Shown here piece by piece: positions 1 through 64,000 of a DNA stretch of 64,000 nucleotides (position 1 is its first letter; every line of letters begins with the position of its first letter). The DNA is taken from assembly GCA_902607585.1 (NCBI GenBank), contig CACLKP010000001.1, positions 38,896 to 102,895 of the forward strand, given 5' to 3'. The notes under the pieces were generated by a model. The model saw only the letters and a list, made by a program, of their open reading frames with translations. It was not told the origin of the DNA and searched no databases. The stretch comes from an uncultured Pelagibacteraceae bacterium (GTDB taxonomy: Bacteria; Pseudomonadota; Alphaproteobacteria; Pelagibacterales; Pelagibacteraceae). The position numbers were made by a program, and so were the translations under genes.

Positions 1-159
1 ATAAGTGACGGCTGTTACTTTTTTTCCACTATTTTCATTTCTTACTCTTCCAATAAAAATAGATTCGGCTCCATTTTTTTCAGATGCAATAAATGTTTTT
101 GCTTTTTCTGAGGAAATTTTTTCTTCCTCTATTTTAACAAGCACAGTATGTAAATTCAT
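1..159 (-). CDS. moaE: Molybdopterin synthase catalytic subunit MoaE (3' end truncated by window edge)
   Basis: Reading frame from ATG (complement 157-159) gives MNLHTVLVKIEEEK...ESIFIGRVRNENSGKKVTAVTY; MoaE-like FxGxVRxxNxGxxVxxxxY; directly follows moaD. Confidence 0.8.
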   Translation of the reverse strand, partial: MNLHTVLVKIEEEKISSEKAKTFIASEKNGAESIFIGRVRNENSGKKVTAVTY

Positions 160-425
160 TAACCACCGCCAATAGGAGGAATAATTGAGATAAATTCTTT
201 ATCTTTTAATTTATAATTATCATTTACAACTTCATCCCTTTCGCTGAAAAAGGCTGCAGTCTTAGGTAAGTTTTCTAAATTACTTTTTAAATGTTTTTCA
301 GAAATAATTTTAGTTAAAATATCTCTAACCTTTTCTATATTTGAATTATTAGGTAATTGAATATTTAAAGTATCTTTATCACTTAATATTTTTGATGATC
401 CATAAAGTTTTAGTTGAATTTCCAC
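159..425 (-). CDS. moaD: Molybdopterin synthase sulfur carrier subunit MoaD
   Basis: 88 aa ubiquitin-like protein ending IIPPIGGG; between moaA and moaE. Confidence 0.85.
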   Translation of the reverse strand: MEIQLKLYGSSKILSDKDTLNIQLPNNSNIEKVRDILTKIISEKHLKSNLENLPKTAAFFSERDEVVNDNYKLKDKEFISIIPPIGGG

Positions 426-426
426 A

Positions 427-1416
427 TTAACCGCCTGTTACATTCATATGCCTAGGAACAAATTGTTCATTTTCTTTTCTTTCAATAACAAAATCATGTC
501 CTTTTGGTTTTCTTGAAATAGCTTCATATATGACGTGTTTTAGCAGTTGATCATTTTCACTTTTTCTCAAAGGCGTTTTTAAATCTGCCTTATCCTGTTG
601 ACCTAAACACATGTACATTTCTCCAGTGCAAGTAATTCTTACCCGATTACAAAGTTCACAAAAATTATGAGTATGTGGAGTAATAAAACCAATTTTTTGA
701 TCTGTTTCATGGCAATGTACATATCTTGCGGGACCTCCAGTTCTTAATGAATCTTCGGTTAAGCTATATTTTGTTTGTATCAAACTCTTAACTTCAGTTA
801 GAGGCATGTACTGGTCTGATCTTTTTTCCCCAATTTCACCCATTGGCATTACTTCAATAAATGTTAAAGAAAATTTGTTTTCACCACACCAATTCACTAA
901 ATTTAAAATTTCATTGTCATTAATTCCTTTTAAAGCCACCGTGTTAATTTTTATTTTTAATCCCGCTTTTTTTGCAATCATAATTCCGTTGATAACTTTA
1001 TCTAAATCACCATTACGAGTAATTTTTTTAAATTTTTTTTTCTCTAAAGAATCCAATGAAACATTAATTCTTCTAACTCCATTATCAAATAAATCTTTTG
1101 CATAACGATCGAGCTGAGAGCCATTTGTAGTAAGCGTTAATTCTTCTAATCCTTGGTTCAGTTTTTTTCCAAGATTACTAAATAGTTGCATTATATTTTT
1201 TCGAACTAGAGGTTCTCCTCCAGTAATTCTGAGTTTTTTTACACCAAGATCGATAAAAGTATTACAAAGTCTGTCCAATTCTTCTAATGACAAAACATCT
1301 TTTTTAGGTAAAAAATCCATATCTTCAGACATGCAATAATTACATCTAAAGTCACAACGATCTGTAACTGAAACTCTTACATATGATATTTTTCTTTTAA
1401 ATGGATCTATTAACAT
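427..1416 (-). CDS. moaA: GTP 3',8-cyclase MoaA (radical SAM)
   Basis: CDFRCNYC radical-SAM motif, RITGGEPL, second Cys set [14 protein letters not shown]-terminal GG. Confidence 0.95.
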
Positions 1417-1444
1417 AAATAAATTAAATCATAAAAATTATCTA

Positions 1445-2692
1445 TTAGCTACTAGGAATTAAAGGTACCCATTCAATAATATCGCCTGATTTGAATTGCC
1501 CTTTTCCACCTGGAAAGATGCCCCAACAGTTTGCTTTTACAAACGATTCGATTCTGTGAGATTGTTGTCCTTGCAGCACCTTTAATTCTCCCAACCCCTT
1601 AGCATTAATATTTATTAAACATCTTGCAAAATGTGTAAAATTTTTTCGTTTTGAATATTTATTAATTAGTTTGGCTTTAAATTTTTTTTCTTTTAGCATT
1701 CCTAAACTATTTCGCAACAACGGATAGACAAAAAAACGAAACCCTGCTGCACATGAAATAGGATTTCCAGGTAACCCGAAAAATAATTTTTCTTTTCTGT
1801 TAAATTTAGCCAACATTATAGGTCGACCAGGTTTTATAGAAACACCTTTAAAATACGTTTTAAAACTAAGTTCATTTATTAGTTTTGGTATAAAGTCAAA
1901 TTTGCCTGCAGATATTGCTCCTGAAGTTACAAATATATCAATATCTGATTTAAGTGATTTTTTAAGTTTTTCTTTGAGTTTTCTTTGTTCGCTGTCTTTT
2001 ATAACTCCACCATCTATTATTTGGTAATGCAAACTTTCTCCAAATGATGTGAAATAATGATTATTTGAATTACGAACCTGCCAATTTGATATATTTTTCT
2101 TTTTATAATCTACAATTTCATCGCCAGTTCCAAAAAAAATTATTTTAGGCTTTTTTTTTACATATAAGTTCTTAATTCCAAGAGTAGTAAGAGCCATAAT
2201 GTGTTTTGGTTGAATTAACTCACCTTTTTTTACTACTACATCTTTTAAATTATAATCTTCACCAGCAAATCGAATAAATGAAAATTTTTTTACTTCACTA
2301 TCTACAAAAATATGTGTTGGTTTTCTTTCAGATGGATAATATTTTATCTTTTCAACTGGTATAATAGAATCAAAGGGTTTGGGAACTATGCCACCTGTCA
2401 TAATTTCTACGGATGAATTTTTAAGATAATTATTTATTTTTGGATTGTCGCCAGCTCCAATAGTTTTTAAAATCTTCAATTTCTTAACTTTTTTTTTAGA
2501 TAGCCCTTTGGTTTCTTTAGCTAAAACTGCAAAGCCGTCGAATGCTGTGTTATTAGCTAATGGATTTGTCGATGGCGATAAGATGTTTTTTGCACAAACT
2601 CTATTTAAAGAATCTGATATAGAAATTTTTTCACTAGGTAGATTTAAAGAAACTTTATTTATTATTTTTATAGCCTCTTGGTATTTGATCAT
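1445..2692 (-). CDS. moeA: Molybdopterin molybdenumtransferase MoeA
   Basis: AFDGFAV, TGGIVPKPFDSIIPVE, GTGDEIV, GLPGNPIS motifs; Moco operon context. Confidence 0.93.
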   Translation of the reverse strand: MIKYQEAIKIINKVSLNLPSEKISISDSLNRVCAKNILSPSTNPLANNTAFDGFAVLAKETKGLSKKKVKKLKILKTIGAGDNPKINNYLKNSSVEIMTGGIVPKPFDSIIPVEKIKYYPSERKPTHIFVDSEVKKFSFIRFAGEDYNLKDVVVKKGELIQPKHIMALTTLGIKNLYVKKKPKIIFFGTGDEIVDYKKKNISNWQVRNSNNHYFTSFGESLHYQIIDGGVIKDSEQRKLKEKLKKSLKSDIDIFVTSGAISAGKFDFIPKLINELSFKTYFKGVSIKPGRPIMLAKFNRKEKLFFGLPGNPISCAAGFRFFVYPLLRNSLGMLKEKKFKAKLINKYSKRKNFTHFARCLININAKGLGELKVLQGQQSHRIESFVKANCWGIFPGGKGQFKSGDIIEWVPLIPSS

Positions 2693-2693
2693 T

Positions 2694-3229
2694 TTAAATA
2701 TTTAAAGCGTTTTTTATTTTTTTTGGCACTCCATCAGGATTAATCCATAATCCTTTTTTACCTCCTGATTTGACAAGCAATCTTGTGTTGGTAATTTTTA
2801 AATTTGGTTCAACAATTTTCGAAAGATCGTAAATTGCAAGAAGAGCTGAGTTCACTCCAGATAATGCTTCCATTTCAACACCTGTCTTAGAATTTGCAGA
2901 AACTAAACAGTAAACAATAATTGAATTCTTTGGTTCATCAATCTCTGTATGAATAGAAATATGGTCTAAAGGCAAAGGGTGGCAAAGGGGTATTAGTTCA
3001 CTTGTCTTTTTAACTCCATTGATTCCAGAAACTTCTGCAATCGCAAGTGGATCGCCTTTGGGCATTTTTTGTTCTTAATCATTTCTATCACCTCAGAACT
3101 TAAAATTATTTCTCCAACAGCAAGAGCCTTACGATGAGTAACTTCTTTACTGCTTACATCCACCATTTTATAGCCTGAGGACGAAAATATTTTATTTAAA
3201 GAATCTTGTAATTTATTATTTTTATTCAT
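2694..3229 (-). pseudogene. moaC: Cyclic pyranopterin monophosphate synthase MoaC, split in two frames (ORFs 2993..3229 and 2694..3065)
   Basis: N-terminal part (KMVDVSSKEVTHRKALAVGEIILSSEVIEMIKNKK) and C-terminal part (MPKGDPLAIAEVSGINGVKKTSELIPLCHPLPL...TGVEMEALSGVNSALLAIYDLSK) join into one MoaC across an A6 run in the coding strand. Confidence 0.85.
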
Positions 3230-3845
3230 TTTTTATCTTCTTACTTAATTTTTTCGCAAATTCTAAATCTTCTTTGGTATTAATGTTAAAAAACGGGTCA
3301 TAATCTTTAAATGTAAATTCCAAATTTTTTATTTTGCTTTTTTCTGTCCAGTCCTGAACTTTTCTTACTTTTTTGTTTATCAAATCGTCTTTAAGTTTGT
3401 CATAAAGATCTAAGGACCACAAACCAAAAATATTGTGTTTACGTCCATGAGAGCTTGCACAAAGTATTAAAGATTCTTTTTTTTTCGACTCTTCAATAAA
3501 ACTTTTTATAATACTTTCAGGAAAAAAAGGTGTATCGCATGGAAATGTAGCAATCCAAGAACACTTGCTCAAGTTCTCTTTTGCCCATTTCATTGCCGTA
3601 AGTATACCAACCAATGGACCCAGTTGTCCTTCGACGCAATCTTTAACCGTTGTTAAATTGTTTTTGAAAAAAAATTCATTATCTTGATTGGTAATTATAA
3701 TTATTTTTTTTAAATATTTTTTTACTTTATCTAACGTATGTTCAATAAGTTTTTTATTATTGAGTTCAAGAAAGAGTTTATCTTTACCCATTCTTTTTGA
3801 TTGTCCGCCAGCGAGGATAGCTCCGAGTATATTGTGTTCGCTCAT
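3222..3845 (-). CDS. mobA: Molybdenum cofactor guanylyltransferase MobA
   Basis: GAILAGGQSKRMGKDKLFLEL nucleotidyltransferase motif; internal ATG at 3845 (MSEHNILG) is the likelier start than 3875. Confidence 0.88.
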   Translation of the reverse strand: MSEHNILGAILAGGQSKRMGKDKLFLELNNKKLIEHTLDKVKKYLKKIIIITNQDNEFFFKNNLTTVKDCVEGQLGPLVGILTAMKWAKENLSKCSWIATFPCDTPFFPESIIKSFIEESKKKESLILCASSHGRKHNIFGLWSLDLYDKLKDDLINKKVRKVQDWTEKSKIKNLEFTFKDYDPFFNINTKEDLEFAKKLSKKIKNE

Positions 3846-3887
3846 AAAACAAATTATAAATGTTAAGGAAAACACAATAAAGTTTAA

Positions 3888-4298
3888 ATGATAGATAAAG
3901 AAATCATTAGAATAGCCTCAAATACCGAAAATCACGGTGCGCTTGATAATCACACTCACTTTTCAAAGTTAAAGAATTCAATATGTGGTGATGACATGAA
4001 AATTTACCTAATTGTTGAAAACAATAAAATTACAAATTTTAAATATGAATGTGAGTCCTGCATATATTGCCAGGCCTCAGTGAGTTTATTGTCCAGAAAA
4101 GCCAAAAATAAATTAATTGAAAAAGTAAAAAATTTTTGTCAACAAGCAAACGGTTGCTTTGATAAAAGTGTAAATTCTTTTGACAAAGAATGGAAGGATT
4201 TTGATAAGATCATGACAAAAAATAATATGTCAAGAAAGGAATGTTTATTATTGCCTATTAATACGATGCTTGATGCACTAAGTAAAAAATCTTTATGA
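3888..4298 (+). CDS. IscU/NifU N-terminal-like iron-sulfur scaffold protein
   Basis: NSICGDDMKIYLIVENNKI, CESCIYCQASVSLLS and RKECLLLP resemble the three-Cys scaffold layout of IscU/SufU. Confidence 0.7.
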   Translation: MIDKEIIRIASNTENHGALDNHTHFSKLKNSICGDDMKIYLIVENNKITNFKYECESCIYCQASVSLLSRKAKNKLIEKVKNFCQQANGCFDKSVNSFDKEWKDFDKIMTKNNMSRKECLLLPINTMLDALSKKSL

Positions 4299-4804
4299 AT
4301 TTTAAAAAAATAATTTGTTGGCCTCCGTTATTGGGCGGTATCGGCGCAGCAGTCACAATTACTATTCTTGCTTATATAACCTTTCAATCTATTTTATCTG
4401 GTACTAATTATGGTCTTTGGTTAACTGCATCGTTTGGGTCGTCGGTCGTTGTTGTTTTTGGATATCCCGATAATGAATTTGCCCAACCAAAAAATGTATT
4501 ATTTGGTCACCTGTTATGTGCTTTGGTGGGAATTATATTCGTAATGTTATTTAAAATTTCTCAAGATAGATCGATATTCTTTCTAACTATAGGTATAGCT
4601 GTAGGTATTTCTGTAATGCTTATGATGGCATTTAAAATTACACATCCGCCTGCAGGAGGAAATACAATTGTAGTAATGTTAACTCAAGATTCATTTCAAT
4701 TTTTAATATTTCCAATAATGGTCGGAGCAGTTACTATTATAATTGGAGGAGTGATTTACAATCATTTTATCTTAAAAAAAAAATATCCTCTGAAATGGTT
4801 ATAG
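4295..4804 (+). CDS. HPP family transmembrane protein
   Basis: Hydrophobic protein with FKITHPPAGGNTIVV signature; overlaps upstream gene by 4 nt. Confidence 0.85.
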   Translation: MNFKKIICWPPLLGGIGAAVTITILAYITFQSILSGTNYGLWLTASFGSSVVVVFGYPDNEFAQPKNVLFGHLLCALVGIIFVMLFKISQDRSIFFLTIGIAVGISVMLMMAFKITHPPAGGNTIVVMLTQDSFQFLIFPIMVGAVTIIIGGVIYNHFILKKKYPLKWL

Positions 4805-4805
4805 C

Positions 4806-5642
4806 ATGAACTCAAAATACAAAACTGTTAAATACAAACAAAATAAACCATCCAATATCGAAGATTTGGTATCAATTGAAGAACCTCTTGAAATGGTAGT
4901 TCGTTATAAAAAAAAAAATGAATGGATTGATAATTCTATTTCAATAACAATGCGAACACCAAAAAATGACGAAGACTTAATTGTTGGTTTATTATTCTGT
5001 GAAGGAATAGTTAATAAAATTTCAGAAATTGAAAAAGTTGAATTTTTAGGAGATAAGGTAGGAAAATTCGATTTACAAAATAAAGTTCGAGCTACCTTAA
5101 ATAGTGGCGAGAATCTTGACATCAAACATCTGAGAAGAAACTTTTTAACAAACTCAAGCTGTGGGGTTTGTGGAAAAACGTCGATGGACTCTTTAGAAAT
5201 TATTTGCAAAACAAAGATAAACAAAGATGTTCCGAAAATTAAAAACTCTCTGATAACTAAAATTCCTGACCTTTTAAGACAAAGTCAATCTGAATTTTCC
5301 AAAACTGGAGGAATACATGCCAGCGCATTATTTAACAAAGAGGGTAAACCATTAGTAATCAAAGAAGATGTTGGCCGCCATAATGCTTTGGATAAAGTTA
5401 TTGGTCACAGTTTAAAAAATTCTATTTTTGATACTAAAAATCAATTTATAGCTTGCTCTGGTCGTTTAAGTTTTGAATTAGTTCAAAAAACTCTTATGGC
5501 TAACATTGGGCTTTTAATGGGAGTGGGTGCGCCAACAAGTCTTGCAATAGATCTGGCAAAACGTTTTGATATGACTTTAATTGGTTTTGTAAAATCTGAT
5601 AGCTTTAATATATATTGTGGTGAAAATCGTATTTTAAAATAA
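4806..5642 (+). CDS. fdhD: Formate dehydrogenase accessory sulfurtransferase FdhD
   Basis: SSCGVCGKTSMD motif, GGIHASALF, VGRHNALDKVIG. Confidence 0.92.
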   Translation: MNSKYKTVKYKQNKPSNIEDLVSIEEPLEMVVRYKKKNEWIDNSISITMRTPKNDEDLIVGLLFCEGIVNKISEIEKVEFLGDKVGKFDLQNKVRATLNSGENLDIKHLRRNFLTNSSCGVCGKTSMDSLEIICKTKINKDVPKIKNSLITKIPDLLRQSQSEFSKTGGIHASALFNKEGKPLVIKEDVGRHNALDKVIGHSLKNSIFDTKNQFIACSGRLSFELVQKTLMANIGLLMGVGAPTSLAIDLAKRFDMTLIGFVKSDSFNIYCGENRILK

Positions 5643-5649
5643 ATTTATT

Positions 5650-7307
5650 ATGTCAAAAAATATAAGTAAACTTTCAGGAAGAAAAGGTCTTAAAGACAAT
5701 CTCTTTAAGCGAATGATTAATACAGCGAGCAAGAGTAAAAATGGTAAAGAAATTAAACAACTCGCTGAAGAATATCATGTTGGAATGTCAACTATTCACG
5801 GAGCAGAAAGTTTTTACGAATTTTTAAGACCTGAACATAAAGAAAAAAAGCATGGATATGTAATGGAAGTGCATGTATGTGCGCAGGAACACAAGGTAAA
5901 GTAAGAAAAAAATTATCTGAAAAATTGGGTGAGGACAAAATCGGTACGATGTTTTGTTTAGGTCATTGTTATGAAACTAGTTCTTTTCACTACAATGGTC
6001 ATAATTATTCAGGAAATGATATCGATCAAATTGATGAAATTATTAAAGGTAAAAAAACTAATACAAAAAATATTAATTCAGTAAGTCATGCTACAAAAAG
6101 TATATTAATGGGTGAAAACTTGTCTACTGTTGAAAAATTTAAAGATTTACTATCACAAATATTAAAGAAAGATAAAAAAGAAACTCTTCAAACTATAACT
6201 GAATCAAATCTTTGCGGAAGAGGTGGCGCAGGATTTCCTACTGGCATGAAATGGAATTTTTGCAGTCAACAAAAAGTAAAAAAAAAATATGTCGTTTGCA
6301 ATGCCGACGAGGGTGATTCTGGTGCTTTCTCTGACAGATATCTTTTGGAAGACCAGCCATTAAAAGTATTATTTGGAATGATAGTTTGTGGTTATATTAT
6401 TGGAAGTGATGAGGGCGTTCTTTACATTAGAGGTGAATATCCTAAATCTATAGAAATTATTAATCGTACAATTAACGAGCTTAAAAAATTAAATCTTTTG
6501 GGTAAAGATATTTTAGGTACTGACTTTTCTTACGACTTATATATTTGCATTGGTCAAGGCGCTTATATATGTGGAGAGGAAACTGCATTAATAGCATCTA
6601 TTGAAGGAAGACGAGCTGAAGTTGATGTTAGGCCACCTTATCCAACTGTAGAAGGGCTTTATAAAAAACCGACTGTGGTAAATAATGTAGAAACTTTAGC
6701 AGCTATACCTGGCATATTAAAACATGGTGCAAAATCTTTTTCATCTATAGGAAATGTTAAATCCGCTGGTACAAAACTTGTTTGCTTGGATAGTTTATTT
6801 AAAAATCCTGGTGTTTATGAAATGGATATGGGAACTCCTATGAAAAAAATCATTTATGATATTGGAGGTGGATTTATTAAACCCGTAAAGGCTTTACAAG
6901 TTGGTGGGCCACTTGGTGGCGTTATTCCAATTAAAGAAGTAGAAAAGTTAAATTTAGACTTTCAAGAATTTGCGAAAGCAGGGTTTATGTTGGGTCACGG
7001 TAGTATTGTGAGCATTCCAGAAGACTTTAATATGATTAAATATATTCATCATTTATTCAAATTTAGTGCTGAAGAATCTTGTGGAAAATGTTTTCCAGGA
7101 AGACTAGGTTCTTATCGTGGTAAAGAAATGTTTGACCAAGCGATTAATAAAACAAACAAAATTCCAATAAAACTTTTAAACGAATTGCTTATTACTATGC
7201 AAAAAGGCAGCTTATGCGCTCTTTGTGGAGCTATTCCGTTGCCTATTCAGAACATACTTAAATATTTTACCGATGAATTTAAAACTGATATAAATCAAGA
7301 AGCTTAG
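5650..7307 (+). pseudogene. Fused NuoE/NuoF-like NAD-dependent formate dehydrogenase subunit (FdsG-FdsB type), frame-disrupted near 5878-5904
   Basis: 5650..5904 carries the NuoE N-terminal half (...HGYVMEVHVC); 5877..7307 continues with AGTQGKVRKK...FCLGHC, then NuoF motifs CGRGGAGFPTGMKW, CNADEGDSGAFSDR, GAYICGEETALI, ESCGKCFPGR. Confidence 0.85.
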
Positions 7308-7314
7308 GGGAATA

Positions 7315-10110
7315 ATGAAAAACGGAAAAAACGGATCAAACGGAAAAGATCATAAAATTGCTTATATTGATGGTGTTGCCCATCAAATTAAATCTGGCCA
7401 TACATCTGTTTTAAAATTCGTGAGAGAACACGTTGGAAAAGATAAAATTCCAAGCTTATGTGACGATCCAAATTTAGTCCCTTATGGAGCGTGTAGAGTT
7501 TGTTCTGTCGATGTTGCTCTTAAGAAAGATGGACCAACGAAAACAGTTGCTTCTTGCCATACTCCGGTAACTGAAGGTTCTTATATTTTAACTAATAATG
7601 AAGATTTAACAAAACTAAGAAAAAATATTGTTGAACTTGTTCTTACTGACCATCCAATGACATGTTCAACTTGCGAAGTTAATAATAATTGTGAATTACA
7701 AACTGTAGCTAACGATTTAGGTATAAACGAACACCGTTATAATAAACCAAAACAAAATAAAGGAATTCCAAAAGATACTTCGCATGCATATATGCGAATG
7801 AATTTAGATAACTGTATTAATTGTGGACGTTGTGTAAGAGCTTGTGATGAAATTCAAGGTTCGTTTGTTTTAACAATGAGCGGAAGAGGTTTTGAGTCAA
7901 AAATTACCACGGATAACAACATGTTATTTGGTGACTCGTCTTGTGTGTCTTGCGGAGCATGTGCACACACTTGTCCTACAGATGCAATATCAGATGTTTT
8001 TGCATCTAAATCAGCAAACTATGATGAAAAGGTAAGAACAACCTGCTCTTATTGTGGAGTGGGATGTAATTTAGAAGCATCAGTAAAAGATGGTAAAGTA
8101 GTTTCTATTGATACACCAAAAGAAACAGAGGTAAATGCAGGTCATACTTGTTTAAAAGGCAGATATGCATTTGGTTTCTATGATCATGCAGACAGATTAA
8201 GAAATCCTCTAATAAAAAGAAATGGAAAGTTTGAAAAAGCATCTTGGGATGAAGCTTATGATTATATTAAGAACAAATTAGAAAAAATAATAAAAGAAAA
8301 TGGTCCTGATGCTATTGCAGGTATTTCATCTGCGAGATGCACAAACGAGGAAAATTATGTTTTTCAAAAAATGATTAGAGCTACAATAGGCACAAATAAT
8401 ATTGATTGTTGTGCAAGAATTTGTCATTCACCAACCGCATGGGGTATGCAACAAACATTTGGAACGGGAGCTGCAACAAATTCAACTGAGGACATTTATT
8501 TTGCAGATTTGTTCTTAGTTATTGGTGCAAATCCTACTAATGCACATCCTGTTACCGGTTCAAAAATTAAGCAACAAGTAATGAAGGGGAAAAAACTTAT
8601 AGTTTTAGATCCTATAACAACTGAACTAGCAAGAATGGCAGACTATCATATTAGATTAAGACCTGGAACTAATGTAGCAGTTCTAAATATGATGATATAT
8701 TTCATTATAGAAGCTAAATTAATTAAAGAAGATTTTATTTTAAGCAGAACAGAGGGCTTTGAAAATTTCCTTAAGGAAATTAAAAAATTAGATATCGATC
8801 AATTAGCTAAGGCTGCTGGAGTTGATAAGCAGCAAGTAAAGGAAGCTGCTATTGCTTATGCAACTGCAAAAAATTCAATGGAGTTTCACGGTCTGGGAGT
8901 TACTGAACACGAACAAGGTTCAAAAACGGTAATGTTAATTGCTGACCTTGCAATGATTACAGGAAATATTGGAAGAAGAGGTGTTGGGGTTAATCCATTA
9001 AGAGGTCAAAATAATGTTCAGGGTGCTGCTGACATGGGCTGCCAACCACATCAAGGAGCGGGTTATTTTCCAGTTGCTGATAAAAAAATTCAAGATTTTT
9101 ATACTGAAAAATATGGAGTTGTTCATCCAACAAAAGCTGGTTTAAAAATTCCACAAATTTTTGATGCAGCAATAAATAGAGAGGTAAGAGCAGTATGGAT
9201 TATTGGTGAAGATGTTGTTCAAACGGACCCTAATAGTGCTCACGTTGCTAAGGCAATGAATGCATTGGACTTATTAGTGGTTCAAGAAATATTTATGAGT
9301 GAAACTGCTAAACACGCAGATGTAGTTTTGCCTGGAACAACTTTCTTAGAAAAAGATGGAACTTTCACAAACACTGAAAGAAGGGTTCAAAGAGTTAATA
9401 AAGCAGCAGAACCTCTTCCAGGAACAAAACCAGATGGTCTCATAGTCACAGAAATGATGCAAAAACTTGGCTATAATCAAAAATTATATGATGCCGACGA
9501 AGTCTTGGCCGAAATTGCTGATGTAGTTCCTTTCTTCAAAGGTATAACTCGAGAAAGACTTGGAAAATTAGGATTACAATGGCCTGTAAAAGAAGATGGA
9601 ACAGATACAAAAATTCTGCACGAAAAAGAATTTAAATTAGGAAAAGGTAGAATTAAGTATTTTGACTGGAAAGAAAGTAGTGAATTAGAGAAAAACAAAA
9701 AAGATTTTCCATTAATACTAACTACAAGTAGAGTATTACAACACTACAATGCAGCAACAATGACGAAAAGAACTAAAAATATTAAAATTGTGGATGAAGA
9801 CATTTTGTTAATTCATCCAAAAGATGCAAAAAATAGAGAGTTAAACACAGGTAATGTTGCAAGACTTTATTCAGGAAGAGGTGAAGTTTCCTTAAAAGTT
9901 GAAGTTACTGAAAAAGTTAAAGAAGGCATAGTATTTACCACTTTCCATTTCCCAGAACACATGGTCAATATGGTAACGGGTCACGGGAAAGATGAAGAAA
10001 CAATGTGTGCTGAATATAAAGTATCTGCTGTCGAAGTTCAAAAAATATCAAATCAATTTAAAACAGAAGTTTCAACTGAAAAAAATCAAGCTGAAGTATT
10101 GAAAGCTTAA
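7315..10110 (+). CDS. fdsA: NAD-dependent formate dehydrogenase catalytic (alpha) subunit, Mo/Fe-S
   Basis: N-terminal 2Fe-2S (YGACRVCSVDV), HPMTCSTCEVNNNCEL, two 4Fe-4S motifs, CSYCGVGCNLEAS, active-site region CCARICHSPTAWG (Cys form). Confidence 0.92.
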   Translation: MKNGKNGSNGKDHKIAYIDGVAHQIKSGHTSVLKFVREHVGKDKIPSLCDDPNLVPYGACRVCSVDVALKKDGPTKTVASCHTPVTEGSYILTNNEDLTKLRKNIVELVLTDHPMTCSTCEVNNNCELQTVANDLGINEHRYNKPKQNKGIPKDTSHAYMRMNLDNCINCGRCVRACDEIQGSFVLTMSGRGFESKITTDNNMLFGDSSCVSCGACAHTCPTDAISDVFASKSANYDEKVRTTCSYCGVGCNLEASVKDGKVVSIDTPKETEVNAGHTCLKGRYAFGFYDHADRLRNPLIKRNGKFEKASWDEAYDYIKNKLEKIIKENGPDAIAGISSARCTNEENYVFQKMIRATIGTNNIDCCARICHSPTAWGMQQTFGTGAATNSTEDIYFADLFLVIGANPTNAHPVTGSKIKQQVMKGKKLIVLDPITTELARMADYHIRLRPGTNVAVLNMMIYFIIEAKLIKEDFILSRTEGFENFLKEIKKLDIDQLAKAAGVDKQQVKEAAIAYATAKNSMEFHGLGVTEHEQGSKTVMLIADLAMITGNIGRRGVGVNPLRGQNNVQGAADMGCQPHQGAGYFPVADKKIQDFYTEKYGVVHPTKAGLKIPQIFDAAINREVRAVWIIGEDVVQTDPNSAHVAKAMNALDLLVVQEIFMSETAKHADVVLPGTTFLEKDGTFTNTERRVQRVNKAAEPLPGTKPDGLIVTEMMQKLGYNQKLYDADEVLAEIADVVPFFKGITRERLGKLGLQWPVKEDGTDTKILHEKEFKLGKGRIKYFDWKESSELEKNKKDFPLILTTSRVLQHYNAATMTKRTKNIKIVDEDILLIHPKDAKNRELNTGNVARLYSGRGEVSLKVEVTEKVKEGIVFTTFHFPEHMVNMVTGHGKDEETMCAEYKVSAVEVQKISNQFKTEVSTEKNQAEVLKA

Positions 10111-11214
10111 TTATAGAACATAAGGTTCTGTTCTTTTTTCTTTAGCAAAAATTCTATCCAAACTAAAACACGATAAATCTATAGTTTGGTACTTACCGGT
10201 CATAATTAATTCCATCAAGCCTCTGCCAATTCCTGGCGCTTGCATTAACCCTCGACCAGTAAATCCTGTAGCCATAAATACATTTTCATATTTAGGGTGT
10301 TTGCCAACAATTGCGTTGTTATCTAAAGTGTTACAATCATAATATCCCGCCCAACCCCCAGTAAGTTTTAATTCTTCAAATGCTGGAATTCTGTTTGCTA
10401 AAGCTGGCCAAACCAACTCTTCAAAATCATTCCATTCGGGTTCTAAATCTGGTGCATCAAATTTAGAATTCGGAGAACCGGCAAGATACTCTTTACCCTC
10501 AGGCCTCCAGTATACTCCTGAAGGTAAGTCGCCTGTTAAAGGCATATCAGGATAATGCTTGGGGCATTTTACTCTGAACACAGTATGTTTTTGTGGTGCA
10601 ACTGGAATATCATCTAGTAACTCTTTCGTCCAACACCCAGCGGCAGATACAATAGTTTTAGCTTTAATGTCACTTATTTTTTTAACATTTCCTTTTTCAA
10701 ATTTTGCTCCTAATTCAGTAGCTTTATTTTTTAAAGCATTATGAAACATATGGGGATCTATCCAACCTTCAATTTTGTTATCAGTATAAGTTGCTGTCTC
10801 TAGTCCTTCTGGGTTTATCCAGCCAAAAACTTCTTTTAACTTAGTTGCCGGAATATTTTTTGTACCCGCATTACATGCTTTGTGATTTTTTAATGCCTCG
10901 TACTGTTCTTGAGCATGTTCTGGTCCAAATAGCAAAAGATAACCGTTCGGTACCAAGCTAGCAGTTGGGTTGGGATTATTTTTTGTTTTTAATGTATTGG
11001 AAATATTAGAAATAAACTCTAAAGCAAATTTACCTAGATTAATGTTTTCTTTTTGAAAAAATTGTCTTCTAAACCCACCTAAAGATAATGGAAAAGATGC
11101 TTTTTTATAAGTAGGATCTCTTTCAATAACCCTTACCTTTCTACCTTCTTTTGATAAAAAATATGCTGTGGCTGCTCCAATAATTCCGCCACCAACAACC
11201 ACTACATCATCCAT
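10111..11214 (-). CDS. FAD-dependent oxidoreductase, DAO family (sarcosine oxidase / dimethylglycine dehydrogenase-like)
   Basis: VVVVGGGIIGAATAYFLSKEG Rossmann motif; C-terminal GKHPKYENVFMATGFTGRGLMQAPGIGRGL. Confidence 0.8.
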   Translation of the reverse strand: MDDVVVVGGGIIGAATAYFLSKEGRKVRVIERDPTYKKASFPLSLGGFRRQFFQKENINLGKFALEFISNISNTLKTKNNPNPTASLVPNGYLLLFGPEHAQEQYEALKNHKACNAGTKNIPATKLKEVFGWINPEGLETATYTDNKIEGWIDPHMFHNALKNKATELGAKFEKGNVKKISDIKAKTIVSAAGCWTKELLDDIPVAPQKHTVFRVKCPKHYPDMPLTGDLPSGVYWRPEGKEYLAGSPNSKFDAPDLEPEWNDFEELVWPALANRIPAFEELKLTGGWAGYYDCNTLDNNAIVGKHPKYENVFMATGFTGRGLMQAPGIGRGLMELIMTGKYQTIDLSCFSLDRIFAKEKRTEPYVL

Positions 11215-11245
11215 AAATCCCTTTTTTTGGGAAATATATCACAAC

Positions 11246-11716
11246 TTAATTAAGTATAAAAATGTAGAAATTTAAAACGAATGCATAACTTAGCCACATA
11301 AGATAGGGAGCCATCAAAAATGAACTAAGTTTATTTATTGGATAGTATAATTTAATCAACCAAATTACGAAAAAAATGATAATCGCAATTATTATTAAAG
11401 ATACAAGTATTAAGTGAAGTCCGAAAAAAAATATACTCCAACTTCCATTAATAAGTAGGTGAATAAAATATATATATAGAATTTTTTCAACTCTTTTAGG
11501 ATTTATCCAAATTAACCAAATAGCAACTGACATTGATATATATAAAGTTATCCAAACTGGGGCGAAAACCCATTCAGGTGGATTAAACGATGGTTTTGCT
11601 ATCATAGAATACCAAGGCTCTTTATATAGATTAGTTACATAGCTTCCCCATGCAGAAGCTCCAAAGGCGAGAAGAGTAAATATTAATAGAGAAGTAATTT
11701 TTTTAGTTAAAGACAT
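11246..11716 (-). CDS. tspO: TspO/MBR family protein
   Basis: Trp-rich 5-TM protein: KPSFNPPEWVFAPVWITLYISMSVAIWLIW. Confidence 0.9.
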   Translation of the reverse strand: MSLTKKITSLLIFTLLAFGASAWGSYVTNLYKEPWYSMIAKPSFNPPEWVFAPVWITLYISMSVAIWLIWINPKRVEKILYIYFIHLLINGSWSIFFFGLHLILVSLIIIAIIIFFVIWLIKLYYPINKLSSFLMAPYLMWLSYAFVLNFYIFILN

Positions 11717-11721
11717 TTATT

Positions 11722-12438
11722 TTATGCTATTGCAGCTCGACCTCCATCTACTCCAATTATCTGTCCAGTAATCCATGAACTATCCTTTGATAAAAGAAAC
11801 TTTGATAAACTAGCTGCATCGGAACCTTCCCCTATTCTTTTTAGTGGGTGCATTTTTGCAATAGATTCTGCAATTTTAGAATTTTTAATTACAGCTTTTG
11901 CCATCTTTGACTTGGATAAACTTGGAGCTATACAATTTACCCTTATGTTAGGAGCAAGTTCAGCAGCTAAAGCAACTGTTAAACCTTCTACTCCAGATTT
12001 TGCAGACGAAATAATGCTATGATTAATAAATCCTTTTTTAGCAGCAACTGTAGAGAATAATACAATAGACGCATTATTTCTTTTTAAATTATCTTGAAAA
12101 CTTCTAATAATATCTGTTGCCGCCACTAGGTTTAAAACATAACTTGAAACAAAATCGCTGGCTTTAGTAATTTTTAAAGGCTTAATATCAATTGATCCAA
12201 CGCAATAAGCTATACCCAAAATTTCTGTATCGGATAATTCTGTTAGTAAATTTTTCGCAAAATCTATTTTTAAAACATCGCAAACAGAAAAACTATAATT
12301 GAGTTTATTTGCTAATTTTTTTAATTCTTCTTCGTTTCTTCCTATCAAATGACAATCTTTTTTTTCGTTATATAGTTGATCTGCTAAATTTGAGCCAATA
12401 GAGCCCGTAGCACCAAAAATAAGATATTTCTTACTCAT
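11722..12438 (-). CDS. SDR family oxidoreductase
   Basis: IFGATGSIGSNLA and GQIIGVDGGRA; catalytic region atypical (SSAKSG where YxxxK is expected). Confidence 0.85.
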   Translation of the reverse strand: MSKKYLIFGATGSIGSNLADQLYNEKKDCHLIGRNEEELKKLANKLNYSFSVCDVLKIDFAKNLLTELSDTEILGIAYCVGSIDIKPLKITKASDFVSSYVLNLVAATDIIRSFQDNLKRNNASIVLFSTVAAKKGFINHSIISSAKSGVEGLTVALAAELAPNIRVNCIAPSLSKSKMAKAVIKNSKIAESIAKMHPLKRIGEGSDAASLSKFLLSKDSSWITGQIIGVDGGRAAIA

Positions 12439-12450
12439 TTAAAAAATCTT

Positions 12451-12621
12451 TTAAAATAAATTGATTCTAAAAAAATATATTAAAGACGGGACTGCTGTTG
12501 AGAATAGAACTGCGGTAAAGGCAAAAAGTATACTAAAAATAAAACTATCTTTTGAGACTTTTGTTTTAGATATTGAACCTTCGCTAATCCAAGCATTTTC
12601 ATCATCATTATATGGGAACAT
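12451..12621 (-). CDS. Hypothetical small single-TM protein (56 aa), absent from the supplied ORF track
   Basis: Manual translation: MFPYNDDENAWISEGSISKTKVSKDSFIFSILFAFTAVLFSTAVPSLIYFFRINLF*; acidic head plus one TM segment, same strand and 12 nt upstream of the SDR. Confidence 0.5.
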   Translation of the reverse strand: MFPYNDDENAWISEGSISKTKVSKDSFIFSILFAFTAVLFSTAVPSLIYFFRINLF

Positions 12622-12715
12622 GGTTTGTTATATAATTATAGAAATTATTAATTCCATATACATCTTGTCGCACATTTTTTATTACATTTTTATTAAAACA
12701 GGTTAAGTTAGGGTT

Positions 12716-13471
12716 ATGTCACAAAAAGTTTGGATTACAGGAGCAAGTAGCGGAATTGGAAAAGCATTAGCAATAAAATTTGCTAATAAAGGATGGCAAG
12801 TTGCCGCATCTGCTCGAAGAGAAAATTTACTACAAGATTTAAATAATACTAATTCGAATATTCATTCATTTCCTTTAGATGTTAAAGATGAAGCTAAAGC
12901 TAAAAAAGTTTTTGAAAGTATAATAGAAAAATTTCAAACAGTAGATATTTGCGTTTTTTGTACAGGAATACACGACCCTGAATCTGAAAAAAAATTAAGT
13001 GGTGAAAAAATTAGAGAAATAATGGAAACAAATTTTTTTGGAACTTTAAACTGTATTATGGCGGTAAATACTTATTTTAGAGAAAAAAAAAGTGGTCACA
13101 TTTCAATAGTTTCTTCTGTTGCAGGTTACAGAGGTTTACCGGCGGCCTCGGGTTACTGTGCATCTAAGTCAGCTCTGACGAGCCTAGCTGAAAGTCTTTA
13201 TTTCGACTTTAAAAGACACAACGTAAGAGTTTCATTGGTAAGCCCTGGATTTATCCAAACTCCTATGACGGATAAAAATAAATTTCCAATGCCAATGATA
13301 AAATCTCCCGAATTTGCTGCGGAAAAAATGTTTATTGGTTTAACAAAAAAAAATGCATTTGAAATTCATTTTCCACTAGCTTTCACAATGATAATGAAAT
13401 TATTAAAAATTATGCCCAATTGGTTATATTTTTTGTTGATAAAAAAAGGAATGAAAACAGTTAAATATTAA
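12716..13471 (+). CDS. SDR family NAD(P)-dependent oxidoreductase
   Basis: VWITGASSGIGKALA, SSVAGYRGLPAASGYCASKSAL. Confidence 0.9.
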   Translation: MSQKVWITGASSGIGKALAIKFANKGWQVAASARRENLLQDLNNTNSNIHSFPLDVKDEAKAKKVFESIIEKFQTVDICVFCTGIHDPESEKKLSGEKIREIMETNFFGTLNCIMAVNTYFREKKSGHISIVSSVAGYRGLPAASGYCASKSALTSLAESLYFDFKRHNVRVSLVSPGFIQTPMTDKNKFPMPMIKSPEFAAEKMFIGLTKKNAFEIHFPLAFTMIMKLLKIMPNWLYFLLIKKGMKTVKY

Positions 13472-13995
13472 TCTTTTTGAAAAAATACAGTTAATTCCGC
13501 AACTTTTATTCCAAACTTAGTCATTGTAGCTCTATTAATAGCAACTTTCTCATCTTGCTTAAATATCCAATCATCAAAAGTAATTTTCATTTCCTTGCCC
13601 TTAACAGGAACTAATAAAACATATTCAAATTTAAAAGCTGGTCCATAAGAATAACCTTTGGCCTTACCTACAACATCACCTGCTATTCCTTCATAGTTGT
13701 GTTCATCAATTTTGTCTATTTTCCACTGTCTTTTTTGAACTTCGCCATCTGACCAGTAAAATTTCTCATTTAAAATTAATTGCTTCCCATCCCATTTTCC
13801 ATTTAGATCAGCTGAAAATTGTCTTGTTACTTTACCAGATCTATTCTGTAAAATTCCCCAAGCCTTAACGTTGCCTGATAAATAGTCTTCTATAATTAGT
13901 CTTGGTTTTTGATCTTTAAAATCTATTGGTTTCATACCATTTCCTGAACAATTAGTTAATAAAAACGCAACTAATAAAGTAAATATAATTTTCAT
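13468..13995 (-). CDS. DUF3833 family lipoprotein
   Basis: Lipobox-like LLTNCSG; GKWDGKQLILNEKFYWSDGEVQKRQWKI; adjacent to cfa/DUF1365. Confidence 0.8.
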   Translation of the reverse strand: MKIIFTLLVAFLLTNCSGNGMKPIDFKDQKPRLIIEDYLSGNVKAWGILQNRSGKVTRQFSADLNGKWDGKQLILNEKFYWSDGEVQKRQWKIDKIDEHNYEGIAGDVVGKAKGYSYGPAFKFEYVLLVPVKGKEMKITFDDWIFKQDEKVAINRATMTKFGIKVAELTVFFQKD

Positions 13996-14001
13996 ATTTA
14001 A

Positions 14002-15189
14002 TTATTTATTACATAAAGAAAACTGAATTAAATCTATATTTTTTGACCTAAAACCAGCTTCACAATAAGAAAAATAAAAATCCCACATTTTTTTAAAATT
14101 TAGGTTAAAACCTTGTTTAGAAATAAGATCCCATGAATTTAAAAAGCGTTCTCTCCATTTTTGTAAAGTATTAGAATAATGTGTGCCACATAAATCGTAT
14201 TGATCAATTTTTAAACCTGACTTGTCAGATAATTTATTTAAGGATTCTACTGAAGGCAAAAAACCACCTGGAAAAATATATTTTTGTATAAAATCTTCTT
14301 TTGCCCTATATCTATTATATAATTCGTTCTTAATAACAATAGACTGAATAGCTGCCCTTCCACCTTGGGATAAATTATTTTTAATAACATTAAAATATTT
14401 GTCTAAATATTTTTCACCTACAGCTTCAATCATCTCAATGGATATTATTATGTCATATTTTGTATTAACATCTCTGTAATCCATCATTTTGACATTTACT
14501 TTATGGTTCAATCCTTTTCGCCTAATTCTTTCTTTTGTAAAGAAAAATTGTTCTTTTGAAATTGTAATACAATCTAATTTAATATCATAATTTTCTGCAA
14601 GATGTTCCGCAAAACCGCCCCAGCCACATCCTATTTCTAAAATCTTGTCTCCCTTTGTTGGGTTAACCATATTGATTAATTTGTTATATTTATTAATTTG
14701 AGCTTGTTCCAAAGTTTCATTTGAAGAATTAAATATGCCACAAGAATAAGTTAGTGTTTTATCGAGCCAAGTAGAAAAAAAACCATTTCCTAAATCATAA
14801 TGCTTAGATATATTTTTTTTACTTCTATCTTTTGTATTTCTTAATATATTATTTTTTAAGAGATTTTTAATTAATGAAAATTCAAAAAATCCAACAAACC
14901 CATGGGTCGTATTAATATTCTTGGCACTCAATTCTATTAAAGAGGTCAAATCTTCAGTTTCAAACTCACCTTTCATATAGCTTTCTGCTAGTCCTGAACT
15001 CCCTTTTCTAAGGATTTTGTAACAGAAACTTGGATCATTTATTTTTATTCTTGCTTTGAGTAAACTTTTATTATTACCAAAAAAATGCTCTTTTCCTTTT
15101 GAGTCAGTCAAATGTAAATATCCAAAAGAAATTTTTTTCAAATTCATAAAAACAAACTGATCAAAAAAACGGTGCAAAATTTTATTCAT
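14002..15189 (-). CDS. cfa: Cyclopropane-fatty-acyl-phospholipid synthase family SAM methyltransferase
   Basis: ISKHYDLGNGFFSTWLDKTLTYSCG, KILEIGCGWGGFAEHLAENY, IISIEMIEAVGEKY. Confidence 0.9.
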   Translation of the reverse strand: MNKILHRFFDQFVFMNLKKISFGYLHLTDSKGKEHFFGNNKSLLKARIKINDPSFCYKILRKGSSGLAESYMKGEFETEDLTSLIELSAKNINTTHGFVGFFEFSLIKNLLKNNILRNTKDRSKKNISKHYDLGNGFFSTWLDKTLTYSCGIFNSSNETLEQAQINKYNKLINMVNPTKGDKILEIGCGWGGFAEHLAENYDIKLDCITISKEQFFFTKERIRRKGLNHKVNVKMMDYRDVNTKYDIIISIEMIEAVGEKYLDKYFNVIKNNLSQGGRAAIQSIVIKNELYNRYRAKEDFIQKYIFPGGFLPSVESLNKLSDKSGLKIDQYDLCGTHYSNTLQKWRERFLNSWDLISKQGFNLNFKKMWDFYFSYCEAGFRSKNIDLIQFSLCNK

Positions 15190-15959
15190 TAATTCTCTAT
15201 AGATAAATTATTTTTTATTTTTATTTTTCTTTTGACGTGTTTAACTCCTTTAATCCACAATCTAAATGCTTCAAAATGTATCGCTAAAATAACTTTAGCT
15301 GACATTAATGGATGCTTTAAAAACTGAAAAAACAAGTTTTTGCTATTCAATTCAAGTCGTTTTCCAACCTGACAAGCAATAAGTAAAACTCCATCTAAAT
15401 CAGCTTGTTTAATAAAAACATTCATATTATTTCCAGGTTTTAGCAATCTAAAGTTGTAAAATGTTTTCATTTCTATAAATGGGGAAACATAAAACTTTTT
15501 GTCACACCTATGTAAAATCAAATTGGAAGAGGTTGACGCTGGAAATACATAAGTGTGTTGTTCATTAAAAGTATTTTTTACTTCGTAAAGAATTGCTTTA
15601 AGTTGTGAGTTTTTGTCATAACAATAAAAAATACTTAAAGGATTAAAGACATAACCAAAAAAACGTGGAAAACAAAGTAACTTAATTGTTCCAGATTCAA
15701 AACTTATTCTAGATTCAGCTAATACTTTTTTTACCCATTTGATCAGGCAACTACCATCGCGTGGGCCATGATCTGAATCATAAAAACTTAAGACATTAAA
15801 TTTATTGTAAGAAAAAAATTTTATTTCTCTCCCCAAATCTTTAACTTCGTTTAGATCAATTAACAAAGAAAAAGTTTTATAAGAAAAAAAATGTCTTTTA
15901 GGTTTAAATCTCCTATGGGTAACAAAACCTGAATATATGCAAGATGAAAAAAAACTCAT
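15189..15959 (-). CDS. DUF1365 family protein
   Basis: GFVTHRRFKPKRHFFSYKTFSLLIDL, LLCFPRFFGYVFNPLSIFYCYD. Confidence 0.88.
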   Translation of the reverse strand: MSFFSSCIYSGFVTHRRFKPKRHFFSYKTFSLLIDLNEVKDLGREIKFFSYNKFNVLSFYDSDHGPRDGSCLIKWVKKVLAESRISFESGTIKLLCFPRFFGYVFNPLSIFYCYDKNSQLKAILYEVKNTFNEQHTYVFPASTSSNLILHRCDKKFYVSPFIEMKTFYNFRLLKPGNNMNVFIKQADLDGVLLIACQVGKRLELNSKNLFFQFLKHPLMSAKVILAIHFEAFRLWIKGVKHVKRKIKIKNNLSIEN

Positions 15960-17197
15960 AATTTGCTAGCCACATTTATAGCCGATTTCAATCCATCCTC
16001 GTGAAATCCATAGCCAAAATAACTTCCGCAGAACCAACTATTATTTACCCCTTGTAACTCTGCAAGATATTGTTGTGATCTAATAGCTTTCATATCATAA
16101 AAAGGATGGGTAAATTCAATTTTTTTTATAATTTTATTATTATCTATTTTTATAATTGGATTAAGTGTAAGAAAGTAATCTTTTGAAGTTTTTAAATTTT
16201 GCAATTTATTTAACCAGTACGTGACACAATTTTTATTTAAATCATTTTTATCCAAAATTGAATTCCAACTTGACCATAAATTTCTATTTTTGGGCATAAA
16301 ATAAACATCAGTATGAAGATAAGCTAAATTTTTTTTATACTTAAAATTGCTTAAAAAATTTTTTTCTTTATCTGTGGGGTTTTGAATTAATTTTAATGTC
16401 TCATCAGCATGAGTTGAGAACACCACGTGATCGTAATCAAAATATTCATTGGAAGAACCGTAATATAATCTTACACTATTATTATTTCTATAAACCTTCT
16501 TAATTTGATAATTTTTAAAATATTCACCGCTAATCGTTTTCAAAACTTTATCTACATAAACTTTGCTTCTTCCAGTTACGGTATACCATTCAGGCCTATT
16601 TTTAATTTTAAACAAACCATGGTTTTTAAAAAAATTCAAAAATAGAGACATCGGCATTTTTTGTGCAAAATCAGAAGGCATAGACCATATAGCCGCGACC
16701 ATTGGAATAATGTGAAAATTTATAAAATAATTTGACATTTTTCTAGATTTTAAAAAATTACCTAGTGTCTGATCTTTACATTCGTTTTCTTTTATTTTCT
16801 CAGCTTCTCCGTAAAAAAATATTATATCTTTCAACATTTTAAAAAAATTAAAATTTAAAATATTATATTTATTAGAAAACAATCCTCTTAATCCGCTTCC
16901 TGAATATTCTATATTTGAATTTTTGACAGAAACAGAAAAAGACATATTGCTTTTTTCATAAGGTACCCGCAATGTACTGAAAAGCTTGACCAAGTTTGGA
17001 TAATTAATTTTGTTAAATACAATAAAACCTAGATCAATCGAGATTAAATTATTTGGATTATTTGTTGGAATCTCAACAGTATAAGAGTGACCTCCAAAAT
17101 GATTTTCTTTTTCAAACACATCTACTTTATGTTTTTTAGATAAAAAATGAGCAGCACCTAATCCGGATATACCTGAACCTATTACTGCAATTTTCAT
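15956..17197 (-). CDS. FAD-dependent oxidoreductase (NAD(P)-binding, amine-oxidase-like), DUF1365/Cfa-associated
   Basis: IAVIGSGISGLGAAHFLSKKHKVDVFEKENHFGGHSYT; C-terminal WFCGSYFGYGFHEDGLKSAI. Confidence 0.88.
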   Translation of the reverse strand: MKIAVIGSGISGLGAAHFLSKKHKVDVFEKENHFGGHSYTVEIPTNNPNNLISIDLGFIVFNKINYPNLVKLFSTLRVPYEKSNMSFSVSVKNSNIEYSGSGLRGLFSNKYNILNFNFFKMLKDIIFFYGEAEKIKENECKDQTLGNFLKSRKMSNYFINFHIIPMVAAIWSMPSDFAQKMPMSLFLNFFKNHGLFKIKNRPEWYTVTGRSKVYVDKVLKTISGEYFKNYQIKKVYRNNNSVRLYYGSSNEYFDYDHVVFSTHADETLKLIQNPTDKEKNFLSNFKYKKNLAYLHTDVYFMPKNRNLWSSWNSILDKNDLNKNCVTYWLNKLQNLKTSKDYFLTLNPIIKIDNNKIIKKIEFTHPFYDMKAIRSQQYLAELQGVNNSWFCGSYFGYGFHEDGLKSAINVASKL

Positions 17198-17223
17198 ATG
17201 TGATTAAGTACCAAATGATAAAA

Positions 17224-18093
17224 CTATTTTTTTTTAGGACTGAAAAAAAACTCAAATAAAATTGCTGAAATAATAATACTGCCTCCAATAATCACACTTG
17301 AAGGTGGTATCTCATTTATGAAAAGCCAAGCCCACAGTGGACCAAAAACTGCTTCGGTTAACATTAAAATACCCACTACAGCTGCTGGAGTAGTTTGAGA
17401 TCCAATAGTAATCATTATAAATCCAAAACCAATTTGAAAAGTTCCTGCTAAAAATCCTAAAAATAAGTCGTGAGACGAAACAGATAATTTGCCAGCTACT
17501 AAATATCCGATTAAAGCAGCAAAAATTCCCGCAATAAATTGTGATGGAACCATATCCACTTTTGGATATTTTCTGACTATTACAATTAATACGGCAAATG
17601 AAATAGGCATTATAAATGCAACTATATTGCCAAAAAGTTGACTACTAGATTGAATAGATAAGGAGCTTCCAATTATAAGAAGAACACCGGACATGCCCAC
17701 AATAATTGAAATAAAAGTTATTAAATTAATTTTTTCCTTTAAAAAAATATATCCAAATAAAGCTAAAAAAATTGTTTCTGTTGAAATTATAAAAAGTGTA
17801 TTAGCAACAGTAGTATGATACATAGCAAATACATAAGCAGAAAAGCCAATACCTAAAAATATTCCAGCTATAAGTCCAGGTAATCCAGATGTATGAAAAG
17901 ATTTGAAGAAATTTTTTTTAAAAACAATTAATAAATATAAAGCTACAATAATTGAAAAAAAAGTTTGCCTCCAAAAAAGAATTTGCCACAAATTAGCGCC
18001 TTCAAAAGATTTTACAATTATACCACCAAAACTTAAGCATAACGCGCCTAGTAGTACTAAAACTGTGCCAGGAATTTTATTTAATAGTTTCAA
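17224..18093 (-). CDS. DMT superfamily transporter (EamA)
   Basis: About 10 TM segments; LCLSFGGIIVKSFEGANLWQILFWRQ; C-terminal EamA repeat. Confidence 0.85.
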   Translation of the reverse strand: MKLLNKIPGTVLVLLGALCLSFGGIIVKSFEGANLWQILFWRQTFFSIIVALYLLIVFKKNFFKSFHTSGLPGLIAGIFLGIGFSAYVFAMYHTTVANTLFIISTETIFLALFGYIFLKEKINLITFISIIVGMSGVLLIIGSSLSIQSSSQLFGNIVAFIMPISFAVLIVIVRKYPKVDMVPSQFIAGIFAALIGYLVAGKLSVSSHDLFLGFLAGTFQIGFGFIMITIGSQTTPAAVVGILMLTEAVFGPLWAWLFINEIPPSSVIIGGSIIISAILFEFFFSPKKK

Positions 18094-19064
18094 TTTATCT
18101 CTTTAATATTTTTTATAATTTCTGAAATATTATTGAGATGTTCTTTATACAATTGCTCAGCCTCCTGCAACTCCACATTTTGAAACGAAATTTTTTCCCC
18201 AGGTATTTTTTGTGCTAAAAAGTGATAATCCGCAGATATTACATTTGCTATTTTGGGATATCCTCCAATTGTAGGGTAGTCAGTTAATAAAACTATCGGT
18301 TGTCCGTCAGCAGGAACCTGGATTGCACCTTTAGTAATACCTTCCGAACGAATATTTGTGCTGACAGTATTTTTTATAGTTAAACCTTCCAATCGCATTC
18401 CCATTCGATCTGTTAGATTAGAAATTTTATATTCTTTTGAAAAAAAATCTTTTTGACTTTCTTTTGCAAAATAATCAAATTGAGGACCTTTTAAAACTCT
18501 AATTGTACTTTTGTTTTTTTTTGAAATCTTAGTTGAAAAATTTTTTTTATTTTTACTGTTTATTCTAATTTTTATTTTATCACTTATTTTTATTTTTTTT
18601 CCTTCGTTAGGCCCAATTTGAGCTCTGGATAAAGTAGAAACACTCTTGCAAAAAAATTTTATATCAAATCCTCCCTCTAAAGCCATATAGCCATAAGCTG
18701 ATTGTCTGGTTGCTAAAATATCAATTTGATCTCCCTCATCTAAAGTATAAGTTCTATTACATTCTCCTTTTATTGTTTCTTGGTTTGATTTAATTATTTG
18801 AAATAGTACATTGCCTGTAATTGCAATTTTTGTTCTACCTTTAATTAATTTCAGCAAGGGTCCCTGATAGGCAAATTCTAAAACTCCTTCGTCTGAAGTG
18901 TTTCCTACTAAAGCATTTGCAATTGAAAATGACTCTAAATCCATGCTCCCTCCTGGGGTAACTCCGAGGTGTTGCATATGAAAACGGCCTTTATCCTGAA
19001 AGGTAGTGTTGATACCGGATCTTAAAACTTCAAAAAAATAATTACTCATTAAATAATTTTTCAA
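18090..19064 (-). CDS. pxpC: 5-oxoprolinase subunit C (biotin-dependent carboxyltransferase family)
   Basis: TTFQDKGRFHMQHLGVTPGGSMDLESFSIANALVGN, VPADGQPIVLLTDYPTIGGYPKIANVI. Confidence 0.9.
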   Translation of the reverse strand: MKNYLMSNYFFEVLRSGINTTFQDKGRFHMQHLGVTPGGSMDLESFSIANALVGNTSDEGVLEFAYQGPLLKLIKGRTKIAITGNVLFQIIKSNQETIKGECNRTYTLDEGDQIDILATRQSAYGYMALEGGFDIKFFCKSVSTLSRAQIGPNEGKKIKISDKIKIRINSKNKKNFSTKISKKNKSTIRVLKGPQFDYFAKESQKDFFSKEYKISNLTDRMGMRLEGLTIKNTVSTNIRSEGITKGAIQVPADGQPIVLLTDYPTIGGYPKIANVISADYHFLAQKIPGEKISFQNVELQEAEQLYKEHLNNISEIIKNIKEIN

Positions 19065-19728
19065 ACTCCTTTTTTGAAATTGATTGAAATTTAACTAAAT
19101 CTCCTGGCGATAAAAGACACGGGCTAGATTCATTTTGCACATTAAAAAGTTTAGTGGGAGTTCTTCCTATTATATTCCAGCCTCCAGGACTTTCATAAGG
19201 ATAGATATTACAAAATTTTTCTACAATACCAACTGAACCTGCTGGTATTTTAACTCTGGGTGTCTTTAAACGGTTTAAAAAAAGTTTTGATCTTAAATCT
19301 CCCATAAAAGGATGCCCTGGTACAAAACCAACCATGTAAACGAAAAAATCGGTATTTAAGTGAATATTTATAATTTCATCCTTATTCATTTTTAATGTTC
19401 TGCTTACATTTCCTAAATCCATCTCAAAATCATAACAAACAGGAATTGTCCATTTTTTGCTATTTTGTGAAAAATTTAATTTGGAAAAATCTACTGATTT
19501 TAAAAAATCGATAATTTTAGAAGAATTTATTTTCTCAAGATCAAAATTAATAATTAATTTATTATATGATGGTGTATAATTTAATATTCCATTTAAATTG
19601 CCTTTTAAAACCTCCTTTTTCACATGGTGGAATAATTTAATAACACGAGTATTTATTTCTCGATTAACTTCTTCGCCAAAATCACAAACAACGCCGCAGT
19701 CACCAATATTGCTTAGTTTCTTGATCAT
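19042..19728 (-). CDS. pxpB: 5-oxoprolinase subunit B (start corrected to internal ATG at 19728)
   Basis: FVPGHPFMGDL, TPRVKIPAGSVGIVEKFCNIYPYESPGGWNIIGRTP. Confidence 0.9.
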   Translation of the reverse strand: MIKKLSNIGDCGVVCDFGEEVNREINTRVIKLFHHVKKEVLKGNLNGILNYTPSYNKLIINFDLEKINSSKIIDFLKSVDFSKLNFSQNSKKWTIPVCYDFEMDLGNVSRTLKMNKDEIINIHLNTDFFVYMVGFVPGHPFMGDLRSKLFLNRLKTPRVKIPAGSVGIVEKFCNIYPYESPGGWNIIGRTPTKLFNVQNESSPCLLSPGDLVKFQSISKKEFEKLFNE

Positions 19729-19780
19729 AAATTGATATAATAATTGGTATTCCTTATTAAATAAACTAAGGACTTGTAAG

Positions 19781-20554
19781 ATGGAAATTAATATTAATTG
19801 TGATTTAGGCGAGAGTTCAAGGTTACATTCCACTGAAAATGACCCATTATTACTGAAAATTGTTAACTCAGCAAATATAGCTTGTGGGTATCACGCAGGC
19901 GATAAGCCAACTATGGAAAAGACCATTGAAATTTCAAAAAAAAATAATGTTAGTATAGGAGCTCATCCATCTTTTAACGATCCAGAAAATTTTGGAAGAA
20001 AAAGACTTAATTTGCCTTCAAGTGAAATAAAAAAGCTAATTGTAGACCAAATTAACATTCTGTCTGATATTGCTCAAAAGACAGGAATGAAAGTCACGCA
20101 TGTAAAACCGCATGGAGCTTTAAATAATATGGCATGCGAAGACTACGATTTAGCAAAAGTAATTTCTGAAACAATAATGCAGACTAATAAAGAATTAATA
20201 TTTCTAGTTCCAACGGGATCTCAAATGGAAAAAGCTGGTAAAAAACTTGGAATGAAAATTGCAGCAGAAATATTTGCCGATAGAAATTATGAAGATGATG
20301 GAAATTTAGTTTCAAGATCAAAAGACAATGCAATGATTATTGATCCAGAAATTGCAAAGAAACATGTTATTAAAATGGTGGAGAGTCAGGCCTTGAACTG
20401 TTATTCAGGAAAAAAAATTCCTTGTGAAATTGATTCAATTTGTGTGCATGGAGATGGTAAAAGCGCTGTAAGTACTGCCATGCAAATTAAAGAAGGGCTT
20501 GTAAAATCTGGTGTGACTTTAAACCCCTTGGATAAAATGAAAAAATTTATATAA
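19781..20554 (+). CDS. pxpA: 5-oxoprolinase subunit A (LamB/YcsF family)
   Basis: INCDLGESSRLH, SANIACGYHAGDKPTM, HVKPHGALNN, ICVHGDG. Confidence 0.93.
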   Translation: MEININCDLGESSRLHSTENDPLLLKIVNSANIACGYHAGDKPTMEKTIEISKKNNVSIGAHPSFNDPENFGRKRLNLPSSEIKKLIVDQINILSDIAQKTGMKVTHVKPHGALNNMACEDYDLAKVISETIMQTNKELIFLVPTGSQMEKAGKKLGMKIAAEIFADRNYEDDGNLVSRSKDNAMIIDPEIAKKHVIKMVESQALNCYSGKKIPCEIDSICVHGDGKSAVSTAMQIKEGLVKSGVTLNPLDKMKKFI

Positions 20555-20570
20555 ATCAATTTAAAATTAA

Positions 20571-21080
20571 ATGGCCATTTTTAAAACAAATATTAAACTT
20601 TTGATAATACTTTTTATTTTATTGGGATTATCTTTTCAACCTAATTTTGTTTATGCAGCAGCAAGCAGCGGAGACTCTAGCAGTGGTGCCTCGGATAAAG
20701 TGAACTTATATAAAGCAGGAAAAAAATTAGTCCTTAGAGCAAAAAAGCTAGAAAAAAAAGATAAAATTGAAAAAGCAAAAAAACTGTATTTAAAAGCTTA
20801 TAAAAAATTAGAAAAAGCTTACGCTAAAGATAAAAAAAATGCCGATATACTAAATTACTTGGGCTACACTTTAAGAAAAACTGGCGATCTGGAACAAGCA
20901 GAAATTTATTATCTTAAAGGTTTAGAGTTGGACTCTAAACATTTGGGCATTAACGAATATCTGGGAGAACTTTATGTTCAAACAAATAGGATTGAACTTG
21001 CCAAAGAAAGACTTGAAGTTCTTAAAGGATGTAATTGTGAAGAATACGATGAATTAAAAGAACTTATAGAAGAAAATTAG
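20571..21080 (+). CDS. Secreted TPR-repeat protein
   Basis: N-terminal signal peptide; TPR pattern NYLGYTLRKTGDLEQAEIYYLKGLELD. Confidence 0.75.
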   Translation: MAIFKTNIKLLIILFILLGLSFQPNFVYAAASSGDSSSGASDKVNLYKAGKKLVLRAKKLEKKDKIEKAKKLYLKAYKKLEKAYAKDKKNADILNYLGYTLRKTGDLEQAEIYYLKGLELDSKHLGINEYLGELYVQTNRIELAKERLEVLKGCNCEEYDELKELIEEN

Positions 21081-21081
21081 A

Positions 21082-21465
21082 ATGCATATTGTAGAACTTT
21101 TTGGTCGAGTATTTCTTTCAGCATTATTTTTAATAGAAGGCGTTGGAAAACTTTTTACGCAAGAACAAGTCATTGCGTATATGGAAGACTATGGTGTGCC
21201 TGGTATATTGTTTATTCCTGCAGTGGTACTTGAAATTTTATTTCCGCTGCTGCTCATAGTTGGTTACAAAACAAGACTTGCAGCATTGATAATGTCTTTA
21301 TTTACTTTGTCTGTAGCAATAATTTTTCACACAGACTTTAACGATGGAATGCAATTAACATTTTTTTTAAAAGACCTAGCAATCGCTGGAGGATTTATGA
21401 TTATTGTTGCCTACGGATCTAATAAATTGAGTCTGGATCACCTTCTTAAATCAAAGTCGGGATGA
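21082..21465 (+). CDS. DoxX family membrane protein
   Basis: GRVFLSALFLIEGVGKLF, 4 TM, LKDLAIAGGFMII. Confidence 0.85.
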   Translation: MHIVELFGRVFLSALFLIEGVGKLFTQEQVIAYMEDYGVPGILFIPAVVLEILFPLLLIVGYKTRLAALIMSLFTLSVAIIFHTDFNDGMQLTFFLKDLAIAGGFMIIVAYGSNKLSLDHLLKSKSG

Positions 21466-21917
21466 GATCGAGTAATAAAAAAAAAACAGCAGATTATTAC
21501 AAACTATTTAAGCCCCAGTTAACACCACGGAAAATGTTAGAGATGGGTGTGTTTGGTGGTTCTTATTTTAATAATAAAATAAAAGAATATCCAAAATCAT
21601 GGTTTAAAAATGCAAAACTGAGTAAAACTTTTGATGTAGAAAAAAACCGATTTAAAGTTAAAGCAGGTTTATCAAGAAAAGAATGGATGGATAAAGGATG
21701 GATTTATAAAGAGGATCCTCTTGGTTGGTTTCAATGGTATTGCAGATTTAAAAACGGAAGACGCATTCCTCATATAGACGAAATTCAAATTAAAAGATGG
21801 AAAGCTTTCAAAAGACACGTAACGGCAATAAAAAAAAACTGTGAACCAGGCGATATTTATTGCAGAAGAAGACAAAGACAAGCAATTTTGCAATGGGCTT
21901 ATAATCCTTACATTTAA
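21462..21917 (+). CDS. Hypothetical protein, basic and Trp-rich
   Basis: 151 aa; EMGVFGGSYFNN, GLSRKEWMDKGWIYKEDPLGWFQWYCRFKNGRR; overlaps doxX by 4 nt. Confidence 0.75.
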   Translation: MRSSNKKKTADYYKLFKPQLTPRKMLEMGVFGGSYFNNKIKEYPKSWFKNAKLSKTFDVEKNRFKVKAGLSRKEWMDKGWIYKEDPLGWFQWYCRFKNGRRIPHIDEIQIKRWKAFKRHVTAIKKNCEPGDIYCRRRQRQAILQWAYNPYI

Positions 21918-21942
21918 GTGATAGACTTAAACACAATATAAA

Positions 21943-22554
21943 GTGCTAGAAGAAACAGTAATATTTATTCAAATTATTTTTATAGACATAGTCATGGCTG
22001 CAGATAATGCCATTATTATTGGCATGATCGCAGCAAATTTTGCACCAAAAAACAGAAGACAAATTATTATGTGGGGTGTTTTTGCTGCATTTATTTTCAG
22101 AGTTATATTTGCTTTTTCCGCAACTTTTTTATTTCAATTTGCTTTTATTAAATTAATTGGTGGAATACTTCTTCTATGGATAGTTAATGAACTTAGACAA
22201 GATTTGTTTACTGTTAAAAAAATAAAATCTCCAACCAAACAATCTAAAGAACCCTCTTTTAGAAGTGGAGTTTATAAAGTTTTAATTGCTGATATTACTT
22301 TAAGTTTCGATAATGTTTTAGGAGTAGCTGGAGCGGCGAAAGAACACTATTTACTATTATTATTTGGTTTAGTTTTGTCAGTAATCTTAGTGGGAGCTTT
22401 AGCTTCATATTTTGCAAAATATATTCAAGACCACAAATGGGTTGGGTACGTAGGTCTAGCTGTAATTTTATTAGTAGCCGTACAATTAATTATAGGTGGT
22501 TTGATTGGATACGAAGTACTAACAATCAACGAGCCTTTTGCTTCTTGGTTTTAA
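21943..22554 (+). CDS. TerC/YjbE family integral membrane protein (GTG start)
   Basis: FIDIVMAADNAIIIGMIAANF, LIADITLSFDNVLGVAGAA. Confidence 0.88.
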   Translation: MLEETVIFIQIIFIDIVMAADNAIIIGMIAANFAPKNRRQIIMWGVFAAFIFRVIFAFSATFLFQFAFIKLIGGILLLWIVNELRQDLFTVKKIKSPTKQSKEPSFRSGVYKVLIADITLSFDNVLGVAGAAKEHYLLLLFGLVLSVILVGALASYFAKYIQDHKWVGYVGLAVILLVAVQLIIGGLIGYEVLTINEPFASWF

Positions 22555-22570
22555 TTCGAGCAGACTATAA

Positions 22571-22891
22571 TTATTTTGGCATTTTAGTTGCACCAGTTTC
22601 CATATAAACAACTTTTCCATCTTTATATTTATAGTAAGTCATTACAGCTTCTTTATTTCCATCTTTATAACTTGTAAAAGCATGCCCGAATCCAACTTCA
22701 TCATTTTCAAAAAGCACTCTAACTTTTTCCATTTGGACGTCTTTCATGCCTAGCCATTTTAAAATATCTTGTTTACCTAGTTTTTTTCCAGATGCGTGCA
22801 TTAAAAATTGATAATCATCATGTATCAACTTTTCTCCAGCAGCAACGTCTCCATCGTTAACTATTTTTGCCATTTTTTCTATTATCGACAT
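22571..22891 (-). CDS. SnoaL/NTF2-like protein
   Basis: 106 aa cone-fold-like pattern DYQFLMHASGKKLGKQDILKWLG...VVYMETGATKMPK. Confidence 0.5.
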   Translation of the reverse strand: MSIIEKMAKIVNDGDVAAGEKLIHDDYQFLMHASGKKLGKQDILKWLGMKDVQMEKVRVLFENDEVGFGHAFTSYKDGNKEAVMTYYKYKDGKVVYMETGATKMPK

Positions 22892-22921
22892 ATTTCTTTC
22901 CTTTAGTTGTTTTATTAATCT

Positions 22922-23218
22922 TTATAGATTAACTTTACTCAATTCATACATTTGAACAACTTCGATACATTCATCGAAAATAGGTTTTGCTATCGGATTA
23001 TTACCTGAAGCGAACTTCTTCATTTCTTCTTCATTATGAACTGAGACTTTAAACATAACATAACTTTTATCTGGTGCTATTGCTGGAACTGTTTTTTCAA
23101 CATGAGCAATAGTTTTTCTTACTGCCATTCCTTCATCTGATTGCATAAATCCCATAAACTTTTCAAATTTTCCTTCGCCAGATTTAAGTTTTGCTATTGC
23201 AAGCATTTCTTTTTCCAT
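22922..23218 (-). CDS. Small ABM-like (dimeric alpha/beta barrel) hypothetical protein
   Basis: 98 aa: AIAKLKSGEGKFEKFMGFMQSDEGMAVRKTI...YVMFKVSVHNEEEMKKF. Confidence 0.4.
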   Translation of the reverse strand: MEKEMLAIAKLKSGEGKFEKFMGFMQSDEGMAVRKTIAHVEKTVPAIAPDKSYVMFKVSVHNEEEMKKFASGNNPIAKPIFDECIEVVQMYELSKVNL

Positions 23219-23282
23219 ATTTTCCCCCTTTTTTTTATTCTTTTAATGCTAAGTGAATACTTATTGAATAGCAAATAAAAAA

Positions 23283-24788
23283 TCAAAATATACTGTTACT
23301 TGAAGTTTTATGTTTTTGAAGATCGGAAGTGACTTCAACGTTTAGCTTATGAAGTTCTGATTTACTCATTTGTTTTAGATTCTGAACATCTTCTAAAAAT
23401 CTTTCAGATTCTTTTTGATCAACAATATTAGCCGTAAGTGTTTTAAACTTATTAATATAATTTTCTCTCTTAAATGGTTTTTTTCCATTAGGATGAGCAT
23501 CAGCAATACCAAGTTGATCTTCTATTTTTGAACCATCCTTCATTTTTATGATTACACGCCCTCCAAAACATTTTTTCTTCGGATTAGGATCGTGATATTT
23601 TTTTGTCCATTTTTTATCCTCAAAAGTCTTAATTTTTTTCCAAAGTTCAATTGTACTCTTTTTGTTTGATCTTTCGGAAGTATAAGAGTTGATATGATGC
23701 CAATTCCCATCTTCTAATGCTACTGCAAAAATATACATAATAGAATGGTCTAGTGTTTCTCTACTAGCATTTGGGTCCATTTTTTGTGGATCATTCGCGC
23801 CTGTACCAATTACTTTGTGAGTATGATGACTTGTATGAATTTCAATTTTTTTGATATTGGAAGTATTATTAATTTTTTTATTTAAGCTTCTGGCTAAATC
23901 TATCCATGCCTGCGCTTGATATTCTGCTGAATGTTCTTTGGTATAAGTTTCTAAAATAGCTTTTTTTTCCTCATTAATTTTTGGCAAAGGAACAGTATAT
24001 TTTGCTTTAGGTCCAGAAAGTACATAAGCAATTACGCTATCTTCCCCTTCGTATATCGGACTCGGAGAACCCTCTCCTCTCATTGCTCTATCTACTGCTT
24101 CAATTGCTAGCTTGCCGGCATGTGATGGAGCAAACGCTTTCCAACTTGAAATTTGCCCCTTTCTCGATTGCCTTGTAGAAATTGTTGTATGTAAAGCTTG
24201 TTGAATTGATTGATAAATTGTTTTTGTATCAAGTTTTAATAATGAACCAAGTCCTGCAGCAACACTGGGGCCTAAGTGAGCAATATGATCAATTTTATGT
24301 TTGTGTAAACAAATACCCTTAACTAAATTTACCTGAATTTCATATCCTGTAATAATTCCTCTAATCAAATCCATACCTGATAAATTTTTTTGTTGAGCTA
24401 CCGCTAAGATCGGAGGAATATTATCTCCCGGATGACTATAATCAGATGCCAAAAAAGTATCATGAAAATCTAATTCTCTTACAGCAGTTCCGTTTGCCCA
24501 AGCTGCCCACTCACAATGAAATCTCTGATTCGAATTAATGCCAAAAACGGTTGCGCCATGCTCTCTTGGATGAGCCAAAGCCATATCTCTTGCTGAACTC
24601 ACTGGTTTTCTTTGAAGAGAAGCTATTGCTACTGCAGCATTATCTATAATTCTATTAATAACCATATCAACGGCTTCTGCATTTAAAGGTGCATTATCTG
24701 AAGCTATCTCAGCCATTTTCCATGCTAGCTGGTCTGCTTTTTTTAACTTTGCCGTTGAAGGATAAACTTTTACTTTAATTTTTCTCAA
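23283..24788 (-). CDS. prpD: MmgE/PrpD family protein (2-methylcitrate dehydratase-like)
   Basis: [52 protein letters not shown]. Confidence 0.88.
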
Positions 24789-24802
24789 TTTTCTTTCCCA
24801 TT

Positions 24803-27472
24803 TTATAATATATTTCTTAAAACATATTGGAGAATTCCGCCATTCTTATAATATTCAATTTCATTTGCGGTATCAATTCTACATAACAGTTTTATCCTTT
24901 TGCTCACTCCATCTGCATATTTAATTTCACAATCAACTTCTTGCCTAGGTCTTACGCCTTTTTCAATATCAATGATGGTAAATAGTTCAGAGCCTTTTAT
25001 ATTTAATTTTTTTCTGTCAAATCCTTCTTTAAATTGAAGTGGAAGCACTCCCATGCCAACTAAATTTGAACGATGTATTCTTTCAAAACTCTCGGCTATA
25101 ACTGCCTTTATTCCCAATAATTTTGTACCCTTTGCTGCCCAATCTCTAGATGATCCGGTTCCGTATTCTTTTCCAGCAACTACCACCAGATCATTTCCTC
25201 TTTTTTTATATTCCATAGCAGCATCGTACACACTGGCAACTTTTCCTTCTGGATATATTTTAGTAAATCCTCCTTCGGTTCCAGAGACCATCTCATTTCG
25301 TATTCTAATATTTCCAAATGCACCACGCTTCATCACTTCATGATTTCCTCTTCTAGCTCCATATGAATTAAAATCTTTTTGTTGGACTTGATGCTCCATA
25401 AAATAATCGCCTGTTGGACTATCCTTTTTAATAGAACCTGCGGGTGAAATATGATCCGTGGTTACTGTATCGCCTAAAATTAATAAGGGTCTAGCTCCAA
25501 CAATTTTTTTAAATCCCTCAGGCTGATCAGACATATTTTCGAAGAACGGTGGTTTTTTGACATAAGTCGATGTGTCATCCCAATTATAAATGTTGCTATC
25601 ATTAGTTTTAATTGCGCTCCATTCTTTAGGACCTTCTGATATGTTTGAATAACGTTTAACAAACATGTCCGCATTGATTGATGTTAAAATCAATTCTTCG
25701 ATTTCTTTATTGGTTGGCCAGATATCTTTTAAAAAAACAGACTTCCCCTCTTTATCTTTACCCAAAGGTTCTTTATATAAATCAACATTCATAGATCCGG
25801 CTAACGCATATGCAACAACTAAAGGCGGAGAAGCAAGATAGCTTGCTTTCACATCCGGATTTATTCTTCCCTCAAAATTTCTATTGCCGGATAATACTGA
25901 AACAACATATAGATTTCCTTTTTGTACAGCATCAGATATATTTTGTTTAAGCGGTCCCGAGTTACCAATACAAGTCGTACATCCATAACCAACAAGATTA
26001 AAACCAAGTTCATCCAGGTATTTATTTAAGCCAGACTTTTCTAGATAATCTGTAACAACTTTAGAGCCTGGCGCTAAAGAGGTTTTTACCCAGGGTTGAA
26101 CTTTTAATCCTTTTGCAATAGCTTTTTTTGCAAGTAACCCTGCTCCAATTAAGACATTCGGATTGGAAGTATTAGTACATGATGTAATCGCCGCAATTAC
26201 GATAGATCCATCTTTTAGTTTAAAATCAGCTCCGGAGACCGTCTCTTCCTTTTGATTTTGTCTGTTTGCATTTTCTTCAAAAGCTTTTGAAAATGATTTT
26301 GCTGCCTCTGTTAATAAAACTTTGTCTTGCGGACGTTTAGGACCAGATATGCTTGGAACTACTTTAGATAAATCTAAATTTAAAGTATCAGAAAAAATAA
26401 TATTATTGTTTGCCCATAATCCCTGCTCTTTAGAATAATATTCAACAAGAGAAATTGTATGTTGATCCCTACCTGAAAATTTTAAATATTTTAAAGTTTC
26501 CTCATCAACTGGAAAAAAACCACAGGTAGCGCCATATTCTGGCGCCATGTTTGCTATTGTTGCGCGATCTGCTAAAGAAAGATTTTTTAATCCATCTCCA
26601 TAAAATTCAACAAATTTTCCAACAACACTTTTTTGTCTTAACAGTTGAACAATGGTAAGAACCAAATCGGTAGCTGTAGTTCCTTCAGGTAGTTTATTTT
26701 GAAGATTAAAACCAACAACTTCTGGAATTAACATAGATATCGGCTGACCCAACATTCCTGCTTCTGCCTCAATTCCACCTACGCCCCAACCGAGAACTGA
26801 GAGACCATTCACCATGGTGGTATGACTATCAGTTCCAACAAGTGTGTCAGGATAGGCATACATATCACCATTACTTTCTGATGACCAAACAACCTTTGAT
26901 AAATATTCCAAGTTTACTTGATGACAAATTCCCGTACCTGGTGGAACAACTCTAAAATTATCAAATGCTTGTTGGCTCCATTTTAAAAAAGAATAACGTT
27001 CGCCGTTTCTTAAAAATTCTTTTTCTACATTTTTTCTAAATGAATCTTTAGATGCATAAGCATCAACCATCACCGAATGATCGATAACGAGATCAACAGT
27101 TGATATAGGATTTATTTTATTTGGATTCTTTTTTTTTAACTTTATCGCATCTCGCATAGCAGCTAAGTCTGCTACGGCAGGAATACCTGTGTAATCTTGC
27201 ATAAGGACTCTTGCGGGTCTGAAAGCAATTTCGCTTCTTGAACTTTTATTTTTCAACCAATCTTTAATAGCCAAGATTTGTTGTTTTTTGACAGTTTGGT
27301 CATCTTCGAACCTCAATAAATTTTCTAGTAAAACTTTTAAAGACTTGGGTAATTTTGAAACACCTTCTAATCCATTTTTCTCAGCTTCATTAAGGCTAAA
27401 AATATTATAAACTTTTTTATCTACTTTTAATTTTTTTAAAGATTTAAAAGAATCTTTGCTGTTTATTTTCAT
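24803..27472 (-). CDS. acnA: Aconitate hydratase AcnA
   Basis: [82 protein letters not shown]; start placed at internal ATG 27472. Confidence 0.95.
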
Positions 27473-28065
27473 ATTTTTAAATAAATAAGTATAACACAAA
27501 CAACTAACGAAAAGGACATAGTGTAATTAAACATTTGAATAAATTTTTTATTTTCTGAAAAATGTCTTAGAAATTTTCCTAATAAGCACCAACTTGTTAT
27601 GCTCGTTATTGCTGCACAAAATGACACTCCTATTACTACTAATGAATGAAATAAATAATCCGATCCCAGCTCAACAAAAAGAGATATGCTCGTAATGGCT
27701 GCAAAAACACCTTTAGGATTAACAAATTGAAATATAAATGTCTCGTAAAATTTAACAGGATTCTTAATTTTTTTTTCCTCAACTTTGGTTTGAAATGAAA
27801 TTTTGTAAGCTAAATAAATTAAAAAAAATGAACCCAGAATTTTTATTATAGTTTTTAATATTGGATAGGTACTAAATATTACGTTTAGCCCTCCTGCAGA
27901 TAAAGTTATCAAAGTAGTATAACCAAATGTAACGCCTAAAATTAAAGGTATAGATTTTTTTATACCAAAATTAAAACCTGAATAAGATCCTATAATATTA
28001 TTAGGTCCGGGAGTGAATGCTGCAGCAATAGAGAAAAAAATTAGTGGTACTAAACTAGGATACAT
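27469..28065 (-). CDS. LysE family translocator
   Basis: AAAFTPGPNNIIGSYSGFNFGIKKSIPLILGVTFGY. Confidence 0.88.
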   Translation of the reverse strand: MYPSLVPLIFFSIAAAFTPGPNNIIGSYSGFNFGIKKSIPLILGVTFGYTTLITLSAGGLNVIFSTYPILKTIIKILGSFFLIYLAYKISFQTKVEEKKIKNPVKFYETFIFQFVNPKGVFAAITSISLFVELGSDYLFHSLVVIGVSFCAAITSITSWCLLGKFLRHFSENKKFIQMFNYTMSFSLVVCVILIYLKI

Positions 28066-28074
28066 CGCAATGGT

Positions 28075-28416
28075 TTATGCTATTTCTAAACCATTTTCAA
28101 CTTTTTGAGATGGATGTAACAAAACCACTTTACCATCTTTTTCAATTGCTCCTAAAATAAGAACTTCAGAAACTATTCCGGCTATATTTTTTTTTGGAAA
28201 ATTGCATACTCCAATTACTTGTTTGCCAACCAAATTTTGCTCGTTGTAATAATGCGTAATCTGAGCAGAAGATTTTCGAATACCAGTTTTGCCTCCAAAA
28301 TCTACTTCAACAACTAATGAAGGTTTTCTTGCTTTTTCGTTTTTTGAAACTTTTAATACTGTACCAACTTTAATCTCTACCTTATTGTAATCTTCATATG
28401 TTATTTCTTGTTTCAT
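28075..28416 (-). CDS. csaA: CsaA-type tRNA-binding domain protein
   Basis: VEIKVGTVLKVSKNEKARKPSLVVEVDFGGKTGIRKSSAQITHYY...QVIGVCNFPKKNIAGIVSEVLILG; start corrected to MKQEITYEDYNKV. Confidence 0.85.
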   Translation of the reverse strand: MKQEITYEDYNKVEIKVGTVLKVSKNEKARKPSLVVEVDFGGKTGIRKSSAQITHYYNEQNLVGKQVIGVCNFPKKNIAGIVSEVLILGAIEKDGKVVLLHPSQKVENGLEIA

Positions 28417-28446
28417 AGTAATGATGTATAATATTTTTTTATTTAA

Positions 28447-29640
28447 ATGGCTATGCAAAAAAACATTATTGATCAAGTATTTCCTGAAACTCTAAAGATT
28501 TTGTCGGAGTTAATAAAATTTCAGACCGTATCAGGTACTTCTAATTTAAAATTAATTGAGTATTGTGAAAAAAGATTAAGTAAACTTGGAGCTACATCTT
28601 TTAAAACTTTTGATGAAACAAAAAAGAGAGTCAATTTATTTTCAACAATTTCTGGAAAACAGAAGTTAAATGGAGGAGGAATTATTTTATCAGGTCATAC
28701 CGATGTAGTACCTGCGTCTGCAAAAGAATGGTCCTCTGATCCTTTTGTCGCTACTGAAAAAAATAACAAAGTTTATGGAAGAGGATCTTGTGATATGAAA
28801 GGATTTATTGCTTGTACCCTAGCTTTAGCTCCTTACTTTGCTTCTCAAAATTTAAAAAAACCAATCCATTTTTCTTTTACTTATGATGAGGAAACAGCTT
28901 GTCAGGGCGCGCCAATAATGATTAAGGAATTGAAAAAACGCAATATTAATTGTTCTATTTGTATTGTTGGGGAGCCAACTAGCATGAAAGCAATTCAGGC
29001 TCATAAAGGTTGTTATGAATATTCAACTCATTTTACTGGCTTAGCTGGTCATGGATCTGCCCCCGATAAAGGAGTGAACGCAGTTGAATATGCAATTAGA
29101 TTTATAAACAAACTTATGGAACTAAGAGAAGAACTAAAAAAAAGGGAACCAAAAAATTCTGCTTTTATTCCTCCATATTCAACTTTGCAAATAGGGAGAA
29201 TTAAGGGAGGATTAGCGAGAAATGTGATTGCTGATCAATGTGTAGTTGATTGGGAACTTAGACCAGTTGTTCCAGAAGACGGAAAATTTGTAAATGAAAG
29301 TATGGAAAATTATGTAAAAAATGTTCTGTTGCCAGAAATGAAAAAAGTTTACCCTAAATCCAGTATTGAAAAAGAGATCATTGGGGAAATTATTGGATTC
29401 ACCAAAGAAGAAAAATCGGATGCAATAAATCTCGTTTGTAATCTCACGGGAGATAATTCACGAGACGTAGTTTCCTTTGGAACGGAAGCAGGATTGTTTC
29501 AAGAAATTGGTATTAGCACTGTTGTTTGTGGTCCTGGATCTATTGAGCAGGCACATAAAATTGATGAACATGTAAGTTTTGATCAGTTAAAACTTTGTTT
29601 AAAAATGCTTATTGATCTTAAAGAGCAGATTACAAATTGA
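28447..29640 (+). CDS. argE: Acetylornithine deacetylase, M20 family
   Basis: GGIILSGHTDVVPA, WSSDPFVATEKNNKVYGRGSCDMKGFIA, DEETACQGAP, GTEAGLFQEIGI. Confidence 0.87.
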   Translation: MAMQKNIIDQVFPETLKILSELIKFQTVSGTSNLKLIEYCEKRLSKLGATSFKTFDETKKRVNLFSTISGKQKLNGGGIILSGHTDVVPASAKEWSSDPFVATEKNNKVYGRGSCDMKGFIACTLALAPYFASQNLKKPIHFSFTYDEETACQGAPIMIKELKKRNINCSICIVGEPTSMKAIQAHKGCYEYSTHFTGLAGHGSAPDKGVNAVEYAIRFINKLMELREELKKREPKNSAFIPPYSTLQIGRIKGGLARNVIADQCVVDWELRPVVPEDGKFVNESMENYVKNVLLPEMKKVYPKSSIEKEIIGEIIGFTKEEKSDAINLVCNLTGDNSRDVVSFGTEAGLFQEIGISTVVCGPGSIEQAHKIDEHVSFDQLKLCLKMLIDLKEQITN

Positions 29641-29642
29641 AC

Positions 29643-30602
29643 TTAACTTCTCGCAAATAAATTTGTTAATTCATAAACGATCGTAGCAGCAGCAAGTGAA
29701 GTAAGTTCTGCATGATCATAAGCTGGAGATACTTCAACTACGTCGGCAGAAATTAATTTTAGTCCTGCTAGCCCTCGAAGCACGTTCACTATTTCGCGTG
29801 TAGTCATGCCCGCAATTTCTGGTGTTCCGGTTCCTGGCGCATGTGAAGGATCCAAAACATCAATATCAATAGATAAATAAAGAGAATTATTTCCAACTCT
29901 ATCTCGTATTCGTTTTACAATTTTGTCGATACCTTCGGTTTGAAAATCGTCACAATGAATAATTTTAAAACCAAATTCGGCATCATTTTTTAAATCATCC
30001 CTGCTATACAACGGTCCTCTAATACCAACATGCATAGAAGAGTCTTCCAAAAATAATTTTTCCTCTCTAGCCCTTCGAAAAGGGGTGCCGTGAGTATATG
30101 GTGCACCAAAATAAGTATCCCAGGTATCTAAGTGAGCATCAAAATGAACCAAAGCAACAGGTCCTTTGTTTTTATGATTAACAGCACGCAACAAAGGCAA
30201 AGCTATTGTGTGATCTCCACCCATGCTAATTATTCCTCCAACCTTACCTAATAGATCTGTGGCTGCCTTTTGTATTTGTTCAACGGACTCGTTAATATTA
30301 AATGGATTACAAGTAATATCTCCAGCGTCAGCCACTTGTTGTTCCAGAAAAGGTTCTGAATCGTATGCTGGATGGTAATTTGTTCTTAAATGTCTTGATG
30401 CCTGTCTAATACTTTGAGGACCAAAACGTGCCCCTGGACGATAACTAGTTCCCGCATCAAATGGAACTCCCACTATGGCAACATCACAATTTTCTACATC
30501 TCTTAATTCAGGAAGTCTTGCAAATGTAGAGGCTCCAGCAAATCGAGGAACCTTTGTGCCGCTCACTGGTTGTATAGGAATTTTGTCTTTTTTTTTTTTC
30601 AT
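29643..30602 (-). CDS. speB: Agmatinase / guanidino-compound ureohydrolase family
   Basis: VPFDAGTSYRPGARFGPQSIR, GGDHTIALP, HFDAHLDT, SIDIDVLDPSHAPGTGTPE. Confidence 0.87.
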   Translation of the reverse strand: MKKKKDKIPIQPVSGTKVPRFAGASTFARLPELRDVENCDVAIVGVPFDAGTSYRPGARFGPQSIRQASRHLRTNYHPAYDSEPFLEQQVADAGDITCNPFNINESVEQIQKAATDLLGKVGGIISMGGDHTIALPLLRAVNHKNKGPVALVHFDAHLDTWDTYFGAPYTHGTPFRRAREEKLFLEDSSMHVGIRGPLYSRDDLKNDAEFGFKIIHCDDFQTEGIDKIVKRIRDRVGNNSLYLSIDIDVLDPSHAPGTGTPEIAGMTTREIVNVLRGLAGLKLISADVVEVSPAYDHAELTSLAAATIVYELTNLFARS

Positions 30603-30623
30603 TTACTTATTATAATAAATATT

Positions 30624-30680
30624 ATGGTTTTTTTATACATTGTTTTGGCATTGTGGGCTGTAGGAATGATGTCGGAATAA
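30624..30680 (+). CDS. Possible 18-aa hydrophobic micropeptide
   Basis: MVFLYIVLALWAVGMMSE* read directly from the speB / 30691 intergenic gap. Confidence 0.15.
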   Translation: MVFLYIVLALWAVGMMSE

Positions 30681-30690
30681 TACTGTAGAA

Positions 30691-30888
30691 TTATTTTTCT
30701 ACACGTTCGCATTTTGCTTTTATTTTGTTTCTATATTCGGGATCCTCATTAAACATTCTAGCTCGAGAAGAGCATTGTTGATAGGTTTCGTATACAACTC
30801 GAGACCAACCTATTTTGTCTTTACCAAGTACTTCTGCAGATTGCCAACCGGCAGTAGTCATAAAATAAACTACAAGTGCCCATTTCAT
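30691..30888 (-). CDS. Small hypothetical protein following the ABC permease
   Basis: 65 aa, hydrophobic N-terminus, two Cys (QQCSSR, KAKCER); 3 nt after the permease ORF, same strand. Confidence 0.55.
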   Translation of the reverse strand: MKWALVVYFMTTAGWQSAEVLGKDKIGWSRVVYETYQQCSSRARMFNEDPEYRNKIKAKCERVEK

Positions 30889-30891
30889 GAC

Positions 30892-31776
30892 TTATTTATG
30901 TAATTTAATACCACGCAGTCGCTCAGACCTTCTTCTCAGCATCTCAACTGTTGTTAGTAGTGCAATAGATAGAGCAACTAAGCATGTAGCCATACACAAA
31001 ATTACAGGACTCGTTTCTTGGCGTAGACCCGCCCACATCTGTTTCGGTATAGTTATTTGCTCAACGCTGCCTACAAACATAACAACTACAACTTCATCAA
31101 AAGAAGTAATGAATGCGAATAATGCTCCAGAGATAACACCAGGAAGAATTAAAGGCATAATAACTTTAAAGAAAGTTCGCATAGTATCTGCACCTAAACT
31201 TTGGGATGCTCTAATTAAATTAGTATCAAAACCGGTTAAGGTGGCCGTAACTGTAATAACAACGAACGGTGTTCCAAGAGCCGTGTGTGCAAGAATTAAA
31301 CCTAGATAAGTATGAGTCAATCCAATTTTTGAATAAAAGAAAAACATTCCTGCTGATGTAATAATTAACGGAACAATCATCGGTGAAATCAATATTGCCA
31401 TAAGAGTGCCTTTAAATGGCATATTCGGTCTGCTTAAACCTAGGGCAGCAACAGTACCTAGTGCGGTTGCTAAAAATGTGGCACAAATTCCAATGAAAAA
31501 ACTATTTCTAGTTCCCAACATCCACTTATTAGTAACAACTGTTGTATCTCCTATACTGCTAATACCAACCATTTGCCTGTACCACCTAAGCGAATAGGCC
31601 TCTGGCTCAAAATTCATAAACTCTTTTGTAAATTCAAAAAATGGTGAAGCGCTAAATGATAAAGGAAGAATTATAAAGATAGGTGCAATTAAAAAGAAAA
31701 AGACAAAACCGCAATAGGTTAAAAATGAATAGTACCCTATTCTTTGTCCTGTTGTTGCATATGTCGGTAAAGCCAT
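30892..31776 (-). CDS. ABC transporter permease (PotC type)
   Basis: SLGADTMRTFFKVIMPLILPGVISGALFAFITSFDE, EAA-loop. Confidence 0.9.
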   Translation of the reverse strand: MALPTYATTGQRIGYYSFLTYCGFVFFFLIAPIFIILPLSFSASPFFEFTKEFMNFEPEAYSLRWYRQMVGISSIGDTTVVTNKWMLGTRNSFFIGICATFLATALGTVAALGLSRPNMPFKGTLMAILISPMIVPLIITSAGMFFFYSKIGLTHTYLGLILAHTALGTPFVVITVTATLTGFDTNLIRASQSLGADTMRTFFKVIMPLILPGVISGALFAFITSFDEVVVVMFVGSVEQITIPKQMWAGLRQETSPVILCMATCLVALSIALLTTVEMLRRRSERLRGIKLHK

Positions 31777-31778
31777 AA

Positions 31779-33032
31779 TTATCCTAATTTAATATTTTCT
31801 ATTCCAACTATTTTATTATAAGCCCAATACAAAACTGTCATCACTGCTAAAAGTATAGCTCCCAGTGAGGCGCAAAGCCCCCAATTCAAAGTTGTTTTCA
31901 AATGATAAGCAATCCAGTTTCCTACCATTTGTCCATCCTTACCACCTACTAATTCTGGCGTTATGTAATATCCAATTGCTATTATAAATACGAGCATACA
32001 TCCTGCACTAATCCCTGGAACCGAATTTGGCATATAAACTTTCCAAAAAGCATGTAAAGGCGAAGCTCCAAGATTTAAAGCTGCACGCATATAAGTTGGT
32101 GGGATTGTTTTCATCACACTATACAAAGGCAAAACCATAAACGGTAATAAAATTTGTGTCATGACTATTACAACTGCTGTTTGATTGTACATAAGTTGAA
32201 AGCGGTTTTCGTCTGCAATAACATGGGACATCACCAACAAATTATTAAGAACGCCTTTTTGTTGCAACATAACCATCCACGCTACGGTTCGAACCAGCAA
32301 CGATGTCCAAAAAGGTAACAGCACACATATCATTAAAAGGTTGCTATATTTTAAAGGTAATGTTGCAAGCAAATAAGAAATTGGATATCCCAAGATCAAA
32401 CAAAAAAACATAACCAAAAAACTTATTTTAAATGTTTTAATCCATGTATGATTATAAATTCGTCTGTTTTCTTTTTGTCGAATGATCTCTTTATTAGAAT
32501 CGAATTTTAAATCAACGGCATTCAAATAATACCCCATAGTTGTGGGATCGACCATTACCCCCAAAGCTTTCCAATAATCAATATCCCCCCATCTTTTTTC
32601 AGCTGCAATCATTTGCTCTTTGTAGGGACCCTCTTCAATTTTTTTAAATTTTCTTTTAGATTTTTTTAATAAACTTTTCCAACCGGATTTTGAATAGTTC
32701 ATTCGGGTACTTGCTTTACCAATATCGTAACCTTCGCTATTTTTTACTTCAAAAAACATTGTTTCATAAAGTTCTTCGGAAGGTAAACCTTGTTGATCCC
32801 ATTTTTTATAAACTTCAAAAGTTTTTGGAAAAACAGTATTAATTTGTCTATCGTCAATACTTCGAACAAGCATATCAGCTATAGGGATTAAAAACGTAAC
32901 CAGTATAAAAACTAGAAGTGGAGCAACTAAAAGAAATGCTCTTATTTTATTTTTTCGCTCAGATTTTTGAAGACTAACTTTTAACGGAATTCCGTCCGTT
33001 GTTAATATCGGTTCTGAAGCAGTTTGATTCAT
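31779..33032 (-). CDS. ABC transporter permease (PotB type)
   Basis: NLGASPLHAFWKVYMPNSVPGISAGCMLVFIIAIGYYITPELVGG. Confidence 0.9.
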   Translation of the reverse strand: MNQTASEPILTTDGIPLKVSLQKSERKNKIRAFLLVAPLLVFILVTFLIPIADMLVRSIDDRQINTVFPKTFEVYKKWDQQGLPSEELYETMFFEVKNSEGYDIGKASTRMNYSKSGWKSLLKKSKRKFKKIEEGPYKEQMIAAEKRWGDIDYWKALGVMVDPTTMGYYLNAVDLKFDSNKEIIRQKENRRIYNHTWIKTFKISFLVMFFCLILGYPISYLLATLPLKYSNLLMICVLLPFWTSLLVRTVAWMVMLQQKGVLNNLLVMSHVIADENRFQLMYNQTAVVIVMTQILLPFMVLPLYSVMKTIPPTYMRAALNLGASPLHAFWKVYMPNSVPGISAGCMLVFIIAIGYYITPELVGGKDGQMVGNWIAYHLKTTLNWGLCASLGAILLAVMTVLYWAYNKIVGIENIKLG

Positions 33033-33055
33033 TGTTTCTATTATAAAAAAAGCAC

Positions 33056-33090
33056 AAAAAAAGGCGAGATAAATACCTCGCCTTTTTTTT
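33056..33090 (-). terminator. Rho-independent-type hairpin between binding-protein and permease genes
   Basis: aaaaaaaggcgag-ataaatac-ctcgcctttttttt: GC-core stem flanked by A-run and T-run. Confidence 0.8.
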
Positions 33091-33108
33091 CAATTATATT
33101 ACGAATTA

Positions 33109-34170
33109 TTAGTTACCCTTCCAGGCACCAAATCTCTCATGAACTTCAGCTCCATTATCAGCCCACCAAAACGGGTCAGCTATAATAGCTCTCTTAAGTA
33201 CTTTCGGATCAGTTGGCATATGAGGCATGATATCAATATTACCAGAATCTGTTATGAACCAAGGTTCACCTTTTTTGATAATACCAATACTAGATTTTCT
33301 CATAGGACCATATGGAATGTATTTAGCTTGTTCAGCATTCGATTCTGCAGACGAAGCGTGAGCCATAAACTCAAGTGCTTCAGCTTCATTTCCACCTTTG
33401 ATTGCTACAAGATATTCTTGTTCAAGAACTGTACCATCCCAAATGTATTCGAAGTCTTTACCTTCAGAAAGGATAGCAGCACCGATTCTACCGTTGTATG
33501 CTAATGCCATAACAACTTCACCGCTTGATACTAATTCAAGTGGTTTAGAACCTGCAGACCAGAATACAACGTGATCTTTAATTGTATCTAGTTTAGCAAA
33601 TGCTCTGTCAATTCCTTCAGGAGTACTCATTACATCGTAAACTTTACTTGCTTTAACACCATCGGCAACAAGTGCCATTTCGATTAAAGCGTTCGCCCAT
33701 GTATGAATACCTCTTTTTCCAGGAAACTTTTTAACATCAAAGAAATCTTTCATTCTTTTTGGTTTCTTGCCTGGAAAAGCTGCTTTGTCATAAAATGCAG
33801 TATAAGCCCAGAAGATTTGCGGAACAACACAGTCAGAAACTGGTGGTACCACTAAGTCATTTATAAACTCACTTTGGTCTACTTTTGCAAATAAGCCTTC
33901 ATCGCAACCAGTGATCGCTTGGTCAGGAAGTACGTCTACAACATCCCAAGTCACATTGCCTGCTTCTACTTGTGCTTTAATTTCTCCAAGGCCACCGTTG
34001 TAGTTCTCAACAGTAACTCCTGAACCTTTGCTCCAAGTATCTATGTAAGCCTTTTGTTGACTCGCTGTATAAGCTCCGCCCCAAGATACAAACGTAATGT
34101 CTGCATAAGCTGATGAAGCATATGCCATTGCGATCAATCCAAGAAAAGTAGCTCTTATTAATTTAAACAT
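33109..34170 (-). CDS. ABC transporter substrate-binding protein (PotD type)
   Basis: Signal peptide; ITFVSWGGAYTASQQKAYIDTWSKGSGVTVENYNGGLGEIKAQVEAGNVTWDVVD. Confidence 0.9.
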   Translation of the reverse strand: MFKLIRATFLGLIAMAYASSAYADITFVSWGGAYTASQQKAYIDTWSKGSGVTVENYNGGLGEIKAQVEAGNVTWDVVDVLPDQAITGCDEGLFAKVDQSEFINDLVVPPVSDCVVPQIFWAYTAFYDKAAFPGKKPKRMKDFFDVKKFPGKRGIHTWANALIEMALVADGVKASKVYDVMSTPEGIDRAFAKLDTIKDHVVFWSAGSKPLELVSSGEVVMALAYNGRIGAAILSEGKDFEYIWDGTVLEQEYLVAIKGGNEAEALEFMAHASSAESNAEQAKYIPYGPMRKSSIGIIKKGEPWFITDSGNIDIMPHMPTDPKVLKRAIIADPFWWADNGAEVHERFGAWKGN

Positions 34171-34259
34171 ATTTACCCTCTTATTTGTGATTAATTATAC
34201 GTATAAGTCGGCAATCTAAGCATATTGAGAAAGTGGTGTAAAATAAAAAAATAACTAAT

Positions 34260-35357
34260 TTAACGTAGATCTAAAGCCCTAGAATCGCTGGCTTTCCAAG
34301 AAAGTTTAACGGAAGCCCCTTCTTTTAGATTAGCTCCCTTGTAGGAATTTGGAACTTTTACAATGAACTGGTCATTTCCACAAACTTCAACTCTTGTTCG
34401 AATATGATCTCCTAAATAAATTAATTCTTTAACTTTGGCTTCAAACGAATTTTCAAAACTACTATCAGACGAATTAATCTCAACACGTTCCGGACGAAGA
34501 GAAACGGTAGAGGCATCGCCTATAGAATTAACATTTACTTTTAGAGATTTTATTTCCTCTCCTTTTTCAGTTTTAACAACACACATCTTACCATTAATTG
34601 ATTTCACTTTCCCTTTAAGTTGATTATTCTCACCAATGAACTGTGCAACAAATGCATTTTCAGGTTTTTCATATAAAATATCTGGTGATGATATCTGTTG
34701 AATTTTTCCATCATTAAATACCGCTATACGATTTGACATTGTAAGAGCTTCGTTTTGATCGTGAGTAACATAAACAACTGTAATTCCAATCTGCTCATGA
34801 ATATGTTTAATTTCATATTGCATTTGTTCGCGAAGTTTTTTATCCAGAGCGCCCAAAGGCTCATCCATCAAAACTAGCCTAGGTTCAAAAACTAAAGCTC
34901 TTGCTAGTGCAACACGTTGTTGTTGTCCGCCAGATAATTGTAAAGGCATACGACTACCAAACGCTTCCAACTCTACCATGCCTAAAGCTTTTTTTACTTT
35001 TTCTTCAATATTAGATTTACTTAATTTTCTAACCTCAAGTGGAAATGCAAGATTTTCATTTACCGTCATATGCGGAAACAAAGCATAGTTTTGAAAAACC
35101 ATTCCAATTCCTCTTTTGTAAGGAGGAATTTTATTAATTGCTTCCCCATCTAAATATATTTCTCCACCAGTTGGCGTTTCAAACCCAGCTAGCATCATTA
35201 ATGTTGTTGTTTTCCCAGAACCAGACGGTCCCAGCATTGTAAGAAACTCACCTTTAGGAATATCTACGTTTAGATCTTTAACTACGAGTATTTCTCCATC
35301 GTAGCTTTTATCTACCTTATCAAATTTTACAAAACTGTCTGAACTCCCCATAAGCAT
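34260..35357 (-). CDS. ABC transporter ATP-binding protein (PotA type)
   Basis: Walker A GPSGSGKTT, LSGGQQQRVALARAL, Walker B LVLMDEPLGALD, TOBE domain. Confidence 0.93.
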   Translation of the reverse strand: MLMGSSDSFVKFDKVDKSYDGEILVVKDLNVDIPKGEFLTMLGPSGSGKTTTLMMLAGFETPTGGEIYLDGEAINKIPPYKRGIGMVFQNYALFPHMTVNENLAFPLEVRKLSKSNIEEKVKKALGMVELEAFGSRMPLQLSGGQQQRVALARALVFEPRLVLMDEPLGALDKKLREQMQYEIKHIHEQIGITVVYVTHDQNEALTMSNRIAVFNDGKIQQISSPDILYEKPENAFVAQFIGENNQLKGKVKSINGKMCVVKTEKGEEIKSLKVNVNSIGDASTVSLRPERVEINSSDSSFENSFEAKVKELIYLGDHIRTRVEVCGNDQFIVKVPNSYKGANLKEGASVKLSWKASDSRALDLR

Positions 35358-35395
35358 TGAATATTAAACATTTGTGAAAAATTTTTTCAAGTTTT

Positions 35396-36565
35396 TTATC
35401 CTTTAATGTGTAAATCTCTTGATAAATTGCAGAATAATTCAGAACCTTTGTCTGTAACTCTTACTGACTCGCTGGCCTCCACGCCCCAATCACCAAATTG
35501 CATCACAGCTATCATATGGAAAGTAACGTTAGGTTGTAAAACAGTTTTATCACCTTTTGATATATTTAAAGTTTGTTCGCCCCAATCAGGAGGGTAACCA
35601 ATGCCAATAGAATATCCTGTTCTTGATTCTTTTTTGATTCCATATTTATCTAAGACGCCCCAAAATTTTTGAGCAACATCGTCAGCAGTGTTTCCTGGTT
35701 TAGTAACTGAAATTCCAGCGTCTAATGCTTCGTTAGTCGCTTTCATTGTATCAATTTTTTTTTGATTTTTTTTACCTAACAATACAGTCCTCGCCATAGG
35801 ACAATGATATCTTTTGTGGACTCCTGCTATTTCAATAATTGTTGCTTCACCATCAACAAATTTATCTTCTGTTGCTGTTAAATGTGAAGCTGAAGTCCCT
35901 TTCCCTGTAGGCAATAAAGTTGCAATGCTAGCATAATCACCACCAAATTCTGGGGTACCTTTAAACAAAGCTTTTTGAATATCAGCAACAGCATCGCACT
36001 GTCTTACCCCAGGACTAACACTTTCAAAAGCTGTTTTCATTACTTTTTCAGTTATTTGAGCTGCTGACTGCATTAACTTAATTTCAGCATCCGATTTAAC
36101 AACTCTTGCCCAATTTACTAAACGTTCTGCATCTTTAACTTTTGAATTTGGTAAGCCTTTTTTTATTGTCTCATAACAAAATGCAGTGAAATAATGACTG
36201 TCCATTTCTAGTCCAATATTAGACTTGTCCCACTTTCTTTGTTTTATTATTTCAACTAAATATTGGTAGGGATGTAATGGCCATGTATGAATATACTTTT
36301 CATCATACGCGATAATATTTTTATGTTGAACATAAGTCTTGATATATCCTCCTCCAACATCTTGAGCTCTTAGAAAACAAATTGGTTCATCTTCATTAAG
36401 ATGTACTAAAACACATTGCGCATAATAAAAAGACCATGCATCATATCCTGTTAAATAGTTCATATTAGCGGGATCGTGAGAAACTAATAAATCAATGCCC
36501 TGTTTTTGCATTGAGTCTTTTACTTTTTTTAATCGTTCTTTGTACTCACTATTTTTAAAAAGCAT
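35396..36565 (-). CDS. doeA: M24 family hydrolase, ectoine hydrolase DoeA/EutD-like
   Basis: DPANMNYLTGYDAWSFYYAQCV, PGVRQCDAVADIQKALFKGTPEFGGDYASIATLLPTG, YHCPMARTV, GIGYPPDWGEQTLNI; next to EutA-like gene. Confidence 0.7.
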   Translation of the reverse strand: MLFKNSEYKERLKKVKDSMQKQGIDLLVSHDPANMNYLTGYDAWSFYYAQCVLVHLNEDEPICFLRAQDVGGGYIKTYVQHKNIIAYDEKYIHTWPLHPYQYLVEIIKQRKWDKSNIGLEMDSHYFTAFCYETIKKGLPNSKVKDAERLVNWARVVKSDAEIKLMQSAAQITEKVMKTAFESVSPGVRQCDAVADIQKALFKGTPEFGGDYASIATLLPTGKGTSASHLTATEDKFVDGEATIIEIAGVHKRYHCPMARTVLLGKKNQKKIDTMKATNEALDAGISVTKPGNTADDVAQKFWGVLDKYGIKKESRTGYSIGIGYPPDWGEQTLNISKGDKTVLQPNVTFHMIAVMQFGDWGVEASESVRVTDKGSELFCNLSRDLHIKG

Positions 36566-36566
36566 T

Positions 36567-37316
36567 TTAATTCTTTAAAAGTTTTCCATATCCTTCAACT
36601 GAAGATTTATATCCCACCGATCTTATAGTGTCCCAAATTAAAGTCTGATTACTAGAAAAAACAGGTTTATTTATTTTTTTTTCAACTTCGTCAAGAATTT
36701 CTAAGGCTGGAAGTGCCGTACAAGATACAAAAATTGCGTCCGCATCATTTATGTTTAACTTAGTTAATATCTCAGATAGATATTTTGGATCTACTCTTGC
36801 AAAATCTACATCTAAATCTAAATTAAAAGTACTAAATGACGTTACATTGATATTTTTTTTAATAAGATATTCAGAAATAGTTTTGTTTACAGATTCGGGA
36901 TAAGGTGTAAATACAGAAATCTTTTTTACATTCATTTTATTAAAAGCTTTAATTGCTGAAGTGATTGGAGTTGTTACGTGACAACCAGGCTTGGCCGATT
37001 GGATTTTTTCTTTAACTTTATCTTCTCCTATAGCTATTGTTCCCGATGTGCAGCCATAGGCCACTGTATTAATTTTTTCGCCTGGTAAAATTTTTTCAGT
37101 AATTGACTCTAATTGATCATACATTTTTAAAAGATTTTCTTTAGTTAATGGATTTTCGTTATGAATACGATTTACAAATAGATTGATGGGTAGACTGTGA
37201 CATATTGATTGAAAATCTCTTTCTATTGTAAGGTCAGTTGATAGCGCAAGCAATCCAATTCTTGGATTGGATTCTTTTTTAAATTTTGCTTCAATGTATT
37301 TCGATTTTATATTCAT
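36567..37316 (-). CDS. Maleate isomerase / Asp-Glu racemase superfamily, EutA-like
   Basis: VAYGCTSGTIAIGEDKV, VTTPITSAIKAFNKMNVKKISVFTPY, ADAIFVSCTALPALEILDEVE. Confidence 0.75.
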   Translation of the reverse strand: MNIKSKYIEAKFKKESNPRIGLLALSTDLTIERDFQSICHSLPINLFVNRIHNENPLTKENLLKMYDQLESITEKILPGEKINTVAYGCTSGTIAIGEDKVKEKIQSAKPGCHVTTPITSAIKAFNKMNVKKISVFTPYPESVNKTISEYLIKKNINVTSFSTFNLDLDVDFARVDPKYLSEILTKLNINDADAIFVSCTALPALEILDEVEKKINKPVFSSNQTLIWDTIRSVGYKSSVEGYGKLLKN

Positions 37317-37320
37317 AAAA

Positions 37321-38526
37321 TTATTTTATTACGTTGTGTTCTGGGCCAAATGGAAACTTGGTAATATCTTCGGACCCATTCTCGTTTACTACAAGAATAT
37401 CATGCTCGCGGTACCCTCCTGCTCCTGGTTCTCCTTCGGGAATAAAAATCATTGGTTCCATAGAAACAACCATATTAGGTTTCAAAACTGTTTCTATATC
37501 TTCGCGAAATTCAAGTTTGCCTTCCCTCCCATAATAAGGACTTAGAAGACCAAAAGAGTGTCCATAGCCAAAAGTACGACGATGAAGATAACCTAGTTCA
37601 GAAAATAAATTGTTTAGTTCGGCTGTTACTTCTGAACACTTAATTCCAGGTTTAATAATTTTAATTCCATGTCGATGAACTTTTACATTAGCCTCCCAAG
37701 CTTTCATTGAAGCATCATCGACTTCGCCGACAAAAAGTGTTCTCTCTAATGCTGTATAGTAGCCTGAAATCATAGGAAAGGTATTTAGAGAAAGAATATC
37801 TCCAAGCTTTAGTTTCCTGGTAGTTAGGGGATTATGAGCTCCATCCGTATTAATTCCTGACTGAAACCAAACCCAAGTGTCTCTTAATTCTGAATTTGGA
37901 TGATATTTTGCTATAGCTTTCTCCATTGCATCACGACCTACCATTGCAATATCAATTTCCGAAGCCCCAACTTTAATTTCTTTTACGAGAGCTTCGCCGC
38001 CTATATCAGCAATTTTTGCTCCACTTTTTATTAAAGCTATTTCCTCCTCTGACTTGATCATTCTTTGCTGCATTGTGGATGGTGCAATATCAATTATTTC
38101 TGGATTTCCAAGAGAATCTTTTAAGTTTTGATAACGCTCCATTGTTAAATGATCTTTTTCAATACCTATTTTTTTAACTTTTTTTACTAAGGAAATTATT
38201 GTCTTAAAATAATTGTCTCTTCCCCAATCAGTATAAATAAGATTTTCACCATAGCATCTGCGTCCTGGTTGGCCTGCATCAATGTTTGCTGAAACAACAA
38301 TATTTCGTTTATCAGTAACAACACAGGCGTATGGTCTTCCAAATGAACAGTAAAGAAAGCCTGAATAGTAGGCAATATTTTGCAGAGAAGTTAAAATTAC
38401 TGCATCAAGATTTTTTTCGGTTATTATTTTTCTTAAATTTTTTAGCCTATTTTCGTACTCTTTATCACTAAAAGGTAACGGAATTTTAGGTCCATTTGTG
38501 AATTGAAAAAAATCTGATCTTTTCAT
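37321..38526 (-). CDS. Creatinase (creatine amidinohydrolase)
   Basis: Strong resemblance to recalled creatinase sequence: NIAYYSGFLYCSFGRPYACVVT, YTDWGRDNYF, WFQSGINTDGAHNPLTTRKLKLGDILSLNTFPMISGYYTALERTLF, RTFGYGHSFG, MEPMIFIPEGEPGAGGYREHDILVVNENGSEDITKFPFGPEHNVI. Confidence 0.9.
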   Translation of the reverse strand: MKRSDFFQFTNGPKIPLPFSDKEYENRLKNLRKIITEKNLDAVILTSLQNIAYYSGFLYCSFGRPYACVVTDKRNIVVSANIDAGQPGRRCYGENLIYTDWGRDNYFKTIISLVKKVKKIGIEKDHLTMERYQNLKDSLGNPEIIDIAPSTMQQRMIKSEEEIALIKSGAKIADIGGEALVKEIKVGASEIDIAMVGRDAMEKAIAKYHPNSELRDTWVWFQSGINTDGAHNPLTTRKLKLGDILSLNTFPMISGYYTALERTLFVGEVDDASMKAWEANVKVHRHGIKIIKPGIKCSEVTAELNNLFSELGYLHRRTFGYGHSFGLLSPYYGREGKLEFREDIETVLKPNMVVSMEPMIFIPEGEPGAGGYREHDILVVNENGSEDITKFPFGPEHNVIK

Positions 38527-38624
38527 TATTAATTCCTAAACGATTAAGAAACGCCAAAAAACTAGCATAAATAGTTTGCTAACTCTATTTTAAAATTATT
38601 GCATTCTACTTATTGCTAATTTAT

Positions 38625-38700
38625 TCTACGATCATCAAGGCGATACATAACTCATCGTAAACTACGAAAGCGGGATCGGTCGACTTAAATTATTAAGGAG
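38625..38700 (+). promoter_or_regulatory. Possible structured leader upstream of the 38701 operon
   Basis: TACGAT(38627-38632)/ATCGTA(38654-38659) stem, with alternatives GCGAT/ATCGT and CGTA-AAC-TACG; local GC-rich stretch cgaaagcgggatcggtcgac; AAGGAG RBS next to ATG. Confidence 0.3.
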
Positions 38701-39876
38701 ATGCTGATGAAGATTGGATATTTTTGTAATACTACCAATTGGAAAAAAAAAACATACACACAAATATTAGATGAAGCGAGAGATATAGCTATTTATTGTG
38801 ACAAAAATAATTGGAATTCTATTTGGTTTACTGAACATCACTTTAATCACGAAGGAATGGAATCTTGCCCTAACCCACTAATACTGGGAACAGATATAGC
38901 GGCCAGAACCAAACAAATAAGAATAGGCCAAGCTTGCAATGTAATTACTTTTTGGAACCCAATTAGATTAGCTGAAGATATTGCTGCCCTAGACCATCTT
39001 TCTAATGGGAGAGTTGAAGTCGGGGTAGGTAGAGGAATTTATGGTCGAGAAGCTCTTCATATGAATGTAGAAGCCGATTTAAAAGATCAAGCAAAAAATA
39101 AAAGATTATTTGAAGAAACTTTAACAATAATGAAAAAAGCCTGGACTGAAAAATTTTTTAGCCATCAAGGAGAATTTTATACTTATCCTTCGCCTGATTT
39201 TGTCTGGCAACATGATATGAGCCCACCTAATGAAAATTTTGTAGATTTAAAAACTAATAAATTAAAAAAAATTAGCGTAGTGCCTCAACCTTATCAAAAA
39301 CCTCACCCGCGAATATGGCAAGTGGTAGATTCTCCTGGTTCAATTAAAAGAGCAGCAGAACTTGGTATTAATTGTATAATGTGGATACCAACAGTTAAGG
39401 CTTTAAAAGAAAGATTTGAAATTTATAAAAATGCTAAATCAGAAACTGAAAAAAGGGATGTTCCTATGGGTGAAGGTATTTGTTTAGTTCGAGATCTGTT
39501 TATAGCTGATAGCATGGAAGAAGCAAAAGAACTTGCTGGAGAACAAATGGTTAATTATATGCGTTGGGTTTGCCATTGGCGGGGTTTAGGAAGTCATATG
39601 GACCCAGGTGAAGAACTTCCTAAAACAAAAAATAAACTTGATTTACTTTCGTATGATTTTCTTCACAAACGTAATATGCTTTTTGGAACTTCAGAATATG
39701 TTATTGAAAAAATTGAAGAACTAAAGTCAGAACTCAATTTACAAAATCTACAGGTTTGGTCTAACTTTCCAGGCGTTAAACATGAACATTGCATGAAAAG
39801 TATTAAATTATTTACAGAAAAAGTAATGCCACATTTTAAAAACGGATTTAAAACTAAAATAAAAAAAGTTTCGTGA
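38701..39876 (+). CDS. LLM class flavin-dependent oxidoreductase (luciferase-like monooxygenase)
   Basis: SIWFTEHHFNHEG, IRIGQACNVITFWNPIRLAEDIAALDHLSNGRVEVGVGRG. Confidence 0.88.
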   Translation: MLMKIGYFCNTTNWKKKTYTQILDEARDIAIYCDKNNWNSIWFTEHHFNHEGMESCPNPLILGTDIAARTKQIRIGQACNVITFWNPIRLAEDIAALDHLSNGRVEVGVGRGIYGREALHMNVEADLKDQAKNKRLFEETLTIMKKAWTEKFFSHQGEFYTYPSPDFVWQHDMSPPNENFVDLKTNKLKKISVVPQPYQKPHPRIWQVVDSPGSIKRAAELGINCIMWIPTVKALKERFEIYKNAKSETEKRDVPMGEGICLVRDLFIADSMEEAKELAGEQMVNYMRWVCHWRGLGSHMDPGEELPKTKNKLDLLSYDFLHKRNMLFGTSEYVIEKIEELKSELNLQNLQVWSNFPGVKHEHCMKSIKLFTEKVMPHFKNGFKTKIKKVS

Positions 39877-41564
39877 GTAAATCATATAAGCTAAAAGGTG
39901 GTCAAGCAGCTGTTCAAGCTTTAAAAAAAGAAAAAACTAAACATGTGTTTGGTCTAATTGGATCAGCTACTATAGAAATGTTTGATGCTCTTTATCATGA
40001 AAAGGATATTAAATTTATAGGAGTAAGAGATGAAAGAACTGGTGCGCACATGGCAGATGGATATGCAAGAGCTTCTAATGGGCCAGGAGTAATACTTGCT
40101 GGACAAAACGGACCTGGTGCTACAAATCTTGTCACTGGTATCGCGCAAGCAGCAGCTGCATTTTCTCCGGTAGTTTCAATAGCAGGATTTATTTCAACAA
40201 AAGATAAAATCCAAGACGCTTTTCAGGGTATTGATCAACAATCTTTATTTAAACCAATAACTAAAAAAACCTGGACCATTAGTACGACAAAACAAATACC
40301 AAAAATATTCAGTAAAGCGTTTAATTTGGCTATGTCTCCAAGAAGAGGACCTGTTCAATTAAACTTGCCAAGAAATATTTTATCTGGAACGGCTGAATTT
40401 AATATTAACAAAAATGAAAAATCTTACAAAACTATAGACACTACAAAAGGTAAAAAAAATGACATTAAAAAAGCAGTTCAAATTATCAGTTCTGCTACAA
40501 AGCCTGTTATTATTGCAGGGGGAGGTATTAAATATACTGGCATTTATGAAGAAGTAATCAAACTTGCCGAATTAACAAATGCTCCCATAGTTACTGCCGC
40601 GGGCCACGGCGATGCTATTCCCTTTAACCATAAATTAAATGCTGGACAAATGGGTCCGAGAGGGAATCCTGTTGCCTCACGACTAATGAAAGAAGCTGAT
40701 GTCATTATTGCTCTTGGAACCCGACTTGGATTTAACTCAACTTTCTTTTCATATGAAAATTTAAATAAAAAGGCAAAGATTATTCAAATTGAATTAGAAA
40801 ATAAGATGTTAGGTAGATATTTTCCGGTTTCTGTTGGAATTTGTGCGGACGCATCAACAGTAGCGAAACAATTATATAATAAAATAAAAATTAATAAATT
40901 AAGTAAAGAAATTGATAGCTGGACAAAAAAATATTTAGATGAAAGATCTAGTTATTTACAAACTAGAGATAAGCTAATAGATAAATTTCCAATACAACCA
41001 GCCACTTTATTTAAACAACTAAGAAATGTGTTGCCTAAAAATTCAGCAATTACTCTCGATGCTGGCACTTTATGTCTTCAAGCTACAGATGCTCTAAAAT
41101 ATTATGATCCACCTTCTTTATTTACTCCTTTAGATTTTGGTCTAGTGGGTTTCTCTTTTGCATGCGGACTTGGTGTTAAAGTTGCACGTCCAGACAAAAC
41201 AGTAGTAAGTTTAATGGGTGATGGAGGTTTTGGTATGACCATTTCCGAACTTAGTACTGCTGTAAATTATGGTATTAATACCATCACAATAGTAATGAAT
41301 AATAAAAGTTGGGGTGCAGAGAAAGCTTATCAAAAAGATTTTTTCGGAAAACGCTATATTGGATCAGACATAAGTAGCCCACCATTTGATAAAGTTGCTC
41401 AACTTTATGGGGCAGAAGGTTTTAAAGTTGAACGTTCTTCAGAAATTAGTGAAGCGGTTGAAGCAGCACTAAAATATAATAAACCTGTGGTCATAGATAT
41501 TGCGATAGATCCAAAAGCACTGTACAGTTTTCGTCGTGACTCATTTGAACATAGAAATAAATAA
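39873..41564 (+). CDS. Thiamine-diphosphate-dependent enzyme (acetolactate synthase / sulfoacetaldehyde acetyltransferase-like)
   Basis: VFGLIGSATIEMFDAL, ILAGQNGPGATN, ThDP motif MGDGGFGMTISELSTAVNYGINTITIVMNNKSWG. Confidence 0.85.
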   Translation: MSKSYKLKGGQAAVQALKKEKTKHVFGLIGSATIEMFDALYHEKDIKFIGVRDERTGAHMADGYARASNGPGVILAGQNGPGATNLVTGIAQAAAAFSPVVSIAGFISTKDKIQDAFQGIDQQSLFKPITKKTWTISTTKQIPKIFSKAFNLAMSPRRGPVQLNLPRNILSGTAEFNINKNEKSYKTIDTTKGKKNDIKKAVQIISSATKPVIIAGGGIKYTGIYEEVIKLAELTNAPIVTAAGHGDAIPFNHKLNAGQMGPRGNPVASRLMKEADVIIALGTRLGFNSTFFSYENLNKKAKIIQIELENKMLGRYFPVSVGICADASTVAKQLYNKIKINKLSKEIDSWTKKYLDERSSYLQTRDKLIDKFPIQPATLFKQLRNVLPKNSAITLDAGTLCLQATDALKYYDPPSLFTPLDFGLVGFSFACGLGVKVARPDKTVVSLMGDGGFGMTISELSTAVNYGINTITIVMNNKSWGAEKAYQKDFFGKRYIGSDISSPPFDKVAQLYGAEGFKVERSSEISEAVEAALKYNKPVVIDIAIDPKALYSFRRDSFEHRNK

Positions 41565-41566
41565 AT

Positions 41567-42157
41567 ATGGATTTAAATTTAAGAAAATTTGCAAAGTTTG
41601 TTGATAAAACTTTTATTGAAGGTGGTAAAAAAGCGAAAACACCTGTTTTGCTTGTTTCTGTTGCTGCTGTAATAAAAAACCCATGGATAGATAGAGGCTT
41701 TGTTGAAGATTTAAAACCTGAAATCCTTGCATTGGCTCCGAAGCTTGGAGATATTTTAGTTCCTGAACTAATAAAAGAAATAGGTTCTGGTGATAAAGTT
41801 TTAGCCTACGGTAAAGCTGGAGTGGTGGGTATAAAAGGTGAGATTGAACACGCTTCTGCATTTATTCACACATTAAGATTTGGAAACAAATTTAGAGATG
41901 CGGTTAAAGGAACTTCTTATTTAAGTTTTACAAACACAAGAGGCTCCGCAGGATCCAAAATTTCAATTCCCATGATGCATAAAACAGACAGTGGATTAAG
42001 ACCTTATTATTTAACTCATGAATTTAACATTCAGGATGCACCATGTCCTGATGAAATTGTCATTGCTATAGGTGGATCACCAGGAGGAAGAGCGCATGCT
42101 AGAACTGGAGACCGGTACCAAGACATGAAAGAAATGGGAATTAAAAATCCCAAATAA
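41567..42157 (+). CDS. DUF1185 / amino-acid-synthesis family protein (PF06684-like)
   Basis: KTPVLLVSVAAVIKNPW, AYGKAGVVGIKGEIEHASAFIH, VIAIGGSPGGRAHARTGDRYQDMKEMG. Confidence 0.8.
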   Translation: MDLNLRKFAKFVDKTFIEGGKKAKTPVLLVSVAAVIKNPWIDRGFVEDLKPEILALAPKLGDILVPELIKEIGSGDKVLAYGKAGVVGIKGEIEHASAFIHTLRFGNKFRDAVKGTSYLSFTNTRGSAGSKISIPMMHKTDSGLRPYYLTHEFNIQDAPCPDEIVIAIGGSPGGRAHARTGDRYQDMKEMGIKNPK

Positions 42158-42162
42158 ATTAA

Positions 42163-42954
42163 ATGTCAAATAAAGTAGATTCATTTGGCACTTCATATTC
42201 CTTAAAAAAAATTAATGAAAAAAATCCAATCGTATTCATACATGGCGTAGGTTTAACAAAAGAAATTTGGGAACCACAAATTAATTTTTTCAAAGATTAT
42301 AATACTCTTACATATGATTTGTTGGGACATGGAAAAACACCTCTAAAGAAATCTGAGGTTAGTTTTGAGGATTTCTCTAAACAATTATTTAGATTAATTA
42401 ATGAACTAAATTTTAACAAGATTCATTTAGTAGGTTTTTCATTAGGAGCTCTAATTGCTAGATATTTCGCTTCCGTACACAGTGATAAGTTATGTTCCTT
42501 AATCATACATGGTTCAATATATAAAAGAAATGAAGAACAAAAAAGAGTTGTTAGAAATAGATTTGAAGTAGCAAAACTGAAAAGACCAGCTTCAAAACAA
42601 ACAGCCATAAGAAGATGGTTATCTGAAAATTTTATTAAAAAAAATCCTGAAATCTATAATAAAATTTATTCTATTTTGGAGAAAAATAACCATAAAGATT
42701 TTTTAAAGTGTTATGAAATTTTCATTAATTATATTGATGATGACAATATGTTAGCGAAGATCAAAGCTAGTACTCTTATAACTACTGGAGAAAATGATGT
42801 AGGTTCAACCCCCGAAATGTCTAAAAATTTAAGTAAAATAATTCAAGGAAGTAAATTTGTTGAAATAAAAGAAGGTAAACATCTTTGTGGTATAGAATGT
42901 GCCAATGATGTAAATATAGTTTTTAAAGAATTTATTGATAAAAATAATGGCTAA
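42163..42954 (+). CDS. Alpha/beta hydrolase
   Basis: IVFIHGVGLTKEIWEPQ, LVGFSLGALIARYFA nucleophile elbow, EGKHLCGIEC catalytic His region. Confidence 0.85.
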   Translation: MSNKVDSFGTSYSLKKINEKNPIVFIHGVGLTKEIWEPQINFFKDYNTLTYDLLGHGKTPLKKSEVSFEDFSKQLFRLINELNFNKIHLVGFSLGALIARYFASVHSDKLCSLIIHGSIYKRNEEQKRVVRNRFEVAKLKRPASKQTAIRRWLSENFIKKNPEIYNKIYSILEKNNHKDFLKCYEIFINYIDDDNMLAKIKASTLITTGENDVGSTPEMSKNLSKIIQGSKFVEIKEGKHLCGIECANDVNIVFKEFIDKNNG

Positions 42955-44428
42955 ACTTAAAGAATATAAAATGTATATCAACGGATCGTGGGTTGATGCA
43001 GAAGGTAAAAAAACTTTCAAAAGTTTGAATCCTGAAAATAATGAACCCTGGGCTATTGTTCCCGAAGCAAGCGCTAAGGATGTTAATAAGGCAGTAGATG
43101 CAGCTCAAAAAGCATTCGAGGGAGAATGGCCAAAATTACTTCCGAGAGAAAGAGCTAACTACTTAAAAGCCATTGCAAATCAGTTAAGAGAAAATGCAGA
43201 ACTGTTAGGAAAAATAGAAACAATAGATACAGGAAAACTTTTCAGAGAAACCAAAACTCAAGCAAACTATATTGCAGAATATTATGATTATTTTGCGGGT
43301 CTAGCAGATAAAGTTGAAGGAACTGTTTTACCAATTGATAAACCTGATATGCAAGTCATTACAACTAGAGAGCCGATTGGTGTTATCGCAGCAATCATTC
43401 CATGGAATTCTCAAATGTTATTGACAGCAGTTAAGCTCGCTCCAGCACTAGCTATGGGAAATACTGTTGTAATTAAATCATCTGAATTAGCTCCTGCAAC
43501 TATGTTTGAATTTGCAAAATTAGTAGAAAAAACTGGAATACCTAAAGGGGTAGTGAATGTTGTAACTGGATTTGGTGATCCATGCGGAAAAGCATTAACT
43601 ACTCATAAACATGTTGAAAGAATTGCTTTTACTGGAGGAGCAGATACTGCAAGACATATTATTAGAAATTCAGCTGAAAACTTATCTCAAGTAAGTTTAG
43701 AATTGGGAGGCAAAAGTCCTGTAGCCGTATTTGAAGATGCTGATCAAGAAAATGCATTAAATGGAATTACTGCTGGTATTTTTGGAGCAAGTGGTCAAAG
43801 TTGCATTGCTGGCTCTAGATTATATCTGCAAAAAAGTATTTATAATAATTTTTTAGATAAATTAGTGAACCGCGCAAATAAAATAAAATTAGGAAACCCA
43901 ATGGATTCTGATATTCAAATGGGACCTCTTAGCAGTTTAAAACAATTGGAAATAATAGAAAAAAATATAAAACTTACAGTTAACCAAGGTGGAAAAATAA
44001 AATGTGGGGGAAAGAGACATACATTATCAAATAAGGGTTACTACTTCCCAGCAACTATAATAGAATGTGAAAATCATAATCTACCAACTGCTGAAAATGA
44101 ACTTTTTGGTCCTGTATTATCGGTAATGAAATTTGATACTGAAGAAGAAGTAATCAATAAAATGAATGACAATCAGTACGGATTATCCTCTGGTGTTTAC
44201 ACTAAAGATTTAGGTAGAGGATTAAGGGTGTCGAAAGCTATACGAGCAGGGATAACATTTGTGAATACTTATAGATTAATATCACCATCTGCTCCATTCG
44301 GCGGAATGAAGGATAGCGGATATGGAAAAGAGGCGGGTATTGAATCTATCAAGGATTACACGAGAATAAAAACTATCTGGTTCAACACATCAGAAAAACC
44401 CATGGCTGATCCCTTTACAATGGGATAA
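42935..44428 (+). CDS. Aldehyde dehydrogenase family protein
   Basis: IPWNSQMLLTAVKLAPALAMGNTVVIKSSE, LSLELGGKSPVAVFED-type motif, GQSCIAGSR catalytic Cys; likely starts at the second Met (MAKLKEYKMY). Confidence 0.93.
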   Translation: MIKIMAKLKEYKMYINGSWVDAEGKKTFKSLNPENNEPWAIVPEASAKDVNKAVDAAQKAFEGEWPKLLPRERANYLKAIANQLRENAELLGKIETIDTGKLFRETKTQANYIAEYYDYFAGLADKVEGTVLPIDKPDMQVITTREPIGVIAAIIPWNSQMLLTAVKLAPALAMGNTVVIKSSELAPATMFEFAKLVEKTGIPKGVVNVVTGFGDPCGKALTTHKHVERIAFTGGADTARHIIRNSAENLSQVSLELGGKSPVAVFEDADQENALNGITAGIFGASGQSCIAGSRLYLQKSIYNNFLDKLVNRANKIKLGNPMDSDIQMGPLSSLKQLEIIEKNIKLTVNQGGKIKCGGKRHTLSNKGYYFPATIIECENHNLPTAENELFGPVLSVMKFDTEEEVINKMNDNQYGLSSGVYTKDLGRGLRVSKAIRAGITFVNTYRLISPSAPFGGMKDSGYGKEAGIESIKDYTRIKTIWFNTSEKPMADPFTMG

Positions 44429-44528
44429 TCCTTGAATCAATTAGATAAATAAAAGAAATTTTCCCATTGAAAAATAAGTCTTAAAAGTAAATACTGTCAA
44501 AATTAATAATATTATTAAGAGGGAAAAT

Positions 44529-45710
44529 ATGAAAAAACTATTTATTGCTGCAATTATGTCTTTGTCTCTTTTGGCGACAAGTTCATTTGCAGAAATTAAA
44601 ATGGGTATCATTTTAGGATTTACAGGACCTATTGAATCCTTAACTCCTGCAATGAGAGATTCTGCTAAACTTGCTTTTCAAGAAGCTTCTGATTCTGGAT
44701 CGCTTCTAGGAGGAGAAACTATTACTGTTTTAGAAGGTGACTCAACTTGTGTGGATTCTGCTGCAGCAACAACTGCTGCGGAAGGATTGATAGCTCAAGG
44801 TGTTGCCGCTATTATGGGAGCAGATTGTTCTGGAGTAACTGGAGCAATTGCAAGTAACGTAGCAGTGCCTAATGGTGTAGTTATGATATCACCTTCAGCA
44901 ACATCTCCTGGTCTAACGACTTTAGATGATAAAGGTTTGTTCTTTCGTACGGCTCCATCGGATGCCCGTGGTGGACAAATTCTTGCTGACATTACTAAAG
45001 ACAGAGGAATTAAAAGTGTTGCAGTTACATATACTAACAATGACTATGGTAAAGGTTTAGCTGATGTTTATTCAGCAGCAGTTAAAGCTCATGGTATCAA
45101 AGTTACAGCTGTTGAATCTCATGAAGATGGCAAAGCTGACTATAGTGCTGAAGTTGGTACACTAGCATCAGCAGGTGGAGACGCAGTTGCTGTGATTGGA
45201 TACGTTGACCAAGGTGGTAAAGGAATTATTCAAGGATCTTTAGATTCTGGTGCCTTTGATACATTTATATTATCAGATGGTATGATTGGCGATTCTCTTA
45301 CAGACGCATTTGGTAAAAGCTTAAATAAATCTTTTGGTTCTTTACCAGGTTCAACAGGTAAAGGTGCAGGAGTATTTGCAAAAGTTGCTGGAAAAGCTGG
45401 AATTGATCCATCTGGTCCATACACTGGAGAATCTTATGATGCTGCAGCTTTAATCGTGCTTGCAATGCAAGCTGGAGGCTCAGCTGATCGTGGTTCTATT
45501 GCTAAAAACGTAATGGCAGTAGCTAATGGCCCAGGAAAGAAAATTTATCCTGGTCAGCTTAAAAAAGCTCTAGATCTTTTGGCTAAAGGCAAAGCTGTTG
45601 ATTACGAAGGAGCAACAGGCGTCGTATTTACGGACGTTGGAGAACACGTTGGTAATTTCTTAGAAAAAGAAATTAAAGGCGGTAAATTTAAGACTAAAAA
45701 ACAAAGATAA
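44529..45710 (+). CDS. ABC transporter substrate-binding protein (branched-chain amino acid / LivJ type)
   Basis: Signal peptide; GIILGFTGPIESLTPAMRDSAKLAFQEA, MGADCSGVTGAIASNVAVPNGVVMISPSATSP. Confidence 0.9.
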   Translation: MKKLFIAAIMSLSLLATSSFAEIKMGIILGFTGPIESLTPAMRDSAKLAFQEASDSGSLLGGETITVLEGDSTCVDSAAATTAAEGLIAQGVAAIMGADCSGVTGAIASNVAVPNGVVMISPSATSPGLTTLDDKGLFFRTAPSDARGGQILADITKDRGIKSVAVTYTNNDYGKGLADVYSAAVKAHGIKVTAVESHEDGKADYSAEVGTLASAGGDAVAVIGYVDQGGKGIIQGSLDSGAFDTFILSDGMIGDSLTDAFGKSLNKSFGSLPGSTGKGAGVFAKVAGKAGIDPSGPYTGESYDAAALIVLAMQAGGSADRGSIAKNVMAVANGPGKKIYPGQLKKALDLLAKGKAVDYEGATGVVFTDVGEHVGNFLEKEIKGGKFKTKKQR

Positions 45711-45723
45711 AATTTAATTTTAT

Positions 45724-45758
45724 AAACCTCAGCGGTGAAAACTGCTGAGGTTTTTTTT
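45724..45758 (+). terminator. Rho-independent terminator
   Basis: aaacctcagc-ggtgaaaact-gctgaggtttttttt: perfect arms and T8 run directly after the SBP gene. Confidence 0.9.
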
Positions 45759-45857
45759 ATTTAACCATATATGTAGTTATTTTGGTGTAATTTTAACATA
45801 AATTAAGCTTTTCATTTCTCTTTAATTTTAATAGGCTTTCTCGATTGAGAGGGATTA

Positions 45858-47180
45858 ATGGCTAGATCACGAAGAAAATCTGGAGGAGGAAGTGGAGCAA
45901 ATAAAAAGCTACCACTAAATCAATCAATACCTTTAGGCATCCAACATGTGTTTGCGATGTTTGCTGGTAACATTACAGTCCCACTAATTGTTGCAGGTGT
46001 GTTTGGAGTAACAACTGCAGAAAAGATTTTTTTAATTCAAATGGCTTTGTTTGCTGCAGGTGTAGCAACAATCATACAAACAGTAGGTTTTGGTAAAGTT
46101 GGATCAAGACTTCCAATAATTCAAGGAACAAGTTTTGCTTTCATTCCAATAATGTTGCCTTTTAAAGCTTTCGGCTTAGGAGCGATATTCACTGCAGCTT
46201 TTATAGGAGGAATTTTTCAAATATGGATTGGTAAAATGTTAAAACCAATTCGACATATGTTTCCTCCATTAGTAACAGGAATAGTTGTGTTAATGATTGG
46301 AATTAGTCTTCTTAAGGTTGGATTTAAGTATGCTGGTGGAGGAGTATGGTTAATGAACAATAAGCCAGAAATTTTTGGAAATTGGGAACATCTACTTATA
46401 GCCGGCACTGTTTTAATAGTTGCCCTTCTATGTAACCTGAGAGGAAAAGGAATGGTATCTTCAGCTTCTATTCTAATTGGAATAATAGCTGGTTTCGTAA
46501 TGGCCACTTTACTAGGTGAAGTTAGATTTGAAAAAATAGCAGCAGCTGGTTGGTTTGCATTTCCAATGCCGTTTCAATACGGGATAGATTTTGTTTGGGG
46601 TGCAGTCATATTAATGTTGTTCATGTCGGTTGTAACAACAATTGAAACTATTGGAGACATAAGTGCTACGACCATGGGAGGAGCAAACAGAGAAGCTACT
46701 GATAAAGAACTTTCTGGAGGTATAATGGCTGATGGAGTAGGAACAGCTTTTGCATCAATATTTAATGCTATGCCTAACACTTCTTATTCACAAAACGCCG
46801 GTCTAGTTGCTTTTACAGGAGTAATTAGTAGACATGTAGGAACAGTAGCTGGTGTTATTTTAATTTTGCTAGGTTTGTTCCCAAAATTAGGTGGAATTAT
46901 TGCAGCAATGCCAGATTCAGTAATTGGTGGAGCGGCTATCATCATGTTTGGATTAATTGCTGGAGCAGGAATTAAATTGATTTCAAAAACGGAAATGAGC
47001 CAAAGAAATATTTTAATATTAGCTTTATCACTTTCTTTTGGAATAGGATTATACGCTTTTCCTGAGTTCGTTGCCCACATACCAGATTTTGGTATTAAAT
47101 TAAAATTATTGTTAACAACTGGGCTAATTCCAGCAGGATTATTAGCATTCATTTTAAACGCTACATTACCAAAAAAATAA
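45858..47180 (+). CDS. NCS2 family uracil-xanthine permease
   Basis: PLGIQHVFAMFAGNITVPLIVAGVFG, GSRLPIIQGTSFAFIPIM, NAMPNTSYSQNAGLVAFTGVISRHVG. Confidence 0.93.
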   Translation: MARSRRKSGGGSGANKKLPLNQSIPLGIQHVFAMFAGNITVPLIVAGVFGVTTAEKIFLIQMALFAAGVATIIQTVGFGKVGSRLPIIQGTSFAFIPIMLPFKAFGLGAIFTAAFIGGIFQIWIGKMLKPIRHMFPPLVTGIVVLMIGISLLKVGFKYAGGGVWLMNNKPEIFGNWEHLLIAGTVLIVALLCNLRGKGMVSSASILIGIIAGFVMATLLGEVRFEKIAAAGWFAFPMPFQYGIDFVWGAVILMLFMSVVTTIETIGDISATTMGGANREATDKELSGGIMADGVGTAFASIFNAMPNTSYSQNAGLVAFTGVISRHVGTVAGVILILLGLFPKLGGIIAAMPDSVIGGAAIIMFGLIAGAGIKLISKTEMSQRNILILALSLSFGIGLYAFPEFVAHIPDFGIKLKLLLTTGLIPAGLLAFILNATLPKK

Positions 47181-47260
47181 TACTTTAAAATTAACTTAAT
47201 AGCATGTGGCGGATAGTTAGTTTTTATATTATCCAAAAAGTAGTACTATAAATTTAATCT

Positions 47261-49144
47261 ATGGCACCAACTTTAGGAAATTTCGCACTCTGGTTATCTT
47301 TATTTTTTGCTATTTTTCAATTTTTTACTTCTCGAAAAAACAACAAATTAAAGTTCATCACTGTAAGTGTTAATGGATTATTGATTTCTTCTTTAATATC
47401 TTTTTTTTTATTAATGTATGTACATATTGTATCTGATTTTAGTGTACTGAATGTTTTTCAAAATTCCCATACAACAAAACCACTTCTTTATAAAATTTCA
47501 GGCGTCTGGGGCAATCATGAAGGTTCGATGCTGTTGTGGATACTTGTCTTAACTATATTTAATTACTTTATATTTAAATTATATAATAAAAAAAATTCTG
47601 CTTTTATTTCAAAAACTTTAGAAACTCAGGCGTTCATCACAACAGGTTTTATATTATTTACTATTCTTACATCAAACCCTTTTGAAAGAATGATTCCTGC
47701 GCAGGAAAATGGTTTAGGTTTTAATCCAATTCTACAAGATCCCGCATTAGCTATTCATCCTCCTTTGCTATACATTGGTTATGTTGGTTTCTCAGCAGCA
47801 TTTTCTATTAGCATTGCTACATTAAGTGTAGAAGATGGTGAAAAAATTCCTTGGCATATTTACATGAAACCTTTTGTTTTAGCTGCTTGGACTTTTTTGT
47901 CTATAGGAATTGCTCTTGGTGCTTTGTGGGCATATTATGAATTGGGCTGGGGTGGATGGTGGTTTTGGGACCCGGTTGAAAATGCATCTTTCATGCCTTG
48001 GCTACTTGGTACTGCCTTATTACATTCTCTTATTATTGTTGAAAAACGAAAATCACTCCGAGCTTGGGTCCTGCTATTATCAATACTTGCTTTTCTTTTA
48101 AGTGTAATAGGAACATTTCTTGTAAGATCCGGCATATTAACCAGCGTGCATACTTTTGCTTTAGACCCGTCTAGAGGAATATATATTCTTATATTTGCTG
48201 CCTTATTAGGTGGCTATTCCTTAATATTGTTTGGGGTAAAATCAAAAAGATATTTTGATAATAATTATTTCACTTTTTTTAGTAAGGAAGGTTCAATCCT
48301 CATAAATAATATTCTTATGGTTGTTATTTGTTCTACGGTATTTTTAGGAACAATCTATCCACTATTAATAGAAGCTTTGACTAATAATAAAATTTCCGTT
48401 GGAGAACCTTATTATAATTCAACAGTCATTCCAATTATGATACCAGCAATTTTGGTTATGGGTATAGGGCCAATACTAGGTTGGGGAAAAGAAGATAAAT
48501 CAAAAACTTTAAAAAAGATATTTCCCACTATTTTACTTACAACAATAATGACTATTTTTATTTTTTTAATTTATCAATCGTATAGCGTTATTGGAATTGC
48601 TGGAATAATATTAGCTTTCTGGATAATTTCTAACAATCTTCTCATTTTAATTAAAAAAGATAAAAATTGTTCTATGGGTATGATAATCGCTCACCTTGGT
48701 ATCGGATTAGTAATATTAGGAATAACGAGCTCAAGTGTCTGGCAAGAAGAAAAAATTACTAAAATGAAAATTGACAGTGAAACTAAAATTAAAAAATATA
48801 ATATAGTCTTTGAAAAAATTAATGAAATTAAAGAATCTAATTATGTTGCTTTACGGGGAGATTTTTTAGTTTATGATGATAAAAAAAATATTATTACAAT
48901 ACTAAAACCTGAAAATAGATTTTATCTAATAAAAAATAATTTCACTACAGAAGCTTCAATTCACACTAATTTATTTAGAGATTTGTATATTGTTTTAGGA
49001 GAAGGAAATTTGAATGATGGTTGGATAGTAAGAATTTATTACAATCCTTTAGTAATTTGGATATGGATTGGTTCCCTAATTATTTTTATAGGTGGGATCG
49101 TTTCAATGAATATTAATCTAAGAAAATTAAAAATTTTATATTAA
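47261..49144 (+). CDS. ccmF: Cytochrome c heme lyase CcmF
   Basis: WGNHEGSMLLWILVL, AIHPPLLYIGYVGF, WAYYELGWGGWWFWDPVENASFMPWL. Confidence 0.95.
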   Translation: MAPTLGNFALWLSLFFAIFQFFTSRKNNKLKFITVSVNGLLISSLISFFLLMYVHIVSDFSVLNVFQNSHTTKPLLYKISGVWGNHEGSMLLWILVLTIFNYFIFKLYNKKNSAFISKTLETQAFITTGFILFTILTSNPFERMIPAQENGLGFNPILQDPALAIHPPLLYIGYVGFSAAFSISIATLSVEDGEKIPWHIYMKPFVLAAWTFLSIGIALGALWAYYELGWGGWWFWDPVENASFMPWLLGTALLHSLIIVEKRKSLRAWVLLLSILAFLLSVIGTFLVRSGILTSVHTFALDPSRGIYILIFAALLGGYSLILFGVKSKRYFDNNYFTFFSKEGSILINNILMVVICSTVFLGTIYPLLIEALTNNKISVGEPYYNSTVIPIMIPAILVMGIGPILGWGKEDKSKTLKKIFPTILLTTIMTIFIFLIYQSYSVIGIAGIILAFWIISNNLLILIKKDKNCSMGMIIAHLGIGLVILGITSSSVWQEEKITKMKIDSETKIKKYNIVFEKINEIKESNYVALRGDFLVYDDKKNIITILKPENRFYLIKNNFTTEASIHTNLFRDLYIVLGEGNLNDGWIVRIYYNPLVIWIWIGSLIIFIGGIVSMNINLRKLKILY

Positions 49145-49677
49145 TGAAGAAACAATTATTAATAATTCCCTCTATACTTTTTGTATTAATTTTATCAACT
49201 TTCTTTTATCTTTTGATAATTGAAAGAAATCCTTCCGAACTCCCTTCTAATTTATTGAATAAAAATGTTCCAAACTTTAAAGCAGAATCTTTATTAAAAA
49301 ATGAAAATTTCGTTTCGTCTAAAGAGTTTGGAAATGAAATAATATTAGTAAATTTTTTTGCCACATGGTGTAGCCCATGTCGTGACGAACATGTTTATAT
49401 CAAGCGTTTTGCAAATGAAAAAGGAATAAGAGTAATAGGAATAAATTATAAAGATAACTCTAACAATGCAATTGAATGGCTTAAAAATTTAGGAAATCCA
49501 TATTCAGATGTTCCTATAGATAAAGATGGAAGAATAGCAATAGATTGGGGTGTATATGGAATTCCAGAAACATTCATTGTTAAATCAAAAGGAATTATTA
49601 AATATCGACATGTGGGTCCAATAACTAAAAAAATATACAAAAAAATTAATTTATTAATTAGAGAAATAGAACAATGA
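49144..49677 (+). CDS. ccmG: Thiol:disulfide interchange protein CcmG/DsbE
   Basis: NFFATWCSPCRDEH thioredoxin motif; WGVYGIPETFIV. Confidence 0.92.
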   Translation: MKKQLLIIPSILFVLILSTFFYLLIIERNPSELPSNLLNKNVPNFKAESLLKNENFVSSKEFGNEIILVNFFATWCSPCRDEHVYIKRFANEKGIRVIGINYKDNSNNAIEWLKNLGNPYSDVPIDKDGRIAIDWGVYGIPETFIVKSKGIIKYRHVGPITKKIYKKINLLIREIEQ

Positions 49678-50081
49678 CAAACAAAACTTTTATAATAATT
49701 ATATCTATTTTTTTAATCCAATTTTTTTTAAATAGTTCCTATACAGTAGAACCGGATGAGGTATTGGAAAACCAAAAACAAGAATTAAGAGCTCGGGACA
49801 TTTCAAAAAATGTTAGGTGCATGATTTGTCAAAATCAGTCAATTGATGAATCAAACGCTCCGCTTGCTAAGGATCTGCGTATTATAATTAGAGATAAAAT
49901 AAAAGAAGGAAACAATGATAAAGAAATATATAAATTTTTAACAGATAGATATGGAGATTTTATTCTTCTCAAGCCTCCCCTGAAATTAAGTACATTAGCG
50001 CTCTGGTTTTTACCATTTATCTTTTTTATTATTGGATTTTTTATCGTCTTTGTGAACAATAAAAAATCTAAGAAAATTTAA
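49674..50081 (+). CDS. ccmH: Cytochrome c maturation protein CcmH
   Basis: VRCMICQNQSIDESNAPLAKDLR, LTDRYGDFILLKPP, C-terminal TM. Confidence 0.93.
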   Translation: MTNKTFIIIISIFLIQFFLNSSYTVEPDEVLENQKQELRARDISKNVRCMICQNQSIDESNAPLAKDLRIIIRDKIKEGNNDKEIYKFLTDRYGDFILLKPPLKLSTLALWFLPFIFFIIGFFIVFVNNKKSKKI

Positions 50082-50092
50082 TAGGTATTCAA

Positions 50093-50803
50093 TTATTTGT
50101 GATATTTTTTTTTATTTAACTTAAATTTCATTATTTCCGTTTTGTATCTCATTAAAAAAATGATCAATGAATAAATAATCATCCCAAAAAACATAATGAT
50201 TAGGGGAACTAGCATTGTATAATGAATAGTTGGTGCTGAAGTAAGCGTTATACTTGATGGTTGATGAAGAGTATTCCACCAATCAACTGAATATTTTATT
50301 ACTGGTAAATTAAATAAACCAATAATTCCAATTATAGAAGATATTTTGTTTGCCTTTTCAAAATTATTTATAAATTTCCAAGTCAAAATATACGCAATAT
50401 AAAAAAGGAGCAAAATTGCCATAGATGTTAATCTTGCATCCCAAACCCACCATATTCCCCAGGTAGGTTTTCCCCAAAATGATCCTGTTACAATGGAAAT
50501 TAATGAAAAAACGCAGCCAATGGGAGATAAACTTTTTGCTAACAACGGCATAAATTTAATTTTAAAAATTAAATTACAAATCGAAGCTATTCCTATAAAT
50601 CCAAAACAACTAAGAGCAATAAAGGATGACGGAACATGCACATACATGATTCTTACGGAATCGCCTTGGATATAATCTGGAGGAGATAAGAATAACGAAT
50701 ATGTAAGTCCAATAACTACAACTACTACAAGTAAAATGACTAAGCCATTAATTGTGTTATTCGTTATTGAGAGAATTTTGCTTGGAAAAAAGTTTTTAAA
50801 CAT
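50093..50803 (-). CDS. ccmC: Heme exporter membrane protein CcmC
   Basis: VRIMYVHVPSSFIAL, SFWGKPTWGIWWVWDARLTS. Confidence 0.93.
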   Translation of the reverse strand: MFKNFFPSKILSITNNTINGLVILLVVVVVIGLTYSLFLSPPDYIQGDSVRIMYVHVPSSFIALSCFGFIGIASICNLIFKIKFMPLLAKSLSPIGCVFSLISIVTGSFWGKPTWGIWWVWDARLTSMAILLLFYIAYILTWKFINNFEKANKISSIIGIIGLFNLPVIKYSVDWWNTLHQPSSITLTSAPTIHYTMLVPLIIMFFGMIIYSLIIFLMRYKTEIMKFKLNKKKYHK

Positions 50804-50818
50804 TGTTATTTATATTAC

Positions 50819-51247
50819 CTAATTATTAGATATCTCTAAAGCTTTGTTAACTTCTGGTGGCATATAATTTTCATCATGCTTTGCCAAAATCTTATCAGCA
50901 ATAAAGTATTTTTTATCTTTTAATTTACCTTCAGCAACAACGCCTTTTCCTTCAGAAAATAAATTTGGAACTAAGCCATTATAAGATACAACAATTTCAT
51001 TTTTGAGGTCAGTAATAACAAAATTAATTGATGTTTCATTTTTACTTATAGAATCCATTTTTACTAACCCGCCCACTCTAATTTTTTTATTAAAAGAAAT
51101 ATTTGTTTTATTATAAATTTCAGTAGGTGAGAAAAAATAAACAACATTTTCTTCTAAAGATCTAAGTACAACAAAAATAACTATTGCTACCGAAATCAAT
51201 GATAGCAACAAGAAAAAAAATCTTGATTTAACTTTTTTACTTAACAT
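50819..51247 (-). CDS. ccmE: Heme chaperone CcmE
   Basis: [17 protein letters not shown] heme-binding His/Tyr motif; N-terminal TM. Confidence 0.92.
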
Positions 51248-51274
51248 GTAATGTGCTTTAATGATTTAAGGCGC

Positions 51275-51487
51275 TTAAATCAAGCGACCAGATAAAACTT
51301 CTCTTTTTTTATCAACTTCAATTTTTTTAGTTTCTAATTGCTTAAATTCTTTTAAATAAATTTTTTCTTGCTTATGAAATTCCTTCTTGGTTTTTAAGTA
51401 AAGAAAAAAACAACTCACAATAGTAAATATGAATGCTGGCCAAACAAACTGCCCATATCCGTCTAAAATAAAAAGCTCCATATCCAT
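51275..51487 (-). CDS. ccmD: Heme exporter protein CcmD
   Basis: GYGQFVWPAF signature, single TM, charged tail. Confidence 0.8.
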   Translation of the reverse strand: MDMELFILDGYGQFVWPAFIFTIVSCFFLYLKTKKEFHKQEKIYLKEFKQLETKKIEVDKKREVLSGRLI

Positions 51488-51592
51488 TTATAATAAATTA
51501 CTATCCTAAAAATTTCTCAAAAACAATTGACATATTGTCCCTAAATTGGTCAAATAAAACCCAGTATGAACTACCTCTTTCAGCTCATTTAA

Positions 51593-52663
51593 ATGCAAAC
51601 CAAAAGAGAATTTAAATTAATCCAACCAGACGAAGTAGGTTCTCTTTTAATAAAACATCATTCAACTTTAATGACAGTATTTTATGAATTGCAAAGTTCA
51701 TGGATGAGTAGAATTTATAAAAGATACAAGAATACAGAAACAGCATATATTGTTTGTTACCTTGCTAAAAATACACATTTAGAAATAATCAGACTAAAAG
51801 AATATAATTTAAATCATGATATTTCTTTAAATAATTTTTGGGTAAATTTTTCTAACATTTCCAAACCTGTAGAAAGAATTACACACATTGTAAAGGAAAC
51901 GGCGATTCCCAAAGAAACTGTAAGACGGAAAGTTAAAAATTTAATGAACAGCGGATTCATATTTTATGATACAAAAAATAAAGGGTACTCCTGGAATATT
52001 TTGCCACAAAATAAAGATCAATATTTTGATAAAGACTTATATTTAAAATTTATTTCTGCAGAAATATCTAGCATATCTAAATTTATATTTATTTTTTCAG
52101 AATTTTTTAATTTGAATTTAAATAAAAAATTAATTGAAGATGAATTCTTATCGCAATATTCTTTTTACTGGTATCATTTTTTATCTTGTCAATTACAATG
52201 GCTAAAAATGTGGAAAAAAAAATTTAAAGATATCGATATAATACTAATTGCCTTACAAGCAACTATTCCATTCTTGCAATATGTGTATAATGTCGAAAAT
52301 AATAAAGATCGCAGTTTAGATAATATGTTGAATTCAATTGAAAAAACTAGACGTCAAGATAATCTCTCTCTCAAAGGTATAAGCGCTACTTCTGTTTCTG
52401 AAGTTACTGGAATACCTAGAGCTACTTGTATTAGAAAATTAGAAAAACTTACATTATTAGGATTTTTGTTTCGTGAACCAAAAACAAAAAGATTTTTTTT
52501 AAATCAAAATAAATCTGATAGAACAAAAAATATTATCACTAAAGATAATATAAATTTTACAGTTGAAATTTTCAGCAAATTTATAACTATTATTTTGAAT
52601 AGCTTAATTCAAAATCAAAACTTACAAAATAAGCAATCCTTTAATTTCTTAAAAAAAGCATAG
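51593..52663 (+). CDS. Protein with two HTH-like segments; probable transcriptional regulator
   Basis: Two similar segments: AIPKETVRRKVKNLMNSGFIFYDTKNKGYSW and GIPRATCIRKLEKLTLLGFLFREPKTKRFFL. Confidence 0.6.
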   Translation: MQTKREFKLIQPDEVGSLLIKHHSTLMTVFYELQSSWMSRIYKRYKNTETAYIVCYLAKNTHLEIIRLKEYNLNHDISLNNFWVNFSNISKPVERITHIVKETAIPKETVRRKVKNLMNSGFIFYDTKNKGYSWNILPQNKDQYFDKDLYLKFISAEISSISKFIFIFSEFFNLNLNKKLIEDEFLSQYSFYWYHFLSCQLQWLKMWKKKFKDIDIILIALQATIPFLQYVYNVENNKDRSLDNMLNSIEKTRRQDNLSLKGISATSVSEVTGIPRATCIRKLEKLTLLGFLFREPKTKRFFLNQNKSDRTKNIITKDNINFTVEIFSKFITIILNSLIQNQNLQNKQSFNFLKKA

Positions 52664-52711
52664 CAAGCTTTAGAAAATACTGACAAAAATGAAAAATAAA
52701 TTATTTAAGTT

Positions 52712-52921
52712 TTAAAAACTAAGAATTATACCAACTACGGCAGCTACAGCTCCGGCTCCAGAAAGAATTAGTAGATTAATCTTTTTATCCACATTTTTTT
52801 CTTCCTGACGCCTTTTTAGTAAATCGTTTAGATTTAATCTAACTTTTGATCCAAAAGCATCCTTTAATGGCTCTTCATTACCATCCTGATTGTAGGCCCT
52901 TGTTTGATTTGTTCTCCCCAT
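52712..52921 (-). CDS. Small conserved-looking protein with C-terminal TM segment
   Basis: From internal ATG 52921: MGRTNQTRAYNQDGNEEPLKDAFGSKVRLNLNDLLKRRQEEKNVDKKINLLILSGAGAVAAVVGIILSF. Confidence 0.55.
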   Translation of the reverse strand: MGRTNQTRAYNQDGNEEPLKDAFGSKVRLNLNDLLKRRQEEKNVDKKINLLILSGAGAVAAVVGIILSF

Positions 52922-53022
52922 TAGTCCAATTAAAACATGATTCAAAAAATTTATCCACAAGGAAAAGTTCATATTGGGTCTTTCTATACCCACTGTCTAT
53001 TTTGACCGAAATTGCTTAATAT

Positions 53023-54393
53023 TTAGATATGCTTGATCTTTTCAGGAAGAATACCTTTGGGCCTATAACGCATAATCAATAACAGTCCAATTCCCATCAT
53101 TAAATACCTAAAATAAGGAATGCTATTAATTAGATGAACTCTGAAAGCATTTGTTTCTTCAAATCCGCTCGTAAAAAAATTGATTAAAAATAATGCGATC
53201 GGTGCAGCTTCAATCCATAAGAACCAAACGGCAAACCCTCCGAGGATAGCTCCAAAATTATTTCCACTACCACCAACAATCACCATCACCCAAATTAAAA
53301 AAGTATATCTCATTGGTCTATAACTTCCTGGCGTAAATAAACCATCGTATGTAACCATCATGGCTCCAGCTATTCCAACAATTGCAGAGCCAAGTACAAA
53401 AATCAAAAGATGCTGCTTAACGACATTTTTTCCCATTGCATTAGCGGCCTCTTCATTATCTCTAATTGCTCTCATCATTCTTCCCCACGGAGAATAAAGT
53501 GCTTTCTGAGTAATAATTAATAAAATTACCACTACAATGGAAAAAAGACCTGCAAAACATAATTTGACAAATACTGTCGATCCCTCAATTACTAACTGTT
53601 TCAACATTTGCTCTTTTGCTAAAGCATCAGTAATTAAATTCAAAGTACCTTGATTAAATTTTGCAACTAAATTAATGAACCATTCTTTAGTTTGCAGATC
53701 AATTTCATAAGGAACTGGTCTTTTTAAACCAATCACATTTTTAACGCCACGAGATAACCAGTCTTCGTGTTTTATTACTGCAATTACAATTTCTGATATT
53801 AGTAGTGTTGCTATCGCTAAATAATCCGCTCTAAGACCTAAAGCGATTTTTCCTATTACATAAGCTAAAGCTCCAGCAAAAAAAGCTCCAACTATCCAAG
53901 AAAATAATATTGGTAGGCCCATGCCGCCTAAAAAACCAGTAGTGGCTGGACTAACAGCTTCAATTGATTCAATTGCTGGCCCAGATATTAATCTCAAAAG
54001 AACTAATCCTGTTATTATAACAAGAGCAATTCCATAGTTTCTTTTATTTGATTTATTATATTTTTTAATAATAAAGCGAATACTAAACACCATCAAAGCA
54101 ATCAGAAATGCACACAAAATCATATTTAGCCCACCAACTTGCCATGCTTCCCTTACAGGTGGGACTGAAACTAAAACAGCTGCTAGTCCTCCAAGAGCTG
54201 TGTAACCCATAATTCCAAAATTTATTAATCCCGCATATCCCCACTGAATATTTGCCCCCATCGTCATAACTGCAGAGATTAAACAAAAACATAAAATTGA
54301 TAATGCAATACTCCAGGACTGTAAAAAACCTACTAAAATTATAAGACCTAGCATTATTACATAGGCAGCTATTACATTTAAGTTTTCTCTCAT
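53023..54393 (-). CDS. livM: Branched-chain amino acid-type ABC permease LivM
   Basis: GYAGLINFGIMGYTALGG, MMRAIRDNEEAANAMGKNV, MVTYDGLFTPGSYRPMRYTFLIWVMVIVGGSGN. Confidence 0.9.
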   Translation of the reverse strand: MRENLNVIAAYVIMLGLIILVGFLQSWSIALSILCFCLISAVMTMGANIQWGYAGLINFGIMGYTALGGLAAVLVSVPPVREAWQVGGLNMILCAFLIALMVFSIRFIIKKYNKSNKRNYGIALVIITGLVLLRLISGPAIESIEAVSPATTGFLGGMGLPILFSWIVGAFFAGALAYVIGKIALGLRADYLAIATLLISEIVIAVIKHEDWLSRGVKNVIGLKRPVPYEIDLQTKEWFINLVAKFNQGTLNLITDALAKEQMLKQLVIEGSTVFVKLCFAGLFSIVVVILLIITQKALYSPWGRMMRAIRDNEEAANAMGKNVVKQHLLIFVLGSAIVGIAGAMMVTYDGLFTPGSYRPMRYTFLIWVMVIVGGSGNNFGAILGGFAVWFLWIEAAPIALFLINFFTSGFEETNAFRVHLINSIPYFRYLMMGIGLLLIMRYRPKGILPEKIKHI

Positions 54394-55400
54394 AAAACTT
54401 TTCCTTTAAATATTCCTGAAGGTCTAAATAATAAAACTACAACCAAAATTGAAAATGAAACCGCAAATTTATAGTCCGTAGATAACAATTGTAATAAACC
54501 ATCTGGTTCTATACTTTCAGGAAGTAAATAAATAAAGAACTTTCTATATGCGTAAGTTACTAATATTTCTGAAAAAGCTATAACATAACCACCTAAAAAA
54601 GCTCCAAACGGATTTCCAATACCTCCAACGATTGCTGCAGCAAATATTGGCAGCATATTGTTAAAATAAGTAAATGGTTTAAAACTTTTATCTAACCCGT
54701 ACAGGGCTCCACCAACTGTTGCTAAGATTGCAGCTATTACCCAAGTAATCATAACAACTTTTTTAGGGTCTATTCCAGATAACAATGCTAAATCTTCATT
54801 GTCTGAATAAGCGCGCATACTTTTTCCAGTTTTGGTTTTGTTTAAAAACCAAAATAAAATAGACACAACTATAATTGTAACTAATAAAGTGGTAACTTGA
54901 GTTGATTTAATAGTTAATCCTTCGTTTAAACCTGTCATTTCTTTAAACTCATTTGCCTTTAAAATAAATTTTTCACCGTCAAAAAATCTTCTGTCAAAAG
55001 GCCCAATAATTATTCTTACAATTGCTTGGGTAACAAACATTGTGCCGATACTTACCATTGCAAGTTGAACTGGTGGACTTTTCTTCGTACGATAATAACT
55101 AAAGACCAATTTATCCTTAAGAAGAACATAAAATGTTGTAATAATTATTGCGAAAGGAATGGCAAGTAAGGCTGTTGGAAATATGCCAAGACTAATACCT
55201 AATGATTGAAAATACCATGTAAATAAAATCGTAAACATGGTTCCAAATGACATTAAGTCTCCAGCTGTAAAATAAGCAAATCTTAAAATTCCATAAATTA
55301 AAGAAACAAAAATAGCACCTAGAGCTAACTGAGAGCCATAGGATAAAGCCGGTACGAATATGTAATTTAAAAGTAAAACTATTGCATTTATAATATCCAT
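54390..55400 (-). CDS. livH: Branched-chain amino acid-type ABC permease LivH
   Basis: LALGAIFVSLIYGILRFAYFTAGDLMSFG, AAAIVGGIGNPFGAFLGGYVIAFSE; start at ATG 55400. Confidence 0.9.
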   Translation of the reverse strand: MDIINAIVLLLNYIFVPALSYGSQLALGAIFVSLIYGILRFAYFTAGDLMSFGTMFTILFTWYFQSLGISLGIFPTALLAIPFAIIITTFYVLLKDKLVFSYYRTKKSPPVQLAMVSIGTMFVTQAIVRIIIGPFDRRFFDGEKFILKANEFKEMTGLNEGLTIKSTQVTTLLVTIIVVSILFWFLNKTKTGKSMRAYSDNEDLALLSGIDPKKVVMITWVIAAILATVGGALYGLDKSFKPFTYFNNMLPIFAAAIVGGIGNPFGAFLGGYVIAFSEILVTYAYRKFFIYLLPESIEPDGLLQLLSTDYKFAVSFSILVVVLLFRPSGIFKGKVL

Positions 55401-55401
55401 A

Positions 55402-56106
55402 TTACCCACCCAAAAATGACCTTCTAACTTCAGGATCATTTAATAATTCTTTTCCAGTACCAGAAAATTTATTTTCTCCAGTTACTAAGACATATCCTCT
55501 GTCTGCGATGCTTAGAGCCTGTTTTGCATTTTGTTCAACCATTATGATTGCTACGTTTGTTTTTTTAACTTTTAATATATGATCAAATAATTCATCCATT
55601 ACTATTGGCGAAACACCAGCTGTTGGTTCATCAAGCATCAATACAGAAGGTTTGGTCATTAAAGCTCTACCCAAGGCTACTTGTTGTCTTTGACCGCCTG
55701 ATAATTCTCCAACAATTTGAGCTTTTTTTTCTTCTAAAATCGGAAACAATGCAAAAATTTCTTCGATAATTTCTTCGATACGTTCTTCTCTTAAAAAGGC
55801 ACCCATTTCTAAATTTTCTTGTACACTTAATCCAGTAAAAACATTTCTGCTTTGGGGTACAAATGATATTCCTTCTTTGACTCTATCTTGCGGTGTTAAT
55901 TTTGATATATCTTTTCCATCAATAAAAATTTTTCCTGATTTAAGATTTAATAAACCAAGCATTGCCTTCATTGCAGTAGATTTTCCTGCACCATTAGGTC
56001 CAAGGATAGCAACGATTTCGCCTCTATTTACAGTAATTGTGCAGGAAGTGATTATGTCTGCTCCTCCATAACCACCGGTCATATTTTCACCGGAGAAAAA
56101 AGTCAT
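55402..56106 (-). CDS. livF: ABC transporter ATP-binding protein LivF
   Basis: GPNGAGKSTAMKAMLG, LSGGQRQQVALGRALM, MLDEPTAGVSP. Confidence 0.92.
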   Translation of the reverse strand: MTFFSGENMTGGYGGADIITSCTITVNRGEIVAILGPNGAGKSTAMKAMLGLLNLKSGKIFIDGKDISKLTPQDRVKEGISFVPQSRNVFTGLSVQENLEMGAFLREERIEEIIEEIFALFPILEEKKAQIVGELSGGQRQQVALGRALMTKPSVLMLDEPTAGVSPIVMDELFDHILKVKKTNVAIIMVEQNAKQALSIADRGYVLVTGENKFSGTGKELLNDPEVRRSFLGG

Positions 56107-56903
56107 TATTCTGATCCATTTCTAATCTTAGAACCTCTACCAAGATAGCTTTCGATTACTTGTTCATTATTTTTCACTTCATTGGAAGTTCCCTTAAATA
56201 AAATTGAGCCTTCAGACATCACAATTACAGGATCACAAAGTCTACTTATAAAATCCATATCGTGCTCAATCATGCAAAAAGTGTAACCCTTCTCCTTATT
56301 AAGTCTTAAGATTGCACTTCCAATATCTTTTAATAAAGTCCTATTAACACCAGCACCAACTTCATCTAATAAAACTAATTTAGCATCTACCATCATAGTT
56401 CTACCAAGTTCTAATAATTTTTTTTGCCCTCCGGATAGATTGCCTGCTAATTCTCTAGATAATTGTGTAAGATTTAAAAATTTAATTACCTCAAGAGCTT
56501 TTTGTTTAATTTTTTTTTCCTCTTTATTCACTATGTTTGGATTAAATAATGCATTAGTTAATTTTTCTCCAGATTGATTGCCTGGAACCATCATTAAATT
56601 TTCTAGTACAGTAAGATTAGTAAATTCATGCGCTATTTGAAAAGTTCTAAGTAAACCTTTTGAAAATAATTCATAAGATGGTATTCCAGTAATGTCTTCT
56701 CCATAAAATAGAACGTTTCCAGTCGTAGGTTTTAAATTCCCTGCAATTAAGTTGAACAAGGTTGTTTTGCCTGAACCATTAGGACCAATTACTCCAGTGA
56801 TGGAGCCTCTTTTAATTTTTAATGAACAATTTGATACAGCTGCTAAACCTCCAAAATATTTGGAAAGCTTATCTACTTGTAAAATAATTGGATCTTGTTG
56901 CAT
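56106..56903 (-). CDS. livG: ABC transporter ATP-binding protein LivG
   Basis: GPNGSGKTTLFNLIAG, LSGGQKKLLELGRTMM, LDEVGAGVN, MIEHDMDFI. Confidence 0.92.
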   Translation of the reverse strand: MQQDPIILQVDKLSKYFGGLAAVSNCSLKIKRGSITGVIGPNGSGKTTLFNLIAGNLKPTTGNVLFYGEDITGIPSYELFSKGLLRTFQIAHEFTNLTVLENLMMVPGNQSGEKLTNALFNPNIVNKEEKKIKQKALEVIKFLNLTQLSRELAGNLSGGQKKLLELGRTMMVDAKLVLLDEVGAGVNRTLLKDIGSAILRLNKEKGYTFCMIEHDMDFISRLCDPVIVMSEGSILFKGTSNEVKNNEQVIESYLGRGSKIRNGSE

Positions 56904-56909
56904 AAAAAA

Positions 56910-57680
56910 CTACACTTTGCTTAGCCGTTTAAGGATACTATTAAGAGATTTCTCTAACGATTTATAAAAACCTGACCTTTTAAGTTCTTTAACACCGAGC
57001 TCGTTAAGTCCTCCCGGTGTTTGTGATTCAGCAACTAAATACTTTAAATGTTTTTGTGAATTTATTACCGAGTCTTGAGATAAAGCTACAAATAACGAAG
57101 TGATGTATTTTTGGGCCTCATTTCTTTTAATTCCTCTCTTAACTAACCAATTGGCCAAAACTTTTAGTATTTCATAAAAAGGTGCCATCATGCCTGATAT
57201 TGCCCAAAAATTCTTTGATGATCTTTCACTTTTAATTTCAACGGTTGTTCCAATTTTATTAAAAAAAAATTTTACTTGCTTGTCTGGTGGACAAATAGGC
57301 ACCGGTCCCTTCCCCAACGAAATTGGTGGCAACGGTATAGCTCTAACAATTTTTGTTTTTTTTTTAACTATTTTTTTCAATTGAGCCAAACTAATTGTAG
57401 AAATAAAACTAATAATCTTTTGGTTAGATCTAAAATTTAATTTCGGTAATATTTTTTTACCCACTTTTGGAGTTACAGCTAAAAATACCCAATTACATTT
57501 GTCAACAATTTCTTGATTAGTTTTTGCAATACTAACTTTTCTAAATCTTTTTTTTAATTTTTGAGATATATGCTTATTTCTTCGTGATATAATAATTTTT
57601 TTAAAGTAAATTTTGGATGTGCATATTCCTGTAATTACAGATGAAGCAATTTTTCCAGTTCCAATAAATCCTAATTTCAT
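56910..57680 (-). CDS. proC: Pyrroline-5-carboxylate reductase family protein
   Basis: MKLGFIGTGKIASSVITGI, VRAIPLPPISLGKGP, AESQTPGGLNELGVKEL; start corrected to 57680. Confidence 0.82.
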   Translation of the reverse strand: MKLGFIGTGKIASSVITGICTSKIYFKKIIISRRNKHISQKLKKRFRKVSIAKTNQEIVDKCNWVFLAVTPKVGKKILPKLNFRSNQKIISFISTISLAQLKKIVKKKTKIVRAIPLPPISLGKGPVPICPPDKQVKFFFNKIGTTVEIKSERSSKNFWAISGMMAPFYEILKVLANWLVKRGIKRNEAQKYITSLFVALSQDSVINSQKHLKYLVAESQTPGGLNELGVKELKRSGFYKSLEKSLNSILKRLSKV

Positions 57681-57768
57681 AATAAAATTTTGACTCAGAT
57701 TAAAGGTCAAAAGAAGAGAATGCAAAAATAATTGCAATAATTCATTTAATTACCATATAATAAGGCAT

Positions 57769-58023
57769 ATGAAAAAAGTAGTAATTTACACCGGTGATTT
57801 ATGCATACATTGTGATTGGGCAATAAAACTCTTGAAAAGAAAAAATATTGAATTTACAGAATATAACGTTGCTAAAGATATAACAAAAAGAGAAGAAATG
57901 TTTAAAAAATCAAATGGAGCTAGAACCGTTCCTCAGATATTCATTGGTGAACATCACGTGGGTGGAAATGCTGAATTACAAACTCTTGATAAAGAAGGTA
58001 AACTTATTTCACTCTTGGGATAA
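57769..58023 (+). CDS. grxC: Glutaredoxin 3
   Basis: VVIYTGDLCIHCDWAIKLLKRKNIEFTEYNV, TVPQIFIGEHHVGGNAEL. Confidence 0.9.
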   Translation: MKKVVIYTGDLCIHCDWAIKLLKRKNIEFTEYNVAKDITKREEMFKKSNGARTVPQIFIGEHHVGGNAELQTLDKEGKLISLLG

Positions 58024-58369
58024 AAACTAAACATAGACCATTATTGCAATATCTTTTACCTGTAGGTTTTGGCCCATCATCAAAAATATGCCCGTGATGA
58101 CCGCCACATTTTTTACAATGATATTCTGTTCTGGGAGAACCAATTAAAGTATCAATTTTGGTTTCGAATACATCGGGTAATGCTTCAAAAAAAGAGGGCC
58201 ATCCACTTCCACTTTCATATTTTTTATTTGATTCAAAAAGTTTAGTTCCACATCCAACACAATAATAATCCCCTTCTCTTTTTTCATAATTTAAAGGACT
58301 AGTTCCGGGAGACTCCGTTCCCTCCTCTAGTAAAATATGTTTTTGCTCTGCAGTTAAATTCTTAGTCAT
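58004..58369 (-). CDS. msrB: Peptide-methionine (R)-S-oxide reductase MsrB
   Basis: CVGCGTKLFESNKKYESGSGWPSF, CKKCGGHHGHIFDDGPKPTGKRYCNNGLCL. Confidence 0.95.
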   Translation of the reverse strand: MTKNLTAEQKHILLEEGTESPGTSPLNYEKREGDYYCVGCGTKLFESNKKYESGSGWPSFFEALPDVFETKIDTLIGSPRTEYHCKKCGGHHGHIFDDGPKPTGKRYCNNGLCLVFIPRVK

Positions 58370-59261
58370 GTTTGACTTTCTTTGATGATAAAACTATTCC
58401 TGCAATAATTAGTGTGGCCCCGATTAAATGAAAGTCCATAAATTTCTCATTAAATATTATTACTGCCATTACTGTACTAAAAATTGGCATTAAATGTAAA
58501 AATATTCCTGACCTGTTAGAACCTATTATAGAAATTCCTTTAATCCAGAAAAAAAAGGATGCTAATCCTGGAAAAAGCACAACATAGCTTAACGTTAATA
58601 CAAAAGGTAAATTAACATTTAATTTATATCCTAACGCCATTTCGATTAAATAAGCTGGCAACAATAATATTAGCCCCGCAGTTATAATTGTTTGTAAAAA
58701 AGATATATGTGTGAGATCAAATTTTTTCTTTTTTAATAGTGCGGAATACATAGCCCAAGAAAACATAGCAACTACCATCCATAAGTCACCCTTATTAAAA
58801 TTCAAACTAAATAATTTTCCTAGATCTGCTTTTGTCACTATTACAGCAACACCAAGCAATGAAAAAATTACACCTGATATTTGATAAAAATTTGTCTTTT
58901 CGATTTTAAGGATCCAGCAAAAAAAAATTATCATTACCGGAATAGTTGAAATCATCAAAACTCCACTAATTACTTGAGTAAAATTTAATGAATAATAAAC
59001 AATTGAATTAAATACAGTAATGCTTGTGATTCCTAAAACTAAGATTAATTTTATATTCTTCAATATATAATTTTTTTTCTGAAAAATTTCTCTAAGAGTA
59101 AATGGTGCTAATATTAACCAAGCAAAAGTCCATCTATAAAAATTTAATGTAAAAGGCGGAATTTCAAATAAACTTGCTGCTTTTCCTACAATAAAATTAC
59201 CCGACCAAAATAGGGTTGCCAGTATAAGAAAAATATAGGCAGTTTTATTTCTTGAAATCAA
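58362..59261 (-). CDS. DMT superfamily transporter (EamA)
   Basis: TLFWSGNFIVGKAASLFEIPPFTLNFYRW; 10 TM pattern. Confidence 0.88.
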   Translation of the reverse strand: MISRNKTAYIFLILATLFWSGNFIVGKAASLFEIPPFTLNFYRWTFAWLILAPFTLREIFQKKNYILKNIKLILVLGITSITVFNSIVYYSLNFTQVISGVLMISTIPVMIIFFCWILKIEKTNFYQISGVIFSLLGVAVIVTKADLGKLFSLNFNKGDLWMVVAMFSWAMYSALLKKKKFDLTHISFLQTIITAGLILLLPAYLIEMALGYKLNVNLPFVLTLSYVVLFPGLASFFFWIKGISIIGSNRSGIFLHLMPIFSTVMAVIIFNEKFMDFHLIGATLIIAGIVLSSKKVKHD

Positions 59262-59269
59262 AATAATAC

Positions 59270-60526
59270 CTAACTAAATCTTAATGATTTATATGGAGAT
59301 AAGTTTAAATTTGTATTTTCTCCCGCAATCATCCCAGCAATAATTTTTCCGGAAATGGCGCCCAGAGTCCACCCTAAATGATGATGGCCAAAAGAATAAA
59401 ATAGGTTTTTGTAATTTTTGGAAGGACCTATTACGGGTAAAAAATCTGGCAAAGTTGGTCTAAAACCTAGCCATTCATCATGATGATCGGTCAATTCTGG
59501 AAAGAGATACTTTGCATTATTTACAAGGTTTAAAACTCTTTTTTTACTTATAGGATTATTTAAACCTCCAAACTCAACTGTTCCTACCACTCTTAATCCT
59601 TGTTCCATTGGAGTAATTCCAAAACCTTTGTTTAAAAATATTACGGGTCTTGAAAGCAAATGATCGTGACCTCTAAAATGAACGTGATAACCCCTCTCAG
59701 TATCTAATGGAATTTTTTCATTTACTTGATCGGTTAATTTTTTCGAAAAAGCTCCACAAGCAATAACGGCTTTATCAAAAGTATATAAATTTAAGTCAGT
59801 TTTTATTACTGGTTTATTATCGGATGTGAAACTAATTGATTGAGCATTTTGTCGCTTAAAATGTCCACCTCTTTTTAAAAACAGATCAAATAACTTTAAT
59901 AAAATCTTCTTGGGGTTTCTTGTGTGCCGAGCATTAGGATACAAAACTCCAGCATGGTAAATTTTTCTAATGTGCGGTTCAAGGTCGTGTATTTCATGCC
60001 GGGTCAATAATTGTTGTTTCACTCCTAACTCATTTCTTATATTAATTTCTAGTTCTCTACTTTTTAAATCATTTTTAGTCCAAAAATAAATTATACCATT
60101 ACTTTCCACTAATCCTGAAATATCAATATCACTAAAAAGTTCGTCGTAAGCAGGTAATGCTAAATTCAAAATTTGATGCATATACTTTGCTGTGTGCATC
60201 ATATTTTTTTTATTACAATTTTTTACAAATTTTAGAAACCATGGAAGCATCTTGTATACATAATTCCACTTTAGGGCTAACGGACCTGTCGAACTAAATA
60301 ACATTGAAGGCACATCAACTAATATGTCCGATCTATTAATTGGCACTGATGCATAAGGCGAAAAGTGGCCAGCATTGCCTGTGGAAGCAGAGTCTTTACC
60401 TGGATCATCACGGTCTATGAGTGTTACTTTAAAGCCCTTCTTAATTAAACAAAGCGAAATACACACACCTTGTATCCCAGCTCCAATAACTCCAACTGAA
60501 GATTTAAACTTAGCATCTCCGCTCAT
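59270..60526 (-). CDS. FAD-dependent D-amino acid dehydrogenase-like oxidoreductase (DadA family)
   Basis: VGVIGAGIQGVCISLCLIKKG, STGNAGHFSPYASVPI, WLGFRPTLPDFLPVIGPS, GHHHLGWTLGAISGKI. Confidence 0.87.
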   Translation of the reverse strand: MSGDAKFKSSVGVIGAGIQGVCISLCLIKKGFKVTLIDRDDPGKDSASTGNAGHFSPYASVPINRSDILVDVPSMLFSSTGPLALKWNYVYKMLPWFLKFVKNCNKKNMMHTAKYMHQILNLALPAYDELFSDIDISGLVESNGIIYFWTKNDLKSRELEINIRNELGVKQQLLTRHEIHDLEPHIRKIYHAGVLYPNARHTRNPKKILLKLFDLFLKRGGHFKRQNAQSISFTSDNKPVIKTDLNLYTFDKAVIACGAFSKKLTDQVNEKIPLDTERGYHVHFRGHDHLLSRPVIFLNKGFGITPMEQGLRVVGTVEFGGLNNPISKKRVLNLVNNAKYLFPELTDHHDEWLGFRPTLPDFLPVIGPSKNYKNLFYSFGHHHLGWTLGAISGKIIAGMIAGENTNLNLSPYKSLRFS

Positions 60527-60574
60527 AATATCTTCCGTTATATCTTATTTTAAATTTAAATATGAAGTGACAAG

Positions 60575-61042
60575 TTATACAGCTTTTTTTTGCTGTACAA
60601 CATGGATGGGTTTGGGGCTTTTTATTGATTGTTCTCTTTCAACGATTTCCTCAATTGCAATATCTTCCTCACTATTTGATTTTCCATTGTTTGCTCTCTT
60701 GATGTAGCCGTCGATGTCTGCACCTTCTTCTGTTTTCAATGTATTTTTGAAAAAAATATCGCCTTTGATTACAGCTGTTTTTCCAACTATTACCGTATCA
60801 GCTGCAATCTTTCCTTCAATATGTCCGTTGATTTCTATAGTTGAGGCTTCTATTGAGCCTCTTATTGATCCGGTTTCTTTTACAGTTATTTCTGAAACAA
60901 ATATGTTACCATTTATCAAACCCGCAACATCTATCGACCCCGAAGTTCTCAAATCACCTTCTAACTGCATCGTCTCGCCGACATGTGAGCGACCACTGTG
61001 ATTTATTTTTTCTGCTTCAACGTTCCGCAAAGATTTAAACAT
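60575..61042 (-). CDS. Bactofilin family (polymer-forming cytoskeletal) protein
   Basis: Beta-helix repeat pattern: LRTSGSIDVAGLINGNIFVSEITVKETGSIRGSIEASTIEINGHIEGKIAADTVIVGKTAVIKGDI. Confidence 0.92.
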   Translation of the reverse strand: MFKSLRNVEAEKINHSGRSHVGETMQLEGDLRTSGSIDVAGLINGNIFVSEITVKETGSIRGSIEASTIEINGHIEGKIAADTVIVGKTAVIKGDIFFKNTLKTEEGADIDGYIKRANNGKSNSEEDIAIEEIVEREQSIKSPKPIHVVQQKKAV

Positions 61043-61164
61043 TCGTTTGATTTAAGCACAAAAAATCTATTTTTAAAAACTAAAAAACACAATAATTTTG
61101 AGTAAATAATACAATCCTAGGTTGTTATCTACCACTTTCACTTTTCGTCTTTATTTCTCTCGAG

Positions 61165-62289
61165 CTAAGTCAGATCATCTTGATTATGAATTTTACAGCT
61201 CATTACAATTCCTAAACCAATCATTATTGAAAGCATAGAAGAGCCACCATAGGACATAATCGGAAGAGGTGCGCCCACAATAGGTACCAACCCTAATACC
61301 ATTGCCATATTGACTGTAACATAAACAAAAAATGCAGCCGCAAAACCAAAGCAAAATAATTTTGCAAAATTGTTCTTAGACTGATTGCCTATTGCAGCAA
61401 TTCTATAAATAACCAGCGCGTAAATTAATAATAAAATAAGAGATCCAACAAAACCGAATTCTTCCGAAAATAAAGTAAATATAAAATCTGTATGTTTTTC
61501 CGGTAAATAATCCAAATAGCTCTGGCTTCCCTGCAAAAAACCTTTTCCAAAAATTCCACCCGACCCTAAAGCAATTTTTGACTGAATAATTTGATAACCA
61601 GCTCCAAGAGGATCTCTTTCTGGGTTAAAAAAAGTTAAGATTCTTGATTTTTGATAAGGTTTTAAAAATGATATACCAACTGGGATTAAGCAAATTAAAA
61701 CAATAAATGAATAAAAAAAATATTTTATTCTAAAACCAGTTAACCAAATTACGATAATCCCACTAATTGCGATTAATACAGCAGTTCCTAGATCTGGTTG
61801 TATTACAACTAAAAAGACTGGAATCATTAAGCTAAATAAAGGTATAAAAATATGCTTTATGTTATTAACATTTTGTGATGGAATTTTATAATAATATCTC
61901 GCTAAAAAAATAATTAAGGAAACTTTCATTAACTCAGAAGGTTGCAGATTAATAAAAAATAAACTTATCCAACGTTTTGAACCTGAAGCAGTAATACCAA
62001 ATGAATCGACAGCAAATAATAAGATTAACACTATAAAATAAAATAAATAAGCAGATTTATACCAAAACTGAATTCTGAAAAAAGAAATGATAATAAAAAG
62101 TAAAAAGAAAATACTAAATCGATATAGATGACTTTGGGTATGATAGGAAAAATTACCTCTTTCAGATGAATACATTGCAAAAAGACTTATTATTCCCAAT
62201 AATAAAATTAGAAAACATAGTGTAAAATCAAAAGCAAATATTTTGTCTTTTAAACTTAAATTGACTTTTTGAAAATAATTTCTTGTCAT
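61165..62289 (-). CDS. rodA: Rod shape-determining protein RodA (SEDS)
   Basis: GSKRWISLFFINLQPSELMKVSLI, VVIQPDLGTAVLI, LPEKHTDFIFTLFSEEFGFVGS. Confidence 0.95.
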   Translation of the reverse strand: MTRNYFQKVNLSLKDKIFAFDFTLCFLILLLGIISLFAMYSSERGNFSYHTQSHLYRFSIFFLLFIIISFFRIQFWYKSAYLFYFIVLILLFAVDSFGITASGSKRWISLFFINLQPSELMKVSLIIFLARYYYKIPSQNVNNIKHIFIPLFSLMIPVFLVVIQPDLGTAVLIAISGIIVIWLTGFRIKYFFYSFIVLICLIPVGISFLKPYQKSRILTFFNPERDPLGAGYQIIQSKIALGSGGIFGKGFLQGSQSYLDYLPEKHTDFIFTLFSEEFGFVGSLILLLIYALVIYRIAAIGNQSKNNFAKLFCFGFAAAFFVYVTVNMAMVLGLVPIVGAPLPIMSYGGSSMLSIMIGLGIVMSCKIHNQDDLT

Positions 62290-62292
62290 TAA

Positions 62293-64000
62293 TTATGCCT
62301 CTTGAAATAAATCTAACTGATATTTTTTTCTTAATTGATGTCTTTCTAAAACTTTTTTTATTACTTTTTTTGCAATAGGAGCTGCTCCTGAACTTCCAGT
62401 CCCCCCATGTTCCATAACAACACTAATTGCATATCTTGGGTTTTTGTAAGGCGCAAATGCAAGGAAGAGTGCGTGATCTCTTTTTTTATAAGGTAAATCT
62501 TTTTGCTTTAATTTTAATTCTCTTTCTTCTGCTGTAATGGTTCGTGTCTGAGATGTACCTGTTTTCCCTGCATATACATATTCCTTGGTTAACCTCGATC
62601 TATAAGAGGTTCCCATAGGTTCATTGGTTGCACCGTACAAAGCGTCCAAAACAAAATTAATATTTTCTTTATTTCTAAATAATCTTTTTAGATTAGGGCT
62701 ATGTTCATCTAAATTATTATTTCTAAAAGTAAATTCCTCTCTCCAGGCGTCAATAATGGGTTGAACAGCATATCTGTCATCAATTATTCTGGGTTTAATT
62801 TCATATCCTCCGTTAGCTAGTTGAGCAATCATTAAGCACAATTGTAGGGGAGTGGTTTGAAAATAACCTTGGCCAATTCCTGTAATCAAAGTTTCTCCCA
62901 AAACCCATCCTTTTCCAATATTTTTTTTTTTCCATTCTGTGTTTGGTACTACCCCTGATCTTTCTTCATTAAAAGAGCCCAAAACTTTTTTTCCTAATCC
63001 AAATTCTTTAGCTGTAATCGACATTCTATCAACTCCTAATCTTCGTGAAATTTCGTAGAAGTAAATATCGCAGGATTGTTTTATAGCACTTCTTAAATTC
63101 ATAAACCCATGACCCTTTTCTTTCCAGCAGTGGTATTTCTGACCGTAAAGTTCGATGCTCCCTCTACACTCAACAATGAGCTTAGGATTAGTCACATCAT
63201 TTTCTAAAGCTGATAATGCCACAATAGGTTTAATAGTCGAACCAGGTGGATAAAGTCCGGACATAGGTTTATTGATAAGTGGTTTTTTTTCATTCTTAAT
63301 TAAGGCCTGCCAATCTTCTTCGCTTATACCATGCACAAATTTATTTGGATTAAATGTTGGACACGATACCACGGCAACTATATCTCCAGTATATATATCC
63401 ATTACACAAACTGATCCGCTTTTATCTTTGATCAGTTCACTTGTAAATTTTTGAATCTCTTGATCTATCGTTATCCTAAAATTCTCACCCTCAATTCCTT
63501 TAACAAGTTTTAGTTCTTTAATTCTTTTTCCAAAAGCATTAACTTCGAATCTTTGGATTCCTGGTCTTCCAATAATTTCATTGTTTAATAATTTTTCTAA
63601 ACCATTTTTTCCAGTCTTTAGTCCAGGAACATTAATTTCTCTTAGTAATGCACTGTTTTCTAGATCTCTCACGCTAGTATCTGAAACATATCCCACAATA
63701 TGCGATGAAGAGCCATCCTCGGAATATTTTCTAGCTAAAGCAACCACTGGTTTTACTCCTTGCATGTCATATAAAAAAAGATTGAGTTTAGAAAATTCAG
63801 ACCAAGATAAATTATCTGAGACTATAACCGTTTCCCAAGGTTTACGTTTTTTTATTCTTTTTATTAAATTACTTCTTTTTCTAGCATTAAAATCAATCAT
63901 TTTTGATAATTTGAAAAATAACTCTTCCATATTAGGGACGTCCTCTGGAATCATGTGCAATTGAAAAGTCTGTCTATTATCAGCAATTTTTTCACCGAAA
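62293..64000 (-). CDS. mrdA: Penicillin-binding protein 2 (5' end beyond window)
   Basis: GLYPPGSTIKPIVAL (SxxK), KTGTSQ; frame stays open through 63961-64000 (...FGEKIADNRQTFQLHMIPED), so the TTG at 63960 is not the true start. Confidence 0.93.
   Translation of the reverse strand, partial: FGEKIADNRQTFQLHMIPEDVPNMEELFFKLSKMIDFNARKRSNLIKRIKKRKPWETVIVSDNLSWSEFSKLNLFLYDMQGVKPVVALARKYSEDGSSSHIVGYVSDTSVRDLENSALLREINVPGLKTGKNGLEKLLNNEIIGRPGIQRFEVNAFGKRIKELKLVKGIEGENFRITIDQEIQKFTSELIKDKSGSVCVMDIYTGDIVAVVSCPTFNPNKFVHGISEEDWQALIKNEKKPLINKPMSGLYPPGSTIKPIVALSALENDVTNPKLIVECRGSIELYGQKYHCWKEKGHGFMNLRSAIKQSCDIYFYEISRRLGVDRMSITAKEFGLGKKVLGSFNEERSGVVPNTEWKKKNIGKGWVLGETLITGIGQGYFQTTPLQLCLMIAQLANGGYEIKPRIIDDRYAVQPIIDAWREEFTFRNNNLDEHSPNLKRLFRNKENINFVLDALYGATNEPMGTSYRSRLTKEYVYAGKTGTSQTRTITAEERELKLKQKDLPYKKRDHALFLAFAPYKNPRYAISVVMEHGGTGSSGAAPIAKKVIKKVLERHQLRKKYQLDLFQEA

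Follow-up and report, generated by a model that had tools for sequence, protein, structure and literature searches.

Trigonelline (N-methylnicotinate) is an N-methylated pyridine, and SAR11 bacteria are among the most abundant heterotrophs of the ocean. Ferrer-Gonzalez et al. 2026 have reportedly described a homarine operon in SAR11, which would resemble the locus presented here in its possible substrate class, an N-methylpyridine carboxylate in the ocean; among the other papers searched, there was no account of a trigonelline or homarine operon in SAR11. The reference for our comparison was an Acinetobacter plasmid operon annotated tgnA/tgnB/tgnC, which also encodes a DUF1185 protein, an alpha/beta hydrolase and an SSADH. 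The same tgn gene set is present in rhizobia and also in Leisingera, in the latter without SSADH in view. Within this route, TgnF was reported to stimulate the TgnE-dependent oxidation of succinic semialdehyde (PMC7913881).

The window, i.e., the whole 64,000-nucleotide stretch of DNA that was analysed, comes from a genome of the Pelagibacteraceae (SAR11). It carries five co-directional and nearly abutting ORFs, followed by a binding protein gene and a hairpin:

38701..39876, + strand: LLM-class flavin monooxygenase, TgnB analogue of a separate lineage, proposed ring-opening oxygenase (PF00296 Bac_luciferase, 148.7 bits)
39873..41564, + strand: ThDP-dependent enzyme of the acetolactate synthase/sulfoacetaldehyde acetyltransferase superfamily, own subfamily (PF02775/PF00205/PF02776, TPP_enzyme N/M/C)
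41567..42157, + strand: DUF1185/AA_synth protein, TgnF homologue (PF06684, 209 bits for a cut-off of 27)
42163..42954, + strand: TgnD-like alpha/beta hydrolase, proposed formamide/enamine hydrolase (PF00561 Abhydrolase_1)
42947..44428, + strand: TgnC-like aldehyde dehydrogenase, ALDH (PF00171 Aldedh, 539.6 bits)
44529..45710, + strand: LIV-type periplasmic binding protein, conserved downstream partner (PF13458)
45724..45753, + strand: strong terminator-like hairpin (13-pair stem, then TTTTT)

The five ORFs were recovered on the + strand, with the coordinates and spacings (-4, +2, +5 and -20) given in the first-pass annotation. Two starts deserve comment. The LLM aligns better with its relatives from a start at 38707 (MKIGYF). 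The ALDH ORF as given begins with TTG at 42935, for which the overlap of -20 is correct; the in-frame ATG at 42947 is the more likely start, and reduces the overlap to about -8. The transcription unit probably extends, to judge from this layout, from the five genes through the binding protein to 45710, with the hairpin as its end. An NCS2 permease gene (45858) lies past the hairpin and is an inconstant neighbour of the operon. An Rfam search of positions 38300-47400 gave no match.

In terms of sequence, the LLM, the DUF1185 protein and the ALDH are the counterparts of TgnB, TgnF and TgnC, respectively, and the alpha/beta hydrolase is probably that of TgnD; they stand together in one operon as they do in the tgn system. 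Four of the five genes thus match tgn by family and context, so that the locus is not an unassigned mix of genes, and the earlier view of it as the best candidate for an undescribed pathway is superseded: the operon has a described parallel. The match is closest for the DUF1185 protein, which shares 56% identity with Ensifer TgnF, 54% with Acinetobacter TgnF and 61% with the copy of a Paraburkholderia tgn cluster; the view that this family has no established function can be kept only in part, since its homologue TgnF has a reported role (PMC7913881). The ALDH shares 50-52% identity with TgnC, versus 32-34% with TgnE/SSADH, and in the tree it joins TgnC and the ALDHs of other tgn-like operons (type P, see below) at 98/98, apart from the SSADHs. 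Identity is lower for the hydrolase (23-31% to TgnD and its relatives, with weak tree support), which shares the GFSLG nucleophile, DxxSTPEM and KHL motifs with the TgnD group. By the same kind of comparison, the LLM is not an orthologue of TgnB but belongs to a separate lineage: it is only 25-27% identical to TgnB and forms a clade of its own in the tree. Its EHH motif and Tyr114 are common to TgnB, and Tyr114, found in both LLM lineages, is different in most other LLMs compared.

The SAR11 operon also differs from tgn in its composition: it has neither a flavin reductase gene nor an SSADH gene, whereas a ThDP enzyme is added and a LIV-type binding protein is its transport partner. No TgnA-type flavin reductase was found in the operon, and PF01613 was present in none of seven SAR11 genomes (0/7). 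An alternative reductase, PF03358, is unlinked to the operon; it was not found in genome G000, which is 55% complete. A GabD-like SSADH, likewise unlinked and 38-41% identical to TgnE, was detected in 22 of the 25 near-complete LLM-bearing SAR11 genomes. Type-III glutamine synthetase scored above its cut-off in G000 and in 22/25 of these near-complete genomes.

Conservation was counted over the 63 SAR11 loci that have over 7 kb of DNA downstream of the LLM. The DUF1185 protein and the hydrolase were each encoded there in 63/63 loci, the ALDH in 62/63 and the LIV-type binding protein in 51/63. Because this core is kept across the 63 loci, the arrangement is not due to chance, which bears out the first-pass annotation in its view of one catabolic operon with conserved linkage. 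The ThDP gene, by contrast, was present in 32/63 loci; it is accessory, being absent from about half of the SAR11 operons. At the scale of the family, the LLM-type operon occurs in 43 of the 197 genomes sampled, i.e., in about one fifth.

From a mechanistic point of view, we consider it reasonably probable that the operon encodes the tgn route in a SAR11 form, in which an N-methylpyridinium carboxylate would be opened aerobically; homarine and trigonelline are the likeliest substrates, and the operon would probably let SAR11 feed on such N-methylated pyridines. From the gene families, the conservation of the operon, homology and context, we infer the substrate class, the order of the steps and the fate of the products. 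The LLM, supplied with FMNH2 by an unlinked reductase, would open the ring to yield an N-methylformamido group and an aldehyde, which the ALDH would turn into an acid (TgnC step). In the TgnD step, the alpha/beta hydrolase would then free formate and methylamine; what is left would be succinic semialdehyde and CO2 if the substrate is trigonelline, or 2-oxoglutarate if it is homarine. This agrees with the initial suggestion, probably right, that the flavin monooxygenase opens the substrate, the hydrolase cleaves it and the ALDH oxidises an aldehyde. The DUF1185 protein would help the aldehyde step further down the route, in the role reported for TgnF, while the unlinked SSADH and the type-III glutamine synthetase/methylamine route would process the products further. 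Where the ThDP enzyme is encoded, in about half of the operons, it may handle the aldehyde or 2-oxo acid left by the hydrolase, although the reaction proposed for it is a guess.

The ThDP enzyme falls below the cut-offs of the described families to which it was compared: it scored 418 bits to PRK07525 (cut-off 620), 400 bits to the acetolactate synthase large subunit TIGR00118 (cut-off 538) and 401 bits, far below the cut-off of 676, to Xsc TIGR03457. Glu54 and the GDG motif are invariant among its relatives. Relatives with 59-65% identity sit in three other tgn-like operons (L061, L063 and L185, the last with all six genes), and the enzyme is for this reason regarded as a real accessory of the system. 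We had considered that it might replace SSADH in SAR11, an idea that was rejected, as the presence of SSADH is independent of that of the ThDP enzyme. A tentative and, on balance, doubtful proposal is that SAR11 and some other Alphaproteobacteria possess a ThDP-branched form of pyridinium ring opening, in which a new ThDP subfamily would act directly on the ring-opening product, for instance by decarboxylating or ligating a C4/C5 aldehyde or 2-oxo acid, and would supplement or bypass the TgnE step; the LLM lineage would be a separate recruitment, with homarine or another marine N-methylpyridine as its target.

Within the N-methylpyridinium reading, the substrate may be homarine, the locus then being the SAR11 form of the operon for homarine catabolism of Ferrer-Gonzalez et al. 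2026 and hence already described; we give this a real chance, albeit short of even. Homarine was far above trigonelline in Pacific particles, and action of TgnA/TgnB on homarine was considered unlikely (PMC8269262), so that a different oxygenase would be expected, and the LLM of the window is of such a lineage. The citation of N-methylglutamate dehydrogenase as part of homarine catabolism (PMC13390433) also fits methylamine or N-methyl products. However, four of the five genes look like the trigonelline set, and both the TgnC-type ALDH and the TgnF homologue, at 50-56% identity, would suit a route in which trigonelline itself is degraded, with the oxygenase replaced and a ThDP enzyme added. 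Trigonelline also supported better growth of Ruegeria pomeroyi than homarine did (PMC8269262). Yet trigonelline is scarce in seawater particles (PMC8269262), and TgnB is so widespread on plasmids (326 records) that another LLM for this compound is not obviously needed, and we hold this second possibility to be rather unlikely. Methylamine-route genes and the LLM co-occur across the family (p = 0.00016), but within the main genus the signal disappears (glutamine synthetase in 22/25 vs 20/24, p = 0.70); it was therefore taken to reflect relatedness only, and rejected as evidence that the substrate carries an N-methyl group.

A different N- or S-compound, whether a pyrimidine (Rut), a sulfonate (Xsc/SsuD) or an ectoine-like substrate, appears improbable. 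The ThDP enzyme does resemble sulfoacetaldehyde acetyltransferase, but is far under the Xsc cut-off; an NCS2 permease and ectoine-like genes adjoin the operon, but these neighbours vary while the core is constant, and they were rejected as members of the system. The Rut pathway also combines an LLM and an alpha/beta hydrolase in one operon, a likeness noted at first but not upheld: RutA and SsuD lie far outside the LLM group in the tree and RutD lies outside the hydrolases, while the SAR11 operon has an ALDH, a DUF1185 protein and a ThDP enzyme in place of RutB/C/F.

If the N-methylpyridinium reading is true, SAR11 would have a part in turning over the N-methylated pyridines that phytoplankton make, and the operon genes would offer markers for metatranscriptomes. 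DUF1185, annotated as "amino acid synthesis", would be placed in N-heterocycle catabolism, and the reaction of the ThDP subfamily could be assayed within a short, defined pathway.

Related operons were also found outside SAR11. A larger alphaproteobacterium (G211) has a flavin reductase-LLM-DUF1185-alpha/beta hydrolase-ALDH operon, i.e., a full tgn-type set, in which the LLM is of the window type (54% identity), the DUF1185 protein shares 62% identity, and the ALDH is 62% identical to TgnC. The type-P tgn-like operons of Alphaproteobacteria (L061, L063, L185 and, in Parasedimentitalea, L089) encode an ALDH, an LLM and a hydrolase, with or without DUF1185, and differ from those of SAR11 in that their LLM is of the TgnB-side lineage. 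A TgnA-like reductase is present in L185, and in L089 it is fused to a CoA-transferase.

The five ORFs reported by the first-pass annotation at 38701-44428 were indeed borne out, all on the + strand with spacings of -4, +2, +5 and -20 nt, and the aldehyde dehydrogenase (ALDH) probably starts at ATG 42947 rather than TTG 42935. A terminator-like hairpin (45724-45753) lies 3' of a LIV-type binding protein gene, and the transcription unit therefore probably comprises six genes (38701-45710).

Genes of the window operon and its divergent neighbours
Gene 1, + strand: LLM monooxygenase (PF00296)
Gene 2, + strand: ThDP enzyme (three TPP domains)
Gene 3, + strand: DUF1185 protein (PF06684, 209 bits versus a cut-off of 27)
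Gene 4, + strand: alpha/beta hydrolase
Gene 5, + strand: ALDH
28447-38526, divergent from the operon: ectoine-catabolism-like set (M24 peptidase, EutA-like, DoeA-like, Pot-type ABC transporter, agmatinase-like, acetylornithine-deacetylase-like)

The earlier reading of an undescribed pathway stood as regards a conserved catabolic operon, but a parallel exists in the trigonelline ring-opening (tgn) pathway. Plasmid-borne PF06684 relatives led to Rhizobium and Ensifer operons that combine a flavin reductase and an LLM with DUF1185, an alpha/beta hydrolase and an ALDH, and that also encode an ABC transporter and a succinic semialdehyde dehydrogenase (SSADH). Their Acinetobacter counterpart is annotated tgnA and tgnB (trigonelline monooxygenase reductase/oxygenase) and tgnC [(Z)-2-((N-methylformamido)methylene)-5-hydroxybutyrolactone dehydrogenase]. 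TgnD reportedly yields formate, methylamine, CO2 and succinic semialdehyde, a finding ascribed to Perchat et al. in 2018. TgnA/TgnB open the ring (PMC8269262), and TgnF stimulates TgnE-dependent succinic semialdehyde oxidation (PMC7913881). The window ALDH shares 50-52% identity with TgnC, versus 32-34% with SSADHs, and joins TgnC and the ALDHs of the alphaproteobacterial tgn-like operons with a TgnB-side LLM (type-P) in the tree (98/98); DUF1185 is 54-56% identical to TgnF. By contrast, identity is 23-31% between the hydrolase and TgnD with its relatives, and 25-27% between the LLM and TgnB, the window LLM falling in a separate clade with those of genomes G211, G226 and G122. G211, a 4.8 Mb alphaproteobacterium, bridges the tgn-type set and the window-type LLM, carrying in one cluster a PF01613 flavin reductase, a window-type LLM (54%), DUF1185 (62%), a hydrolase and a TgnC-type ALDH (62%). 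Tyr114, invariant in LLMs of tgn-type operons of both lineages and different in most other LLMs compared, is a suggestive tie between them. The SAR11 operon would work like tgn but, because it lacks two features that define the pathway, a TgnB-clade LLM and TgnA, is a variant and not a member. Among other tgn-like loci, a cluster of Parasedimentitalea marina also containing carnitine-catabolism-like genes carries a CaiB-type CoA-transferase fused to a TgnA-like flavin reductase (L089:3028-5148). A third kind of operon (L088, L090, L196), from Rhizobium, Agrobacterium and Mesorhizobium, comprises flavin reductase, ALDH, LLM (about 43% identical to TgnB), hydrolase, a carboxymuconolactone-decarboxylase-like protein and a divergent DUF1185.

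Seven SAR11 genomes, of which five are near-complete, yielded no PF01613 reductase. PF03358 FMN reductases, present in 5/5 near-complete ones, could supply FMNH2 to the LLM, and the products could enter metabolism via SSADH homologues and type-III glutamine synthetase. The association of the latter with the LLM, considered as a functional tie, was accounted for by relatedness within the genus. The analysis supports an N-methylpyridinium carboxylate as substrate class. Likeness to TgnC/TgnF favours trigonelline; homarine, which far exceeds trigonelline in seawater particles and is judged unlikely to fit TgnB (PMC8269262), is favoured for a divergent LLM by that abundance and presumed misfit. 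The SAR11 operon may already be described in a 2026 homarine pathway paper (cited in PMC13390433).

The proposed linkage is conserved. The comparison drew on 80 LLM loci from named genomes, which as best matches are biased to SAR11; 63 of them had more than 7 kb of downstream DNA, and in these the LLM was followed by DUF1185 and the hydrolase in 63/63, by the ALDH in 62, by the LIV-type binding protein gene in 51 and by the ThDP gene in 32. Upstream, some genomes carry ectoine-like genes and a Pot-type transporter, others an Opp-type transporter. LLM-DUF1185-hydrolase-ALDH is thus the functional core and the ThDP gene accessory, while NCS2 and ectoine-like genes, considered as operon parts, are neighbours only, since their presence beside the core varies. 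EutA/DoeA/Pot genes lie upstream of the operon in a number of SAR11 genomes besides the window's. Just three changes on the LLM tree suffice for ThDP presence (shuffled mean 25.9), so this gene is inherited in clades, not scattered. The LLM occurred in 43/197 sampled Pelagibacteraceae genomes, its closest relatives among named genomes being in Pelagibacteraceae single-cell genomes and MAGs (AG-464-B04, 91%; next, 74-83%). The window's assembly (724 kb, 43 contigs), 55% complete, holds one PF06684 copy. A freshwater Lake Baikal Pelagibacteraceae genome (L136) has the operon without ThDP, and a small methyltransferase-domain protein lies between ThDP and DUF1185 in another SAR11 operon (L071:12584-13210). 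The SAR11 LLM-ThDP pair on a contig of a Gammaproteobacteria MAG (MED641; L123) is probably a binning error.

Kinship of the ThDP enzyme with ALS/sulfoacetaldehyde acetyltransferase was partly upheld: the best NCBIfam matches include both, among others, but all score under family cut-offs. It retains Glu54 and the GDG motif, which we take to be catalytic and cofactor-binding, respectively. Its subfamily has 59-65% relatives in four non-SAR11 genomes, three (L061, L063, L185) adjoining ALDH, type-P LLM and hydrolase (in L185, in a row: flavin reductase, ALDH, LLM, DUF1185, hydrolase, ThDP), and the fourth (L062) a TRAP transporter. Judged from this gene neighbourhood, the enzyme would belong to the ring-opening pathway irrespective of LLM lineage, which points to a downstream product common to both lineages as its putative substrate. 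In SAR11, SSADH presence is independent of the ThDP gene. On a Ruegeria pomeroyi megaplasmid (L183:2354-11674), a ThDP enzyme (40%) is accompanied by a trimethylamine-methyltransferase-like protein, two large FAD oxidoreductases and a class III aminotransferase, in what looks like another methylated-amine pathway.
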